From contig JACOUX010000067.1 in the NCBI GenBank assembly GCA_016177615.1, forward strand, positions 1-42,021: DNA of 42,021 nucleotides, in the 5' to 3' direction. The DNA comes from Candidatus Woesearchaeota archaeon. Lineage in GTDB: Archaea; Nanobdellota; Nanobdellia; Woesearchaeales; GW2011-AR4. This document shows, piece by piece, positions 1-42,021 of the stretch. Within the stretch, counting starts at the first letter, position 1. Every line of letters starts with the position of its first letter. Position numbers and translations under genes: made by a program. The notes beneath the pieces are model-generated. The model searched no databases. It worked only from the letters and a program-made list of their open reading frames with translations, and was not told the DNA's origin.

Positions 1-1
1 C

Positions 2-3000
2 TTTCTTGGCGGTACAGGTGCAAATGACTCATTGATAAGGGCAGGCAATATGACTGGATGGGCAAGAGTTGATGACGCTTTTGACATTTCCAATTACTCA
101 ACAGAATACGCCTCAACAGGCTACAAGTTAGCTAACTTCACCTCAAACTTGAATTCGCAGAATTCTTCATTATGGAACAGAAGCGTAACTAATGTTTATT
201 TAAGGTTTATTGATGATTTGGTTGGAATAGGAACAATAACGCCAGACAGCAGATTAACTATAAGAGGCACAGACGCAGATGCCAATCTTGCCGGGCAGCC
301 TGGGCTGCTGCACTTGAACATTACAGACTCTTATAATAGAACAGTAACTAATTTCATTACTTTAGACCATAATTTAAACAATCCTGCCAACTCAACTGGA
401 GGCATAGGAATAGGGATATTATTCAGGGCGATTAATAATGATTCTGAGCTGGTTAATGTTTCATTCATTAATGCAACTCTTGTAAATGCGATTAATGGAA
501 GTGAAGCATCTGCTTTATCATTCTATACAAGGGCTGCTAATGGTTTATTGACACCTAAATTAATATTGAATGGAAGCGATGTTCACATTGCTCCTACTGG
601 TGGAAGTGTCGGCATCGGGACTGCTGGGCCTAGCCGACCGCTTGATGTGGCTGGTTCTAGTTTTAATATGGCAATGATTCAGAGTTCAAATACAGGAGGC
701 GTAGCTCTTGAACTGGACGCAACTGCCACGGGCGGCAGAAATTATTTCATTCATTCCACGGCCGATGCGGCCGGACCGGGCGGCGGGAAGTTTATTATTC
801 GGGATACTGATGACAGCAGTGCGTCAAGATTGACGATAGACAGCACAGGCAACGTCGGCATCGGGACGACGGGGCCTCAAAACAAGCTGGAAGTGATTGG
901 AGCAGCAACATTCGCTGGCGGAGTAAATGCTTCTTCCTTGAATGTTACTGGCTTCAGCATTACAGATGACAGCTTGGTAACTGTTGTTGAGTTTGAACAA
1001 GAAAATAAAGAAAAAACGGAGTTCCACAATCAGGTACTTCAGACGGAACCCGCTGCCCTCACGGAACTAAACGATAAAAAATCATATAGATATATAAATT
1101 TTTCGGTTTTAAGTGATGAATTGAGCAAAGCTGGAGTGGCACAATCAGGTACTGCGGCGGATTCAGACTCCGCTGCCCTCACGGGCTTGAGGGTTCGAAA
1201 CTCTGTTTCAAAACCCAAGAGCGAAGTTCCCTCCTCCAGCGCTCAAAAAACATATTCTCTCAAAAAAATCCCAATCAAAGACATCAAGGCAGGCCAGTAT
1301 GCCTTATCCCTTGATGAATCCACAGGAAAATTAGTCCCAAGAAAAGTCAATGCTCTATTAGATCATGGCATTAAGCCGATTTATGAAATGGCAACAGAAG
1401 ATGGAAGAAGCATTAACACAACAGCAGAGCATCCTTATTTGGCAAGACTTTATGAGCGGGAATTGTGCGATAAATATGCCGGCAATGTGTGGAACAAAGA
1501 AGCTGACGAATTTAATGAATATTGCACAAGATGGGTAGAAGTTCAGGGACTAAACGTTAATAATGAAATTGCGACTCCTAAAACAGAAAATGATTTAGGC
1601 AGCGAAAAAAATCAAAATAAAGAAAAAATAAGCGGGTCCCACAACATGGTTATTGCTTCTGTGGAACCATCTGGTCTTCCACGACTAATAACTAATGAGA
1701 ATAATATACTATATAAATCTTTCGGTAATTCTGAATTTTTATCAGAAGGGCAAAGGCAGGGTCGCATAACCTGGTTATTGCGGATGGCTCAAGACCATCT
1801 GGTCTTCCACGACCATGCGGGTTCAAATTCCTTCCAAAAAGGAATGGAATTCCCGCCCCTGCCGTCCAATCCTGATATAACCTTTAAAAAGATAGTTTCC
1901 ATTAAACAGCTTCCGCCCCAGCACGTCTATGACTTAGCGATTGAAGGAACAAGAAACTTTATAGCCAATGATATAGTGGCGCATAATACTTACCTGGCAA
2001 CTAGTTCTGGGAATGTTGGCATTGGGACAATTGGACCGGACAGCACATTGCACATCAACAGCTCTTCTGTTACAGGCGCTCTGAAAATAACAAACGGCTC
2101 TGGCTCTAACTTTACTGCTTTCTTTGTGAATGGCAGTTCCGGCAGAGTCGGCATTGGATTGACTAATCCAAGTGATGCATTGCATGCTGTAGGGGCATTC
2201 AGGCTTTCATCATTTACCAGCAATAATCAAATTGCGCGGATTACGAAGTCCGGAGTAGACACAGGGCAAATCAGTCTGCAGAATGGCACATCAACCCAGG
2301 TGCTTATTGATACAGGCGGGGATTCATATTTTAATGGTGGAAATGTGGGAATCGGCCAAACAAGCCCAAATGTTACATTAGGAGTTTCTGGGAGGGCGAA
2401 CATTTCAGGATATTTGGAAGTTGGCGGCGGCTTAAATGTAAGCAATGGAATGAACGTTATTTCAGGCAACGTCGGCATCGGGACGACGAGTCCGGCGAAT
2501 AAACTCTGGGTGCAAGATACGAATACGCATATCGCTACTTTTTATCGCGCTGCCTCTGGACTGACCTATGCGCAATGGGTCAATGATGCGACAGGAACTA
2601 CGACTAATGATGGGCTATTGGTTGGCGTAGACGGAAGTGGTTTGGCGTTGATTAATAATCAAGAAAATACCGCGCTATACTTTTCTACAAATAATGCTGA
2701 ACGAGTTAGGATTGATAATACCGGCAACGTCGGCATTGGAACTGTAGCTCCAAACACGAAGCTGCATGTTAATATGGGCAGCGGCAGCGGGGTTGGCATA
2801 ACTGTCAATAGCTCCGGCCCGACAAATGTGGTTGGCTTGTTGGTATCAGGGGTAAACAATGCTGAAAATGCACAAATAAACGCGTCTTTAGGAACTGCTG
2901 GAGGCGCATTGGACGTAGGATTTGTAGGAACTGAAACATCTCATGGCTTCACACTAAGGACGAAAAATGCGAATAGAGTTCTCATAGATTCGGCAGGCAA

Positions 3001-6000
3001 TGTCGGCATCAACACGACAGTTCCTGCAAACACTTTAACAGTTCAGGGGACTTTGAATGTTACATCCAATCCAACAAGAAGTGGAGATTTGTTTGTAGCA
3101 AGTTCAGGCAACGTCGGCATCAACACGACAAATCCCGGAACTGCCCTGCAAGTAGTCGGAAGTATTCGTGTTAGTGAGCTGGATATTGTACCAAAACAAG
3201 TCGATTGGATAGCAAACACAGATTCTCGCATTTATACTTCGGCTGAGCCTGGCACTTATCCTTTTGCTGACACAGGAAACCTGATTCTTCAGCCACGGAC
3301 AGACAGCGCGCGGGATATTGTCTTTGCCTTGAATCTTGGCAGTACCACACCTGCTCCAGCTATGGTTATAAAAAGAACCACCGGCAACGTCGGCATCGGG
3401 ACGACGAGTCCGGGAAGGCTTTTAGAGGTTGCTGGCTCAATTAATGGCACACAGCTGAACATATCTGGAGCAGTCAATTTGGCTTATAACTCAGGCAATG
3501 TCGGCATTGGCACAACTTCGCCAAATCAAACGCTTGATGTCCAGGGCAGCGCCAATTTCGCCAATCAGATAATCGGCAATAATAACTTGACCATAAGGAA
3601 CGGAGCAAGCGCCTTCAGCAATACCAAAAGCGTTGTCAATCTCTACAAAAATATCGGCTCGGATGCCGCTAACACATGGTCCACTGGGGCGAGCGGCGGG
3701 AGAGCAAGAGACAGCTTTGTCAGTGTTCTTTACAACGGCAAGATATATTTCTGGGGAGGGCGAGATGGCAACTCCGCAGCCAACGCTCTCAATAGCACAG
3801 AAATCTACGATATAGCCACTGACTCATGGTCTAATGGCACAGCAAGCGCAACAAGCAAGACATATGCCGCTGGCGTAGCCTACAATGACGCTATATATAC
3901 CTGGGGCGGATCAGATATCAAGGGAAACGAAACCAGTCAGGTTATGATTTACAATATTACCAAAAACGTATGGACCAACGGCACAGCAGGAGGAAGAACA
4001 AGAGTATCTCATACTGCTACTCTTTACAACGGCAAGATATATTTCTGGGGAGGGGTTCTCAACGGCTCCATTTTGAACACCATGGATGTTTATGATATCA
4101 ACAGCAATTCCTGGTCTAATGGCACCTCAGGAGGAGCGGCAAGATATAGTCATGTTGCTGCTCTTTACAACAACAAGATTTATTTCTGGGGAGGGTGGAC
4201 AGCTACCTTTGATAGTACTAATCTTACTGATATCTACGACATCGCTAATGACTCGTGGTCTAATGGCACGCCAGGGGGCCTTGCAAGATTTTCATCTGCC
4301 TCTGCGCTGTACAACGGCAAGCTCTATATCTTTGGCGGAAGCGATGATGCAACAATTGATGCCGTAAACAGGCTTGATATTTACGATATTGCCAAGGATT
4401 CCTGGTCCCAAGGTGTTTCAGGAGGCACTGCCAGGGATTTTCTATACTCTACTGCACCTGTTTACAACGGCAGGATCTATTTTTGGGGCGGAATAAACAC
4501 AGCGGAAAACAGGATCAATAGCATGGACATCTTAGACATTGGCGATCGGCAAAGCTATTTGTCATTTTACGAGAATGGGGAAAACATGCTTTCGTTCAGG
4601 ACAGGCTCGAATATAAATCTTGATTATGGATTGCTAAGCATTACAGGAGGCAATCTTGGCGTAGGAACAACACATCCTAAAGCCAGGCTTCATGTCAATG
4701 ACTCTTCTGCAGTTGGATCACTTCTTGTTACAAATGTTTCAGGCACAGCAATATTTTTTGTTAATGGGAGCTCAGGCAAGGTCGGCATCGGGACGACGAG
4801 TCCGACCCAGAAACTTGAGATTAGCGGCGGGTCAGTGCTAATTCCAACTGGAGCAAAGTACCTGATTGGTGGCACGACCGAAGGCATCAGGGGCAGCGTG
4901 AACAGCTTTGTAGCTATCCAAACCAATGCTGCTGATCGCATCGTGGCGAATTATGGAGGTGCAATCCAGTTTCTAGATGAGTCTGCTAACGTGTTAATGC
5001 AAATCCAAAGCACCGGCAAGGTCGGCATCGGGGCAACATCTCCAAACGTCACATTCCATGTAAGCGGTGCTGCAAATGTATCTGGAAGATTAAGCTATGG
5101 GACTTTGGCAGCTAACTCTCCTCATTTCTTTGAAACCATAGGCAAGGCAGAGCCATTGTGCATAAAATCAAAAATTGGAAAATATGTGGGGTGCATGATT
5201 GATGAGAATTTTGAGTTTGTTTGCAGGATTGACGACAGGTGCAGCAGGAAGTATTTAGATGCAAGCCTTTCTGAGGAGATAGAGCATTTAAATAGAGAAA
5301 CACCAAATAATTTAGTTAATGAAAATAATTTAACAAATAATGCAGCCCCGGTAAGGGACAGCACTGACACAAGCGCAAGTGCTCCCAATGCCGAAATTGC
5401 CCAAATTAATGATAACGATTACAAAAAGCAAAAAATAGAAAGATTAAGCAAGCTCAAAAGCGGCATTAAAGAAAAGGAGGTAACTGTAAAGCAGGCAATT
5501 GTACAGTTGAAGCTTGAGCAATTAGGGCATGTTGACATTGATGCTATCGAAAGCGAGGAGGATGCAGTAGGATACACATCCAAAACTAAAAAAGCCAGAG
5601 AAGAGCAAGGCAATGTCGGCATAAACACAACAGTTCCTGCAAGAACATTAACTGTACAGGGAACATTAAATGTATCTAACCCAGGAACAAGCGGGCAATT
5701 ATTTATGGATTCGTCAGGCAGCGTCGGCATCGGCACGACGACACCAACTGAGGTTTTAAGCGTTAATGGCAATGTAAGCATAGAAGGCACCAACTGCCGC
5801 GATTCCGGTGGCTCTGCAACCTGCAACAACTTCGTTGACTTTGCGGAATTATTTGACTCCAGCGAACCAGTAGAAAGCGGCGACATAGTCATAATCTCAT
5901 TCGAAAACCCCCCTTCCAAGCCAACCGCAGGTTTCTCCCCCCAAAACCCTCAATCCACGAGCAAATCTTTCCAGAATTCGGTTGATGGCAAGTTCCAAAA

Positions 6001-6589
6001 CTCGGTTGATGCAAAATTCCAGAATCCGGTTGACAGCTCTTCCAAAATCCGGTTGACAGCTTTACAGAATCCGGTTGATGCAAGCCAAAATAATACCCAA
6101 AAAACCCCATTAATTTACAATACTGAAAGTAATGCCAATAATAATGAAAATTCAATTGAAAACCCTGCTCCAGATTTTGCCTCAGCATTCAAAGTCAAAA
6201 AATCCGCCAAACCCTATGACAGCAAAGTAATAGGAATTGTCTCAACCCAGCCAGCCATAGTAATAGAGGGCGGAAGAATAGTAGCCATGGGCGGCTGGAA
6301 GGGTCAAAACAACACTTTAAAGCCTGCAATCGCTTTAGCCGGAAGAGTCCCAGTAAAAGTCACAAATGAAAACGGGCCAATTCAAAAAGGCGATTTATTG
6401 ACAACCTCAAGCAAAGCTGGCTATGGGATGAAATTCTCGCTTTTAGACCCGGCAAACGCTAAAGATTTCAGCGAATTAAAAATGATGCTCAAGGAAAATG
6501 AGAACAGGAGAAACGCAGTGCTGGGAAAATCATTGGAAAACTGCGACCAGCAAGAATGCAAAATACTTGCATTTGTCTCAATGCAATAA
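2..6589 (+). CDS. Giant NVGIG-repeat surface protein with Hint domain, kelch repeats and tailspike-like C-terminus (5' partial)
   Basis: The frame is open at the left edge, so the TTG at 32 is probably not the start. The protein carries about twenty GNVGIGTTSP-type repeats, as in phage tail fibres and large archaeal or CPR surface proteins. A Hint (intein-like) domain occupies about 971-1987. Six kelch-like repeats with the pattern YNGKIYFWGG and DSWSNGT span about 3650-4540. A low-complexity, charged linker covers 5290-5600. The C-terminal domain (about 5780-6589; NCRDSGGSATCNNF, then AGRVPVKV and GDLLTTSSKAGYGMK) resembles the autoproteolytic Peptidase_G2/IMC domain of tailspikes; that assignment is from memory of the family. 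The role is inferred to be a cell-surface adhesin or fibre. Oddities: two tRNA genes lie within the frame, repeat codons are GC-rich compared with the surroundings, and partial C-terminal copies follow downstream. Confidence 0.85.
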   Translation, partial: FLGGTGANDSLIRAGNMTGWARVDDAFDISNYSTEYASTGYKLANFTSNLNSQNSSLWNRSVTNVYLRFIDDLVGIGTITPDSRLTIRGTDADANLAGQPGLLHLNITDSYNRTVTNFITLDHNLNNPANSTGGIGIGILFRAINNDSELVNVSFINATLVNAINGSEASALSFYTRAANGLLTPKLILNGSDVHIAPTGGSVGIGTAGPSRPLDVAGSSFNMAMIQSSNTGGVALELDATATGGRNYFIHSTADAAGPGGGKFIIRDTDDSSASRLTIDSTGNVGIGTTGPQNKLEVIGAATFAGGVNASSLNVTGFSITDDSLVTVVEFEQENKEKTEFHNQVLQTEPAALTELNDKKSYRYINFSVLSDELSKAGVAQSGTAADSDSAALTGLRVRNSVSKPKSEVPSSSAQKTYSLKKIPIKDIKAGQYALSLDESTGKLVPRKVNALLDHGIKPIYEMATEDGRSINTTAEHPYLARLYERELCDKYAGNVWNKEADEFNEYCTRWVEVQGLNVNNEIATPKTENDLGSEKNQNKEKISGSHNMVIASVEPSGLPRLITNENNILYKSFGNSEFLSEGQRQGRITWLLRMAQDHLVFHDHAGSNSFQKGMEFPPLPSNPDITFKKIVSIKQLPPQHVYDLAIEGTRNFIANDIVAHNTYLATSSGNVGIGTIGPDSTLHINSSSVTGALKITNGSGSNFTAFFVNGSSGRVGIGLTNPSDALHAVGAFRLSSFTSNNQIARITKSGVDTGQISLQNGTSTQVLIDTGGDSYFNGGNVGIGQTSPNVTLGVSGRANISGYLEVGGGLNVSNGMNVISGNVGIGTTSPANKLWVQDTNTHIATFYRAASGLTYAQWVNDATGTTTNDGLLVGVDGSGLALINNQENTALYFSTNNAERVRIDNTGNVGIGTVAPNTKLHVNMGSGSGVGITVNSSGPTNVVGLLVSGVNNAENAQINASLGTAGGALDVGFVGTETSHGFTLRTKNANRVLIDSAGNVGINTTVPANTLTVQGTLNVTSNPTRSGDLFVASSGNVGINTTNPGTALQVVGSIRVSELDIVPKQVDWIANTDSRIYTSAEPGTYPFADTGNLILQPRTDSARDIVFALNLGSTTPAPAMVIKRTTGNVGIGTTSPGRLLEVAGSINGTQLNISGAVNLAYNSGNVGIGTTSPNQTLDVQGSANFANQIIGNNNLTIRNGASAFSNTKSVVNLYKNIGSDAANTWSTGASGGRARDSFVSVLYNGKIYFWGGRDGNSAANALNSTEIYDIATDSWSNGTASATSKTYAAGVAYNDAIYTWGGSDIKGNETSQVMIYNITKNVWTNGTAGGRTRVSHTATLYNGKIYFWGGVLNGSILNTMDVYDINSNSWSNGTSGGAARYSHVAALYNNKIYFWGGWTATFDSTNLTDIYDIANDSWSNGTPGGLARFSSASALYNGKLYIFGGSDDATIDAVNRLDIYDIAKDSWSQGVSGGTARDFLYSTAPVYNGRIYFWGGINTAENRINSMDILDIGDRQSYLSFYENGENMLSFRTGSNINLDYGLLSITGGNLGVGTTHPKARLHVNDSSAVGSLLVTNVSGTAIFFVNGSSGKVGIGTTSPTQKLEISGGSVLIPTGAKYLIGGTTEGIRGSVNSFVAIQTNAADRIVANYGGAIQFLDESANVLMQIQSTGKVGIGATSPNVTFHVSGAANVSGRLSYGTLAANSPHFFETIGKAEPLCIKSKIGKYVGCMIDENFEFVCRIDDRCSRKYLDASLSEEIEHLNRETPNNLVNENNLTNNAAPVRDSTDTSASAPNAEIAQINDNDYKKQKIERLSKLKSGIKEKEVTVKQAIVQLKLEQLGHVDIDAIESEEDAVGYTSKTKKAREEQGNVGINTTVPARTLTVQGTLNVSNPGTSGQLFMDSSGSVGIGTTTPTEVLSVNGNVSIEGTNCRDSGGSATCNNFVDFAELFDSSEPVESGDIVIISFENPPSKPTAGFSPQNPQSTSKSFQNSVDGKFQNSVDAKFQNPVDSSSKIRLTALQNPVDASQNNTQKTPLIYNTESNANNNENSIENPAPDFASAFKVKKSAKPYDSKVIGIVSTQPAIVIEGGRIVAMGGWKGQNNTLKPAIALAGRVPVKVTNENGPIQKGDLLTTSSKAGYGMKFSLLDPANAKDFSELKMMLKENENRRNAVLGKSLENCDQQECKILAFVSMQ
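1017..1064 (+). pseudogene. Degenerate tRNA-Leu(CAG)-like 5' fragment
   Basis: GGAGT, CACAATCAGGTACT and CGCTGCCCTCACGG match the acceptor, D-arm and variable arm of the intact tRNA-Leu(CAG) that begins 113 bases downstream. The anticodon stem-loop is deleted and no T-arm follows. It is also translated as part of the giant ORF. Confidence 0.65.
1091..1107 (+). promoter_or_regulatory. Promoter of tRNA-Leu(CAG)
   Basis: TATATAAAT followed by TTTCGGT, ending 22 bases before the tRNA. The same TATAAA...TTTCGGT pair precedes the other two tRNA-Leu genes, which suggests a shared promoter copied with the tRNA unit. Confidence 0.55.
1130..1240 (+). tRNA. tRNA-Leu(CAG) with T-loop intron, inside the giant ORF
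   Basis: The acceptor stem GCTGGAG (1130-1136) pairs perfectly with CTCCAGC (1234-1240). The anticodon stem GCGGA/TCCGC encloses the loop TTCAGAC with anticodon CAG at 1164-1166. The class II variable arm is GCCC/GGGC (1175-1186). The T-stem GAGGG (1189-1193) pairs with CCCTC (1229-1233). Between TTCGAA (1194-1199) and the last T-loop base (T1228) lies a 28-nt intron. The discriminator is G1241, unusual for tRNA-Leu; CCA is not encoded. The gene reads through in frame as part of the giant protein, between the putative Hint nucleophile and block A. Confidence 0.85.
1200..1227 (+). other. BHB intron in the T-loop of tRNA-Leu(CAG)
   Basis: A four-pair central helix UUCG (1194-1197) with CGAA (1222-1225) is flanked by three-base bulges AAA (1198-1200) and GUU (1226-1228). 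The outer helix is the T-stem and the inner helix is CUCU/AGAG. Cutting after the second base of each bulge joins TTCGAA to T, restoring a normal seven-base T-loop. Confidence 0.85.
1634..1685 (+). pseudogene. Degenerate tRNA-Leu(CAA)-like 5' fragment
   Basis: GGGTC, TGGTTATTGC and CCATCTGGTCTTCCACGAC match the acceptor end, D-arm, anticodon-stem 3' side and variable arm of the intact tRNA-Leu(CAA) that starts 121 bases further on. The anticodon loop region is altered and the T-arm and 3' acceptor are absent. It is translated within the giant ORF. Confidence 0.65.
1712..1726 (+). promoter_or_regulatory. Promoter of tRNA-Leu(CAA)
   Basis: TATAAATCTTTCGGT, 28 bases upstream of the tRNA. It is the same TATAAA...TTTCGGT pair seen at the CAG and UAA loci. 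Confidence 0.55.
1755..1863 (+). tRNA. tRNA-Leu(CAA) with T-loop intron, inside the giant ORF
   Basis: The acceptor stem GGCAGGG (1755-1761) pairs perfectly with CCCTGCC (1857-1863). The D-stem is GCA/TGC. The anticodon stem GATGG/CCATC encloses CTCAAGA with anticodon CAA at 1790-1792. The long variable arm is TGGTC/GACCA (1800-1815). The T-stem GCGGG (1817-1821) pairs with CCCGC (1852-1856) once a 23-nt insert is removed. The discriminator is G1864. It lies in frame within the Hint domain just before its C-terminal blocks. Confidence 0.85.
1828..1850 (+). other. Intron in the T-loop of tRNA-Leu(CAA)
   Basis: The central helix UUCA (1822-1825) pairs with UGGA (1845-1848), with one G-U pair. 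It is flanked by bulges AAU (1826-1828) and AUU (1849-1851). Splicing restores the T-loop TTCAAAT closed by GCGGG/CCCGC. The inner part forms UUCC/GGAA but is less regular than in the CAG intron, so this is a relaxed BHB. Confidence 0.75.
3650..4545 (+). repeat. Six kelch-like repeats within the giant gene
   Basis: Each unit of about 48-50 residues has an YNGKIYFWGG-type strand, an IYDI strand and a Trp in D-SWSNGT. Six units suggest one beta-propeller, here placed between blocks of NVGIG repeats. Units are also similar at DNA level, for example tacaacggcaagatatattt at about 3732 and 4024. Confidence 0.75.
5341..5401 (+). repeat. Inverted GC-rich repeat pair in linker of giant gene
   Basis: A forward arm cggtaagggacagcact (5349-5365) and a reverse arm gctcccaatgccgaaattgc (from 5381) are related as inverted copies. 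The reverse arm is a variant of the reverse complement of the NVGIG-coding DNA core. Similar pairs occur at 7200-7257 and 10881-10966 in unrelated genes. Confidence 0.6.
5971..6078 (+). repeat. Tandem 22-24 bp repeats, five units
   Basis: The core (a/c)cca(g/a)aa(t/c)(t/c)cggttga recurs with cores at 5973, 5997, 6021, 6044 and 6066 (spacings 24, 24, 23, 22). The first three and the fifth units encode FQN(S/P)VD. The fourth is read in another frame as SKIRLTA, and the frame is regained because 23+22 is a multiple of three. The repeat is therefore kept as DNA rather than as peptide. Confidence 0.75.
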
Positions 6590-6590
6590 A

Positions 6591-7406
6591 ATGGCCAAAC
6601 AAGAAATAAAATGCCCAATATGCGGCAAGGAAGCTGTAAAGTTTGGCATAAGAAAAAATAAGCTGCAAGCCATACAGAGATATAAATGCGGCTCCTGCAA
6701 AAAATCTTTCACTTTGCACCAAACTAAAAATATTACTTACCCTATTCAAACAATCCTCAAATCCATCTCAATATATAATCTTGGCTTTAATTTAAAGCAG
6801 ACGCAGGAAAAGCTCGAAAGCTCAGAAAAAATCAAAATCTCAATATCAACACTAAACAGCTGGATAAATGAGTACAAAAACATCTGCGCTTACAGCAAGC
6901 TAAGAGCCCAAGCATTAAAGCTCTTCAATCCAAAAAACATAATAAAAAAGCTCGAATTAAGCCACATCCAGCCATATACTTTTAAGTATCACAAAGCCAA
7001 ATTATATTTATTGTTCCACAGCGTAAAATATAACAACGAATACCACAACATTGCGCACTTTTACGAGCCATTAAAGAAGTACCTGGAAAAGATTGGAACA
7101 GATAAATTCCCGCATCACATATTCACATACCAAAAGGAAAGCAGCCGTCCCGTTGCCGCAATTGCCAATAAAATAAACAATACAATAAAAGATAATGATG
7201 CAACATCGGTAAGGGACAACGCCGGAAATAGCGCAAGTGGTCCCGATGCCGAGGTTGATAAAGATAATTTAATCAATAATGAAAATAAACTAATAAACTC
7301 CCAACAAAGGGCATCGCAAATAAAATTCACCCATATGAAAATAAAAATCAGCAGTAAAAATAATTTTGCATGCAAGCTTGCCAAGCTCGCATGCAAAAAT
7401 ATTTAA
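6591..7406 (+). CDS. Zinc-ribbon/HTH protein, C-terminally truncated sibling of 10310-11458
   Basis: It encodes 271 aa from the ATG one base after the giant gene's stop. The N-terminus has a four-Cys zinc ribbon, CPICG and CGSCKKSF (residues about 5-43), of the kind that opens IS1-type transposases and related DNA-binding proteins. An HTH-like stretch follows (TLNSWINEYKNIC). The core NPKNIIKKLELSHIQPY is nearly identical to the gene at 10310. Here the protein stops after SSKNNFACKLAKLACKNI, exactly where the sibling enters its PD-(D/E)XK nuclease domain, so it is a truncation. The end coincides with an imperfect palindrome rich in GCATGC (7369-7395). The linker holds the inverted GC-rich repeat at 7200-7257. 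Function unknown; probably a nuclease-less DNA-binding remnant. Confidence 0.7.
   Translation: MAKQEIKCPICGKEAVKFGIRKNKLQAIQRYKCGSCKKSFTLHQTKNITYPIQTILKSISIYNLGFNLKQTQEKLESSEKIKISISTLNSWINEYKNICAYSKLRAQALKLFNPKNIIKKLELSHIQPYTFKYHKAKLYLLFHSVKYNNEYHNIAHFYEPLKKYLEKIGTDKFPHHIFTYQKESSRPVAAIANKINNTIKDNDATSVRDNAGNSASGPDAEVDKDNLINNENKLINSQQRASQIKFTHMKIKISSKNNFACKLAKLACKNI
7200..7257 (+). repeat. Inverted GC-rich repeat pair in zinc-ribbon gene linker
   Basis: The forward arm gcaacatcggtaagggac (7200-7217) and the reverse arm gtcccgatgccgaggttg (7240-7257) are inverted copies of one sequence. The reverse arm is close to the reverse complement of the GGCAACGTCGGCATCGGGAC core of the giant gene. It is translated as ATSVRDN...GPDAEV, in a different frame from NVGIG. 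Confidence 0.7.
7369..7395 (+). repeat. Imperfect palindrome at truncation point
   Basis: gcatgcaagcttg and caagctcgcatgc form an inverted repeat at the point where the zinc-ribbon ORF loses homology to its longer sibling. It could be a recombination scar or a terminator hairpin. Confidence 0.4.
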
Positions 7407-7428
7407 TAAGCTTGAGGAAAATAAGAAA

Positions 7429-7881
7429 ATGAAATTATACATAGAAACGTCTGTCCCGAATTTTTTATTTAGCACTCAAGATTCAGTCGAAAGGCAAACA
7501 ATTACTAAGAATTTTTTTAAAAATATTGTTCCACAGCATGAGGCTTATGTATCAGATATTTATATTTTAGAAGCTGAAGATGCACCGCCAGAAAAACAAA
7601 AGCAGTTAAAATCTATAATAACGCGATACAATCTTAAAATATTGGAAAAAACCAAAAATGTAGAAGAATTAGCTAAAAAATATCAAGAGGAATTAAAATT
7701 GCCAGAAAGATATTTTAATGACCTGTTGCATATTGCAGTTGCGACAATTCATGAAATGGATGTTATCGTTAGTTGGAACCTTAAGCATATTGTAAAATTA
7801 AAAACAATTCTAACTGTAGAAAAAATAAACCAAAAATTTAAATACAAAAGGATACATATATGCTCACCGGAGGAAATATAA
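7429..7881 (+). CDS. PIN-domain protein (VapC-like toxin candidate)
   Basis: It encodes 150 aa. The ATG at 7429 is chosen because MKLYIETSVPNFLF is the usual PIN opening and GAGG lies upstream. Acidic positions typical of PIN nucleases are visible: E5 in YIETS, the E/D cluster in ILEAEDA (about residue 45), NDLLHIAVA (about residue 100) and the terminal SWNLKHIV. PIN proteins of this form are RNases, usually toxins. The stop is immediately followed by a 42-aa gene with a strong Shine-Dalgarno sequence, the expected layout of a toxin with its partner. Substrate unknown. Confidence 0.75.
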   Translation: MKLYIETSVPNFLFSTQDSVERQTITKNFFKNIVPQHEAYVSDIYILEAEDAPPEKQKQLKSIITRYNLKILEKTKNVEELAKKYQEELKLPERYFNDLLHIAVATIHEMDVIVSWNLKHIVKLKTILTVEKINQKFKYKRIHICSPEEI

Positions 7882-7882
7882 T

Positions 7883-8011
7883 ATGAAAGAGCCTAAAGCA
7901 TTAAAAGAAATTCATGATATTAGGAAGCATCTATCCAAGTTATCTGAAGAAGAAATTGATAAAAGACTGCAAGATATTAGAATTAGATATAAACAACTGC
8001 TTGTTTCTTAG
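7883..8011 (+). CDS. Small partner of the PIN protein (antitoxin candidate)
   Basis: It encodes 42 aa, MKEPKALKEIHDIRKHLSK..., from an ATG two bases after the PIN stop, with GGAGG at 7869-7873. The opening K-P-LKEIH-IR is typical of small proteins encoded next to archaeal PIN genes; this is recognition from memory. It is helical and charged, without a DNA-binding domain. It is likely the neutralising partner of the upstream PIN protein. Confidence 0.65.
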   Translation: MKEPKALKEIHDIRKHLSKLSEEEIDKRLQDIRIRYKQLLVS

Positions 8012-8019
8012 TTGATGTA

Positions 8020-8667
8020 TTGATTATAGACGGCAATTTCGGCAATCCCCCTATTATATTAACAATATCGGCATCGGGGGCAAAAGGTGCAATGGCGCAC
8101 TGGGAACAATCGTTATTATTATCAAAAGACGGCAACGTCGGCATCGGGACGACGACACCAACTGAGACATTAAGCGTTAATGGCAATGTAAGCATTGAAG
8201 GTACGAATTGCCGCGATTCCGGTGGCTCTGCAACCTGCAACAACTTCGTGGATATAGCCGAGCTTTTCCCTGCCTCAGAAGCTGTTGATTCCGGTGATGT
8301 TGTGGTAGTTGATTTCATAAACAAAGGAAAAGTAAGGAAAAGCCAAAAAGAATATGAAAAGGCAGTTGTTGGAATTGTCTCCACGCAGCCGGCAATTGTG
8401 ATAGAAGGGGGCAGAATAATAGCCATGGGCAATTTTAAAGGCCAAAACAACACTTTAAAGCCAGCTGTAGCATTGGCAGGCCGTGTTCCGGTCAAAGCAA
8501 GCGAAGAAAACGGCAGAATTATGGCAGGTGACTTGCTCACAACAAGCAGCAAAAAAGGCTATGCGATGAAATGCAACAACGAAATAAAGTGCATAAATTC
8601 AATAGTCGGAATTGCCTTGGATGATAAAAAAGAAGGTGAAGAAACTGTGCTGGTGATGGTGAAATGA
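8020..8667 (+). pseudogene. C-terminal cassette 1 of the giant surface protein
   Basis: From 8131 the sequence matches the giant gene from 5717 onwards (GNVGIGTTTPTE, NCRDSGGSATCNNFVD, AGRVPVK, GDLLTTSSKKGYAMK) through to a stop. DNA identity over the first 130 bases is very high by eye. The homology starts exactly at the ggcaacgtcggcatcgggac core. Upstream is only a short open stretch with a possible TTG start at 8020 and no signal peptide. The final residues VMVK and gtgatggtgaaatga are shared with the other cassettes but not with the giant gene. It is either a silent recombination donor or a displaced old tail. Confidence 0.75.
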
Positions 8668-8686
8668 GAAAAATTAATTTTAAATT

Positions 8687-8961
8687 TTACCTTAAATCTC
8701 TAATTCTAATATGTCCAAATTCAACGACTACGAATTTGCCTTTTGCCTTATCAAGGACATCTTTTACTATTTCAAATCGCTTTACTGGGTCAGATGCCGC
8801 AGTTCTGATTAAGATTATTCCTTGTGAAGATTTGCCCAGCTTGAATACCAGCTCGCCGAAATCCTTATCCGCTGTTATTAAAATCCGCTTTTCATCGTTC
8901 GCAAAAGACTCACAAGACCGGAGAATTTCTTACCTGCACTCTCATCTACTAGGAATCGCAT
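8687..8961 (-). pseudogene. Broken DUF5615-type PIN-like toxin
   Basis: The minus strand opens with ATG and MRFLVDESAGKKF, the normal start of DUF5615 (Mut7-C-like PIN) toxins, then runs into a stop. A second frame continues with SFANDEKRILITADKDFGELVF and runs to RIRDLR at the expected end. The middle of the family, which normally links these parts, is missing, so an internal deletion with frame change is inferred. It overlaps the DUF433 gene by 20 bases, the normal antitoxin-toxin order. Confidence 0.65.
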
Positions 8962-9205
8962 GCTTGCCATTTATGATTTCAGGAAAGATTTCTTCACCCT
9001 CAGCAAGCATTCCTGCATACAAGAGGGCAGCTTTGATATCATTTTCAGTTATCCTTGGGAAATCTTCAAGAATCTCTTGGAATGTCCATCCTTCTGCGAT
9101 TCTGTTAACTATTTCATAAACAGGTACCCTGGTGCCGCGAATTACTGGCTTGCCTACCATAACTTTTGGGTTCACTACAATTCTCTTCATGAAATCCTTT
9201 TCCAT
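8942..9205 (-). CDS. DUF433 antitoxin
   Basis: It encodes 87 aa with the DUF433 signature: RIVVNPKVMVGKPVIRGTRV followed by VYEIVNRIAEGWTFQEILEDFP and an HTH-like ITENDIKAAL. DUF433 proteins are small HTH antitoxins paired with DUF5615 PIN-like toxins. The partner follows directly on the same strand but is broken (8687-8961), so this antitoxin appears orphaned. It interrupts the surface-protein cassettes and runs opposite to them, consistent with insertion. Confidence 0.8.
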   Translation of the reverse strand: MEKDFMKRIVVNPKVMVGKPVIRGTRVPVYEIVNRIAEGWTFQEILEDFPRITENDIKAALLYAGMLAEGEEIFPEIINGKHAIPSR

Positions 9206-9264
9206 AGAGATTATTATTCATTTACAATATATAAAACTTTTGGAAACTGGACGGCTCTTAAACA

Positions 9265-9442
9265 TGCAAAAGTAACAGATAAAAGCGGAATGATAAAGGC
9301 AGGAGAATTAATCACAACATCAAGCAAGAAAGGATATGGGATGAAGTGCAAAAAGCCGATTGACTGTGTAGGTGCAATCATAGGAGTTGCAATGGAAAAC
9401 CAAAAAGCAAAAGAAGATGTTATTATGGTGATGGTGAAATGA
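9265..9442 (+). pseudogene. C-terminal cassette 2 of the giant surface protein (short)
   Basis: KVTDKSGMIKAGELITTSSKKGYGMKC...GVAMENQKAKEDVIMVMVK aligns with the last 60 residues of the cassettes at 8667 and 13035 and with the same region of the giant protein. It ends in the same gtgatggtgaaatga. There is no start of its own. Its left edge meets the promoter side of the DUF433 gene, so the toxin-antitoxin pair probably replaced the rest. Confidence 0.75.
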
Positions 9443-9444
9443 GC

Positions 9445-9828
9445 TCATACAGAATCGATGCGAATCTCCCTATGTTTTTCATTAAAAGTAATTATGAACT
9501 TGTCAAAAACAGTTTCTCTCCCAAGAAGATTGAAGGAAGTTACAAGTTCGTCAGAAAAGGCGGCTTTACAAATTATTTCCATGCCTCCAATCATCATTTT
9601 AACTTCATGCACATAGCCGGAAAGCTTGGCAGAGGCTCCTTGAAAAATTCTTTTTTCGCCGGATTCTATATCAATTCCAATCTGCCTGCCAACGCTGCTG
9701 TTGAAAATTGAAATGGAGGCGCCAGAATCAACTATAGCAGAAGTGTTAACTTCCCCTCCTTCTTTGGAGAGTTTAATGGGGATTATTGGATAATAAAAAC
9801 CTCTAAAGACCTGATAAGAAAACTTCAT
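9445..9828 (-). CDS. Retropepsin-like aspartic protease domain protein
   Basis: It encodes 127 aa. The flap-family signature is present: AIVDSGASISIF (catalytic D-S/T-G at about residues 34-36) and a closing NLLGRETVFDKFIITFN. That is one retropepsin-like lobe, which would act as a dimer. No signal peptide is seen. Its start overlaps the stop of the upstream 68-aa gene by four bases (ATGA), so they are co-translated. A processing or toxin-like role is inference. It lies opposite to, and between, the surface-protein cassettes. Confidence 0.75.
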   Translation of the reverse strand: MKFSYQVFRGFYYPIIPIKLSKEGGEVNTSAIVDSGASISIFNSSVGRQIGIDIESGEKRIFQGASAKLSGYVHEVKMMIGGMEIICKAAFSDELVTSFNLLGRETVFDKFIITFNEKHREIRIDSV

Positions 9829-10031
9829 AAAATGCTCATCTCTTCATCTTTGCGAGGCATCTTCATAACCATTACTTCCTTTAGGGACATGCCTTTGCTC
9901 TTAAGAGATGACTCTACTTCCGATAGAGATTCTCCAGAAGCAATAATTCCTTCATCTGTAACAGCAATCCATCTGCCACTGCACTTTTCAGCTTCTTCCG
10001 GATGCGACGATAGCCATTCAAGTTCATTCAT
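9825..10031 (-). CDS. Small DUF5678-like protein
   Basis: It encodes 68 aa: MNELEWLSSHPEEAEKCSGRWIAVTDEGIIASGESLSEV. The pattern of W-A-V followed by G-I-ASG and a helix matches DUF5678 proteins as remembered. It forms a two-gene operon with the retropepsin-like protein, overlapping by four bases, and could be its substrate, inhibitor or partner. Confidence 0.6.
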   Translation of the reverse strand: MNELEWLSSHPEEAEKCSGRWIAVTDEGIIASGESLSEVESSLKSKGMSLKEVMVMKMPRKDEEMSIL

Positions 10032-10103
10032 GTTTTACACCTTAATGCTCTTTCTTTCTAAATCTCCTAACTATTTAAACTTTTTGATGCATTGTCATAT
10101 TAT

Positions 10104-10139
10104 GAAAATGGAATGATAAAGAAAGGAGAATTGTTACCA
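10104..10139 (+). pseudogene. C-terminal cassette relic 3
   Basis: ENGMIKKGELLP in frame matches ENGIIKKGDLLT of the cassette at 12876 and the equivalent part of the giant protein. The match then ends abruptly. Its left edge falls near the same codon as cassette 2, next to the promoter side of the DUF5678 gene. Confidence 0.6.
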
Positions 10140-10201
10140 ACTCTCCAAAATCCCTTATTTCGCCTCTGCTGAACAAGAATAGCCCAATTCAGCCTTTTCT
10201 C

Positions 10202-10264
10202 TAGCCAAATCCGTCAGTCATATAGCTAGCCATTCTTGTCAGTTTTCATAGCCAAACTTGTCAG
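10202..10264 (+). repeat. Three 16-bp iterons upstream of the nuclease gene
   Basis: tagccaaatccgtcag (10202-10217), tagccattcttgtcag (10227-10242) and tagccaaacttgtcag (10249-10264) are direct repeats spaced 25 and 22 bases, ending just before the TATA box of the zinc-ribbon nuclease gene. They are candidate binding sites for that protein or its regulator. Confidence 0.65.
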
Positions 10265-10273
10265 CTATTTTAG

Positions 10274-10286
10274 AAACTTTTAAATA
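10274..10286 (+). promoter_or_regulatory. TATA box of the nuclease gene
   Basis: ctTTTAAATAAgt lies about 25-30 bases before the ATG at 10310, so the transcript is probably leaderless. Confidence 0.5.
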
Positions 10287-10309
10287 AGTAATAACACATC
10301 TGCTTTCCA

Positions 10310-11458
10310 ATGAAGACCGATAATCCAAAAAGTATAACCTGCCCTTACTGCCAATCTTCAAACACCAAAAAGGAAGGCAAGCGAAAAAACAGGCTCCAAA
10401 TAATCCAGAAATACAAATGCAAAGGCTGCAGCAAAGCATTTACATCAAGCCCATTAAAGAGCAAATCATATCCAATAAAAGCAATATTAAATTCCATCCT
10501 GCATTACAATCTTGGCTACACCCAAAAAGGAGTTTCAAGAATAATAGCACGAAAACACAAACTGCAAGTCCCGCAAAAAACCATAAGCAACTGGATCAAT
10601 GAATACAAACAAATCTGCACTTTTGCTAATATAAGAAAGCAAGCCATAAAATTGCACAATCCAAAAAACATCATAAAAAAGCTGGAATTAAATCACATCC
10701 AGCCTTACATCTTCAAATACCACAAAGCAAAACTACACTTATTGTTCCACAGCATTCTATACAACAACCAGTTCCACAACATTGCTCATTTCTACGAGCC
10801 GTTAAAATCATACATAGAAAAAATATCAACAAAAGATTTTCCGCATCATATATTTACATACGATAAGGCAAAAGCCGGTGGTCCCGATGCCGACGTTGCC
10901 AAATTTAATAATGAATCAATTATAAAATCAAATAAAAATCTTGCAACATCGGTAGGGGACAGCACTAATAAAAGGGCATCACAAATAAAATTCAGCCACT
11001 TAAAAATAAAAATCAGCAGCAAAAATAATTTAGCATGCAAACTTGCCAGGCTGGCTTTAAATCTCGCGCTTACAAATAAAGAAAGGCATCAAGTTATCCA
11101 AAACTTTTTCCTGATAAACGATTCAACAACCATAGCAGTAGAAGTTCCCGTTTACTTGACAAACTGGGATGCCGGCTATTACAGAAACCAAAAGGGATTC
11201 ATTTTTCCGTTGAATCATTACACAACTCCAATAACGGGGCATATCGATATTCTGCAGATAAGAAACGGATTAATTCACATTTTGGATTACAAGCCTTACG
11301 CCAAAAACGAAAATCCAGCAGAGCAGCTAACAATTTACGCTTTAGCATTATCAAGAAAATTAAACCTTCCATTGTATTATTTCAAATGCGCATGGTTTGA
11401 CGAAAATAATTACTGCGAGTTCTTTCCTTTGCATGCAGTTTACAAAAAAGAAAGTTAG
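10310..11458 (+). CDS. Zinc-ribbon/HTH protein with PD-(D/E)XK nuclease domain
   Basis: It encodes 382 aa. Residues about 8-45 form a zinc ribbon (CPYCQSSNTKK, then CKGCSKAF), followed by an HTH-like TISNWINEYKQIC and a conserved core NPKNIIKKLELNHIQPY. Residues about 185-225 are a variable linker with the inverted GC-rich repeats. The C-terminal domain (about 250-382) shows the RecB/Cas4-type nuclease motifs: GHIDIL, IHILDYKPY (D-x-K core) and QLTIYALAL. A sequence-targeted DNA nuclease is inferred from these parts. The combination resembles a transposase DNA-binding half joined to a homing-type nuclease. A truncated sibling lacking the nuclease lies at 6591-7406. Three iterons and a TATA box stand upstream. 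Confidence 0.75.
   Translation: MKTDNPKSITCPYCQSSNTKKEGKRKNRLQIIQKYKCKGCSKAFTSSPLKSKSYPIKAILNSILHYNLGYTQKGVSRIIARKHKLQVPQKTISNWINEYKQICTFANIRKQAIKLHNPKNIIKKLELNHIQPYIFKYHKAKLHLLFHSILYNNQFHNIAHFYEPLKSYIEKISTKDFPHHIFTYDKAKAGGPDADVAKFNNESIIKSNKNLATSVGDSTNKRASQIKFSHLKIKISSKNNLACKLARLALNLALTNKERHQVIQNFFLINDSTTIAVEVPVYLTNWDAGYYRNQKGFIFPLNHYTTPITGHIDILQIRNGLIHILDYKPYAKNENPAEQLTIYALALSRKLNLPLYYFKCAWFDENNYCEFFPLHAVYKKES
10881..10966 (+). repeat. Inverted GC-rich repeats in nuclease gene linker, opposite order
   Basis: gtcccgatgccgacgttgcc (10881-10900) is the exact 20-base reverse complement of the NVGIG-coding core of the giant gene (for example at 8131 and 3383). A forward variant, gcaacatcggtaggggac, follows at 10943-10960. 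The arms are in the reverse order compared with the pairs at 5349 and 7200. Confidence 0.75.
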
Positions 11459-11488
11459 ATAAACAGAAAAAATAATCAGCAAAATAAG

Positions 11489-11866
11489 ATGAAAGAAGAG
11501 GTCAATAAATGGATAGGGAAAGCAAAAAGCGACTTAAAGCATGCTAAATCTTCTTTAAGAAACGGGGAATTTGATTGGGCGCAAGTAGCTTCCCAGCAGG
11601 CGGCAGAAAAGGCATTAAAGGCAGTGTGTCTGCATAAAGGAATTGGATTAATTAAAGTGCATGACCTTACAATTCTTGGCAGAAAACTTAATGCTCCGAA
11701 TGATGTGCTGGAAAACTGCGGATTGTTAAATCCATTCTACACTGCTTCAAGGTATCCTGATGTTCAGGAAAGGACAAATAAAAAGCTGGAAGAAATTGCT
11801 GCCAAAGATGCTATTAAAGCAGCAGAAAAGGTTATAAGATGGTGCAAGGAGCAAATAAAAATATAG
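11489..11866 (+). CDS. HEPN-domain protein
   Basis: It encodes 125 aa with the standard HEPN layout: an N-terminal helix WIGKAKSDLKHAKSSL, then WAQVASQQAAEKALKAVCL, then a helix after VHDLTIL, and a last helix ending WCKEQ. HEPN proteins paired with MNT nucleotidyltransferases are toxin-type RNases, or inactive versions, controlled by AMPylation. It overlaps the MNT gene by 28 bases. The pair sits between the nuclease gene and cassette 4. Confidence 0.85.
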   Translation: MKEEVNKWIGKAKSDLKHAKSSLRNGEFDWAQVASQQAAEKALKAVCLHKGIGLIKVHDLTILGRKLNAPNDVLENCGLLNPFYTASRYPDVQERTNKKLEEIAAKDAIKAAEKVIRWCKEQIKI

Positions 11867-12159
11867 CGCTAGTTAAAAAATTCAAGAGAAATATTAACAA
11901 AATTATTAAGATAGATAAGCTTATATTTTACGGTTCTAGGGCAAAAGGCAATTTCCACAGGTACAGCGATTTTGATTTGTTAATTGTATCGCCGGACTTT
12001 AAAGAAATTCCCTGGTATAAGCGTCCAGTTAAGTTATATCTAATGTGGAAAGAGGACTATCCATTGGAAATCTTATGCTATACGCCTGATGAAGTTAAAA
12101 AGATGGTTGATAGAATAGGTATAGTCTCGGAAGCATATAAAAAAGGTATAGAAATTTAA
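11839..12159 (+). CDS. MNT-type nucleotidyltransferase (HEPN partner)
   Basis: It encodes 106 aa. The nucleotidyltransferase signature is intact: FYGSRAKGNFHRYSDFDLLIV (G-S-x9-11-D-x-D at about residues 32-48), with a further Asp/Glu region at DYPLEILCY. MNT proteins of this minimal size AMPylate and inactivate the paired HEPN protein in characterised systems. It is co-transcribed with, and overlaps, the HEPN gene. Confidence 0.85.
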   Translation: MVQGANKNIALVKKFKRNINKIIKIDKLIFYGSRAKGNFHRYSDFDLLIVSPDFKEIPWYKRPVKLYLMWKEDYPLEILCYTPDEVKKMVDRIGIVSEAYKKGIEI

Positions 12160-12213
12160 AGCAATCTCGGTAAAGTTATCATCAGGAAACACGGGTACAA
12201 GAGGGCTTAATAA

Positions 12214-13035
12214 AAAACTGGCAACGTCGGCATCGGAACCGCAGCTCCAAATACAAAACTGCATATTGATAAGGGCGGCGGCAGCGGGATTGCCATAACT
12301 GTCAACGGCTCAGGCCCGACAAATATGGTTGGCATGTTGGTCTCAGGAAAAAACAATGCTGAAACATCTGAAATAAACATATCTTTAGGAACATCAGGAG
12401 GCGTATTGGACCACGGATACATAGGAAGTGAAACAGCTCATGCCTTCACCCTAAGGACTAAAACTGCGAACAGGGTTACCATAGATTCGGATGGCAAAGT
12501 CGGCATCAACGACACAACTCCTTCCTACACATTGGACATAGCCGGCAACGTCCAAATCACCGGAGGCGGAGGAAACACCTGCGCAGACGGGCAAGGAGAA
12601 GCAACCTGCAACAATTTCGTTGATTATGCTGAATTATATCCATCTTCAGAACTAGTTGAATCAGGAGATTTGGTAATCATTGACTTTCAAAATGAAGGCA
12701 AGGTAAAGAAATCAAATAAACCATATGACAAGTCAGTTGCAGAAATCGTCTCAACAAAGCCAGCTGTTTTGATAGAAGGAAGCACCATGATATTCATGAA
12801 CAACGGCTTCAAATTAAACCAAACCAAGCCGGCTATCGCCTTGGCAGGAAGAGTTCCAACCAAGGTTACTGATGAAAATGGAATTATTAAGAAAGGGGAC
12901 TTATTAACAACATCAAGCAAAAAAGGCTATGGAATGAAATGCACTGACGATTCAAAATGCGCCAATGCAGCTGTAGGAATATCTTTGCAGAATCAAAAAT
13001 CAAAAGAGGATTTGATTAGGGTGATGGTGAAATGA
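12214..13035 (+). pseudogene. C-terminal cassette 4 of the giant surface protein (long)
   Basis: The open frame begins right after a TAA at 12211, with GNVGIGTAAPNTKLH encoded from 12220 and no credible start codon; the first ATG is at 12325. Residues up to TANRV match the internal giant-gene region 2723-2980. The rest then matches the extreme C-terminus (CNNFVDYAELYPSSE, AGRVPTKV, GDLLTTSSKKGYGMK, VMVK). It is thus a collapsed copy joining two distant parts. The left edge again falls at the GGCAACGTCGGCATCGG core. Confidence 0.75.
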
Positions 13036-13049
13036 AAAATTTTAATCAG

Positions 13050-13066
13050 TAAGTTTTAAATACCTG
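13050..13066 (+). promoter_or_regulatory. TATA box of the Cys-rich secreted protein gene
   Basis: taagTTTTAAATAcctg lies about 30 bases before the ATG at 13089. Confidence 0.5.
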
Positions 13067-13088
13067 CATCTCAATTAGTCCTAAAAAA

Positions 13089-15598
13089 ATGGTTAACGCA
13101 AAAAGGGGTTTCTCGCTGCTTTCTATTATATTCCTTATTCTTGGCAATGTAGCTTTTGCCCAATCTGATCCCAGCGTTTATGAAGGTAAACCAATAGACC
13201 CTTCAAGAGAAGGCATAGACTATTACAGGGAAGGCGATATTATAGTCTACCCATCCCGGGAAATGGGCTACATGGAAGGGTTCAGGAGAGGAGACATCAG
13301 CGAGGAAGAGCTGAAGAAGATGGCAAAAGCCAGGCTTGGCGACAAGTTCAATGAGATGGAGTTCAAAAGGGGGTTTGCCGAATTCAATGACCGGATGGAA
13401 AGAAAAGATGCATTTTCTTATGAGCATGAAGGGTATAGCGCTTACAGCAGCGGGCCCTCATATGAAGGCTATTCAAAAGAGCGCATGCTTCTTGGGATGC
13501 TTTATGAATATTTCGGAGATGACATAGATCCAAGGGAGATAAAGCAGCGCTGCAATGAGCCTGAGAATATCGCGGACGAGATAATCAGCAGGCTCAAAGA
13601 AAAGATGGATATTCAAAATGTGTGCAAAAGAATCGAAGATCAGGAAGTGAAATGTGAGGAATACTCAAAACAATCCTGCTCAAAAATCGGGACTGCATTT
13701 GTAAGGGAAGGGGCATCTGAAACCGAAAAGCTTAATGCAGTTGCATACTCGTGCCCTGTAAATAGGGATGCGATAGCCGAAGCGTGCAAAAGGAGAAACA
13801 AATACCAGATGGAGCAAAGGCTGGAGCACTTGGACACAGGGAATGCAGGGAAAGGTTTGATTTTGAAGGGGAAAGGCTGGCTAAAGAATGCCAAAAATTC
13901 AACGATAATCAACTATGCGACAAGGAAAAATATATGGAAAGATGCATGTCTGGCTTCAAGGCACCATCAGAAGGAAAAGGCCCGGGCAGAAAATACCGAA
14001 GTGCTGAATGGGAATGCTATGATGGGGTTAATGAGGTAAAAGGAGAAAGCTCATGCAAAACTTATGAGGAATGGACTTCAGTTGCACGAAGCTCATGCGA
14101 CGGGCATTGCAGCAAGGAATCAGGAAAATGCGGGGTTAACAGCTTCAGCATAAGTGATGAATGCAGGGAAGAAAAGAAATGCCCTGAATATCCTGCTCCA
14201 AACTGCCAGCAGGGCCAAAGACCGGTATCAAGAAAAGACTCTAATGGATGCTTAATCTACGATTGTCCAACTGAACAAGCCTGCCCTCAAATATCAAAGC
14301 CAGCCTGCAAATCAGATGAAAAATTAGAAACATACTATGACAACAAAGGATGCGCCACCAGCTATCAATGCATAAAATATTCCACTTGCCCTGCTGCTGA
14401 AAAACCAGCATGCGCTGAAAGCCAAAGCCTCACAGCCAAATACGATGACAAAGGATGTGTTACTTACGAATGTGTTGCAATACCAAGGTCAAATGAAAGC
14501 GGCTCTGGAAGCTTTATTACCGGAAGCGTGGCTGGAGACGCTTTTGATGAGCAGAAAAGGCATTGCGAGCAGTCGTGGATGAGGCAGGAAAGCATGTGCT
14601 CCAATATTGGGTCATGCGAAAAGAGCTCTTTTATAGAAAAGTGCAAGGAGCAGGAAAAGAAGAATTATGACGAGCATATATCAAGAATTGGGCAGCAATG
14701 CTCCTCATCTATTGGATCTGAGATAAAGCATGCAGAGCAGAGATGCGCCAGGCTGGAGGAAGACAGGAAAGGCTGTATGGAGCAGGGCAGCAAGAGATGC
14801 AGCCAGATGAAAGGGCTTGCCCAGCAGTGCAAAGAATTCATGACAGAAGAGCGAATAAGAAGCTTCATAGTTGAAGAATCGAAGAAAAAATGCAAATTCA
14901 GGGATATAATAGAGGATGAGGATGACATTAAAGGAGCTGATAAAAAGGAAATAGTCTTGGCTGTCCTTAATACCGCAACCCATGATGACATCATCAAGCT
15001 GGAGCTCTTTGTGGACGGGTTAAAAGAGGAACTTAAGCTGCAGGATACCGCAGTTTACAAGGGAATGATTGACCCAAGCGTGTTTAAAGACATAAAGCTG
15101 CTGCCTTTTGTAGTTAACGCAAAGCTCAGCTCTGTTGCAAGCTCTGAAAAGGCAAAAGAGACGAAAGAAGGGATTGTGGCAAGGCAGAAGGCAGAGGAAG
15201 CTGCAGCAAAGCTTGCCTCATTAAGGGATTCCGGATTGCCAAATGAGTATCTCTACATTATTGAGGACAAGGCCAGCGAGGTCCTTGACGTGTCCGGCGA
15301 GCTTGGAGAGATTGAGAAGAAAGACGAGGAAAAGGGCGTTGGGTACAAGATCAAGCTGTTTTTCGGGCTGGCAAAAAAGGCAGAGGAGCTTGAAATAAAA
15401 CAGCTGCAGGAGAGCAATGACAAACTGAAGAATTCAATAGAAACATTGTCCAGGCTGATTGACGAAGTCCCGAATGATGTCGCAAAAGCAATTTTGAAAG
15501 AGCAGGTTGAAAATCTGGAGAATCAGCAGGAAGAGATTAATGCCCTGATACAGACAAAGGAGAAGAAATCAAAGGGATTGTTTGGGATTTTTGGGTGA
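13089..15598 (+). pseudogene. Cys-rich secreted coiled-coil protein, split by a -1 frameshift
   Basis: Frame A (13089-14039) starts with a signal peptide (SLLSIIFLILGNVAFA). Frame B (13784-15598) continues the same protein. The switch falls near 13826-13840, where A reads QRLEHL and B continues as GHRECRERFDFEGERLAKEC with regular Cys spacing. One missing base explains it. Joined, the product is about 835 aa. After the signal come acidic/Arg-rich helical segments with paired Cys. Three repeats of about 40 residues follow with CP..KPAC...L..YDDKGC.TYEC (about 14170-14480), resembling antistasin-type modules. Then come further Cys-rich helices and a long coiled-coil ending in LFGIFG. No membrane anchor is seen. 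It may be a real pseudogene, a programmed frameshift or a sequencing error. Confidence 0.75.
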
Positions 15599-15653
15599 AA
15601 TTTAGAATGTAAAATTGAGGGCGGACGATTAATATTGACAGCATAATAATTTT

Positions 15654-16973
15654 TTATCTAAACCTTCTTCTGTGATAGCCTCCTCTTCTTTCTCCGCTTT
15701 CTGAGGAGCCTTCTTCTCTTGAATGGTATGGCTTTCTATGGTGCCCTGTGCCGGAACTTCCTTCTCTTCTATGGGAATATGGGCTTCTTCTTTGGAAGCC
15801 GAACCTCCCTCCTCTTTGAAATCCTCTGCCAAACCCGTGATGCTCCCTTACTGAGGCAAAAAATGGAATTCTCTGGAACTCCGGAAGCTTCAGCTGCTCT
15901 ATGACAAGCGACCTGTCCCCAAGAACACTCCTGAAGTTATCATGGTCCTGCTCGGATAAAAGCGATATGACCTTGCCTGCCTCGCCTGCCCTTGCTGTCC
16001 TTCCAATCCTGTGAATGTATTCCTTTGAAGTTTTTGGGATATCATAATTAATGATATGCTTAACATTTTTTATGTCCAGCCCTCTTGCAGCAACATCGCT
16101 CGCAACAAGAATGTCTATTTTTCCATGGTGGAACGCGTCGATTGCCTGCTTTCTCCTGTTCTGGCTCAGCCCCCCGTGCAGCCCTTGCGCCCTTATTCCA
16201 TGCTTGTAAAGGTTCTTGCTAACCACATCCACCCTGTTTCTTGTGGCACAAAAGATTATAGTCAATCCGGGCGCTTGCGTCTTCAGGAGGTGCACCAGCA
16301 ACGAGAACTTATCCCTTGAATTTACAGAATAGAAATGCTGGGCAAGCTTCGCCTCTTCAACATACTCCTGGACTTTAATCTTTTCCGGTTGCTTCATGTA
16401 ATGCTTGACAATATCATGCACATGCTGGGAAATGGTTGCGCTGAAAAGCAATGTCTGCCTGTCTTTCGGAATTTGGGATATTATTCTTTTGACATCATCT
16501 ATGAATCCCATCTCAAACATCTTGTCAGCTTCATCGAGAACAAGAATTTTTACCCTGCTGAATTGGATTGTGCCTCTTTCGGCATGGTCAAGCATCCTTC
16601 CAGGCGTTGCAACGACAATGTCTGCATGCCTTAAGTCATGTATCTGCGGATTGATTGAAACGCCGCCGTAGACTGCAATAATATTCATTCTCTTGTATTT
16701 TGCAAACTTGCGCATTTCAGTCATTACCTGCTCGCATAATTCCCTTGTAGGAACAAGTATCAATGCCTGCAGCCCATTATTATGCGTGAGCTTTTCGAGA
16801 ATTGGAAACCCAAAAGCAGCTGTTTTTCCGGAGCCTGTCTTTGACTGGCCTATGACATCCTTTCCCTGCTGTATTAGGGGGATTGTCTTTTTTTGTATGT
16901 CGGTAAGCTCAAGAAATCCCAGCTCTTCGAAAACCCTCTTCAGCTCCGGATGAAAGTGTATTCCTGAAATCAT
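15654..16973 (-). CDS. DEAD-box ATP-dependent RNA helicase
   Basis: It encodes 439 aa. All helicase motifs are in order: LGFLELTDIQKKTIP (Q motif), SKTGSGKTAA (Walker A, about residue 45), PTRELCEQ, TPGRMLDH, VLDEADKM, FSATI, and in the second domain ARGLDIKNV and HRIGRTARAG. A basic tail of about 70 residues rich in Arg, Gly, Ser and His (GRGFQRGGRFGFQRR) would bind RNA without specificity. It unwinds structured RNA, for example in ribosome assembly or cold adaptation. It is transcribed alone, convergent with the Cys-rich gene. A TATA box (cattTAAAgtg on the minus strand) lies at 16999-17008. Confidence 0.95.
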   Translation of the reverse strand: MISGIHFHPELKRVFEELGFLELTDIQKKTIPLIQQGKDVIGQSKTGSGKTAAFGFPILEKLTHNNGLQALILVPTRELCEQVMTEMRKFAKYKRMNIIAVYGGVSINPQIHDLRHADIVVATPGRMLDHAERGTIQFSRVKILVLDEADKMFEMGFIDDVKRIISQIPKDRQTLLFSATISQHVHDIVKHYMKQPEKIKVQEYVEEAKLAQHFYSVNSRDKFSLLVHLLKTQAPGLTIIFCATRNRVDVVSKNLYKHGIRAQGLHGGLSQNRRKQAIDAFHHGKIDILVASDVAARGLDIKNVKHIINYDIPKTSKEYIHRIGRTARAGEAGKVISLLSEQDHDNFRSVLGDRSLVIEQLKLPEFQRIPFFASVREHHGFGRGFQRGGRFGFQRRSPYSHRREGSSGTGHHRKPYHSREEGSSESGERRGGYHRRRFR

Positions 16974-16998
16974 ATTAATCCCCTATACAGAACATCAC

Positions 16999-17008
16999 TT
17001 TAAATATG
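16999..17008 (-). promoter_or_regulatory. TATA box of the helicase gene
   Basis: On the minus strand, catatTTAAAgtg is 26-35 bases upstream of the ATG, with ggggat as a weak ribosome binding site. Confidence 0.45.
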
Positions 17009-17052
17009 TTTGTGTTTGTATTTTGTATAATTTCTGGTTCTGGCAGATATAA

Positions 17053-17094
17053 CGAAAGACATAAGATTTTAATAAAAAGTAGTTATGTCTTTCG
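17053..17094. repeat. Perfect 12-bp inverted repeat
   Basis: cgaaagacataa (17053-17064) and ttatgtctttcg (17083-17094) with an 18-base AT-rich spacer. It could be a hairpin in RNA or a two-site operator. Confidence 0.75.
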
Positions 17095-17095
17095 A

Positions 17096-17142
17096 ATATA
17101 ATAGAGGAAAAACATATCAAAAATAATAGTCCTCTATTATAT
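17096..17142. repeat. Perfect 13-bp inverted repeat overlapping a promoter
   Basis: atataatagagga (17096-17108) and tcctctattatat (17130-17142) with a 21-base spacer. The right arm runs into tatatatTTAAAA, the likely TATA box for the gene at 17175, so a protein bound here would control that promoter. Confidence 0.75.
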
Positions 17143-17174
17143 ATTTAAAAACCCAATTTTGTTTCTGGTTCTAT

Positions 17175-17558
17175 ATGAAAACTGTCGCAGTCCAAAAGCT
17201 TGAAGACTTGCCTTTTCCGGAGATTGGAGGAAAGATTCCATTAGACCCAAATATAGCCAACCTGGTGCGTGCATTGCATGCTATTGGAGAAATTAGTGAG
17301 AGAAGCAGGAGCTGCGAAGGCCATATCCATCCTTTAAAAACGCATTACCCATGGGTTTCCTGCATTGTAGATGAAATCAAGATGGAAAAAATTCTGGCAT
17401 ATTATAATGCCAAATCAACTATTACCTGGATTCTGCACTGCGGCAATTTAAGGACAAGCACTATGGCATTTGATACCTCAGAACTTAAAGAATTGCATGG
17501 CAGCGCTGAAAGGTTAGCCGGATTTATTTTTGATTTTTACATTGAAGGGCAAAATTAG
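17175..17558 (+). CDS. Conserved-looking hypothetical protein, 127 aa
   Basis: Not recognised. It is soluble, with a His-rich centre CEGHIHPLKTHYPWVSCIVDE and a second Cys at WILHCGNLR, suggesting possible metal binding. It ends with a helical GSAERLAGFIFDFYIE. The ATG is about 25 bases from the TATA box, so translation is probably leaderless. The unusual double hairpin in front suggests specific regulation. It is convergent with the TrhO gene, with almost no spacer. Confidence 0.6.
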   Translation: MKTVAVQKLEDLPFPEIGGKIPLDPNIANLVRALHAIGEISERSRSCEGHIHPLKTHYPWVSCIVDEIKMEKILAYYNAKSTITWILHCGNLRTSTMAFDTSELKELHGSAERLAGFIFDFYIEGQN

Positions 17559-17560
17559 CT

Positions 17561-18466
17561 TTATGTGGTAAGCTGATTTCCAATTTCATTGAATTCTTTC
17601 CTTCTTTTTGGAGAGCTCTTGCACCCCCCACAGCAGCTTTTGTTATTTGGCTCTTTGCACTCTTCGCAGCAGATAAACAGCCTATCGCAGTCAAGGTTGT
17701 GGCAGTTTGTGTAATCGTCGCATGGCTTACTGCACCAGGCGCAATTATTCAATGTATCTTTATTTTTTTTATTCAAATCTATTGCAAGCCTGTCGTCAAA
17801 CACAAAACACTTGCCTTCCCAGTAAGTGTCTGGGTATTCTTCTCCGAATTTGAGGATTCCGCCTTTAAGCTGCATCACGTTTTCAAACCCATTCTCTTTT
17901 AAGTAAGCAGATGACTTTTCGCACCTTATCCCTCCGGTGCAGTAGGTAACGATTTTCTTTTCTTTCAGATTTTCTATTTCGCTAATGACTTTTGGCAAGT
18001 CCCTGAAGTTCCTCATGCTCAATGTGACCGCGTTCCTGAACCTTCCGATCTTGGCTTCATAATCATTCCTCATGTCAACAAGAACAATTTCTTCATTTTT
18101 GTCCAGCATTTCTTTTAATTGTTTTGGCGTTACAAAATCTGCTGTGTTTTCCAAATTTACTTTTAATCCTGAATGGACAACCTCTTTTCTTATCCTGACA
18201 AACAGTTTTCTGAAGGCTATTTTTTCTGTTTCACTTTCCTTGAATTCAATATCAGAGAGCAAAATATTATTCCTTAGGCTTTCTTTGAACAAATTTATTT
18301 TATCTTCTGCCCCATAAACAGAGCCGTTTATGCCTTCTTCTCCCAGAAGGATTCTTCCCTCCAAGCCCATGGATTCGCACAGCTGGAAAATCTCTTTCTG
18401 AAGCACTGCCGGATTCTCAATTTTCACGTATTTGTAAAAAGATGAGACTAAGTTTTTGGTTTCCAT
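17561..18466 (-). CDS. trhO: TrhO-type rhodanese (tRNA uridine-34 hydroxylase family)
   Basis: It encodes 301 aa, the usual length. The N-terminal acylphosphatase-like domain has the signature LLGEEGINGSVYG. The rhodanese domain (about 115-220) carries the active-site loop VTYCTGGIRCEKSSAYL with the catalytic Cys. A C-terminal Cys-rich region (CAWCSKPCDDYTNCHNLDC...CCEEC...CCGGC) is typical of the family. TrhO makes 5-hydroxyuridine at tRNA position 34 using oxygen in bacteria; the archaeal role is inferred. A TATA-like element (actttatattaaat) precedes the start. Confidence 0.9.
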   Translation of the reverse strand: METKNLVSSFYKYVKIENPAVLQKEIFQLCESMGLEGRILLGEEGINGSVYGAEDKINLFKESLRNNILLSDIEFKESETEKIAFRKLFVRIRKEVVHSGLKVNLENTADFVTPKQLKEMLDKNEEIVLVDMRNDYEAKIGRFRNAVTLSMRNFRDLPKVISEIENLKEKKIVTYCTGGIRCEKSSAYLKENGFENVMQLKGGILKFGEEYPDTYWEGKCFVFDDRLAIDLNKKNKDTLNNCAWCSKPCDDYTNCHNLDCDRLFICCEECKEPNNKSCCGGCKSSPKRRKEFNEIGNQLTT

Positions 18467-18587
18467 ATGATTAAAATTTAATATAAAGTTTGTAGCAGTT
18501 TAGACCTAGAAGTCCGATACAGTTTATAAAATTTTTTAATTTATTTTCTTATATAAATCCACCACTGACCACTGGACATGGCGCTGT

Positions 18588-18601
18588 GAAATATATAAAA
18601 G
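18588..18601 (+). promoter_or_regulatory. TATA-like element before the tRNA-Leu(UAA) fragment
   Basis: aaatATATAAAAgg lies about 35-45 bases before the degenerate tRNA-like fragment at 18634, so that fragment may be transcribed. Confidence 0.4.
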
Positions 18602-18633
18602 GCAAGTTCTTTTCAATTTTGTAAAATAAAAAG

Positions 18634-18693
18634 AAAATGGCCAAGAATGGCCCAAAAAACTGGACTTAAGCAATTAACGCTGAACCAATGACC
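18634..18693 (+). pseudogene. Degenerate tRNA-Leu(UAA)-like 5' fragment
   Basis: The stretch 18634-18670 aligns without gaps to 18733-18769 of the intact gene (about 26 of 37 bases, with tggcc and ctggacttaag identical). After a gap, cgctgaacca of the variable arm matches. The anticodon-stem 3' side, T-arm and 3' acceptor are missing. Most changes are towards A. Confidence 0.7.
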
Positions 18694-18708
18694 AATAATT
18701 GCAGATTC

Positions 18709-18726
18709 CTATAAATAACTTTCGGT
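18709..18726 (+). promoter_or_regulatory. TATA and TTTCGGT motif of tRNA-Leu(UAA)
   Basis: cTATAAATAACTTTCGGT, only three bases before the tRNA. The pair of motifs matches those before the CAG and CAA genes, but the leader is about 20 bases shorter here. Confidence 0.5.
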
Positions 18727-18729
18727 AAA

Positions 18730-18846
18730 GCCGGGATGGCTGAGTCTGGCCTAAAGCGCTGGACTTAAGATCCAGTTAGCGCTGAACCACAACGCTACGA
18801 GGGTTCAAATGCTAATGGGGAAGTTGCTGAAACTCCCTCTCCCGGC
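18730..18846 (+). tRNA. tRNA-Leu(UAA) with T-loop intron
   Basis: The acceptor stem GCCGGGA (18730-18736) pairs with TCCCGGC (18840-18846). The anticodon stem CTGGA/TCCAG encloses CTTAAGA, with anticodon TAA at 18766-18768. The variable arm is TAGCG/CGCTA. The T-stem GAGGG (18799-18803) pairs with CCCTC (18835-18839) after a 24-nt intron is removed. The discriminator is G18847; CCA is not encoded. Intron position and discriminator match the two tRNA-Leu genes at 1130 and 1755. Confidence 0.9.
18810..18833 (+). other. BHB intron in the T-loop of tRNA-Leu(UAA)
   Basis: The four-pair helix UUCA (18804-18807) with UGAA is flanked by bulges AAU (18808-18810) and ACU (18832-18834), with the T-stem as outer helix. 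Cutting after the second bulge base on each side gives TTCAAAT closed by GAGGG/CCCTC, a normal T-arm. The inner helix is short (GC/GC). Confidence 0.85.
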
Positions 18847-18855
18847 GCCGTATAT

Positions 18856-19158
18856 TTAGGAGAATATTAAAATTTCAAGAATAAATGTTACAACAGCAAA
18901 AACAGAAATTGAAAAATCATATCCAAAGAAATTTTCAATGTAAAAATATCCTTTTTTTAATGAATTTCCAGTTAACTTTCCTACATACAATGCTACGATA
19001 TAAGAAGTTATGATTCCAATTAGGGGGCCCAATACTATAAATCCTATGATTTTCTGAGTTATTGTATTTGGTACCTTAAAATAACCTAATATAACTACAA
19101 GAATTATTGTAATCCAAACCCAAAATGTCCATTGTTTTCCTCTTTCTTCTTTGCCCAT
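18856..19158 (-). CDS. Small integral membrane protein
   Basis: It encodes 100 aa, not recognised. Three hydrophobic segments are visible: FWVWITIILVVILGYF, IIGFIVLGPLIGIITSYIVALYV and SVFAVVTFILEILIF. A basic, charged N-terminus (MGKEERGK) precedes them. It ends close to tRNA-Leu(UAA) and starts eight bases downstream of the PEP carboxylase stop, so it may be co-transcribed with it. Confidence 0.6.
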   Translation of the reverse strand: MGKEERGKQWTFWVWITIILVVILGYFKVPNTITQKIIGFIVLGPLIGIITSYIVALYVGKLTGNSLKKGYFYIENFFGYDFSISVFAVVTFILEILIFS

Positions 19159-19165
19159 AAATAAC

Positions 19166-20641
19166 TCATCCCAAAAACCCCCTCACAAATCCAGCCCTTG
19201 TGATGTTTTCCATCAATAATCTGTAATCCTTTCTTTTGAAATCATCCAGAATTATAGATGTTATCTTCTTATGTTTTTCATTAACCTCATATTTAACCAT
19301 CTTAGAAATATTTTCAACTTTTTTTCTGATTTCATTCGGGAATATTTTCATGTTATCTCTGTTTAAATACTGCAATGAATCTTTCAAGTCATTATCGAAA
19401 TTCGCGTAAATGTCCTTTATGTAATCAATATCTTTTTCACTTAGCACATTCAATCCAATAATTTCAGGAGGCAATCCGTAAGAATAAAGCGCTGCGCAGA
19501 AAGTTATTGCTCTCGGCAATTTTAACTCCCCCACATTTCTTGAGTACCCAAACAATCCGATATGGAGCTTTCTTTTTCTTCTTGACGGGATGTAAGGGGC
19601 AAAATTGTTTACAAATTCACCAAGCACCTTTACCTGCTTCCTGTACTCGTTTGTAAGCTTTTCAATTATTGAAATCAGTTTTTTTTCATCCACCTGAACC
19701 GGCTTTGATGGCATTGAGTCATTGAGGAAATTAACTGCAGCAGTCACATCTTTTATATTGTAATCATATTTGAATGCCGATTGCAAAGTGTAAGTGTGGA
19801 CGCTCGGATAGCCCTGGATGCAGTTTTTTATGTTAGTTGGCTTGAAATTGCCCCTGAAAGGGGCCGAGCCGCAGCCCAGTATCGGCAATAAATCAACAGA
19901 TAATCTTTTTTGTAAATTATAAATTTTTTGAAATGAGACTTTCAGCATCAGGATTGTTGCAAGGTTTCCGTAATTCAGCGCAGGATCGCTTCTTGCAAGC
20001 CAGACTCTTTGGTAATCTTCAATCTTTTCCTCCTTTATGTAACCTTCAACAATTGGCTCAGGATTCAGTATAGTGTCTTTTTCCTCTATCAGCGGGATTA
20101 TCCTCAGATTTTCAGGCTTGAATTTTCCAATCCATTCTGCTATTGTGACATCATTTCCTAATTTAAGGTGCTGCTTTCCAACAACATGCTGCCTGTAGTA
20201 TTTTGAGATCCTAATAAGCTCTTTTGCACTGCTTGCCATTGGCAGCGCAATCTCGAAAATTGGGGCAATTTCATCGTTATAGAATAATTTTGCCGCATCA
20301 AAGTTCCTTGGAATGCTTTCCAGAGTTTCAAGCAAGACTTTTGCCTCGTTTTTTTCTACTGCGGGGTTTGGAACCCTCAATGTCAAAAAAACTTCCTTTC
20401 CAAGCATGTGCCTGCTGAAATATGGCTCATATTTTGAAAATAATTTTTTAACAACAAAATTATCAACTTCTTTGCCCTCGCAGTCCCACAGCTGCTCCCT
20501 GCAGTGCATGTGGGAAAAAGCATAGAAAACTTCCTTGATTTCATCTTCGCCTGCGATTTCAGTGTTGTCAGAGAAAAATGGATGGTTTACATTGTCAGGA
20601 TGCTGCGTTGACATTGTTCTTGAGACGTTATACTCAGCCAT
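19166..20641 (-). CDS. ppcA: Phosphoenolpyruvate carboxylase, archaeal type
   Basis: It encodes 491 aa, matching the short archaeal PEPC family rather than the 900-residue bacterial form. The family opening MSTQHPDNVNHPFF is present. So are HCREQLWDCEGKEVD, the active-site region LLPILGCGSAPFRGNF and GYPSVHTYTLQSAFKYD, and an Arg-rich closing segment ending FVRGFLG. It converts PEP and bicarbonate to oxaloacetate, feeding biosynthesis. A TATA box (minus strand cctaTTTAAAtcc) lies at 20661-20673, 20-32 bases before the ATG. Confidence 0.95.
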   Translation of the reverse strand: MAEYNVSRTMSTQHPDNVNHPFFSDNTEIAGEDEIKEVFYAFSHMHCREQLWDCEGKEVDNFVVKKLFSKYEPYFSRHMLGKEVFLTLRVPNPAVEKNEAKVLLETLESIPRNFDAAKLFYNDEIAPIFEIALPMASSAKELIRISKYYRQHVVGKQHLKLGNDVTIAEWIGKFKPENLRIIPLIEEKDTILNPEPIVEGYIKEEKIEDYQRVWLARSDPALNYGNLATILMLKVSFQKIYNLQKRLSVDLLPILGCGSAPFRGNFKPTNIKNCIQGYPSVHTYTLQSAFKYDYNIKDVTAAVNFLNDSMPSKPVQVDEKKLISIIEKLTNEYRKQVKVLGEFVNNFAPYIPSRRKRKLHIGLFGYSRNVGELKLPRAITFCAALYSYGLPPEIIGLNVLSEKDIDYIKDIYANFDNDLKDSLQYLNRDNMKIFPNEIRKKVENISKMVKYEVNEKHKKITSIILDDFKRKDYRLLMENITRAGFVRGFLG

Positions 20642-20660
20642 GCCTTTAAGGATGAAGTTT

Positions 20661-20673
20661 GGATTTAAATAGG
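20661..20673 (-). promoter_or_regulatory. TATA box of the PEP carboxylase gene
   Basis: On the minus strand, cctATTTAAATcc is 20-32 bases upstream of the start codon, consistent with a near-leaderless transcript. Confidence 0.5.
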
Positions 20674-20742
20674 TTGCTTTTTGTAGTTGTTAGGAATCTT
20701 TTTATTATTTTTAAGATTTTCACCGAAGCCAATTCTGCAGCA

Positions 20743-20756
20743 AAATTTATAAATAG
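20743..20756 (+). promoter_or_regulatory. TATA box of the 238-aa gene
   Basis: aaatTTATAAATag lies about 45 bases before the ATG at 20799. Confidence 0.5.
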
Positions 20757-20798
20757 TAGTTATTACCATAAAGTGAAGAATTAACTTTTAGTTTAAAA

Positions 20799-21515
20799 AT
20801 GGCAGAATCCTCAGGAGTCTCGACAAAAAAACCCGGAGTTTTTGAAATACATATAGAAGCTCCAAAAATAGACGAACAACTGGCAAATTTAATAATAGAA
20901 TCTCTGCAAGGCACTGGATTTCTTAAGAATAAATATTTTACTGGAGTTTACAATGTACCGCAAGATCCTAACTTTCCCCATCCTCTTGCAACGCCACCTG
21001 TTGGGCATGATTTGAATGATCCATACCTAATGAGCACTGCAATATCCAATAGTTACGAGGCTGCCAGAAGATTGGTGCTTGATGGAATGCATATGTTAGA
21101 CACACATGGCATAAGTGGCAATTTTGAAATTGAGCATGTAATAGCTCCGCATATTCAAGACGTTAAGGGAGTAAATATTTCCGATTTTCCTGGGTTTCAA
21201 ACAGTGCAACAAGCTCCAGTTTATGAAGTTCATTTGTTTTTTAAGGGCCCCTTAAATTCTGTGGATAAACTGGATGAAATTATAAATAATGTTCAAAGGA
21301 ATTTTGGAGTAACACCACACCAAATCGTTGATTTTTCTCGTAAACCTGTTGCAAGACCAGACACGCCAATATCCCGGGTAGTTACTATATACCAGCCTGG
21401 TAGAATTGAAACACTGGAATTAGCAGAAAGGATTAGATCTGCAGGGAAATTACCAAGTTATAGCTATTCTATTGCAGAGCAGGTTTGCTTGGTAGGCACG
21501 CCAGCTAAGCGATAA
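20799..21515 (+). CDS. Hypothetical protein with internal duplication, 238 aa
   Basis: Not recognised by name. Two halves look alike. Each opens with a strand VFEIHIEAP or VYEVHLFFKGP, followed by a helix of about 20 residues and a proline-rich loop. Each then has a helix with a central Leu/Arg pattern (EAARRLVLDGMHML or ETLELAERIRSAG) and a closing strand NFEIEHVIAP or YSIAEQVCLVGTP. This suggests a duplicated alpha/beta fold. There is no signal peptide or membrane segment. It stands alone, with its own promoter, convergent with the liv operon. Confidence 0.6.
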   Translation: MAESSGVSTKKPGVFEIHIEAPKIDEQLANLIIESLQGTGFLKNKYFTGVYNVPQDPNFPHPLATPPVGHDLNDPYLMSTAISNSYEAARRLVLDGMHMLDTHGISGNFEIEHVIAPHIQDVKGVNISDFPGFQTVQQAPVYEVHLFFKGPLNSVDKLDEIINNVQRNFGVTPHQIVDFSRKPVARPDTPISRVVTIYQPGRIETLELAERIRSAGKLPSYSYSIAEQVCLVGTPAKR

Positions 21516-21527
21516 TATTTGATTTCT

Positions 21528-22235
21528 TCAATGCCCTCCAAGATAAATATGCTGTATTTTTTTAGATTTCAGCAGGCTTTTGTTCCCGCTTAATGCAACC
21601 TTTCCATCTTCAAGAACAAATATCTTGTCGGCAATCTTTGTTGCCTGCCTTGCATTTTGCTCAACCATAATTATAGTAACTCCTTCATCATTTATTTCTT
21701 TTATCTTCCTGAAAAGCCCTTTCATTATCTTTGGCGCCAATCCAAGAGACGGCTCGTCAAGAAGCAGCAGCTTTGGCTTTTGCATCAAAGCCCTTCCGAT
21801 TGCAAGCATCTGCTGCTGGCCTCCAGATAGGGAAAATGCGTAATCGCCAAGCTTATTTTTTAGTTCAGGAAAATGGTATTGAAGGACATGCTCCACTCTT
21901 TCATCAAGATAAGGCCTGTCTTTTATCAAAAATCCGCCCATTTCGAGATTTTCCCTTACAGTCAATGAGCCAAAAACCTGCCTTCCCTGGGGGACATAGC
22001 CAATGCCTAATTTAATTAATTCATGGGAAGGGAACCTTGTTATATTTTTTTTATCAAAAAATATACTGCCATCATAAATGTCTATCAGGTTGAAAATGCT
22101 TTTCAGCACAGTTGATTTGCCGGCGCCGTTTGGGCCTATAAGGACAGCAATTTCATTTGGCTTTATTTCTAGATTAACACCAAACAAGACCTGCATTTCT
22201 CCGTATCCTGATTGAAGGCTTTTTATTGATAGCAT
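21528..22235 (-). CDS. livF: Branched-chain amino acid type ABC transporter ATPase LivF
   Basis: It encodes 235 aa. Walker A GPNGAGKST (about residue 38), Q-loop GYVPQGRQVFGSLTVRENLEMG, signature LSGGQQQMLAIGRALM and Walker B LLLDEPSLGLAP are all intact. YVPQGR and the short length are typical of LivF rather than LivG. It is the last gene of the livJ...F operon, 51 bases after livG. It supplies ATP hydrolysis in the cytoplasm for uptake of hydrophobic amino acids or related solutes. Confidence 0.93.
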   Translation of the reverse strand: MLSIKSLQSGYGEMQVLFGVNLEIKPNEIAVLIGPNGAGKSTVLKSIFNLIDIYDGSIFFDKKNITRFPSHELIKLGIGYVPQGRQVFGSLTVRENLEMGGFLIKDRPYLDERVEHVLQYHFPELKNKLGDYAFSLSGGQQQMLAIGRALMQKPKLLLLDEPSLGLAPKIMKGLFRKIKEINDEGVTIIMVEQNARQATKIADKIFVLEDGKVALSGNKSLLKSKKIQHIYLGGH

Positions 22236-22286
22236 TTTTTTGGCATTTGAAGAATTTTTAATCTTCGAGATTAAAAATTTTTATAA

Positions 22287-22973
22287 TTATTTTCCAAGAT
22301 AAGCTTCCAAAACTTTCCTGTCTTTGACAATCTCTTTCGGCTTCCCGACTTTCAAGACCTTGCCTTCATTCAATACAATCACAGTATCGCTTATGTCCAT
22401 GACAAATTCCATATCATGCTCTATCAGGAAGACTGTTTTGCCTTCTTTTCTCAAATTTCTCAAAATTGTTTTTAGCTCCTGCCTTATCTTTGGATTTACT
22501 CCCGCAGTCGGCTCGTCAAGCATCAAAAGAGAATGCGGCATAAGCAATGCCCTTGCAAGCTCCAGAAGCCTCTGCTGGCCGTAGGAAAGCTCTGAGGCAA
22601 TGGTGTCCAGAGGCTTATCAAAATATATGCTTTTTAGAATCCTTTTGATTTCATCATCACTTGCCTTTTTCGCAATCAGCATATTGTCCCTCACGCTCAA
22701 ATTCCTGAAAACTTTTGTCAATTGGAAAGTCCTGCTGATTCCTGATTTTGCAATTTTGTGCGCTGCTAGTCCGGTAATATTTTTGCTTCCAAGCCTTATA
22801 ATTCCAGAATCAGGTTCTGCCAATCCGCTTATGATATTAAAGACAGTGGTCTTGCCAGCGCCGTTTGGGCCTATAAGAGAAGTTATCTTATTTTCCTCGA
22901 CCTCAAAGATGCATTTATTTACAGCCTTAACTCCTCCAAAGGTTTTTGAGACATTTTTCAGGGATAGAATCAT
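22287..22973 (-). CDS. livG: Branched-chain amino acid type ABC transporter ATPase LivG
   Basis: It encodes 228 aa. Walker A GPNGAGKTT, GISRTFQLTKVFRNLSVRDN (a LivG hallmark), signature LSYGQQRLLELARALL, Walker B LMLDEPTAGVNP and the switch LIEHDMEFVM are present. It is somewhat shorter than bacterial LivG (about 255 aa). Its start overlaps the livM stop by four bases, so translation is coupled. Confidence 0.93.
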   Translation of the reverse strand: MILSLKNVSKTFGGVKAVNKCIFEVEENKITSLIGPNGAGKTTVFNIISGLAEPDSGIIRLGSKNITGLAAHKIAKSGISRTFQLTKVFRNLSVRDNMLIAKKASDDEIKRILKSIYFDKPLDTIASELSYGQQRLLELARALLMPHSLLMLDEPTAGVNPKIRQELKTILRNLRKEGKTVFLIEHDMEFVMDISDTVIVLNEGKVLKVGKPKEIVKDRKVLEAYLGK

Positions 22974-23851
22974 ACTTCAACCCTCCCAAATATGCCCCTG
23001 GGCCTGAAAATAAGCAGGTAAATTACAATGACAGAATAAACCATTGTTCTTGACGCGCCTATAAGCTCCGGATGCTGCGCTAAAACAGTTGACAATAAAG
23101 GCACCCTGTCTATGAACCTTATCAATTCTACAAAAATGCCCAGCGTGAAAACTCCGGCTATTGAACCTTGTATCGAAGCTAGCCCCCCTGCTATGAGCAT
23201 AGACAATATCAGGACAAAAAATTCCAAATCAAAAATTGTTGGATCGACAAACTTTATGTAATGCACAAAGAGGCTGCCGGCCAGGCCTGCAAAAAAGGTG
23301 GAGATAGTTATTGAGAGGATTTTATAAAAATAAGTGTTTTTTCCCAATACGGAAGAGGCAGTTTCATCGTCTCTGATCGCCTGGAATATCTTACCTGTTC
23401 CGGAATTTGTGAGCCAGTAGAAAAAAATGACGGACAATGCAAAGACGGCCATAACAAAAATCATGTAATGAAGGCTGTCCTTAAAAATTGGAGGCACGCC
23501 AGGCAATCCAAGAGCCCCCCTTGTAAGTGAAATCCAGTTTCTTGAGAGCGTCACTGCTATAAAAACCAAGCCCAAAGTCACAATCTGGAAATAATCTCCT
23601 TTCAGCCTTACTGTCAGTGCTGCGATTATTGCTCCCGAAAGTGCTGCTATTAAAGCTGATGAGGGCACTGCAAGATACCATGGAGCCCCGCTTAATGCGA
23701 GCAATGCAGAAGCATAGGCGCCTATGCCAAAAAAAACCATATGGCCTAGATTGACAAGTCCCGTAAATCCTACTGCAAGATTAAAAGACATGACTATAAT
23801 TGTGTAAATTAGCACAATAAGCAAAAAATAAATAAGAAAATCATGAATCAC
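22970..23851 (-). CDS. livM: Branched-chain amino acid type ABC permease LivM
   Basis: It encodes 293 aa with about eight to ten membrane segments and the family stretch NLAVGFTGLVNLGHMVFFGIGAYASALL. A permease loop with LTRGALGLPGVPP is visible, and the protein ends in IFRPRGIFGR, the usual LivM C-terminus. It forms the membrane channel with LivH. It overlaps livH by 11 bases and livG by 4. Confidence 0.92.
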   Translation of the reverse strand: MIHDFLIYFLLIVLIYTIIVMSFNLAVGFTGLVNLGHMVFFGIGAYASALLALSGAPWYLAVPSSALIAALSGAIIAALTVRLKGDYFQIVTLGLVFIAVTLSRNWISLTRGALGLPGVPPIFKDSLHYMIFVMAVFALSVIFFYWLTNSGTGKIFQAIRDDETASSVLGKNTYFYKILSITISTFFAGLAGSLFVHYIKFVDPTIFDLEFFVLILSMLIAGGLASIQGSIAGVFTLGIFVELIRFIDRVPLLSTVLAQHPELIGASRTMVYSVIVIYLLIFRPRGIFGRVEV

Positions 23852-24728
23852 GGGCTTTCACCCCCAAAATGCCTTGAGGCCTAAGCAGCAGGAAAAGCAG
23901 CATGATAACAAAGGAGATTATATCCTTATAGCCTGTTGGAAAGTATAAAACTCCGATATTCTCTGCCAGTCCTATGAACAACCCTCCGATTATGGAGCCA
24001 GGCACTGAGCCAAGCCCGCCAACAACAGAGCTTACAAAGCCCTTGACAATTATAGGTATGCCCATCCTTGGATAAAGATTCTGCTCAAGCCCAAGGAGAA
24101 TGCCTCCAACAGCTGCAACCATGCCTGCGATAATAAAGGTATAAGTATAGATCTTCTCTGGGCTTATTCCCACAACCTGCGCAACTTCTTTGTTGTCAGC
24201 CAATGCCCTCATTGCCTTTCCAAGCCTTGTTTTTTTGAGAATAAACCATAGTGCAAGAAAAATAATTATGGCAATGATTATGATAGATAGCTGAATTGAG
24301 GTTATTGTAAATGTGCCAAAATCAAAAACTTTGTTTTGGCCAAGTGTTATTGACTTGGTGCTTGAGCCGAAAATCGCCTGAAGCAGCGCAGTCGCAAAAA
24401 TAAGAAGCACTACAGAAACTATGAGCTTGATGTTGGAAGTTGCTCTTCTTTTTCTCAGCGGATTGTAAATTAGAAAATTTGTAAGCAAAGTAGCTAAAAT
24501 GCTTATGATTACTGTCAATGCGCCTGAAAACAGATAATTCATGCCCATTAGATTCAGGAAAGCGAAAAATGAGTAAGCAGCTATTGACATTATGGCACCA
24601 TGCGAGAAGTACTGGAACTTGAGGACGTAATAGACAAGAGCAAATCCCGCAGCAGCCAGCGCATATATTGAGCCGGCAATAAGGCCGTTTATTATGAGCT
24701 GGGGGAGTATTGATGGCATTTTGCTCAA
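23841..24728 (-). CDS. livH: Branched-chain amino acid type ABC permease LivH
   Basis: It encodes 295 aa. The LivH opening LINGLIAGSIYALAAAGFALVY and the loop LGKAMRALADNKEVAQVVGI are clear, and it ends in LLRPQGILG. About eight hydrophobic segments are visible. It overlaps the HEPN gene upstream by four bases (ATGA), so that gene is translationally coupled to the transporter. Confidence 0.92.
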   Translation of the reverse strand: MSKMPSILPQLIINGLIAGSIYALAAAGFALVYYVLKFQYFSHGAIMSIAAYSFFAFLNLMGMNYLFSGALTVIISILATLLTNFLIYNPLRKRRATSNIKLIVSVVLLIFATALLQAIFGSSTKSITLGQNKVFDFGTFTITSIQLSIIIIAIIIFLALWFILKKTRLGKAMRALADNKEVAQVVGISPEKIYTYTFIIAGMVAAVGGILLGLEQNLYPRMGIPIIVKGFVSSVVGGLGSVPGSIIGGLFIGLAENIGVLYFPTGYKDIISFVIMLLFLLLRPQGILGVKARDS

Positions 24729-25141
24729 ATCTCCTTCAAATATTTGGTCTTAAGAAGCTGAATCAGCCCTGTTATATCTTTTTTGGCAGCTTGAACTTCT
24801 GTAATTCCTACCTTTTCTCCATAATAATTTATTGAATTTCTTAGCTTCCTTAAATTGTCAAATCTGACAGCTGCAGATTCTTCGTCTTTTTCCTTAAGAA
24901 AATAAGTAAATGCCTCATGCGAATAGACTTTAAGCCCTTCCTTAAGGCAAATCGCCTCTATCACTTCCCTAAGAGCTTCATAGTATGTTACTAAGATGCT
25001 TCCAGAGCTTGTTTCGTTTATTTTTTGATTTTTCAAGAACGCTAAATGATTATTTGACGTTTGAACCAATGACCTAACCTTTGGAATATCCGGACTGCCT
25101 TTTCTAACTTTGCCTTGTTCAATAAAATCATTAAATCTCAC
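24725..25141 (-). CDS. HEPN-like protein inside the liv operon
   Basis: It encodes 138 aa, all helical. The stretch ILVTYYEALREVIEAICLKEGLKVYSHEAF resembles the central HEPN helices. FDNLRKLRNSINYYG matches the R-x4-6-H/Y position near the end of the domain, with Tyr in place of His, so RNase activity may be absent. It overlaps both neighbours by four bases. With the upstream HTH-nucleotidyltransferase it forms an MNT/HEPN pair embedded between livJ and livH. Confidence 0.65.
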   Translation of the reverse strand: MRFNDFIEQGKVRKGSPDIPKVRSLVQTSNNHLAFLKNQKINETSSGSILVTYYEALREVIEAICLKEGLKVYSHEAFTYFLKEKDEESAAVRFDNLRKLRNSINYYGEKVGITEVQAAKKDITGLIQLLKTKYLKEI

Positions 25142-25686
25142 CTGAACGCCTCCAAATAGCCTTTTATAACCATTCCGTTTAATATGCTATTGGCAAGATT
25201 TTTGTTCTCTTTTTCCATTCTCATCAGCTCGTCTTTGCTGCTGACAAATAATTGTATTTTTACCTTAAGCTTTTTCTCAAATATATCGAGATTAATCCCT
25301 TTTTTGGCATTGCTGAGTATAAACAAGTCTACATCGCTGTTTTTATCATTTTCGCCTTTTGAATAAGAGCCAAAAATTATTATTGCCTCAGGATAGTGCA
25401 ATTCCTTGTCTAAAAATTCAATTAAGCCTGACTTCCTTATATTTTTAATGTTGTAGTGCATCTTGGCATCCTTATAGCCGCTGCTATCGGTGTCTGCCTT
25501 AAACATCAGGTGCATCCTTTCATATTTTTTTAATAAAAGTCTTTCATTATGAAGCGTGTTCAGGTACTTTGATGCTGTTGTCGGGTTTAGCTTCAGCAGC
25601 CTGGCCATTTCCCTAACGTGAAACCATTTGCTTGGCTCATCGAAAAAGTGCTTCAAAAAGCGCTCAATGTTTATTATTTTGGACAT
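25138..25686 (-). CDS. Winged-helix plus MNT nucleotidyltransferase
   Basis: It encodes 182 aa. Residues about 1-60 form a winged helix (FHVREMARLLKLNPTTASKYLNTLHNERLL). Residues about 90-150 form a nucleotidyltransferase core, IIIFGSYSKGENDKNSDVDLFIL, with G-S and D-x-D intact and a third acidic region at KVKIQLFV. This fusion may bind DNA and modify the adjacent HEPN protein. Its position in the operon, 75 bases after livJ, raises the possibility that it regulates transporter expression; that is inference. Confidence 0.8.
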   Translation of the reverse strand: MSKIINIERFLKHFFDEPSKWFHVREMARLLKLNPTTASKYLNTLHNERLLLKKYERMHLMFKADTDSSGYKDAKMHYNIKNIRKSGLIEFLDKELHYPEAIIIFGSYSKGENDKNSDVDLFILSNAKKGINLDIFEKKLKVKIQLFVSSKDELMRMEKENKNLANSILNGMVIKGYLEAFR

Positions 25687-25761
25687 CTGTCTAAATAAAT
25701 AGACGATTGTTTAAAAATGTTTCGGATTTAAAATAATAAAATAAAAGAAAAAATTAAGAAA

Positions 25762-26925
25762 TTACTTTAATGTTATAAGCTCGCCGTTCTTTATCTGCTT
25801 CACATTAAAGTCAAGGACAACATCGCCGTTGCTGTCAAGCGAGACTTTTCCGACAGCGCCATTGTAGCCCTTCACGCTGTAGAAGTAATCCCTAAGCTTC
25901 TCGCCGTCGTATCCATTCTTCTCAATTCCGTCTTTTATCAGGTAAACGATGTCGTAAGCTGCTGACATGTAAGCCGGGAATGGCGCGTCTTCCTTTGTCT
26001 CCTGCTTATACTTTGCGAGGACTGGCGCTGCTTTTGGATTCTTATCGTCAAATTTCTGCTCTACCCCAATCATGCCGTCAACATCGGTTGCGCTTTCTTT
26101 GACAACATCTCTGCCTATCATCACTTCGGCAGTAAGCAGCTGCTTGGCTACTCCGGCTTCTTTCAGCTGCTTCACAAGCAAAACTCCTTTTGCCTTTGTT
26201 TGAGGAACAAGATAAACAACGTCAGGGGCTGCTGCCTTGACTTTTGTAACCTGAGTCCTGAAATCAGTGTCTTCAGGATTGAAAGTTTCATCTGCCACAA
26301 CCTGGCCGCCGAGCTTCTCAAAGTTCTCCTTGAAAACTCTTCTCAATCCTTGGGCGTAATCCGTTGATTCGGATATGATTGCAGCTTTCCTGAACTTTAG
26401 GTCTTTGAAAGCGTAATCAGATGCTACAACCCCTGCAAAAGCGTCGCTGGGGCTTAACCTAAAGACAAAGTCCCCTCCATTTGTTGTTATATCGGGAGAA
26501 GTCGCGCTTGGAGATACCATTACTACCTTGTTTTCATTTGCTATTGGAGCAGCTCCAAGAGTCTCCCCAGAGCAAACTCCGCCTATTATTATTTTAACCT
26601 TGTCAATATTAATGAGCTTTTGGGCTGCTGCGTTTCCATCTTTTGGATTGCATTTGCTGTCTTCATAAACGAGCTCAAGCTTTCTTCCATTAACGCCGCC
26701 TTTGGCATTGATTTCATCGGCAGCGAACTTTGTGGTTCTTTGGATTGGCAAGCCATACGCTGCAGCATCCCCTGTTAAAGGATACATCACTCCAATCTTA
26801 TAAGCTCCCTGCTGCACCGGCTTCACTTCGCCGCCGCTTGGCTGCTGTGTAGTTTGCTGTTGAACTTCGCATGCAGCGATAAATAACACCATCAATGCTA
26901 GAATGACTAAGATTGCTTTTTTCAT
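25762..26925 (-). CDS. livJ: Branched-chain amino acid type ABC substrate-binding lipoprotein LivJ
   Basis: It encodes 387 aa. The leader MKKAILVILALMVLFIAAC ends in a lipobox with Cys19, followed by a Gln/Thr-rich tether. The type I periplasmic-binding fold shows IGVMYPLTGDAAAYG, INAKGGVNGRKLELVYEDSKC, the central VSPSATSPDIT and a C-terminal IKNGELI. It would capture the ligand outside the membrane and hand it to LivHM. The exact ligand cannot be told. It has a strong Shine-Dalgarno (GGAGGT, minus strand, 26935-26940) and its own promoter. A bacterial-type Lgt is encoded at 37169. Confidence 0.93.
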   Translation of the reverse strand: MKKAILVILALMVLFIAACEVQQQTTQQPSGGEVKPVQQGAYKIGVMYPLTGDAAAYGLPIQRTTKFAADEINAKGGVNGRKLELVYEDSKCNPKDGNAAAQKLINIDKVKIIIGGVCSGETLGAAPIANENKVVMVSPSATSPDITTNGGDFVFRLSPSDAFAGVVASDYAFKDLKFRKAAIISESTDYAQGLRRVFKENFEKLGGQVVADETFNPEDTDFRTQVTKVKAAAPDVVYLVPQTKAKGVLLVKQLKEAGVAKQLLTAEVMIGRDVVKESATDVDGMIGVEQKFDDKNPKAAPVLAKYKQETKEDAPFPAYMSAAYDIVYLIKDGIEKNGYDGEKLRDYFYSVKGYNGAVGKVSLDSNGDVVLDFNVKQIKNGELITLK

Positions 26926-26977
26926 TAGTTTGATACCTCCAATAAAATGATCTTACTATATTCGACACGGAAAGCCC

Positions 26978-26990
26978 AAGTATTTAAAAT
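26978..26990 (-). promoter_or_regulatory. TATA box of the liv operon
   Basis: On the minus strand, attTTAAATActt is 53-65 bases before the livJ ATG. Together with GGAGGT eight or more bases before the start, it indicates a leadered transcript. Confidence 0.45.
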
Positions 26991-27055
26991 TTTCGCTTCG
27001 ATTTTTGCGTTTTTGTGACCAAATCGGGATAAAATTACCTGAAATGCAGCTCCTT

Positions 27056-27322
27056 TTAGCTATAAGCTGGCTTTAAACCACTGTAATTTATTCCATAACC
27101 TTTTGATGCTTCACTTTTCTTGCTTTGAAACAGCCTGAAAGCAATATCATTTCCCACTCCTATCGCTACTCTTGTTGGTATGTCCTTGATGTAGTTGATG
27201 CTTCCAAAATGTATAGGTGACAAGTACATTATCTTCTTCATGCTCTTGCCGAAGTTCGGCCTGATTTCATTGCAATAGGCATCTTTCAGGTATTTGAAAA
27301 TCTTCAGGTTAACCAAGCCCAA
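27056..27322 (-). CDS. Uncertain small ORF, 88 aa
   Basis: Not recognised. It reads MGLVNLKIFKYLKDAYCNEIRPNFGKSMKK and continues to GINYSGLKPAYS. Composition is protein-like, with a basic middle. It overlaps the left end of the Lrp fragment on the other strand, and only one of the two is likely to be used there. No clear promoter or Shine-Dalgarno is seen. Confidence 0.3.
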   Translation of the reverse strand: MGLVNLKIFKYLKDAYCNEIRPNFGKSMKKIMYLSPIHFGSINYIKDIPTRVAIGVGNDIAFRLFQSKKSEASKGYGINYSGLKPAYS

Positions 27323-27554
27323 CGCGCTTTTTGAATGGATGAGGGTGCATCCAAGCTCACTGTACTATATCAGGAGCCTTGCTCCCTGGGAAGTTGAGTT
27401 TGAGTTTGCAGTGGAAAGCTACCAGCAATTCAATGAGATAATTAATGAGCTGAGAAAAAGATTTCCCCACGTAATAAGAAATTACGAGCATTTGATCATG
27501 ATACATGAGGAATGGATGCCGGCTTACAGAGAGATGCTGAAAAGTAATAGTTAA
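27294..27554 (+). pseudogene. Lrp/AsnC ligand-binding (RAM) domain fragment
   Basis: It encodes 86 aa. PSSLYYIRSLAPWEVEFEFAVESYQQFNEIINELRKRFPHVIRNYE matches the C-terminal RAM domain of Lrp/AsnC regulators in order and spacing. The N-terminal HTH is absent: a stop lies at 27276 in frame and no HTH is seen in other frames upstream. It is therefore truncated, unless used as a stand-alone RAM protein from the TTG at 27294. It lies next to the amino acid transporter, a plausible old regulatory target. Confidence 0.6.
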
Positions 27555-27595
27555 TCGCAAATTATTTAAACTTCAAATTAAAAAATTAAATTCAG

Positions 27596-27925
27596 GTGTT
27601 AAATTTGTTTGAAGAACATGGAATAATATCAAAATTCAAAAAAGATGTTGCCGAGCATATAGATATAATTGAAGACGAAATAAATAAGGGCAATAGAGAA
27701 GAAGTAGTGCTTTGGCTTAATGAGCTTTTATCTATGAGAAATGCATGGCAACGGGAATTTGACAAGCCTGGATTTAATATCAAATTATATCCATGGACTA
27801 CTCCAAATATACTGAATACAAATTCTACTAAGAGACTAGCTAGAGAAAGGATTGATATTTTAGATGAGGCAATAGCAAGAATAAAACAAATGTTCCAAGC
27901 AAAAGGCTGGGAAAAGGCTGCTTAG
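27596..27925 (+). CDS. Small hypothetical helical protein, 109 aa
   Basis: Not recognised. The start is a GTG at 27596, about 25 bases after a TATA-like ttATTTAAac (about 27562-27571). The protein is mainly helical (FKKDVAEHIDIIEDEINKGN, RLARERIDILDEAIARIKQMF), with a central W-LNELLSMRNAWQREFDKPGF. There are no membrane segments or Cys. Confidence 0.55.
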   Translation: MLNLFEEHGIISKFKKDVAEHIDIIEDEINKGNREEVVLWLNELLSMRNAWQREFDKPGFNIKLYPWTTPNILNTNSTKRLARERIDILDEAIARIKQMFQAKGWEKAA

Positions 27926-27988
27926 TTTATTTCGTTCTAAAATTAAAACCAAAACTTTTAAATATATTAGGTATATACATATATACTT

Positions 27989-28762
27989 ATGGAGTCGAAA
28001 TTGGTCCAAAAATTCGGAAACGGCGGCCACATCGTGCTGCCAAAAGAATATGTAGGCAAAAGAATAAGGTTTATAGCAGAACCTAAGACTTTTGAAGATA
28101 TAAAAGGGCAAGCATTGGAAATTTTAAAGCCGCACCTAGAGAACATATCCGGGGTTTACCTTTACGGCTCTTATGCAAGAAATGAGCAGAATATTGATTC
28201 GGATGTGGACATATTAGTAATATCCAATAAAAAAATCAGCATAGCCAGCAAGCCTGATGATTATTCTATAGCCTCTGCAACTTTAGAGGAAATTGAAGGA
28301 ATGTTGAGAAACAATGCAGTGATTATACTCCCAATAATAAAAGAGGCCAAGACTATTGTCAATCCGATGATTTTAACAAAATATAAGGAATATAAATTTA
28401 CCAGGGATAACACTTCCATTTTTATGGAATCCTGCAGAAAAATATTCGAATTAAACAAAAGAGGCATCGAACTTGATTTTGAAATAGGCAGCATAGTTTA
28501 TTCGCTGATCTTAAGGATAAAAAGCTTATTGATGGTTAAGCTTATTAATAATGGACTACGATACTCTAAATTGCAATTATTCAAATTTTTACAGAACAAT
28601 GGGATTTCAACATTGAAAATTACAGAATTATATAATATCTATTCCAACGAAAAGAAAAATATAAAAGTAGCAAACAGCAAAGTTTTAGAAAGTGGGGATA
28701 TTTTAAAATTGCTTAAAATAGCAGAGGAGTTATTAGCCGAAGTTGAGTATGCCATAAAATGA
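27989..28762 (+). CDS. DUF2080-like domain fused to MNT nucleotidyltransferase
   Basis: It encodes 257 aa. Residues about 5-32, KLVQKFGNGGHIVLPKEYVGKRIRFI, match the AbrB-like DUF2080 segment often encoded beside archaeal transposons. Residues about 50-80 hold the nucleotidyltransferase motif YLYGSYARNEQNIDSDVDILV. The remaining 130 residues are helical and may contain a HEPN-like region. It overlaps a 70-aa gene by four bases, the layout of a toxin-antitoxin or regulator pair. A TATA-like run ctttTAAATATattagg lies 25-35 bases before the ATG. Confidence 0.75.
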   Translation: MESKLVQKFGNGGHIVLPKEYVGKRIRFIAEPKTFEDIKGQALEILKPHLENISGVYLYGSYARNEQNIDSDVDILVISNKKISIASKPDDYSIASATLEEIEGMLRNNAVIILPIIKEAKTIVNPMILTKYKEYKFTRDNTSIFMESCRKIFELNKRGIELDFEIGSIVYSLILRIKSLLMVKLINNGLRYSKLQLFKFLQNNGISTLKITELYNIYSNEKKNIKVANSKVLESGDILKLLKIAEELLAEVEYAIK

Positions 28763-28971
28763 GCAAAAAGAAATACAAAAAGGGAATTAAAAGCATACAG
28801 AAGCAGATTGGTATACACGCCAACATTAAGCTGCAAAGGGCTGTTCACGAAGGGAATACGGAGTTAGCAGAGTACTACAGGAAGGAGATATCGAGATTAG
28901 AAGAGCAGCTAAGAGAAAAAGAATTGAAGCTATTGCCGAGAAGCCAAAGAATTAAGCTGAAAAAATATTAA
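28759..28971 (+). CDS. Small basic coiled-coil partner protein, 70 aa
   Basis: It encodes 70 aa, very rich in Lys, Arg and Glu: MSKKKYKKGIKSIQKQI, then EISRLEEQLREKELKLLP. It starts within the stop of the DUF2080-MNT gene (ATGA overlap) and is probably its partner. No known family recognised. Confidence 0.65.
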   Translation: MSKKKYKKGIKSIQKQIGIHANIKLQRAVHEGNTELAEYYRKEISRLEEQLREKELKLLPRSQRIKLKKY

Positions 28972-29028
28972 TACCATTACATTTTATTAAAAAACGTTAA
29001 AAATGATAAAAATGTAATTGTATGTGAC

Positions 29029-31716
29029 TTATCCCTTCCACCTTCTCATCAGCAAACTGTTGCTTACAACACTGACTGAAGAGAATGCCATTGCCGCTGC
29101 CGCTATTATCGGGTTAAGCAAAAACCCGGAAAACGGGTATAATAAGCCGGCAGCAACCGGAATGCCTGCAACATTGTATATGAACGCCCAGAATAAATTT
29201 TGCCTGATTTTTTTGATAGTGTAAGAGCTCAGCTTTATTGCTGTGACAACGTCTCTTAAGTCGTTCTTGACGAGGATTATCTGGCCTGTTTCTATGGCAA
29301 CATCAGTTCCCGCTCCCACTGCAATGCCAATATCAGCTGCTGCAAGCGCAGGAGCATCATTTATTCCGTCTCCAACCATTGCAACAACCTTGCCTTCTGA
29401 CTTTAATTTCTTGATTTCTTTTTCCTTATCCTGAGGCAGCACTTCAGCAAGAATCTTTCCGATTCCAAGCTGCGATGCAATGGCTTTTGCAACCCTTTCA
29501 TTGTCGCCTGTAATCATTATGACTTCCTTGCCGAGCTTGTGCAATTCTTCTATTGCCTCTTTAGAATTCTCCTTTAAAGTGTCAGCTATTGCGATAAGCC
29601 CGATAATGGATTTGTTTATTGCAAGGATCACAGTTGTCCTGCCATGCTCCTCAAGCTCCCTGATATTTTTCTCTGCCTCATCGCTTATCCTGATTTTGTA
29701 TTGATACATCAGCTTGTTGTTTCCTATCAGGATGCCATAATTATTGTATTTTGCAGAAACGCCTTTCCCGCTGACAGCTTCGAATTTGCCCGGCTCGCTA
29801 AGCGTTATTTTCCTGCTTTTTGCAAGATTCACCACAGCTTCTGCCAGCGGATGCTCTGAGCTTTTTTCTGCAATCGCAGCAAACTTCAACATATCATTCT
29901 CGACAAATTTCCTGTCCAAAGCAACAATGTCAGTCACTTCCGGCTTTCCCTTGGTCAAAGTGCCTGTCTTGTCAAACACAATTGTATCAAGCTTGTGGGC
30001 TGTCTCAAGGGCTTCTGCGCTCTTGATTAGGATGCCATGCTCTGCTCCTTTTCCGGTGCCGACCATTATTGCTGTTGGAGTTGCCAAGCCAAGGGCGCAA
30101 GGGCATGCTATTATTAATACGGCAATAAATATAGTTAAAGCGAAGATAAATGGATTGGAAACGCTGAGGAAATTTGGAGCCAATACATACCAAAAAATAA
30201 ATGAGAGAATTGCAATTAAAATCACTATCGGAACAAAAACACTGGAAACCTTGTCAGCCAGCCTTTGTATAGGCGCTTTTGAGCCCTGCGCCTCCTCAAC
30301 AAGCTTTATTATCTGGGCAAGCATTGTATCAGAGCCAACCTTTGTTGCCTTGACTTTAAGCATGCCGCTCTTGTTGAGCGTCGCCCCTATGACTTTGTCA
30401 TTTTCTTTCTTTGACACAGGCATGCTTTCTCCTGTGAGCATTGACTCATCAACATGGGAAGCGCCAAAAACAACAATGCCGTCTGTTGGTATTTTCCCTC
30501 CAGGTTTTACTATAAAAACATCATCAATCTGCAGCTCTTCTATCGGGATTTCCAGTTCCTTGCCATCCCTGACCACAACTGCTGTTTTTGCCTGCAAGCC
30601 AATAAGCTTCCTTATTGCCTCTGATGCCTTGCCCTTTGTCAGCGCCTCAAGATATTTTCCAAGCAAAATAAACGTAATGATTATTGCAGATGTATCATAA
30701 TAGACGCTTCCTGTAAACGTTTTAGGAAAAAATGTCACAAGAATGCTGTAGATGTAAGCTGCGCCTGTCCCTACTGCAATCAAAGTGTCCATGTTTGCAC
30801 TCTTGTTCATCAAGCCGATGTAAGTGCCAACATAAAATCTGTAAGCAAGAATAAGCTGCACAGGGCTTGCAAGAATGAGCAAAACAAAATCATGATAGGG
30901 AACTGTTACATTAAACCAGTCTGGAAAGGAGAGGACAAATATGGGGATGCTCAAAATTGCCCCTATTATAACTTCCCACTTTAATCTTCTAATCTCTTTT
31001 TCCCTTGTTGCCTTTTCAGTGTCAGCCATTGCGCTGGAAACTTCAACTGGCTCATAGCCTGCCTTTTTAATCGCATTTTTGATTTCTTCTGCATTTGTCA
31101 ATGCAGGATCATATTTTATGAAGGCATTTTGATTGACATACAGCTCTTTTGAAATTACCCCATTGAGCAGATTCAGAGAATCGCCTACGGTCCCGACGCA
31201 ATGCGGATTGTCCATTCCAATAACTTTAAGCTTAATCTCAGCGACGTTGCCTGCTGTTTTTTCTGATGTTTTTTCTTCTGTTCCCTCAACTACTTTATAC
31301 CCAGTTTTCTTTACCGCATCTTTTAGGGCATTTTCATTCACTTTGCTGCTGTCAAATTCCACATTTGCCTTTTCAGAAGCGAAATTGACGCTTGCTTTCA
31401 CAACACCTTCTGTTTTTGAGAGCGCTTTTTCTATTGTATTAGCGCATGAGGCACAGTGCATTCCGGAAATTGGGATGGATGTTTTTTGGGTTTTGTTCTC
31501 GGATAGACTATTGCCTTTTTTTCCGGTCAGAATCTGTTTTTTAACATTTTTTTTAATTAATGGACCTTTTTTTAATGATATTTTATCCAATGCAGTTTCA
31601 TTGAATTTGCCATAGCAATTCCTGCTGCAGAAATAATATTTTTTTCCATCTCTGACTAGCTTGAACTTCGCCTTCTTTTCATCAATTTCCATTCCGCAAA
31701 TTGGGTCTTTTGGCAT
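29029..31716 (-). CDS. copA: Copper-transporting P1B-type ATPase with YHS domain
   Basis: It encodes 895 aa. Residues 1-40 are a YHS/TRASH metal-binding domain (PICGMEID...YFCSRNC). HMA domain 1 has GMHCASC (85-91). A second HMA-like domain follows but shows NPHCVGT with a single Cys, so it is degenerate. Then come an actuator domain with TGES, a CPC transmembrane site (IACPCALGLATPTA), the phosphorylation loop DKTGTLTKG, HP motif SEHPLAEA and GDGINDAPALA. It exports Cu(I), or possibly Ag(I), from the cytoplasm. It is the last gene of a set transcribed from 31891. Confidence 0.93.
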   Translation of the reverse strand: MPKDPICGMEIDEKKAKFKLVRDGKKYYFCSRNCYGKFNETALDKISLKKGPLIKKNVKKQILTGKKGNSLSENKTQKTSIPISGMHCASCANTIEKALSKTEGVVKASVNFASEKANVEFDSSKVNENALKDAVKKTGYKVVEGTEEKTSEKTAGNVAEIKLKVIGMDNPHCVGTVGDSLNLLNGVISKELYVNQNAFIKYDPALTNAEEIKNAIKKAGYEPVEVSSAMADTEKATREKEIRRLKWEVIIGAILSIPIFVLSFPDWFNVTVPYHDFVLLILASPVQLILAYRFYVGTYIGLMNKSANMDTLIAVGTGAAYIYSILVTFFPKTFTGSVYYDTSAIIITFILLGKYLEALTKGKASEAIRKLIGLQAKTAVVVRDGKELEIPIEELQIDDVFIVKPGGKIPTDGIVVFGASHVDESMLTGESMPVSKKENDKVIGATLNKSGMLKVKATKVGSDTMLAQIIKLVEEAQGSKAPIQRLADKVSSVFVPIVILIAILSFIFWYVLAPNFLSVSNPFIFALTIFIAVLIIACPCALGLATPTAIMVGTGKGAEHGILIKSAEALETAHKLDTIVFDKTGTLTKGKPEVTDIVALDRKFVENDMLKFAAIAEKSSEHPLAEAVVNLAKSRKITLSEPGKFEAVSGKGVSAKYNNYGILIGNNKLMYQYKIRISDEAEKNIRELEEHGRTTVILAINKSIIGLIAIADTLKENSKEAIEELHKLGKEVIMITGDNERVAKAIASQLGIGKILAEVLPQDKEKEIKKLKSEGKVVAMVGDGINDAPALAAADIGIAVGAGTDVAIETGQIILVKNDLRDVVTAIKLSSYTIKKIRQNLFWAFIYNVAGIPVAAGLLYPFSGFLLNPIIAAAAMAFSSVSVVSNSLLMRRWKG

Positions 31717-31735
31717 TTGTCAAAAGCATTTATAC

Positions 31736-31891
31736 TTAACTAACTGAATGCTTTGTTATCTCTAAACTGCAGCTATGATATTTTTTGCAGTACTGCTCGC
31801 ATTTTTCAGCCCATATTCTGTCTTTGTAACTAAATCCGCATTCCTTGCATTGAAAGTGCGCTTTTCCGGCTCTAAATACTTTCTGTACCAT
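31736..31891 (-). CDS. Small Cys-rich zinc-ribbon-like protein, 51 aa
   Basis: It encodes 51 aa: MVQKVFRAGKAHFQCKECG, then KDRIWAEKCEQYCKKYHSC and ITKHSV. The pattern CxxCG...WAEKC..YC...SC is one seen in small archaeal proteins near metal genes, as remembered. Five cysteines suit metal binding, possibly copper delivery to CopA. It lies 19 bases upstream of copA on the same strand. A TATA box (minus strand, actTTATAATta) lies at about 31907-31917 and AGGT lies before the ATG. Confidence 0.75.
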   Translation of the reverse strand: MVQKVFRAGKAHFQCKECGFSYKDRIWAEKCEQYCKKYHSCSLEITKHSVS

Positions 31892-31903
31892 AGTCGTATA
31901 CCT

Positions 31904-31924
31904 AAGTAATTATAAAGTAATTAT
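31904..31924 (-). promoter_or_regulatory. Promoter region of the copA unit with repeated AGTAATTAT
   Basis: Two direct copies of agtaattat (31904-31912 and 31915-31923) cover the TATA box and the end of the next gene. They are a possible regulator site. Confidence 0.4.
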
Positions 31925-32772
31925 GTATCCCAGTTGAATTCTCTTGCTGCGCTGTCAGTTATAACTAATTTTATTGATTTTGCATTTTCATTTATTTTTG
32001 GAAAGATTAATGTGCCGCTTCTGTGGTGGCCGCCCGGCTCCGAGCCCTCCCATTTCAGCGGCTTGTAGATATTTCCCAAGTCGTCATAAAGCACAGATAT
32101 CTGAGCAAGATCAAAATCAAGATTGACTGAATGAGTGTCAATTGCAATCTGGAACTGTGAAGCGCTTAGCGGAGTTACGCTGAATTCCACATTATTCTGA
32201 TTGGATGCCAATGGCTGCAGCGCAGTCCCCTGCTTAATGCCTTGCTGTATTCCAGAATCTTCGCTTTGCAGTACAAACCAATATGATAAGCCAACAGCTA
32301 TGACTGAAACAGCTAGCAGCGAATAAAAAACAACCTTCATTTTCTGCTTTGGAAGATCTACATTAACCAGGCGGTACATATAAGCGATTCCAAGTATGTT
32401 TGATAATACCCCCATCAACAGAAAGGTTGACTGGTATTTTGTAAAAAATAACCCCAATGCTGAAATTCCAAGAAACGGAGCTACATCGGCTATATGATGT
32501 GCGCAGCAGGCAACCATTGAAGTGGCAGACATTCCTGTTGATGCAGCTGCCTGCCCCATTGCCTTGGCATGCATCTGCTCTTTGACATAAAAAAACATTC
32601 CTATCTGGATTCCAAAGCCAATGACAAGAGGCACCATCCAGTACCACAGCTTTACAAAATTGTCAACTGCGAATGAAACTCCCCCAAGCAAAGACGCAAC
32701 TATGAAATAAAAAGCCAAAAGCGCTGCGCTTCCCAATAGCCCTTTGATTACGTATTTGTCATTGTTTTCCAT
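31921..32772 (-). CDS. Membrane protein with CC-HH motif (metal-related)
   Basis: It encodes 283 aa. About five or six membrane segments occupy the first 175 residues. Between them lies TSMVACCAHHIADVAPFLG, a Cys-Cys-x-His-His site likely to bind copper or another soft metal. The last 100 residues form a soluble, probably extracytoplasmic beta domain (VEFSVTPLSASQFQIAIDTHSVNLDF...WEGSEPGGHHRSGTL), with another His pair. The function is not established; the context next to copA suggests metal handling. Confidence 0.65.
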   Translation of the reverse strand: MENNDKYVIKGLLGSAALLAFYFIVASLLGGVSFAVDNFVKLWYWMVPLVIGFGIQIGMFFYVKEQMHAKAMGQAAASTGMSATSMVACCAHHIADVAPFLGISALGLFFTKYQSTFLLMGVLSNILGIAYMYRLVNVDLPKQKMKVVFYSLLAVSVIAVGLSYWFVLQSEDSGIQQGIKQGTALQPLASNQNNVEFSVTPLSASQFQIAIDTHSVNLDFDLAQISVLYDDLGNIYKPLKWEGSEPGGHHRSGTLIFPKINENAKSIKLVITDSAAREFNWDT

Positions 32773-32792
32773 TTTAATAGCTAATGTATATT

Positions 32793-32993
32793 TTACTGGC
32801 TTTTGTGATCTATTCCTAAAAAATTATGCAGCCAGCACCACCCAATAAAGCTTTCAGCCAGCGCAATCCACCCAATAACAAATATGAGCCAGTTAACCCA
32901 TTCAATATTGTAATTTGGCACCCAGGGACCGAGCCACCAGAAAGCAAGCGCAAATCTTAAAATTCTGTCAACTATTCCCAGATTCTGCTTCAT
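32793..32993 (-). CDS. DUF2892 small membrane protein
   Basis: It encodes 66 aa from MKQNLGIVDRILRFALAFWW. This start is preferred over one 42 bases upstream because AGAAGGTG lies just before it and the family begins with N-G-DR-LR. Two membrane segments are separated by a short loop, and it ends at a CWLHNFLGI segment. DUF2892/YgaP-like proteins often accompany sulfur or metal genes. It lies 20 bases before the CC-HH membrane gene. Confidence 0.75.
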   Translation of the reverse strand: MKQNLGIVDRILRFALAFWWLGPWVPNYNIEWVNWLIFVIGWIALAESFIGWCWLHNFLGIDHKSQ

Positions 32994-33144
32994 TTTTACA
33001 CCTTCTAAAAGACAGCTTCTGCTTTTCAGCAGCATCCTTTTGATTTTCCTTTTCCCATTTTGATTGCCTCCATCTGCAGTATATCCGATAATATGTCCAA
33101 TTTAGATATATTAAAATATTAGCTACTATTTAAACTTTTCTATT

Positions 33145-33188
33145 TATATCAAAATACGACATATCAAAAACAGAAAGGTATTTATATC
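33145..33188 (+). promoter_or_regulatory. PadR-gene promoter with repeated ATATCAAAA
   Basis: atatcaaaa occurs twice (about 33146 and 33162), upstream of a TATA element gtaTTTATAtc at about 33178-33188. The ATG at 33209 is about 25 bases on, so the transcript is probably leaderless. The region also faces the divergent DUF2892 operon. Confidence 0.45.
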
Positions 33189-33208
33189 ATTGTAACATAT
33201 GCGCTTTC

Positions 33209-33625
33209 ATGGCAAAAATAAAAATAACAAACATGCTGAAGTTCTACACATTGTGCCTTCTGGCAGAAGGGCCAAAGCACGGATATGAGCTGATAAAGGA
33301 GCTTGGGCGCAATTTGGGAAGAAGCATCAGCGCAAGCAACGTTTATCCGTTCCTTGAGGTTCTGAAAAAAAATAGGATGATCGCTATTGACAAAGTCGGA
33401 AAAAGAGACAAGAAAATTTATCATTTGACTGCAGAAGGAAGAAACTTTACAAGGGACATGTTCAGCAAATTTGGGGATTTGATTGATGTGGCGATAAAGC
33501 CGAGAATAGCAACATGCCCATGCGGGTGCAAGATTTATTCAGGCGGGCATTCTGAAAGAATCAAGGGCAGGCTGATGAAGTTCTGCTGCAGCCACTGCGC
33601 AAGGATGCACAAGGCAAAAATTTGA
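33209..33625 (+). CDS. PadR-family regulator with Cys-rich metal-binding tail
   Basis: It encodes 138 aa. Residues 1-85 are a PadR winged helix (LCLLAEGPKHGYELIKELGR, NVYPFLEVLKKNRMI, YHLTAEG). Instead of the usual dimerisation helix, the C-terminus carries CPCGCKIYSGGHSERIKGRLMKFCCSHCARMHK, a TRASH-like cluster of six Cys and several His. This suggests direct sensing of copper or a similar metal. It is divergent from the metal-related operon and probably controls it. Confidence 0.85.
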   Translation: MAKIKITNMLKFYTLCLLAEGPKHGYELIKELGRNLGRSISASNVYPFLEVLKKNRMIAIDKVGKRDKKIYHLTAEGRNFTRDMFSKFGDLIDVAIKPRIATCPCGCKIYSGGHSERIKGRLMKFCCSHCARMHKAKI

Positions 33626-33630
33626 ATTTA

Positions 33631-34188
33631 CTAATCAGAAACAGCATCCAAAAACGCCTTCCACTGCCCCTCGTCAAAGACTCCGAGCCCTTTGTAGATT
33701 ACGGTTCCATTTCTGGCTATGGCATACTTTGTTGTAGTTTTTGTTATCTGGTAATCCTGAAGAATCTGCTCCTGCCCTGGCGCAAATATGGTTTTTTGGA
33801 GCTTCGGATATTTTTTCTTGTAGTCCATAAGCTTCGGAATGCCCTCGCTTAAATCCAGGCTGATAGAGATAAAAACAACCTTGTCTTCGTAATCCTTGTA
33901 CACGTTTGACAAATGCCCATAGTCTTCTGCGCAGTAAGGGCACCATGTTGCCATGAAATAAACTATAACCGGCTTTTGATCCCTGAAATCGCTCAATCTT
34001 ATCGGCTTTCCTTCTGTGCTTATTATTGTGAAGTCTGGAGCAATGTTTCCGTTCCTGATTCCAGTCACGACTGCCTGATTAAGCTCCTGTGTTGATGCTT
34101 TTGATTTTAGCTCGAGATTGCCGGTGTTGGTGCAGCTATTAATAAAAAACACCAAAAACATAGCAGATAGCAATAATTTTAATTTCAT
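33631..34188 (-). CDS. TlpA-like thioredoxin-fold lipoprotein
   Basis: It encodes 185 aa from MKLKLLLSAMFLVFFINSC, chosen because it begins with a lipobox signal (Cys19) while the upstream ATG adds a non-signal extension. The thioredoxin fold shows APDFTIISTEGKPIRLSDF, the active site ATWCPYCAEDYGHL and YAIARNGTVIYKGLG. It is probably an extracytoplasmic thiol-disulfide oxidoreductase, supporting maturation of Cys-rich proteins encoded nearby. Confidence 0.88.
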   Translation of the reverse strand: MKLKLLLSAMFLVFFINSCTNTGNLELKSKASTQELNQAVVTGIRNGNIAPDFTIISTEGKPIRLSDFRDQKPVIVYFMATWCPYCAEDYGHLSNVYKDYEDKVVFISISLDLSEGIPKLMDYKKKYPKLQKTIFAPGQEQILQDYQITKTTTKYAIARNGTVIYKGLGVFDEGQWKAFLDAVSD

Positions 34189-34249
34189 TTTTAACAATAT
34201 TTTTATGTTGGATTGATATTTTATTGAAAGAATCAAGCTTGTTTATTAA

Positions 34250-34750
34250 TTATTCCTTGCAGCAGTCCACTATTTTCTTAACCATCTCCGAGAACTTTGC
34301 CATCAATCCGTTTCTTGGAATGCTGTTTGGGTTTGCGGCTATCTGCTTTGCTTCCACCATCTTCAGGTTGATTCCCCAAAAGAGCGAATAAAGATTAAAT
34401 GCTGAAGTAAAAAACATATTTGCCTCTCTTTCATTATTTTTTGAAAGCTCTTTTGTACCTACTTCAAGCAGGCGCATGCTTGATGCAAGGAGATGCTTGC
34501 TTATGCACCATTCCTCGCCGACTGGATTTTTTACAATTTTTCTTAGCATGCCTTTTCTTAATTCCCTTACAGAATTAAGCATTTCCAGATATTTCTGGTT
34601 GCCTGTTTTCATCGCTGTAAAATAGAAATGCTCTTCAAGGCTTATAAGATTCATCAATGCAATGCTTAAGTCCTCGTCTCTTGACAAATCAACATCCCCT
34701 TTCTTTACCTCTTCAATTTTCCTCATCCATTCCTTTACTTCCTGCTCCAT
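34250..34750 (-). CDS. Helical hypothetical protein, 166 aa
   Basis: Not recognised. It is all-helical and soluble, opening VKEWMRKIEEVKKGDVDLSRDEDLSIALMNLISLEEH, with a repeat-like middle (KHLLASSMRLLEVGTKEL) and a C-terminal IVDCCKE Cys pair. Its position between the CPLC membrane protein and the TlpA-like lipoprotein, on the same strand, suggests one thiol/metal operon. Confidence 0.65.
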   Translation of the reverse strand: MEQEVKEWMRKIEEVKKGDVDLSRDEDLSIALMNLISLEEHFYFTAMKTGNQKYLEMLNSVRELRKGMLRKIVKNPVGEEWCISKHLLASSMRLLEVGTKELSKNNEREANMFFTSAFNLYSLFWGINLKMVEAKQIAANPNSIPRNGLMAKFSEMVKKIVDCCKE

Positions 34751-34787
34751 TTTGTTCTCTTCTCTGTTTTGTACTTTCTGCTATATT

Positions 34788-35339
34788 TTAGGCTGCATAA
34801 GTTAAGTATAGAACAGTGCCGCTTGCCAAAAGAAATGCCAGCGTCAATGCAATGCCCTGAAACGGAAACAAGACTTTTCCGTTCACTTTTTTGATGGCCG
34901 TATGGGAAGCGTATGCCAAAGTGGTTACAATTCCGCCGATTATGCTTCCAAATAATATCTTATTGAGCCAATAAACCTTGTTCAGTAAACTTCCAGCCAG
35001 TCCGAAAAATAGCAATGGGAGGTAAACTGTGCTTTTGTCAATGTACATCAGCGGAATCACTGTCAGCAAAAATGACGCTGCCACGATAAGCGGGAGCTGA
35101 AACCTGAAAAACTTCTTTAGCTTCAGCCCAATCCACAGCCCTGTTGAAACTCCGAATGCGCCGATAAGCAGGCCTATAATAGTCACATCCATTCCGTAAT
35201 ACTTGGCAGAGACAGCTGCGGCCCCGACAGCGGCAGTGCAAAGAGGGCAATGCGCATAAGCTGCAGGAGCAACAGCTGCAAAAATCAATGCTGAAATAAA
35301 AAAATAGAGTGATATGGGTTTTTTTATCATGTTAAGCAA
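34788..35339 (-). CDS. Membrane protein with extracytoplasmic CPLC motif
   Basis: It encodes 183 aa. A signal-like segment ends in AAYA, followed at once by HCPLCTAAVG, so the CxxC would face the outside. About five further membrane segments follow. Family function is unknown to me. A role in thiol redox or metal binding next to the TlpA-like protein is inferred. Confidence 0.65.
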   Translation of the reverse strand: MLNMIKKPISLYFFISALIFAAVAPAAYAHCPLCTAAVGAAAVSAKYYGMDVTIIGLLIGAFGVSTGLWIGLKLKKFFRFQLPLIVAASFLLTVIPLMYIDKSTVYLPLLFFGLAGSLLNKVYWLNKILFGSIIGGIVTTLAYASHTAIKKVNGKVLFPFQGIALTLAFLLASGTVLYLTYAA

Positions 35340-35368
35340 AATTTTTAGTTATCAATTTAAAATCAATC

Positions 35369-35447
35369 TGGCCTCGCTATCGCTCAGCCAAAATATTGTG
35401 CTCGGCTCTCGCTTCCCTTTCAATCGCTCGAGCCTCGCCTATTAATA
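35369..35447. repeat. GC-rich mosaic repeat in intergenic DNA
   Basis: ctggcctcgctatcgctcag and ctctcgcttccctttcaatc followed by gctcgagcctcgcc share the words CTCGC and ATCGCTC in a strongly AT-rich gap (35340-35492). On the minus strand GGCTCG...GAGCC could form a weak hairpin. Nature unknown. No gene is seen in this gap. Confidence 0.4.
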
Positions 35448-35492
35448 CAATAAATTAATTAAATTTACAAACCCATAATCCTAATTCACCCA

Positions 35493-35816
35493 TCAACATC
35501 CGCCTACCATTCCAGACGATGGGTTTGAACTTCCCAATCTTGCTGGCAAAGTCCCATGATGCTCGTACATCATCTTTTCGTCTTCTGTCCAGCCAGTCAT
35601 GTCAATGCCTCCAGTTCCTGAAGCGCTTTTTACGGCGTTTGCACTTATCTGGCCTTTCATTGAATTTATCTGGAACGACTGCACAATTGACAATAACAAA
35701 ACAACTGCAACCATCACTGCCAAAACAATATTTTTCATTCCAATTTTTTCTGCGTGCTTATTCTTGCAGCAGTCTTCTTCGCCTTTGCTTTTGCAGCATT
35801 CATGCTCGCTTTCCAT
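35493..35816 (-). CDS. Small membrane-anchored Cys-rich protein, 107 aa
   Basis: The start MESEHECCKSKGEEDCCKNK is preferred: the track upstream of it reads like non-coding and the family-like Cys pairs come first. Four cysteines in two CC pairs face the cytoplasm. One membrane helix (IVLAVMVAVVLLLSIVQSF) follows. The outside domain has MTGWTEDEKMMYEHHGTLPARLG and a terminal GGC. Metal binding is likely. It follows the 223-aa gene by 43 bases. Confidence 0.65.
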   Translation of the reverse strand: MESEHECCKSKGEEDCCKNKHAEKIGMKNIVLAVMVAVVLLLSIVQSFQINSMKGQISANAVKSASGTGGIDMTGWTEDEKMMYEHHGTLPARLGSSNPSSGMVGGC

Positions 35817-35859
35817 TTTCTCACCTTTGTTAGTTTCCTGGTTATGCTGGCTTTTCAGC

Positions 35860-36531
35860 TTAATTCTCCATATTCCTGTACTTGTTCGAAGCCAAATTAA
35901 TGTAATTAATGTCAATTCCTTTTGCCTTCAGCACAGATGCCTTTTTGCCAATCTGTTGCGGGAAAAACAATGTCTTCCACTTGCCAAGCTCCTCAAGTAT
36001 TGCATCATTTGTATACTCATTACCATGGTTTTTTATCAGGTATTTTGCAAGCCCCCTCATCGCAAAGCTGTGCTGACATCCGCATGCCGGCTGGCCGTCC
36101 TTGAATATTATGGAGTCTGTTCCGCAGCAGTATTCGCAGCTGATTTGACTGACTGTTGCAATATACCTTTCTTTGTCCTTTCCGCTGAGCTTTATCTGGC
36201 TGTCCAGAGTACCCAGTTTCGCTATTGTCGCATCTGCTTTCTGCTGGTTTGAGGCAGAGACATCGTCATAGCTCACTCCAAGCTCTTTTCCGTAGATTTC
36301 AGGAACGCCTTTTGGTGTTACATCCACTGCTTCCGGTTGGCTTAGAGCAGTTTTTCCAGCAGCATTGGTTTGGATATTTTGGCCTGTGGCTGGAACATTT
36401 GCAGCAGCATTGGCTGTCGCCGCCTGCATTGCCTTCAGTTGCTTCATCTCAAACATATTGAATCCTATTACTAGCATTGCAGCGATTGTCATCACAATCA
36501 GCACACCCTCAATCCTATTATTTAATACCAT
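35860..36531 (-). CDS. Membrane-anchored Cys-cluster protein (SCEYCCG...CGC)
   Basis: It encodes 223 aa. One N-terminal membrane helix (EGVLIVMTIAAMLVIGFNMF) is followed by an Ala/Gln-rich linker. The outside domain has SQISCEYCCGTDSIIFKDGQPACGCQHSFAMRGLAKYL, similar to PCYCGC-type proteins, with five Cys and a His fit for metal binding. Its placement with other Cys-rich membrane proteins supports a role in metal capture or redox at the surface. Confidence 0.7.
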   Translation of the reverse strand: MVLNNRIEGVLIVMTIAAMLVIGFNMFEMKQLKAMQAATANAAANVPATGQNIQTNAAGKTALSQPEAVDVTPKGVPEIYGKELGVSYDDVSASNQQKADATIAKLGTLDSQIKLSGKDKERYIATVSQISCEYCCGTDSIIFKDGQPACGCQHSFAMRGLAKYLIKNHGNEYTNDAILEELGKWKTLFFPQQIGKKASVLKAKGIDINYINLASNKYRNMEN

Positions 36532-36629
36532 TATTTCACCTTTAAACTGCTTTAAACCGTTTTTACTATCAGAACAAGAAATGAAATAGCTTTATAAAAT
36601 AGCGATGAAACTAGTTTCAGGTTGAAATT

Positions 36630-37136
36630 TCACTTCAGCACAACAATATTCGTCATTCCCCTTCTTTTCTTCTCAAGAATGTCTTTGGACTCCATTTTGT
36701 CAAGAACTCTTGTGACTTTCACTTTGCTGAATCCTGTCTGTTTTATCAAATCGCTTTGGTATGCCGAGCCGTTGCCGCCCTTGACAAGCTCATAAACTTT
36801 TTTTTCGTCTTCGTCAAGCTTGGACAGGTCTATCTCCATGAATTCTTTTTTTGCCCCTCTGGCGCCTGAACTGTAAAAGAATGTCATATACACACCAACA
36901 GCGAAAATCAGGAAGTCAATGACAAAGGCAGCTGTCACCATCCAGGACAATTTGCTCCAGAATGAGTTTGCCTGGTGAACAGGGCAGGTGCTCATATCCA
37001 GCTTGTTTTTGTGGAATTCCTCGCATAAAAAGGCAGATTCCTCATCAATCTGCATCTTCATGTATACCAGCACTGCAAATAAGACTAATGAAAATGCAAT
37101 CAGCGAATATCCGATTATTTTTTCTTTGCCAACCAT
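36630..37136 (-). CDS. Membrane-tethered winged-helix regulator, 168 aa
   Basis: Two membrane helices (YSLIAFSLVLFAVLVYM and WMVTAAFVIDFLIFAVGVYMTFF) flank an outside loop with two Cys (FLCEEF...STCPVHQANS). A cytoplasmic winged helix (DEDEKKVYELVKGGNGSAYQSDLIKQTGFSKVKVTRVLDKM) ends the protein. The architecture suggests a sensor that reads a thiol or metal signal outside and acts on transcription inside. It lies upstream of the Cys-rich membrane genes on the same strand. Confidence 0.75.
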   Translation of the reverse strand: MVGKEKIIGYSLIAFSLVLFAVLVYMKMQIDEESAFLCEEFHKNKLDMSTCPVHQANSFWSKLSWMVTAAFVIDFLIFAVGVYMTFFYSSGARGAKKEFMEIDLSKLDEDEKKVYELVKGGNGSAYQSDLIKQTGFSKVKVTRVLDKMESKDILEKKRRGMTNIVVLK

Positions 37137-37168
37137 AACATTTAGGGATTATTCCCGCTTTATATATT

Positions 37169-37954
37169 TTATTTTTTCCATAAATAAGCGAGCATGTAAA
37201 CTCCAATTAAAAACAGCGGGAAACTCAGCAATTGTCCCATCGTAAAATAGCCGAAGATAAACCCGATCTGCTCGTCCGGAGCCCTGAAAAATTCTATAAA
37301 GGTGCGGAAGAGGCCATATAGCGCAACAAACGTCCAGAACATGAAGCCCTTTGGAAGCGTTATGCCTTTTTCGTACCACAGCACAGCAAAAATTGCCAAG
37401 TTCTTTAAAGATTCATAAATCTGGCTCGGGTGCCTGCATCCTTCAGGAAGGCCTTCAATAAATGTATTTTTTGAATAGTCAATGCACCAGGCAACATTGC
37501 TCAGCCTTCCAAAGACTTCTGCATTTATGAAGTTGCCAATCCTTCCCAAGGCAAGGGCAAGCGCAGCCGGCACAACGACAAGATCTGCAAGGTCATAAAA
37601 TTCTATCTTCTTCTTTCTGCAGAACATGTATCCTGCAATTATAGAGCCGATAAATCCGCCGTGGAAGCTCAAGCCGCCATGCCAAACAGCAAAAATCTCA
37701 AGGGGACTCTGCAAGTAAAACGGAAGATTATAGAATAATATGTATCCCATGCGGGATCCCCCTACAACCCCCACAATCAAATAAATGAGAAAATCGGCAG
37801 CATCATCCTTTGTAAATGGAATTCCTTTTTTCCTTGCGACATAAGGAATCATGAAATACGCGATGACAAAGCCAAGCGCATAGAACAAGCCGTAATACCT
37901 TATCTGCAGTGTGCCCAAATCCAAAAGAACCGGGTTTAGGTTGTGGTAGAGCAT
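37169..37954 (-). CDS. lgt: Prolipoprotein diacylglyceryl transferase (Lgt)
   Basis: It encodes 261 aa from MLYHNLNPVLLDLGTLQIRYYGL; an ATG 15 bases upstream would overlap the previous gene further. The bacterial Lgt signature GRIGNFINAEVFGR is intact, as are HGGLSFHGGFIG and seven hydrophobic segments. Lgt attaches a diacylglycerol to the lipobox Cys of exported proteins. Likely clients here are LivJ and the TlpA-like protein, both with lipoboxes. Most archaea lack Lgt, so the gene was probably acquired from bacteria. Confidence 0.93.
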   Translation of the reverse strand: MLYHNLNPVLLDLGTLQIRYYGLFYALGFVIAYFMIPYVARKKGIPFTKDDAADFLIYLIVGVVGGSRMGYILFYNLPFYLQSPLEIFAVWHGGLSFHGGFIGSIIAGYMFCRKKKIEFYDLADLVVVPAALALALGRIGNFINAEVFGRLSNVAWCIDYSKNTFIEGLPEGCRHPSQIYESLKNLAIFAVLWYEKGITLPKGFMFWTFVALYGLFRTFIEFFRAPDEQIGFIFGYFTMGQLLSFPLFLIGVYMLAYLWKK

Positions 37955-37955
37955 A

Positions 37956-38738
37956 TCAGCCTCTCGCAATGCGGTAAAATGAAATGCGGTTTACCAATAT
38001 TACAAAATAAAAAGCAGCATAAGTAAATAAAATTGAAATTTGCCTGTAGTAGGAATAGGCATTTAGGTATATGCCAGAATTGCTTGAAGTGGCAAATCCC
38101 ACCAGAGCCCAGATTGCATAGAACAAGGCAAATATTCCGATTGGCACCATTATTATAGCCAGGATTGCGCTTTTGTATTTCTTGAATCCCAATCCTGTCC
38201 TGAATGACACCTCCAAAGCGCGCTTAATTGAGCCAGAGGAATAATAATATGAATGTGAGAGGTTGATTAAGGTGTATAGCAGCAAAAATAAAGGTAATCC
38301 GGCTATAATAAAAACTGCTGGCCTGTACTGGGGCTGGACATTTGCCAGCAGCAGGCTGAATGCCAGATAAATGGGCAAAACCAAGATCAAGTTAAGGGCA
38401 TAGAACCTTGCCAGTCCCTTAAAAGAAAACTCGCTCTTTTGAAACAAGCCCCTTACTGCATCAAGCACAACGTACTTGAAAAAGGAATATGTAAAAATCA
38501 TAAGAAGGTAATAAATGGCTGAGAATAGAAAATAAGCTGTCAGGTATTGAAGCTGTGAGGAGATGAGCCGGAAAGGAACCAAAAATGCCTCTCCGAAGTA
38601 TCCTGCCAAATATGGCAGCAAATAAAAAAATGATAAAAAAAATGCAGCATCAAACAGGACCATCAATCCTAAATTCCCGGGCCTTGATTTTGCAAGCTTA
38701 AGGCTCTTGATGAAAAGAGATTCTTTTAGTATCCCCAT
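37956..38738 (-). CDS. Polytopic membrane protein, 260 aa
   Basis: Not recognised. Six membrane segments are visible, for example LMVLFDAAFFLSFFYLLPYLAGYF, AVFIIAGLPLFLLLYTLINL and ILAIIMVPIGIFALFYAIWALV. The loops are basic. It ends just before lgt on the same strand and probably forms an operon with it. A TATA box (minus strand gaTTTAAATac) at about 38761-38771 predicts a leaderless transcript. Confidence 0.65.
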   Translation of the reverse strand: MGILKESLFIKSLKLAKSRPGNLGLMVLFDAAFFLSFFYLLPYLAGYFGEAFLVPFRLISSQLQYLTAYFLFSAIYYLLMIFTYSFFKYVVLDAVRGLFQKSEFSFKGLARFYALNLILVLPIYLAFSLLLANVQPQYRPAVFIIAGLPLFLLLYTLINLSHSYYYSSGSIKRALEVSFRTGLGFKKYKSAILAIIMVPIGIFALFYAIWALVGFATSSNSGIYLNAYSYYRQISILFTYAAFYFVILVNRISFYRIARG

Positions 38739-38763
38739 TATGCAAGCAATCCTGCCTTTGTAT

Positions 38764-39570
38764 TTAAATCTTTTTTTCTATTTTGTAAACTTTTTTTGCG
38801 TCCCTGACAATTTCAAGGTCCACTTCCCTTATGATAATCCCTTCCTTATTGTGGTTTAGTGCTGCAATTGTGCCGTAAAACGGCAAGGCTATCTGTGTTT
38901 TCCCTAGCAAAGTGCCGCTGCTTGATTTTCCAGCAGCATTTATGTAAACGAAAACAGTTTCGCTCTCTATGGCTCTTGCAGAAGCCAATGCAGTCACTTC
39001 GTCAGGCAGCCTGTTCTTGAAATACTTATTGTTATAAATCCAGTCATAAGAGGAGGATTTTGAGCACCAGAATGAAGGGCAAAATACAATATCTGCGCCT
39101 TTAATCATCAGGTTTCGTGTTACTTCTGGATACAGCAAGTCCCTGCATATCTGAATCCCGATATTGCCTATTTTTGTCCTGAAAACTTTGGCCTTGCTTC
39201 CTGCTGAGAGGTACTTGCCTTCTGATTTCTGCACCAAGTGGATTTTCTTATAATTTCCAAGAATCTTGCCATTGCCATCAAATAGGTAGCTTATGTTGTA
39301 AAATTTTCCATTGATTTTTTCTATAATGCTTCCCATTATGGAATATGTCTTGTATTTTTTTGACAAATGAGAAAATATCTTTTTTGATTTAGCAGGGGTT
39401 TTTGGATTGTAGGATTTCCTTAATCCACCTGTAAGGAAAACCTCAGGAAAGCATATTATATCGCATTTATCTTTGCCTGCTTTCCTGAAAAAAACTTCTG
39501 CCCTTTTAATGTTGCTTTCAAAATCAGGGCTTGCCTTGAACTGGACAGCGCATATCCTTATCTTAGCCAT
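38764..39570 (-). CDS. Nitrilase-family carbon-nitrogen hydrolase
   Basis: It encodes 268 aa, typical length. The catalytic triad is visible: Glu in CFPEVFLTGG (about residue 43), Lys in NYKKIHLV (about 111) and Cys in IQICRDLLYPE (about 146). The start KIRICAVQFKASPDFESNIKRA is the family opening. It hydrolyses an amide, such as an omega-amide, agmatine-type or N-carbamoyl compound; the substrate cannot be told. It is divergent from the RHH gene. Confidence 0.88.
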   Translation of the reverse strand: MAKIRICAVQFKASPDFESNIKRAEVFFRKAGKDKCDIICFPEVFLTGGLRKSYNPKTPAKSKKIFSHLSKKYKTYSIMGSIIEKINGKFYNISYLFDGNGKILGNYKKIHLVQKSEGKYLSAGSKAKVFRTKIGNIGIQICRDLLYPEVTRNLMIKGADIVFCPSFWCSKSSSYDWIYNNKYFKNRLPDEVTALASARAIESETVFVYINAAGKSSSGTLLGKTQIALPFYGTIAALNHNKEGIIIREVDLEIVRDAKKVYKIEKKI

Positions 39571-39606
39571 TTTTGGCAGGTTGTGGCAGAAATATTTAAA
39601 TACTAG

Positions 39607-39654
39607 TATATTATAAAATAATATATACTATATACTATATTATAAAATAATATA
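39607..39654. promoter_or_regulatory. Twin 19-bp palindromes, likely operator
   Basis: The palindrome tatattataaaataatata occurs exactly twice (39607-39625 and 39636-39654), offset by 29 bases, between the divergent nitrilase and RHH genes and overlapping the RHH gene's TATA region. It fits a tandem site for the ribbon-helix-helix protein encoded next to it. Confidence 0.65.
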
Positions 39655-39665
39655 TAGGTATCTTA

Positions 39666-39809
39666 ATGAAGAAGCCAATAAGCGCTACAATTGATGAAGA
39701 TCTTATCTCATGGATTGAGAAAGAAGTAGGTGAAAATACAAGATACAGGAACAAGTCCCATCTTATTGAAACAGCGCTGGAGATCCTAAAAAAAGAGGCG
39801 AAAAAATAA
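39666..39809 (+). CDS. Ribbon-helix-helix regulator, 47 aa
   Basis: It encodes 47 aa: MKKPISATIDEDLISWIEKEV then YRNKSHLIETALEILKKEAKK. The short beta strand with I-A-T-I-D and two helices is a textbook RHH (CopG/Arc-type) domain. It likely represses its own operon through the palindromes upstream. Its stop overlaps the start of the secretion ATPase gene (TAATG), so it may control production of the pilus-like machine. Confidence 0.85.
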   Translation: MKKPISATIDEDLISWIEKEVGENTRYRNKSHLIETALEILKKEAKK

Positions 39810-42021
39810 TGGCATTATTCGGAGAATCAAAAAAGCCGTTCACATATGAGGTGCTAAGGGAAGGTGAAGAGGTCATTTTAATGGTGGACTTGGAGCAGTA
39901 CCCACACAGCCCTTCGCTTGAAGATGACTCAATATGCATGTCGCGTACAGTTGACATCCTCGCAGAAGCAGGAAATGTAACTAAAATAGTATACACCCAA
40001 AAAAGGAATTATGAATATGACTACAACCAGACTTTGCTTATTCAGGAGATAGCCCATCTTTACCTTCAGCTTGCAAAAAGAAAGGAAATCACAGGCTATG
40101 GCAATATGCTTTCAAGCCCTCAATGCTCAAGATGGGCCGGGAAATGGTATTCTTCTGTCCAGGACATCACAGGAGATTTGATGAAAAGGGACCCAATAGG
40201 GGCATTTGTCGAGCTGAAAAGAATGGCAAGGGACGAGAGGATAAGGATTGACAAGTCTGTTGATCCAAACTATCAAGAGTGCTCAAAAAAATATATTTCT
40301 GTCCTCCAGTACCTCATGGCGCTGATGGAAAAGACAAAGCTCATAGCCATGGCAAAGCCTTATCTTTCAGGCTATAAGATTGCAGAGCGCTCGGTTTACA
40401 GAAGAATATTCTCTCCAGACATAAGGCCTGATTTCATGTTCACAAAGCTGATGGCAAATTACCCTGCTGAGGGGGAAGAGATTGACAGCTATTTCGTTGA
40501 TAAGGATACAGAAGTGACAATCTTCCAGCTGCCAGATAATGTGCAGTACATGTACCACCTTGTGCCGCCAGAATTCAAGCTTAGCGAGGAAAAATATGAG
40601 ATTGTTGATACGGCAAGGAAAATAATGGCAGAGCACAAGCCTACAAGGCAGGAATTCATTGATCCGGAAAGGATGAGGCAGGTTTTCTACAACATTGGCT
40701 CGGACCTGATCGATGAGCTGGTTAATTACAGAAAGCTAAGCTTTACATCAGAGGAAATAGATGAAATGACAAAAATTCTAGTTAGGTATACTGTAGGGTT
40801 TGGGTTAATAGAAGTGCTCCTCCAGGATGAAAAAGTCCAGGATATAACAATAAACTCTCCTATGGGGGAAACGCCAATTTTCATAGTGCATCAGGACTAT
40901 GCTGATTGCATGACAAATATAGTTCCAACAATGCCTGAGTCTGAGTCATGGGCATCAAAGCTAAGGCTGATTTCAGGCAGGCCGCTTGATGAGGCAAACC
41001 CGATACTAGACACAGAGCTGAGCATTCCAGGTGCTAATGCAAGAATTGCAGTTGTAGCGCCTCCCTTAAACCCTACAGGGCTTGCATATGCTTTTAGAAG
41101 GCATAGGGACAAGCCATGGACTTTGCCTTTGTTCATCAAGAACAAGATGATGAACCCAATGGCAGCAGGAATCCTAAGTTTCATGATAGACGGCTCAAGG
41201 TCAATGCTTGTTGCAGGGACAAGAAGTGCAGGAAAGACGAGCTTATTAGGCGCTATGCTTGTTGAGCTTATGAGAAAATATCGCGTGATTACGATAGAAG
41301 ATAGTGTTACAGGAGACAGCAATATCTTTATCCAAAGGAACAACAAAATAGAAAAGACGACAATAGGCGCTTTGGTTGATGGCTTAATAAGCAAATATGG
41401 CAAATGGTATAATCTTACAGAGCATGAAGCCACAGGCAATCCGGAAAACATAAAAGTATTTGCAATGGACAAAAAAGGGAAAATAAAGCTTGCAGCAGTA
41501 AGCAAATTCATAAGGCACAAAGTCAAAAAGCCGATTTATAAAATCACCACAAGAACTGGAAGAACAATAAAAGTCACTGGCGACCATTCTCTTTTCGGAT
41601 TGGATTCAGATGCAAAAGTAGCGGAAGTTAAATCTAATGCGCTGAACGTCGGAGATCACATAGCAGTCCCAAGATTCACTCCAAATAATAACAAGCCAAT
41701 TAGGAGACTGCAAATGCTTGATGAATTATGCAAAATACCAAATGTATTTTTCCGTGGAGCATCAATAGAGGAATTAATTTCAAAATATAAAAATGAGATA
41801 AAACAACTCGGAAAATCCTCAGGATATGATAAGTCAACAATAAGAAGCTGGATTAAAAAAGGCTTCCTGCCGGGCGAAATAGTTTCATCTTTGGCAGATA
41901 GCGGCATACATGCAGGAAACGGAGTTTCGTTTTCTTATAATAACAGCCTTACAAAAATTCCGGCTAACATAGAGCTAAGCGAAGAATTTCTCACATTTAT
42001 AGGGCTTTGGATAGCTGACGG
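39809..42021 (+). CDS. GspE/TadA-type secretion or pilus ATPase with intein (3' partial)
   Basis: The frame is open to the right edge (737 codons). The host part covers residues 1-498, with an N-terminal domain typical of archaeal pilus or archaellum ATPases, VQDITINSP, FRRHRDKPWTLP and Walker A AGTRSAGKTS (470-478). At the Walker B region VITIED the host sequence breaks and an intein begins with Ser (position 41303). The ATPase would power assembly of type IV pilus-like filaments at the membrane. Its start overlaps the RHH gene stop. Confidence 0.9.
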   Translation, partial: MALFGESKKPFTYEVLREGEEVILMVDLEQYPHSPSLEDDSICMSRTVDILAEAGNVTKIVYTQKRNYEYDYNQTLLIQEIAHLYLQLAKRKEITGYGNMLSSPQCSRWAGKWYSSVQDITGDLMKRDPIGAFVELKRMARDERIRIDKSVDPNYQECSKKYISVLQYLMALMEKTKLIAMAKPYLSGYKIAERSVYRRIFSPDIRPDFMFTKLMANYPAEGEEIDSYFVDKDTEVTIFQLPDNVQYMYHLVPPEFKLSEEKYEIVDTARKIMAEHKPTRQEFIDPERMRQVFYNIGSDLIDELVNYRKLSFTSEEIDEMTKILVRYTVGFGLIEVLLQDEKVQDITINSPMGETPIFIVHQDYADCMTNIVPTMPESESWASKLRLISGRPLDEANPILDTELSIPGANARIAVVAPPLNPTGLAYAFRRHRDKPWTLPLFIKNKMMNPMAAGILSFMIDGSRSMLVAGTRSAGKTSLLGAMLVELMRKYRVITIEDSVTGDSNIFIQRNNKIEKTTIGALVDGLISKYGKWYNLTEHEATGNPENIKVFAMDKKGKIKLAAVSKFIRHKVKKPIYKITTRTGRTIKVTGDHSLFGLDSDAKVAEVKSNALNVGDHIAVPRFTPNNNKPIRRLQMLDELCKIPNVFFRGASIEELISKYKNEIKQLGKSSGYDKSTIRSWIKKGFLPGEIVSSLADSGIHAGNGVSFSYNNSLTKIPANIELSEEFLTFIGLWIAD
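41303..42021 (+). other. Intein with LAGLIDADG endonuclease in the ATPase (3' partial)
   Basis: SVTGDSNIFI opens the intein with a Ser nucleophile right after VITIED. Block B is present as TGRTIKVTGDHSLFG (H in the T-x-x-H motif), followed by LNVGDHIAVPR. An HTH-like segment (DKSTIRSWIKKGFLPGE) and the first LAGLIDADG-type motif FLTFIGLWIADG end at the window edge. The insertion at Walker B of a P-loop ATPase is a favoured intein site. Confidence 0.88.

Follow-up and report, generated by a model that had tools for sequence, protein, structure and literature searches.

The closest functional relatives of the RNA module proposed here are the type VIII toxin-antitoxins (PMC12737573). A mismatch between body and anticodon is known from the nev-tRNAs of nematodes: in these class II tRNAs the anticodon stands for one amino acid and the body for another, yet no mistranslation due to misacylated nev-tRNAs could be detected in C. 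elegans (PMC4300185). In Rickettsia, the palindromic elements (RPEs) are short inserts that leave the frame of the host gene intact and occupy tolerant places (PMC10969869).

The window analysed here is a stretch of 42,021 nucleotides from an archaeon (Candidatus Woesearchaeota) with a genome of 1.54 Mb, in which it forms contig C57. Two tRNA genes lie inside one open reading frame of this window, each preceded by a partial copy of itself that we read as a predicted antisense RNA gene; a tRNA gene together with such a copy is called a unit below. The findings point to an undescribed RNA-based module and, possibly, to a deliberate misreading of the genetic code.

Results

Host reading frame and intein

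2..6589, + strand: giant ORF, intein host; 2195 codons, 5' end beyond the contig, NVGIGTTSP repeats and kelch repeats
956..1987, + strand: intein in the giant ORF; PF14890 at 2.6e-19, TIGR01443, TIGR01445

The earlier note had reported two complete tRNA genes in an uninterrupted reading frame, and this was borne out: ORF 2-6589 contains no stop across 1017-1864, where both units are located. The inserts had been assigned to loops between conserved Hint blocks, which was likewise found to be correct, with the domain now specified as an intein. Block A (SITDDSLV at 956), block B (TTAEHPYL) and block F/G (VYDLAIEGTRNFIANDIVAHN) are present, Thr+1 is at 1988, and the extein junction reads ..NVTGF/S....HN/TYLATSSG, slashes marking the boundaries. 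TIGR01443 scored over its cut-off and TIGR01445 slightly under it. Blocks A, B, F and G together with Ser1, HN and Thr+1 thus identify an intein by sequence, and splicing is predicted. The intein is inserted in a repeated module, intein-free versions of which (NASSINTTG-NAYFATSSG) are visible in the homologous L028 protein. Unit 1 occupies the loop after block A and unit 2 the usual homing endonuclease site of inteins. Since the host is an intein, the residues encoded by the tRNAs should leave with it, if it is spliced. A viral origin of this intein was considered and rejected, as no relative was found in IMG/VR.

A second intein (41300-41900, PF14890 at 6.9e-16) is present in ORF 39809-42019, which is cut by the window end and also shows a weak match to a T2SSE-type ATPase. 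In both inteins of genome G016, near 4070 and 11990 of L077, block B is missing and the frame shifts at one common position (..GRSI), as though they had decayed or were spliced at the RNA level.

Two tRNA genes in the open frame

1130..1240, + strand: tRNA 1; class II, serine-type body, anticodon CAG, G73 at 1241, 28-nt T-loop insert
1755..1863, + strand: tRNA 2; class II, serine-type body, anticodon CAA, G73 at 1864, 23-nt T-loop insert

In both tRNAs the acceptor stem (7/7), the anticodon stem (5/5) and the T-stem (5/5) are fully paired. General tRNA finders nevertheless scored them poorly or truncated them because of the 23-28 nt insert in the T-loop: ARAGORN reported the first tRNA alone, with a wrong 3' end, and the Rfam tRNA model matched tRNA 1 and tRNA 2 weakly (17.9 and 20.5 bits). 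A covariance model of this tRNA class gave 87 bits for tRNA 1 and 98.8 bits for tRNA 2; both belonged to its training sequences, and therefore independent support comes from the relatives.

The T-loop insert lies between TTCRAA and the 3' strand of the T-stem, as in other tRNAs of the lineage. Its position is conserved, and in tRNA 2 a near-perfect hairpin is predicted for it. As ordinary tRNAs of the lineage commonly carry T-loop inserts too, those of the units are probably introns, whose excision is assumed.

The other two frames contain 5 and 5 stops in unit 1 and 4 and 7 in unit 2. Across all embedded units, off-frame stops number 1-8 and the host frame is open in 11/11, whereas only 3 of the 96 unit-frames of 32 stand-alone units are free of stops. 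Embedding was defined through a long ORF, so that the 11/11 holds partly by definition; what is informative is that RNA pairing is fully conserved although the frame is open. When the 11 embedded tRNAs of nine genomes were aligned, 97.6% of the cells were paired, and no copy had a mismatch in the acceptor, D-arm, anticodon or T-arm helix (100% pairing), as expected of tRNA genes. Compensatory change was seen in 16 of 23 pairs, a result equalled by none of 500 shuffles. Selection on the RNAs, which the earlier note had deduced from the stems of the two window tRNAs, is thus supported by covariation; conserved pairing with compensatory change beside an open host frame indicates that RNA and frame are selected together. 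We have little doubt about this anatomy, a tRNA under selection carried as in-frame intein cargo.

Serine-type bodies with other anticodons

Both window tRNAs had been called tRNA-Leu. The anticodons CAG and CAA are indeed those of leucine; the bodies are serine-type, in G73 as well as in the D-arm and the variable arm, so that of the features of a tRNA-Leu (A73, a Leu-type body and the anticodon) only the last was found. The nearest body was that of tRNA-Ser in 38 of 49 units, including both of the window (0.78 against 0.66 and 0.74 against 0.62). G73 is present in 48 of the 49, as in all 34 true tRNA-Ser, whereas all nine true tRNA-Leu have A73. A serine-type identity of the window tRNAs is therefore probable on these features.

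The anticodons of the units comprise CAA, TAA, CAG, GAG, TAG and AAG for leucine, along with GAC, GAT, GAA and GTC; those of Val, Ile, Phe or Asp account for 10 of 54. A35 is found in at least 52 of the 54, which corresponds to codons of hydrophobic residues. SerRS ignores the anticodon and recognizes the long variable arm and G73. From this, insertion of serine at hydrophobic codons is predicted. Identity could be mixed, since the D-arms of the TAA units are closer to those of tRNA-Leu; an embedded unit of G016 has A73. Three embedded GAG copies have C33 in place of U33 and may be poor decoders.

The units might instead be working Leu, Val, Ile and Phe isoacceptors that are charged according to their anticodons, with the antisense RNA tuning their supply and the nesting in ORFs a by-product of a compact genome. 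The majority of leucine anticodons, the Leu-like D-arms of the TAA units and the perfect pairing agree with such a role. The near-universal G73 argues against it, and so do class II bodies bearing Val, Ile, Phe or Asp anticodons, the coexistence of ordinary tRNA-Leu for the same codons, and the antisense gene described below, which no ordinary tRNA-Ser or tRNA-Leu possesses. The genome of the window has separate A73 tRNA-Leu for UAA, GAG and UAG; consequently, at least part of the extra tRNA set is redundant, and the units cannot be the only tRNA-Leu of this genome. On balance we consider such decoding tRNAs rather unlikely and retain the serine-type reading.

Regarding the true tRNA-Leu, the tRNA of contig C17 is assigned to Leu-UAA with two introns rather than to Leu-CAG, on the basis of a CTTAAG element conserved in G001, G016 and G023. 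The true Leu(UAA) tRNAs of L133, L298, L301 and L307 seem to have two introns, which flank a conserved TGCGAAACTTAAG element.

Predicted antisense RNA genes beside the tRNAs

1003..1068, - strand: predicted antisense RNA gene 1, start at about 1068; complementary to tRNA 1, duplex of -80 kcal/mol
1091..1106, - strand: predicted promoter of antisense RNA 1; TATA TTTATATA at 1091-1098, BRE CCGAAAAA at 1099-1106
1615..1688, - strand: predicted antisense RNA gene 2; complementary to tRNA 2, duplex of about -80 kcal/mol
1710..1725, - strand: predicted promoter of antisense RNA 2; TATA at 1710-1717, BRE ACCGAAAGA at about 1718-1725
18637..18846, unit on both strands: stand-alone unit of the window; antisense RNA at about 18637-18688 (-), TATA centred at about 18714 (-), tRNA at 18730-18846 (+) with anticodon TAA and G73

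Upstream of each tRNA, after an A-rich stretch like AAATAAAGAAAAA, lies a partial tRNA copy that consists of the acceptor start, the D-arm, parts of the anticodon arm, and the variable arm. In the earlier note it had been described as a promoter and an upstream fragment; it is best read on the reverse strand, as an antisense RNA gene. In that direction a BRE (CGAAA) and a TATA element adjoin the tRNA, the start follows about 26 nt further on, and a hairpin and a T-tract close the gene. For antisense RNA 1 this end is the hairpin GTTCC..GGAAC with a T-tract (reverse complement of 1002-1016), and the T-tract of antisense RNA 2 is the reverse complement of 1612-1629. The predicted RNA is about 60 nt long; a stretch of about 45-65 nt is complementary to the tRNA of the unit, in its 5' half.

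The distance from the reverse TATA to the copy is mostly 24-28 nt over 40-odd units, whereas that from the TATA to the tRNA varies from 10 to 41 nt; a spacing of 25-26 nt recurs in three distant families of the order, beside Phe and Ile anticodons. An upstream copy (z>4) was detected in all 48 measurable units compared with 1 of 43 ordinary tRNA-Ser and tRNA-Leu, this lone positive being a false hit from a neighbouring tRNA. Pairing is specific as well: the mean predicted duplex is -68 kcal/mol with the own tRNA against -36 kcal/mol with others, and the own tRNA ranks first in 36 of 43 cases. No Rfam family matched the antisense RNA, and a weak tRNA-Sec match fell on tRNA 2 alone; inspection by eye of the listed antisense RNAs revealed no C/D-box motif. 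From promoter geometry and complementarity, we regard it as likely that the upstream copy is a divergent antisense RNA gene.

The copy could also be a feature of the sense strand, as the degenerate remainder of a tRNA tandem or as a pre-tRNA leader with a structure, in which case the units would be selfish in-frame inserts of the RPE kind. Copy and tRNA do share the same-strand orientation, a relative (L027) has undergone a deletion between the two copies, and frame-keeping insertion is known from RPEs (PMC10969869). A relic would not be expected to keep a fixed 26-nt spacing from TATA to copy, a reverse BRE and a terminal hairpin with a T-tract. The relic of a tandem tRNA copy was rejected as the main reading because of this fixed spacing and the confinement of the copy to mismatched tRNAs, and we judge the sense-strand explanation as a whole improbable compared with an antisense RNA gene.

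Antisense copies without a tRNA are present in ORFs of G008 and G011, as would be expected of an antitoxin. In stand-alone units a forward tRNA promoter was not clearly found. Ahead of the A-rich stretch, the stand-alone units L127 and L162-L167 have in common an element CACTGGACACTGGACAT..CGTGAA..TATA that may be the promoter of a sense precursor. Exceptions were seen in G058, where two class II G73 tRNAs with anticodons GAG and GAA (L267, L288) have no adjoining antisense copy. At about 490-620 of L027, unit 1 is cut down to the antisense copy and the 3' half of the tRNA through a deletion between direct repeats; the frame is broken just past the reduced unit, which makes it a natural decay product.

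Other cargo of the same sites

L028 5162-5753; L077 12053-12700; L078, L080 and L081; antisense: DUF433/DUF5615 pairs, with about 600 bases of open sense frame

The endonuclease site of the L028 intein and of both G016 inteins is occupied by antisense DUF433/DUF5615 gene pairs, which we take to be VapBC-like toxin-antitoxins. In G018, G008 and G002, giant proteins other than inteins have similar antisense pairs within their open frames. At the intein endonuclease site of L027 (959-1168, - strand) we noted an antisense ORF of 69 amino acids (MPKLVMTVKLGVNEAGMNV..), for which neither Pfam nor NCBIfam gave a match.

This company bears on a further explanation, in which the units serve as decoys for nucleases that cleave tRNA (of viral origin or of the PIN-toxin type), or as spares for the tRNAs lost to them, and the antisense RNA keeps the reserve until an attack. 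The PIN-like DUF5615 pairs co-occur with units in related inteins and ORFs, and T-loop inserts change the tRNA precursor; however, ordinary tRNAs of the lineage have such inserts as well, and serine bodies with non-serine anticodons are left unexplained. Decoys are therefore a quite improbable account of the units.

Recurrence and homologues without the unit

The class covariance model finds such units across the genus, the family and other families of the order. Eleven copies lie in long sense-strand ORFs of nine genomes; the upstream copy is in the same ORF for ten, while a contig end truncates the remaining one. The earlier note had raised an assembly error joining separate loci; as a general cause it is excluded because the same arrangement is present in several other genomes. 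Artefact or chance resemblance, which might be suspected of a metagenome assembly with a window that begins at a contig end, is practically ruled out by the same architecture in many independent assemblies, several families and eleven open frames, and by the compensatory changes.

The comparison with a homologue lacking the unit, by which insertion borders were to be found, was provided by the L028 intein. It has LSDGSKKKI in place of unit 1, the alignment being LVTLSDGSKKKIKDI in L028 against LVTVVEFEQ[unit 1]..LKKIPIKDI in the window. Likewise, a host protein of G003 and G009 carries the unit and a linker between ..EYVPAGFEI and ..TKIISINSNLKKGSKYVLSYKFDAP, where G010 and G030 have a short turn. 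Split alignments suggest that G035 and contig C9 of the same genome as the window are also without the unit. A DNA similarity search for unit 1 in relatives returned mostly AT-rich chance matches.

Units with class I tRNAs (GGGCGCGTAG..CGCGCTCA) were observed in frame in inteins and giant ORFs (L077 11464-11800; L078, with the same stretch in L035; L151; L259). Their anticodons are those of Val (CAC, GAC) and Ala (GGC), although the body is one and the same; a degenerate copy and then a reverse TATA come after the tRNA. They may represent the same module in a version with convergent antisense genes.

In the literature, searched with incomplete coverage and hence weak as evidence, nothing was found linking tRNA introns and Woesearchaeota except group I introns; an intein-nested toxin-antitoxin in DPANN was not found either, with the same reservation.

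Discussion

Proposed mechanism

From these results, a hypothesis regarding the function of the inserts may be put forward. Each insert would be an RNA module of two genes, one for a tRNA and a divergent one for an antisense RNA of about 60 nt, both presumably transcribed. SerRS would load serine on the class II G73 tRNA, in most cases serine-like, that bears a Leu (elsewhere Val, Ile or Phe) anticodon; hydrophobic codons would consequently receive serine, to the harm of the cell unless this is controlled. The antisense RNA would silence the tRNA by pairing with it or with its precursor. Such logic would be that of a type VIII (RNA/RNA) toxin-antitoxin or of a controlled-mistranslation switch. 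The modules, like the DUF433/DUF5615 pairs, would enter loops of giant surface-protein genes and the intein endonuclease site, and would persist in ORFs only as versions that keep the host frame open.

In our view the case for a type VIII-like cassette inserted in frame, in which an antisense RNA restrains a mischarging tRNA, is evenly balanced. That the cassette acts as a toxin-antitoxin we propose tentatively. With similar caution we suggest a new class of toxin-antitoxin, in which a mischarging tRNA is the toxin and a dedicated antisense RNA the antitoxin, and which, as an in-frame cassette in inteins and giant surface-protein genes of Woesearchaeota, might make the host gene hard to lose.

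If this is true, a single DNA stretch would be under three constraints at once, since its sense strand would have to maintain both a protein frame and a tRNA fold, and its opposite strand an antisense RNA gene. To the known ways in which a cell can poison translation or retune it would be added an identity-swapped tRNA held by its own antisense RNA, and whether archaea naturally use regulated mistranslation would become directly testable. The findings further suggest that nested addiction modules have landing sites in the inteins and the giant surface genes of this group.

Comparison with known systems

In the type VIII toxin-antitoxins (SdsR/RyeA, CreTA), as in the proposed module, toxin and antitoxin are both RNAs and translation is the target. 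The presumed toxin here differs in being a tRNA, one whose body and anticodon do not match, and its partner would be a true antisense RNA that needs no Cas proteins; we do not claim that the module belongs to type VIII. The mismatch itself is shared with nematode nev-tRNAs and with the Candida tRNA-Ser(CAG). Unlike these, the units are archaeal and serine-type, have many anticodons for hydrophobic codons and an antisense RNA gene of their own, and are partly nested in protein genes, with no known homology to either.

The comparison with RPEs that the earlier note had drawn applies to the frame-keeping insertion into coding genes, for which homologues without the insert exist, and fails for the palindrome: RPEs are palindromic repeats without cargo genes, whereas the units carry a selected tRNA and an antisense RNA gene, show no element-wide palindrome in sequence or folds, and yielded no mobility mechanism. 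With homing-endonuclease inteins they have in common the Hint/intein host, unit 2 lying at the normal site of the endonuclease domain. The endonuclease is, however, replaced by tRNA/antisense units or antisense DUF433/DUF5615 pairs, and a second unit is placed in the block-A loop. Finally, archaeal intron-containing tRNAs resemble the units in their T-loop inserts. At the borders of such an insert a canonical bulge-helix-bulge would be expected; the fold obtained for tRNA 2 shows the near-perfect hairpin.

Follow-up and report, generated by a model that had tools for sequence, protein, structure and literature searches.

What is a gene for a DNA-binding nuclease doing among the displaced 3' ends of a giant surface-fibre gene? 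The question is raised by a 42,021-nucleotide stretch of a Candidatus Woesearchaeota archaeon (contig JACOUX010000067.1), the whole of which is called the window here. An earlier note had singled out positions 10202-11458 as coding for a transposase-like DNA-binding region joined to a nuclease, possibly part of a homing or cassette-switching system. The gene, annotated from the ORF list, profiles and a structural model, lies at 10310-11458 on the forward strand and encodes 382 amino acids; the other 108 bp of that stretch (10202-10309) are upstream DNA outside the ORF. Residues 11-46 form a zinc ribbon of the IS1/IS1595 type (NF050000, 30.4 bits, cut-off 28), and residues 11-136 match the IS1 transposase model NF033558 (2.6e-8, model positions 1-109 of 199). 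As a full-length IS1 transposase the protein scores 34 bits against a cut-off of 100, with the second half of the model unmatched; the curated score is missed because the catalytic half of the transposase is absent. Thus the N-terminal zinc ribbon and HTH are those of IS1/IS1595 transposases, whereas the place of the catalytic domain has been taken by a PD-(D/E)XK nuclease. The profile PF12705 (PDDEXK_1) covers residues 274-350 (1.1e-4, just over the gathering score) and was matched in 21 of 22 homologues, so that a profile search does detect the nuclease fold. Across the 22 aligned homologues, E278, D313, D326, K328, Q339 and Y343 are invariant and make up the expected core (GHID313, D326-x-K328 and Q339xxxY343). 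The four Fe-S cysteines of Cas4 were looked for in the same alignment, and no cysteine is invariant beyond C11, C14, C37 and C40 of the zinc ribbon. The AlphaFold2 model of the protein, built with 20 homologues, has a pLDDT of 81.9 and a pTM of 0.79, and the folds that it matches best, at Z 6-8, belong to RecB-type nucleases (the DinG exonuclease domain at 7.9, SSO0001 at 7.2, and also MGME1, AddAB and RecB). These middling values agree with motif and profile on a predicted RecB/Cas4-like PD-(D/E)XK fold, and the nearest PADLOC models are Cas4-like defence nucleases. Standalone relatives of ~220 aa in the same taxonomic order begin at about residue 125 of the 382-aa protein, which places the nuclease domain at roughly 125-382. 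Profiles, invariant motifs and fold matches together bear out the proposed fusion: the ORF encodes an IS1-type zinc ribbon and HTH joined to a RecB/Cas4-like PD-(D/E)XK nuclease.

Three 16-bp iterons had been claimed in front of the gene, and the sequence confirms them on the forward strand at 10202-10264: TAGCCAAATCCGTCAG (10202-10217), TAGCCATTCTTGTCAG (10227-10242) and TAGCCAAACTTGTCAG (10249-10264), spaced 25 and 22 bp apart. Related AAA(A/C)YYCGTYA repeats, at a spacing of 20-25 bp, precede the nuclease gene in the window and in the loci L083, L086, L088 and L095; they are less clear in L096, L099 and L100, and nuclease genes packed behind another ORF are without them. The iterons show no resemblance to the DNA word discussed below, and they are likelier than that word to be the predicted binding sites of the zinc ribbon/HTH.

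The surroundings of the gene are dominated by the fibre. The giant NVGIG/kelch surface-fibre gene (2-6589, forward strand) has its 5' end outside the window; a profile search found kelch and intein models only, and no RHS/YD-repeat core. Within it, the 20-24 bp word GGCAACGTCGGCATCGGGAC encodes G-N-V-G-I-G. The current 3' tip of the gene lies at about 5717-6589, and the gene is the parent of four pieces of fibre 3' ends that follow downstream in the same direction. Immediately behind it there is a sibling of the nuclease gene, with a PIN-domain module directly behind that (7429-7881, start approximate, forward strand; PF01850, 1.1e-4, marginally under the gathering cut-off). The first orphan tip (tip b, 8032-8667) contains the word at 8131 (24/24) and matches 5717-5908 at 77% and 6191-6434 at 69%. 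A DUF433 module (8942-9205, reverse strand; PF04255, 8.7e-25) separates it from tip c (9266-9442), which comprises the last 58 codons only. An aspartyl-protease-like gene (9445-9828; PF13650, 7.7e-7) and a 68-aa ORF from the ORF list (9825-10031), both on the reverse strand, come before tip d, a 40-bp remnant at 10102-10141 that matches 12872-12911 at 85%. Then come the nuclease gene and, also on the forward strand, a pair of a HEPN toxin-like gene (11489-11866; PF05168, 1e-28) and an MNT nucleotidyltransferase antitoxin-like gene (11839-12159; PF01909, 9.1e-10). The last tip, e (12220-13035), starts at the word (20/24) and matches 2717-3036 at 80% and tip b at 66%. The locus is a C-terminal DISPLACEMENT array: a live gene, then toxin-antitoxin modules each closed by an orphan 3' end. 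Five repeats of 22-24 bp (FQNSVD-like) are found in the giant gene at 5969-6085, and their changing period shifts the reading frame along the repeat array. A 29-bp leader, 86% identical in two species, lies ~30-60 bp upstream of orphan tips in the window (12161-12189) and in L212 (complement of 7582-7610).

The sibling (ORF 6498-7406, homology 6594-7406, forward strand) retains the zinc ribbon, the HTH and the first part of the nuclease domain. It is 52-56% identical to residues 7-253 of the nuclease protein and ends before the catalytic motifs; its missing 3' end is not present elsewhere in the window. The earlier note had described it as a nuclease-less sibling behind the giant gene. It is indeed there and devoid of catalytic motifs, but it looks like a 3'-truncated copy rather than a distinct type.

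The nuclease gene itself contains the word. An exact copy of GGCAACGTCGGCATCGGGAC (20/20 as reverse complement) lies at 10881-10900, antisense to the gene, as had been claimed for the inverted repeat core. Here it is read as GPDADVA and not as NVGIG, and therefore its presence is no demand of the NVGIG protein repeat; by our own estimate, the chance of an exact 20-bp copy over 42 kb is ~1e-7. The copy sits in a linker insert at 10866-10969 (forward strand, residues about 186-220) with inverted word copies, which adds ~30 residues absent from orthologues. Around the insert the linker differs in length and sequence in every homologue, and in close relatives, which have no insert, it is short. 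In the AlphaFold2 model the insert is disordered (residues 186-218, pLDDT < 50), and as DNA it has a hairpin z of -3.1. Related inserts occur in the linkers of the truncated sibling, which has a 17/20 antisense word at 7240-7259, and of the giant gene. A whole-genome DNA search located such inserts on the window's contig only, so they are local and do not belong to a dispersed repeat family. An RPE-like palindromic mobile element spread through linkers genome-wide was also considered and rejected, since the insert is confined to one contig and its arms are copies of the word.

Pooling the fibre genes of 32 loci, we found the exact codons AAC GTC GGC ATC GGG in 34 of 126 NVGIG peptides, when 0.09 were expected from each gene's own codon usage, an excess of about 380-fold; the preference extends to the flanking codons GGC and ACG. 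Judging from this codon usage, the word is conserved as DNA, the signal being its sameness across phyla that is seen when genes are pooled. In the giant gene of the window taken alone, conservation beyond codon usage is weak (z 1.7). The 21-mer GGCAACGTCGGCATCGGGACG is found exactly in at least 120 viral stretches of IMG/VR (loci L225-L304), and none of the 130 viral words examined there lies outside an NVGIG frame. Among 112 archaeal and bacterial words, four fall outside a long NVGIG frame, all in or beside nuclease-family genes: two antisense in the nuclease genes of the window, one at the head of an orphan tip and one fused to a nuclease 3' remnant. The word is common where the nuclease is absent, and therefore its conservation cannot be owed to the nuclease alone. 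A literature search for the word or for "NVGIGT" returned no report among the papers that it covers.

Junctions and lesions also fall at the word. Orphan heads begin there in ~8 of 14 cases, and in L083, L049 and L086 (twice in the last) the word begins 2-10 nt past the stop of the toxin or antitoxin gene in front of it; from the spacing of the motif, 3% of junctions would be expected to fall at a word. Three independent frame-breaking lesions affect words, two in L049 and one, later duplicated, in L086; all are at positions 11-14 of the word and all in nuclease loci, in orphan tips that are free to drift. The lesions include a 35-bp insert that contains a short palindrome (CTTTTAATGAATTAAAAG), is bordered by CAT and interrupts the word in two of the L086 orphan tips (6029-6100 and 6720-6791). 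This clustering of junctions and lesions would fit cutting at the repeat core with spread by repair, as the earlier note had suggested.

The array of the window has counterparts in other genomes. In the window and in L084, L086, L049, L106 and L083 the nuclease has orphan fibre tips downstream of it. An arrangement of the Rhs type, with an intact gene, codirectional dissociated tips and genes between them, was found in the window, in L084, L086 and L049, and in L106, a WWE3 bacterium. In L084 a tip of 30 residues is repeated three times downstream, and in L086 five tips surround the nuclease, a DUF-type pair, an IS110 transposase with RelE, and HicAB (module names assigned by eye from the translations). 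When the DNA before the focal gene is compared with that after it, only nuclease loci are flanked by fibre tips on both sides, and 0 of 20 control loci built on standalone nucleases (12) or zinc-ribbon-only genes (8). Orphan tips accompany 6 of 11 nuclease-linked fibre loci versus 2 of 16 that lack the nuclease (p 0.027, in a small sample that was not fully blind). In five loci (L090, L096, L104, L166 and L167) it is the 3' end of the nuclease gene that is repeated behind modules, sometimes 4 nt past the end of the reading frame of an AbiE-type gene; in the controls (0/20) the 3' end of the focal gene is never duplicated. The upstream gene of an array is therefore either a fibre or, in these five loci, the nuclease itself. 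The cassette-switching half of the earlier proposal is thus well supported, with displaced fibre 3' ends punctuating toxin-antitoxin modules in the window and in other genomes.

The full fusion is patchily distributed, with homologues in DPANN archaea (Woesearchaeota, Nanoarchaeota and Aenigmatarchaeota), Omnitrophota, CPR bacteria (Shapirobacteria and WWE3) and single MAGs of other phyla. Bacteria and archaea are mixed in the family tree, whose support is modest, and contigs of foreign origin may be present in MAG bins. Many copies are truncated. A scan of IMG/VR revealed no viral relative of the nuclease although the word is present there, and a viral origin was discarded on this account. 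Of 38 nuclease loci, 14 have an NVGIG gene no farther than 6 kb away, with all motif copies on the strand of the nuclease; an NVGIG gene is as close in 1 of the 12 standalone relatives and in none of the 8 zinc-ribbon-only genes. The counts use the strict NVGIG motif within 6 kb, with many flanks cut by contig ends, and Fisher's test gives p 0.007 against the 20 pooled controls and 0.058, which is not significant, against the 12 standalone relatives alone. The siblings are thus linked to the repeats (14/38 loci versus 1/20 controls), but they do not always adjoin NVGIG genes, as the earlier note had wondered: some nuclease loci are behind other surface genes (S74 and other large surface proteins) or behind none. 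Frequently the nuclease is the first gene behind the fibre (L086, L095, L096, L099, L101, L106 and L107), and the sibling of the window is placed likewise. The genome of the window carries NVGIG genes in three places, on contigs 57, 61 and 49, and nuclease copies and an array only on contig 57; the two NVGIG places without nuclease have no array. About 60 standalone nucleases of ~220 aa belong to the same family, usually one per genome, without linkage to fibre genes. Two other families were seen beside the nuclease. One is a S23/Avd-type four-helix-bundle-like gene with no Pfam match (L103 482-2840, L106 2314-2754, L170, L173 and L174), seen in CPR and some archaeal loci; the second, a small family, accompanies the nuclease in L103 and L051.

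Several of these loci contain inteins. The giant gene of the window has a whole intein at 1265-1990, before TYLATSSGNVGIG; inteins also precede TYI/TYL in the fibre genes of L094 and L103, and another is in a surface gene of L105. At the end of the window (39809-42019) lies an open-ended ORF for a type IV pilus/VirB11-like ATPase, which is split by an intein-like insertion. In L103 (Shapirobacteria), the nuclease gene and two further ORFs lie between intein halves in the NVGIG gene (Intein_splicing profile positions 21-71 and 77-155). This is the only locus with the organization of the fractured genes that were reportedly described by Dassa and colleagues in 2009, in which a split intein surrounds a free-standing endonuclease, a Vsr-like EDxHD enzyme. 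The L103 halves resemble them in flanking a nuclease gene on both sides, whereas here the enzyme is a PD-(D/E)XK fusion and most members are outside inteins; in the window the intein is whole and does not surround the nuclease.

The closest known arrangement is that of Rhs genes, where an intact gene precedes a series of dissociated tips that point the same way and have other genes between them, and where the old tip is proposed to be pushed downstream by single crossover with a circular DNA that holds core, tip and genes (Jackson et al. 2009, PMC2935791). Arrays like that of the window share the order of gene and then dissociated tips. They differ in that the gene is an archaeal NVGIG/kelch fibre, in that the shared junction stretch can be a word of 20-24 bp instead of a long core, and in the presence within the array of a dedicated nuclease gene, whose own 3' end is also used. 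For displacement of the Rhs type a model exists, and we know of no dedicated enzyme. Short conserved DNA in fibre genes where segments are exchanged is familiar from the sfx repeats of shufflons and the glycine-rich motifs of T-even gp38. The word here is a different one, common to archaea, bacteria and viruses and without an assigned recombinase. The named homing families include PD-(D/E)XK (PMC6083498), and free-standing homing nuclease genes are found at boundaries of exchange (PMC10448857). The family described here looks similarly selfish, patchy and decaying beside a conserved target gene, i.e., it has the position and the distribution of a free-standing homing endonuclease; it differs by its IS1-type zinc ribbon/HTH, RecB/Cas4-like core, iterons and toxin-antitoxin cargo, and by cleavage that is presumed here.

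Taken together, the sequence comparisons suggest that the nuclease may help to swap fibre tips by cutting at a word common to archaeal, bacterial and viral fibre genes. We tentatively regard it, at slightly below an even chance, as a homing-type enzyme that promotes Rhs-like displacement of fibre tips at the word. The zinc ribbon/HTH would bind the upstream iterons and control or position the nuclease protein, which, alone or with a host partner, would break a recipient fibre gene at its word. Repair from a donor, probably a circular DNA made up of word, tip and modules as proposed for Rhs, would put the donor's tip on the fibre, carry in the nuclease and the toxin-antitoxin modules and push the old tip downstream. 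The copies would decay afterwards, as the sibling has. Several observations count against a homing enzyme. Domains of the RecB/Cas4 type are often exonucleases; the nuclease gene of the window holds an exact word, an expected target of a word-cutting enzyme; some orphan tips do not start at the word (those at 9266 and 10102, that of L084 and tip 3 of L086); and L212 and L220 have arrays without a visible nuclease. The wide occurrence of the word away from the nuclease, its lack of likeness to the iterons and the freedom of the lesion-bearing tips to drift also weigh against this reading. According to a more sweeping idea, archaeal, bacterial and viral fibre genes would all conceal in their NVGIG repeat code one universal site of recombination, GGCAACGTCGGCATCGGGACGACG, kept by use and not by protein selection, which zinc-ribbon PD-(D/E)XK proteins would open, driving cross-domain traffic of tips with toxin-antitoxin cargo; in this general form we consider it unlikely.

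The same loci can be explained with a nuclease that takes no part in the exchange. It would be a passenger, a mobile toxin or anti-phage module run by its own zinc-ribbon/HTH and iterons, while arrays would grow by host homologous recombination through the word and the tips. The nuclease usually shares the array with toxin-antitoxin modules (HEPN-MNT, PIN, RelE, HicA, AbiE and Fic), its iterons look autoregulatory and its nearest defence models are Cas4-like; the wide occurrence of the word without the nuclease, and the arrays that lack it, also speak for this explanation. Yet no dedicated antitoxin partner is conserved beside the nuclease, it is often the first gene behind the fibre, its own 3' end serves as array punctuation, and it has been found inside a split intein, so that we rate a passenger as somewhat unlikely. 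The split intein of L103 and the inteins in the fibre genes of the window and L094 and in the surface gene of L105 would rather fit a free-standing nuclease that serves inteins of NVGIG genes in trans, as in fractured genes, with the other copies as escapees. This appears quite improbable to us, given that an intein is present in only 4 of ~38 loci, that the one in the window is 8 kb from the nuclease and that most nuclease genes are at 3' ends and not in inteins. We give even less credit to a transcription factor derived from a transposase, with a nuclease fold that has lost its cutting activity and with control over the neighboring genes through the iterons. The zinc ribbon/HTH, the iterons and the missing transposase domain would agree with it, but all catalytic residues are invariant in 22 homologues while the linker varies freely, and the horizontal patchiness and the decay of the family are not what one expects of a host regulator.

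If the homing-type reading is true, the displacement arrays of host-associated archaea and CPR bacteria would have a candidate enzyme and a candidate DNA site. The surface fibres of these microbes probably decide their attachment partners, and the identical codons of the word across phyla raise the question of why a protein repeat should be conserved as DNA.

Follow-up and report, generated by a model that had tools for sequence, protein, structure and literature searches.

We asked whether a dense set of genes for cysteine-rich proteins in a 42,021-nucleotide stretch of Woesearchaeota DNA (contig JACOUX010000067.1; hereafter the window) forms a functional unit, and what such a unit would handle. 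A preliminary description had placed a set of small Cys-rich proteins within 5.4 kb beside CopA. Ten ORFs encoding this set were confirmed at 31736-37136, adjoined by the CopA gene:

29029..31716, minus strand: CopA, P1B ATPase of the Cu(I) type, its N-terminus with a YHS-like and an HMA part
31736..31891, minus strand: C51, 51 aa with 5 Cys, DUF7128-like small zinc finger
31921..32772, minus strand: CC-HH membrane protein (CCAHH), TM domain with ACCAHH and outside domain with THSV...GGHH
32793..32993, minus strand: YgaP-like TM protein (PF11127, 48 bits, cut-off 25.3)
33209..33625, plus strand: PadR regulator (PF03551, 52.7 bits, cut-off 27) with a C-terminal TRASH-like Cys cluster
33631..34188, minus strand: TlpA/ResA-like thioredoxin with CPYC (PF00578, 61.9 bits, cut-off 26)
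34250..34750, minus strand: helix166, soluble 166-aa protein with C-terminus VDCCKE
34788..35330, minus strand: CPLC membrane protein, HCPLC just past the first hydrophobic segment
35493..35816, minus strand: CC/CC one-TM protein with C-terminal MVGGC (MVGGC-stop match at 35493-35510)
35860..36531, minus strand: DOM (CCG-CGC), N-terminal TM helix and ectodomain with CX2CCG...CXCXH
36630..37136, minus strand: membrane HTH regulator with two TM segments, an outside loop C-x12-CPVH and a C-terminal DUF7343 wHTH

Because the ORF caller takes the first start past a stop, it makes some proteins too long at the N-terminus. The computed starts of the CC/CC, TlpA and YgaP proteins lie two codons upstream of the assigned Met, and those of the CC/CC (at MESEHECC) and TlpA proteins were set by inspection. 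Promoter and terminator scans of the window gave signals at or near shuffle level, the promoter models being bacterial and the host archaeal.

Most of these are membrane proteins, as had been described, although no TM segment is predicted for C51, helix166 or the PadR regulator. The claim of paired Cys in every protein, turned to a defined side, holds in part and was too strong. By a simple hydropathy and positive-inside estimate, the CC/CC pairs lie inside, the Cys of CPLC and of the DUF7343 regulator loop lie outside, and those of CC-HH lie near the inner face or within the membrane. C51 scores 21.5 bits against the DUF7128 model (PF23447), below the cut-off of 25.7.

Conserved gene order across DPANN archaea

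If the genes do not belong together, they are expected to be scattered independently in relatives. The gene-neighbourhood survey suggested at the outset gave a different picture: order and co-occurrence are kept, and the same arrangement of genes is found in Woese-, Pace-, Aenigm-, Diaphero- and Micrarchaeota, all of them DPANN archaea. Loci were the best 80 of 236 relatives, a sample leaning to the window's type, of which 79 were used for order counts, with neighbours annotated by plain phmmer. Within 3 kb of DOM and on its strand, these 79 loci have a separate tail gene in 73 cases, CPLC in 59, the DUF7343 regulator in 52, helix166 in 44, DUF411 in 37 and CC-HH in 23. Annotation of the best 80 loci by iterated profiles was rejected, as it had a drifted look and found DUF411 in 2 loci versus 37 by phmmer.

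Individual motifs are likewise kept. HCPLC or CCPLC is present in 55 of 59 CPLC relatives and the CC end of helix166 in 37 of 43, and CPLC lies within 2 kb of helix166 in all 28 genomes that have helix166. CC-HH was found in 29 of 147 related genomes, with CC[AVLS]H[HY] in 29/34, and is split into two genes in several relatives (L040-L044, L050). The window genes do lie on mixed strands (PadR on plus) with intergenic gaps of 5 to 209 bases, as might be seen if unrelated Cys proteins had come together by chance. This is extremely unlikely given the order kept across the 79 loci, the 28/28 adjacency of helix166 and CPLC, and the shared tails described below. Thus, because of the conserved order in the 79 loci and this adjacency, the island is a real conserved unit and more than a chance grouping.

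DOM, a membrane-tethered family at the core of the island

Judged by sequence, DOM is an undescribed protein family and the core of the island. It occurs in 61 of 147 related genomes, about two fifths, and consists of a single membrane helix followed by an outside domain in which CX2CCG...CXCXH is invariant. The single-sequence hydropathy and positive-inside estimate assigns the Cys of both DOM and TlpA to the inner side, resting on charges of 1 versus 2. Across the family, the charge bias places the DOM Cys outside (74/82 sequences), and the ectodomain is probably located there.

The AF2 model of DOM is confident, with a pLDDT of 89. A Pfam search with 28 DOM proteins gave no match, CcmH/PCYCGC included (E up to 5), and a PDB sequence search with the DOM profile reached a best E of 0.32, which is chance level. 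In fold comparison with the PDB, no match was obtained at E 0.001, and VIA-align domain rows had Z of at most 2.8. A missing fold match does not prove a new fold. In CcmH/PCYCGC lipoproteins, helices with a '[S/T]D.EI' stretch come after a Cys motif. The likeness of DOM to them was seen by eye only, and membership of DOM in either family found neither a Pfam nor a PDB fold match behind it. Viral contigs searched with DOM gave no match. A published description of the DOM/MVGGC system was not found in literature searches, in Pfam (28 DOM members) or in NCBIfam (window proteins).

A C-terminal MVGGC tail shared by different proteins

The main feature of the island, as read from the encoded proteins, is the MVGGC end common to two different proteins. 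The window's own DOM copy lacks the tail, whereas most other DOM proteins bear it. MVGGC followed by a stop has 136 matches, in 58 of 147 related genomes, against 2 for the reversed pattern and 1 for the permuted MGVGC; in a phylum-wide sample it occurs in 99 of 371 genomes, about a quarter. DOM is present in all 58 genomes with the tail, and the exact tail is absent from 3 of the 61 genomes with DOM, a co-occurrence (58/61) that is partly one gene because the tail is often on DOM itself. Outside the window's genus, the tail is found in 40 of 43 DOM genomes versus 0 of 84 others; the Fisher values for such counts treat genomes as independent, and related genomes are non-independent samples. 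The tail codons are synonymous variants among the matches, and at locus L179 the tail has changed jointly, to MAGGC, in DOM and the small protein.

The small tail-bearing proteins have one helix and flexible Ser/Gly/Ala-rich arms before MVGGC. N-terminal CC pairs occur in 13 of 84 and do not characterise the family; in many tail proteins there is just one Cys. Met/His motifs chosen by eye stand ahead of the tail, of the MMYEHHG kind in 26/84 and of the MMARMHP kind in 11/84. A second AF2 job on tail docking showed no clear docking, the last nine residues averaging a pLDDT of 75 versus 94-98 for the domain. A second tail, KKI(V/I)(D/E)CCK(E/W), is found on two unrelated proteins that alternate in one gene slot. 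It is possible, and we propose it tentatively, that DPANN archaea use an undescribed tail-and-receptor mechanism at the cell surface. MVGGC would act as a portable tag for docking and carriage, borne by various membrane-anchored proteins, and its last Cys would ferry Cu(I), a disulfide or a persulfide to and from the DOM ectodomain, with KKI(V/I)(D/E)CCK(E/W) as the matching part at the inner face.

MVGGC also fits the lipobox pattern. Its Cys might be diacylglyceryl-modified by Lgt, so that the small proteins would be anchored at both ends. Of the 56 DOM genomes that have Lgt, 17 carry it within 10 kb of DOM, while for LspA the figure is 0 of 50; in the window, Lgt adjoins the island, its gene ending 32 bases upstream of that for the DUF7343 regulator. 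However, ten of the 17 cases fall in one family, and both Lgt and LspA are widespread in the group (128 and 123 of 147 genomes), so ordinary lipoproteins account for both. In bacterial-type lipoproteins, moreover, the lipobox Cys comes straight after a hydrophobic segment at the N-terminus, whereas here the Cys is the last residue and is preceded by a hydrophilic linker, and MVGGC is stricter than a lipobox requires. A C-terminal lipid anchor is thus very unlikely. By eye, locus L050 has a candidate ICMT-like methyltransferase close to Lgt.

Copper context

P1B-1 Cu(I) ATPases carry the signatures CPC, YN(X4)P and M(X2)SS. CopA has CPC at 538, YNVAGIP at 847 and MAFSS at 876, together with GMHCASC at 85, and scores 640.8 bits against TIGR01511 (cut-off 397). 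By family score and signatures, it is a P1B-1 Cu(I)-type ATPase. In relatives, one DUF411 neighbour matches CopG (6WIS) at 1.3e-19, and CxCC is present in 31 of 37 such neighbours; DUF411 (PF04214) is found in 29 of 147 relatives, with 0 matches in the window's own genome. A CuA/COX2 domain is encoded in 36 of 61 DOM genomes versus 12 of 86 without DOM, and in 13 of the 36 genomes having both, the two are no more than 10 kb apart. Only 6 of 19 CuA-family ORFs near DOM keep C...C...H (C-X3-C-X3-H). The window has no COX2-domain gene, and the matches in its own genome are on contigs C53 and C23.

Cys clusters bind all soft metals, and the island might instead detoxify persulfide or a metal such as Hg, Ag or Cd, in which case CopA would pump soft metals broadly. 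Rhodanese-like and OsmC genes do occur, in 6 and 4 of the best 80 of 236 loci, but the Cu(I) signatures of CopA, the DUF411/CopG genes and the CuA genes point to copper, which makes such a role improbable.

The regulators are of two kinds. The membrane regulator matches DUF7343 (PF24034) with 50.6 bits, above the cut-off of 27.6, and its loop Cys are kept in 34 of 37 directly upstream relatives. The TRASH score of the PadR regulator (PF24273, 25.2 bits) is just below the cut-off of 27, and the TRASH-like Cys spacing fits all 17 of its relatives by regular expression. This PadR-TRASH type is present in only 18 of the best 80 of 236 loci.

Thiol context and a second locus type

CopA is on the same strand in 35 of the 79 loci (from the best 80 of 236) and within 3 kb in only 10. 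A second type of DOM locus carries CcdA-like and thioredoxin-like genes; among 20 such loci, picked from MVGGC places and sharing a few genomes with the other sets, CcdA-like genes are found in 15, a multi-thioredoxin protein in 16, a Trx-like gene in 13 and CopA in only 1. One second-type locus has a DsbB-family gene (PF02600, 53.5 bits). The TlpA-like protein of the window has an AhpC-TSA domain with CPYC and scores 62.5 bits against the ResA model NF002854, below its cut-off of 170.

Because many DOM loci have no same-strand CopA and the second type holds mostly thiol genes, copper may not be the substrate of DOM. DOM and MVGGC would then relay electrons or disulfides between membrane CcdA/CPLC and outside thioredoxin-like proteins, much like CcmH or a DsbD arm, with CopA as one regulatory setting. 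The second-type gene content, the DsbB-family gene and the window TlpA are consistent with this, and the single Cys of many tail proteins would be enough for a mixed disulfide. On the other hand, DUF411/CopG, CopA and CuA-type genes recur around DOM, and 26 and 11 of 84 tail proteins have the Met/His motifs; both observations speak against a thiol-disulfide system without copper. We consider a copper-free relay rather unlikely.

Discussion

These results suggest that the island most likely handles both copper and thiols at the cell surface. The best explanation, to which we give a probability of about one half, is a conserved DPANN module for extracytoplasmic copper and thiol handling in which MVGGC is a tethered thiol. 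The analysis establishes gene order, co-occurrence, conserved motifs, protein families and a confident AF2 model of DOM, whereas we infer the outside location (from charge bias), Cu(I) as the ligand, contact between tail and DOM, transfer, redox upkeep and sensing. In such a module, CopA would pump Cu(I) out, and the membrane-tethered DOM ectodomain and small MVGGC proteins would hold it or hand it on outside. The terminal Cys of MVGGC, perhaps with Met, would serve as a mobile ligand, and the tails would all meet one shared partner. CPLC and TlpA/CcdA/thioredoxin partners would keep DOM and tail thiols reduced. Metal or thiol state may be sensed by two regulators, PadR-TRASH in the cytosol and the DUF7343 protein in the membrane, the latter with a Cys/His loop on the outside. 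In many relatives, a likely purpose would be metallation of orphan CuA-type cupredoxins, or safe storage or detoxification. Of the copper or disulfide relay with CopA that had been suggested, the copper and thiol context is borne out, while the relay itself is read from that context.

The module resembles known systems in part. In the available portion of PMC7830388, the archaeal cop cluster of Pyrococcus furiosus pairs CopA with the TRASH regulator CopR; both there and here a Cu(I) P-type ATPase is near a TRASH-like Cys-cluster regulator, but the island differs from the cluster as described in that portion by its PadR-type HTH and its large outside set (DOM, MVGGC proteins and CPLC). CopG/DUF411 of Pseudomonas aeruginosa (6WIS) forms a Cys-based copper cluster outside the cytoplasm, according to the accessible part of PMC8456105. 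Many DOM loci have a CopG relative placed between CPLC and the MVGGC gene, although the window genome has none; unlike this neighbour, DOM matches no solved structure by sequence. The thioredoxin-like reductant, CcdA-like proteins and CuA-type cupredoxins in or near DOM loci recall the TlpA/ScoI/CuA pathway (PMC6696091, in excerpt), in which, so far as the excerpt goes, DOM and the tails have no known place; no Sco or PCuAC was identified, nor a respiratory oxidase. DPANN nosZ-like orphan CuA-type proteins carry C-X3-C-X3-H, as given in the accessible section of PMC10936187, and the same motif in 6 of 19 CuA-family ORFs near DOM suggests that these ORFs may belong to the set reported there. 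Neither DOM nor the tail is mentioned in that section.

Small proteins that had no name thus gain a common context and a testable function, and the MVGGC tail is a simple text signature for finding the system in any genome. The module also opens a way to learn how DPANN archaea, regarded as reduced symbionts, deal with copper and perhaps load their orphan CuA-type proteins. If true, passing on a metal or thiols through exchangeable Cys tails at the C-terminus would amount to a design of its own.

Gene content and order of the island

The window belongs to a 1.54-Mb genome (G000, contig C57), whose nearest named relatives, judged by the core protein DOM, are Woesearchaeota groundwater assemblies. 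The preliminary description placed a cluster of Cys-rich proteins, a TlpA-like protein and two regulators at 31736-37136, and all of the ORFs that it claimed were found in place. Genes on the - strand are listed from 37136 downward; CC-HH, CC/CC, CPLC and CCG-CGC denote Cys motifs.

Minus strand: DUF7343 membrane HTH regulator
35860-36531, - strand: DOM, the name given here to the core family (CCG-CGC protein)
Minus strand: CC/CC protein, a small one-helix protein (the tail gene)
Minus strand: CPLC protein
Minus strand: helix166, a 166-aa soluble protein
Minus strand: TlpA-like thioredoxin
Plus strand: PadR regulator
Minus strand again beyond PadR, in order: YgaP-like protein, CC-HH protein, 51-aa Cys protein, CopA

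The DUF7343 assignment scored above the Pfam cut-off. CopA carries CPC, YN(X4)P and M(X2)SS, which are signatures of Cu(I) pumps. Elsewhere in the window, 32-6589 encodes a surface-type protein of 2185 aa that contains GIGTT repeats and, by eye, an apparent internal Hint/intein-like stretch ending in ...NFIANDIVAHNT. A set resembling a branched-chain amino-acid ABC transporter (binding protein, two permeases and two ATPases, by eye) occupies 21528-26925 on the - strand.

Conservation of the neighbourhood

In relatives the genes stay together rather than scattered; the same neighbours recur at the fetched loci. A DOM alignment scanned against species genomes identified 236 relatives, of which the best 80 were analysed. 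By title these are Woese-, Pace-, Aenigm-, Diaphero- and Micrarchaeota, Nanoarchaeota (DPANN) or unnamed archaea, except for one DOM-MVGGC locus titled Bacteroidetes bacterium (L142), a label that is probably a binning error.

Neighbours on the same strand as DOM and within 3 kb of it, in 79 of the best 80 loci
Separate tail-bearing small gene: 73/79
CPLC: 59/79
DUF7343 regulator: 52/79
helix166: 44/79
DUF411: 37/79
CC-HH: 23/79
CCmem150 (150-aa membrane protein): 17/79

CopA lies on DOM's strand in 35 of the 79 loci (10 of these within 3 kb) and on either strand in 45/80; PadR-TRASH is found in 18/80. Among 147 relatives, CC-HH occurs in 29, with matching neighbours at the fetched loci, and helix166 in 28, with CPLC within 2 kb and DOM in the genome in 28/28.

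The DOM family and its shared tail

DOM proteins have a single N-terminal membrane helix followed by an ectodomain with invariant C-X2-C-C-G and C-X-C-X-H and, further on, invariant E, W, K and P positions. Charge bias flanking the helix predicts an outside location for the domain in 74 of 82 sequences (1 opposed, 7 tied). No significant Pfam match was obtained for 28 members, nor any match by PDB sequence comparison. Confidence in the AF2 model is high (mean pLDDT 89; 94-98 over the domain blocks), and neither this model nor that of a second, tailed member had a Foldseek match at E 0.001; VIA-align rows on the domain reached Z of at most 2.8. The lack of a match is no proof that the predicted fold is new.

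The C-terminus is exactly MVGGC in most DOM proteins and in a small protein encoded next to them. Counted at the DNA level, using every synonymous codon set for MVGGC plus stop, this tail gave 136 matches, spread over 58 of the 147 relatives (just one match in 3 genomes), whereas the reversed pattern gave 2 matches and the permuted MGVGC 1. In the phylum sample, 99 of 371 genomes carried it, with 3 control matches. DOM is present in 58/58 tail genomes and the tail in 58/61 DOM genomes; outside the window's own genus, the tail occurs in 40/43 genomes with DOM and 0/84 without, a co-occurrence that is in part self-evident, since DOM itself is often the protein bearing the tail. Apart from DOM, 84 ORFs in 70/80 loci bear the tail, each with one predicted membrane helix, and their charge bias points outside in 69 (5 opposed, 10 tied). 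The linker preceding MVGGC has a high content of Ser, Ala, Gln, Gly and Pro.

The DOM proteins of the window and of close relatives have no such tail, but their small partner retains MVGGC or QVGSC; the L116 relative is seemingly truncated. At one locus (L179), DOM and the small protein alike end in MAGGC, a single case that suggests one common partner of both tails. Some MVGGC proteins have a Met/His motif, M-M-A-R-M-H-P, in common with a redoxin-domain protein (L040 14385, L111, L124, L180), possibly a copper site outside the cell.

A further rival explanation would be lipidation of the terminal Cys. MVGGC resembles a lipobox, Lgt (37169-37969) adjoins the island, and 17/56 DOM genomes have Lgt no more than 10 kb from DOM, as against 0/50 for LspA; however, 10 of the 17 cases come from one family, and Lgt is common throughout the group. 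In the related locus L050 (2271), the neighbour of Lgt is a methyltransferase that by eye resembles the ICMT/PEMT group.

A second tail, CC[KRM][EDK]W?, ends helix166 in 37/43 relatives, and CCmem150 has CC close to its C-terminus in 10/17. These proteins share the slot after CPLC, never occur together (44 and 17 loci; 0 shared) and showed no similarity beyond the end in the one pair compared (E 0.11). Since no membrane segment is predicted for helix166, this tail probably lies on the inner face.

Thiol and copper contexts

Over 20 fetched tail loci, neighbours included multi-thioredoxin (16), CcdA-like (15), Trx-like (13), CuA-type (8), TlpA (4) and CopA (1) genes, 'CcdA-like' being assigned by eye, with no CcdA match for the single copy run against Pfam. 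One tail locus encodes a DsbB-family protein. Contig C35 of the window's genome carries another DOM-MVGGC pair (L081, G000:C35:4001-14971; 8197-9537), adjoining CcdA-like, TlpA-like and multi-thioredoxin genes; a small lipoprotein with VGGGCG lies next to it. Given these mixed neighbours, DOM and the tails accompany thiol chemistry generally, with copper genes in one of their settings. The strongest rival reading is a disulfide or electron relay. What speaks most strongly against copper as the substrate of DOM itself is this second type of locus lacking CopA.

Copper-related genes also recur. In the 37/79 loci that have it, the DUF411 gene lies within 3 kb downstream of DOM, mostly flanked by the tail gene and CPLC. 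One copy compared matched CopG (6WIS; 1.3e-19), described as a copper oxidoreductase with a tetranuclear copper cluster bridged by Cys (PMC8456105); no DUF411 was found in the window's own genome. COX2/CuA-type domains occur in 36/61 DOM genomes versus 12/86 without DOM (outside the genus, 23/43 versus 12/84); 13 of the 36 genomes having both carry such a domain no more than 10 kb from DOM. Because only 6 of 19 CuA-family ORFs near DOM (80 loci) keep C...C...H, the others may be different cupredoxin-like proteins. Orphan CuA proteins annotated as nosZ are described in DPANN (PMC10936187), reduction of ScoI and the CuA subunit by TlpA is reported (PMC6696091), and the TRASH-domain CopR has been shown to react to copper (PMC7830388).

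Proposed role

A copper hand-on mechanism through DOM and MVGGC is the most likely reading of the island. CopA would export Cu(I), which DOM and the flexible MVGGC arms would then bind on the outer side and pass along, with Cys and possibly also Met as ligands; CPLC, together with TlpA and CcdA-like proteins, would keep the thiols reduced; and expression would be adjusted by the inner TRASH regulator together with the DUF7343 regulator, whose outside loop has at least 2 Cys in 34 of 37 copies directly upstream. The observation made in the preliminary description is borne out, and the copper or disulfide relay that it proposed is supported in part: the gene order is conserved and the copper and thiol context fits, while location, metal, contact and direction are what we infer. 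In the island, known parts (CopA, a TRASH-like regulator and TlpA, with CopG in relatives) are joined by an undescribed family and by a shared tail of an unusual kind.
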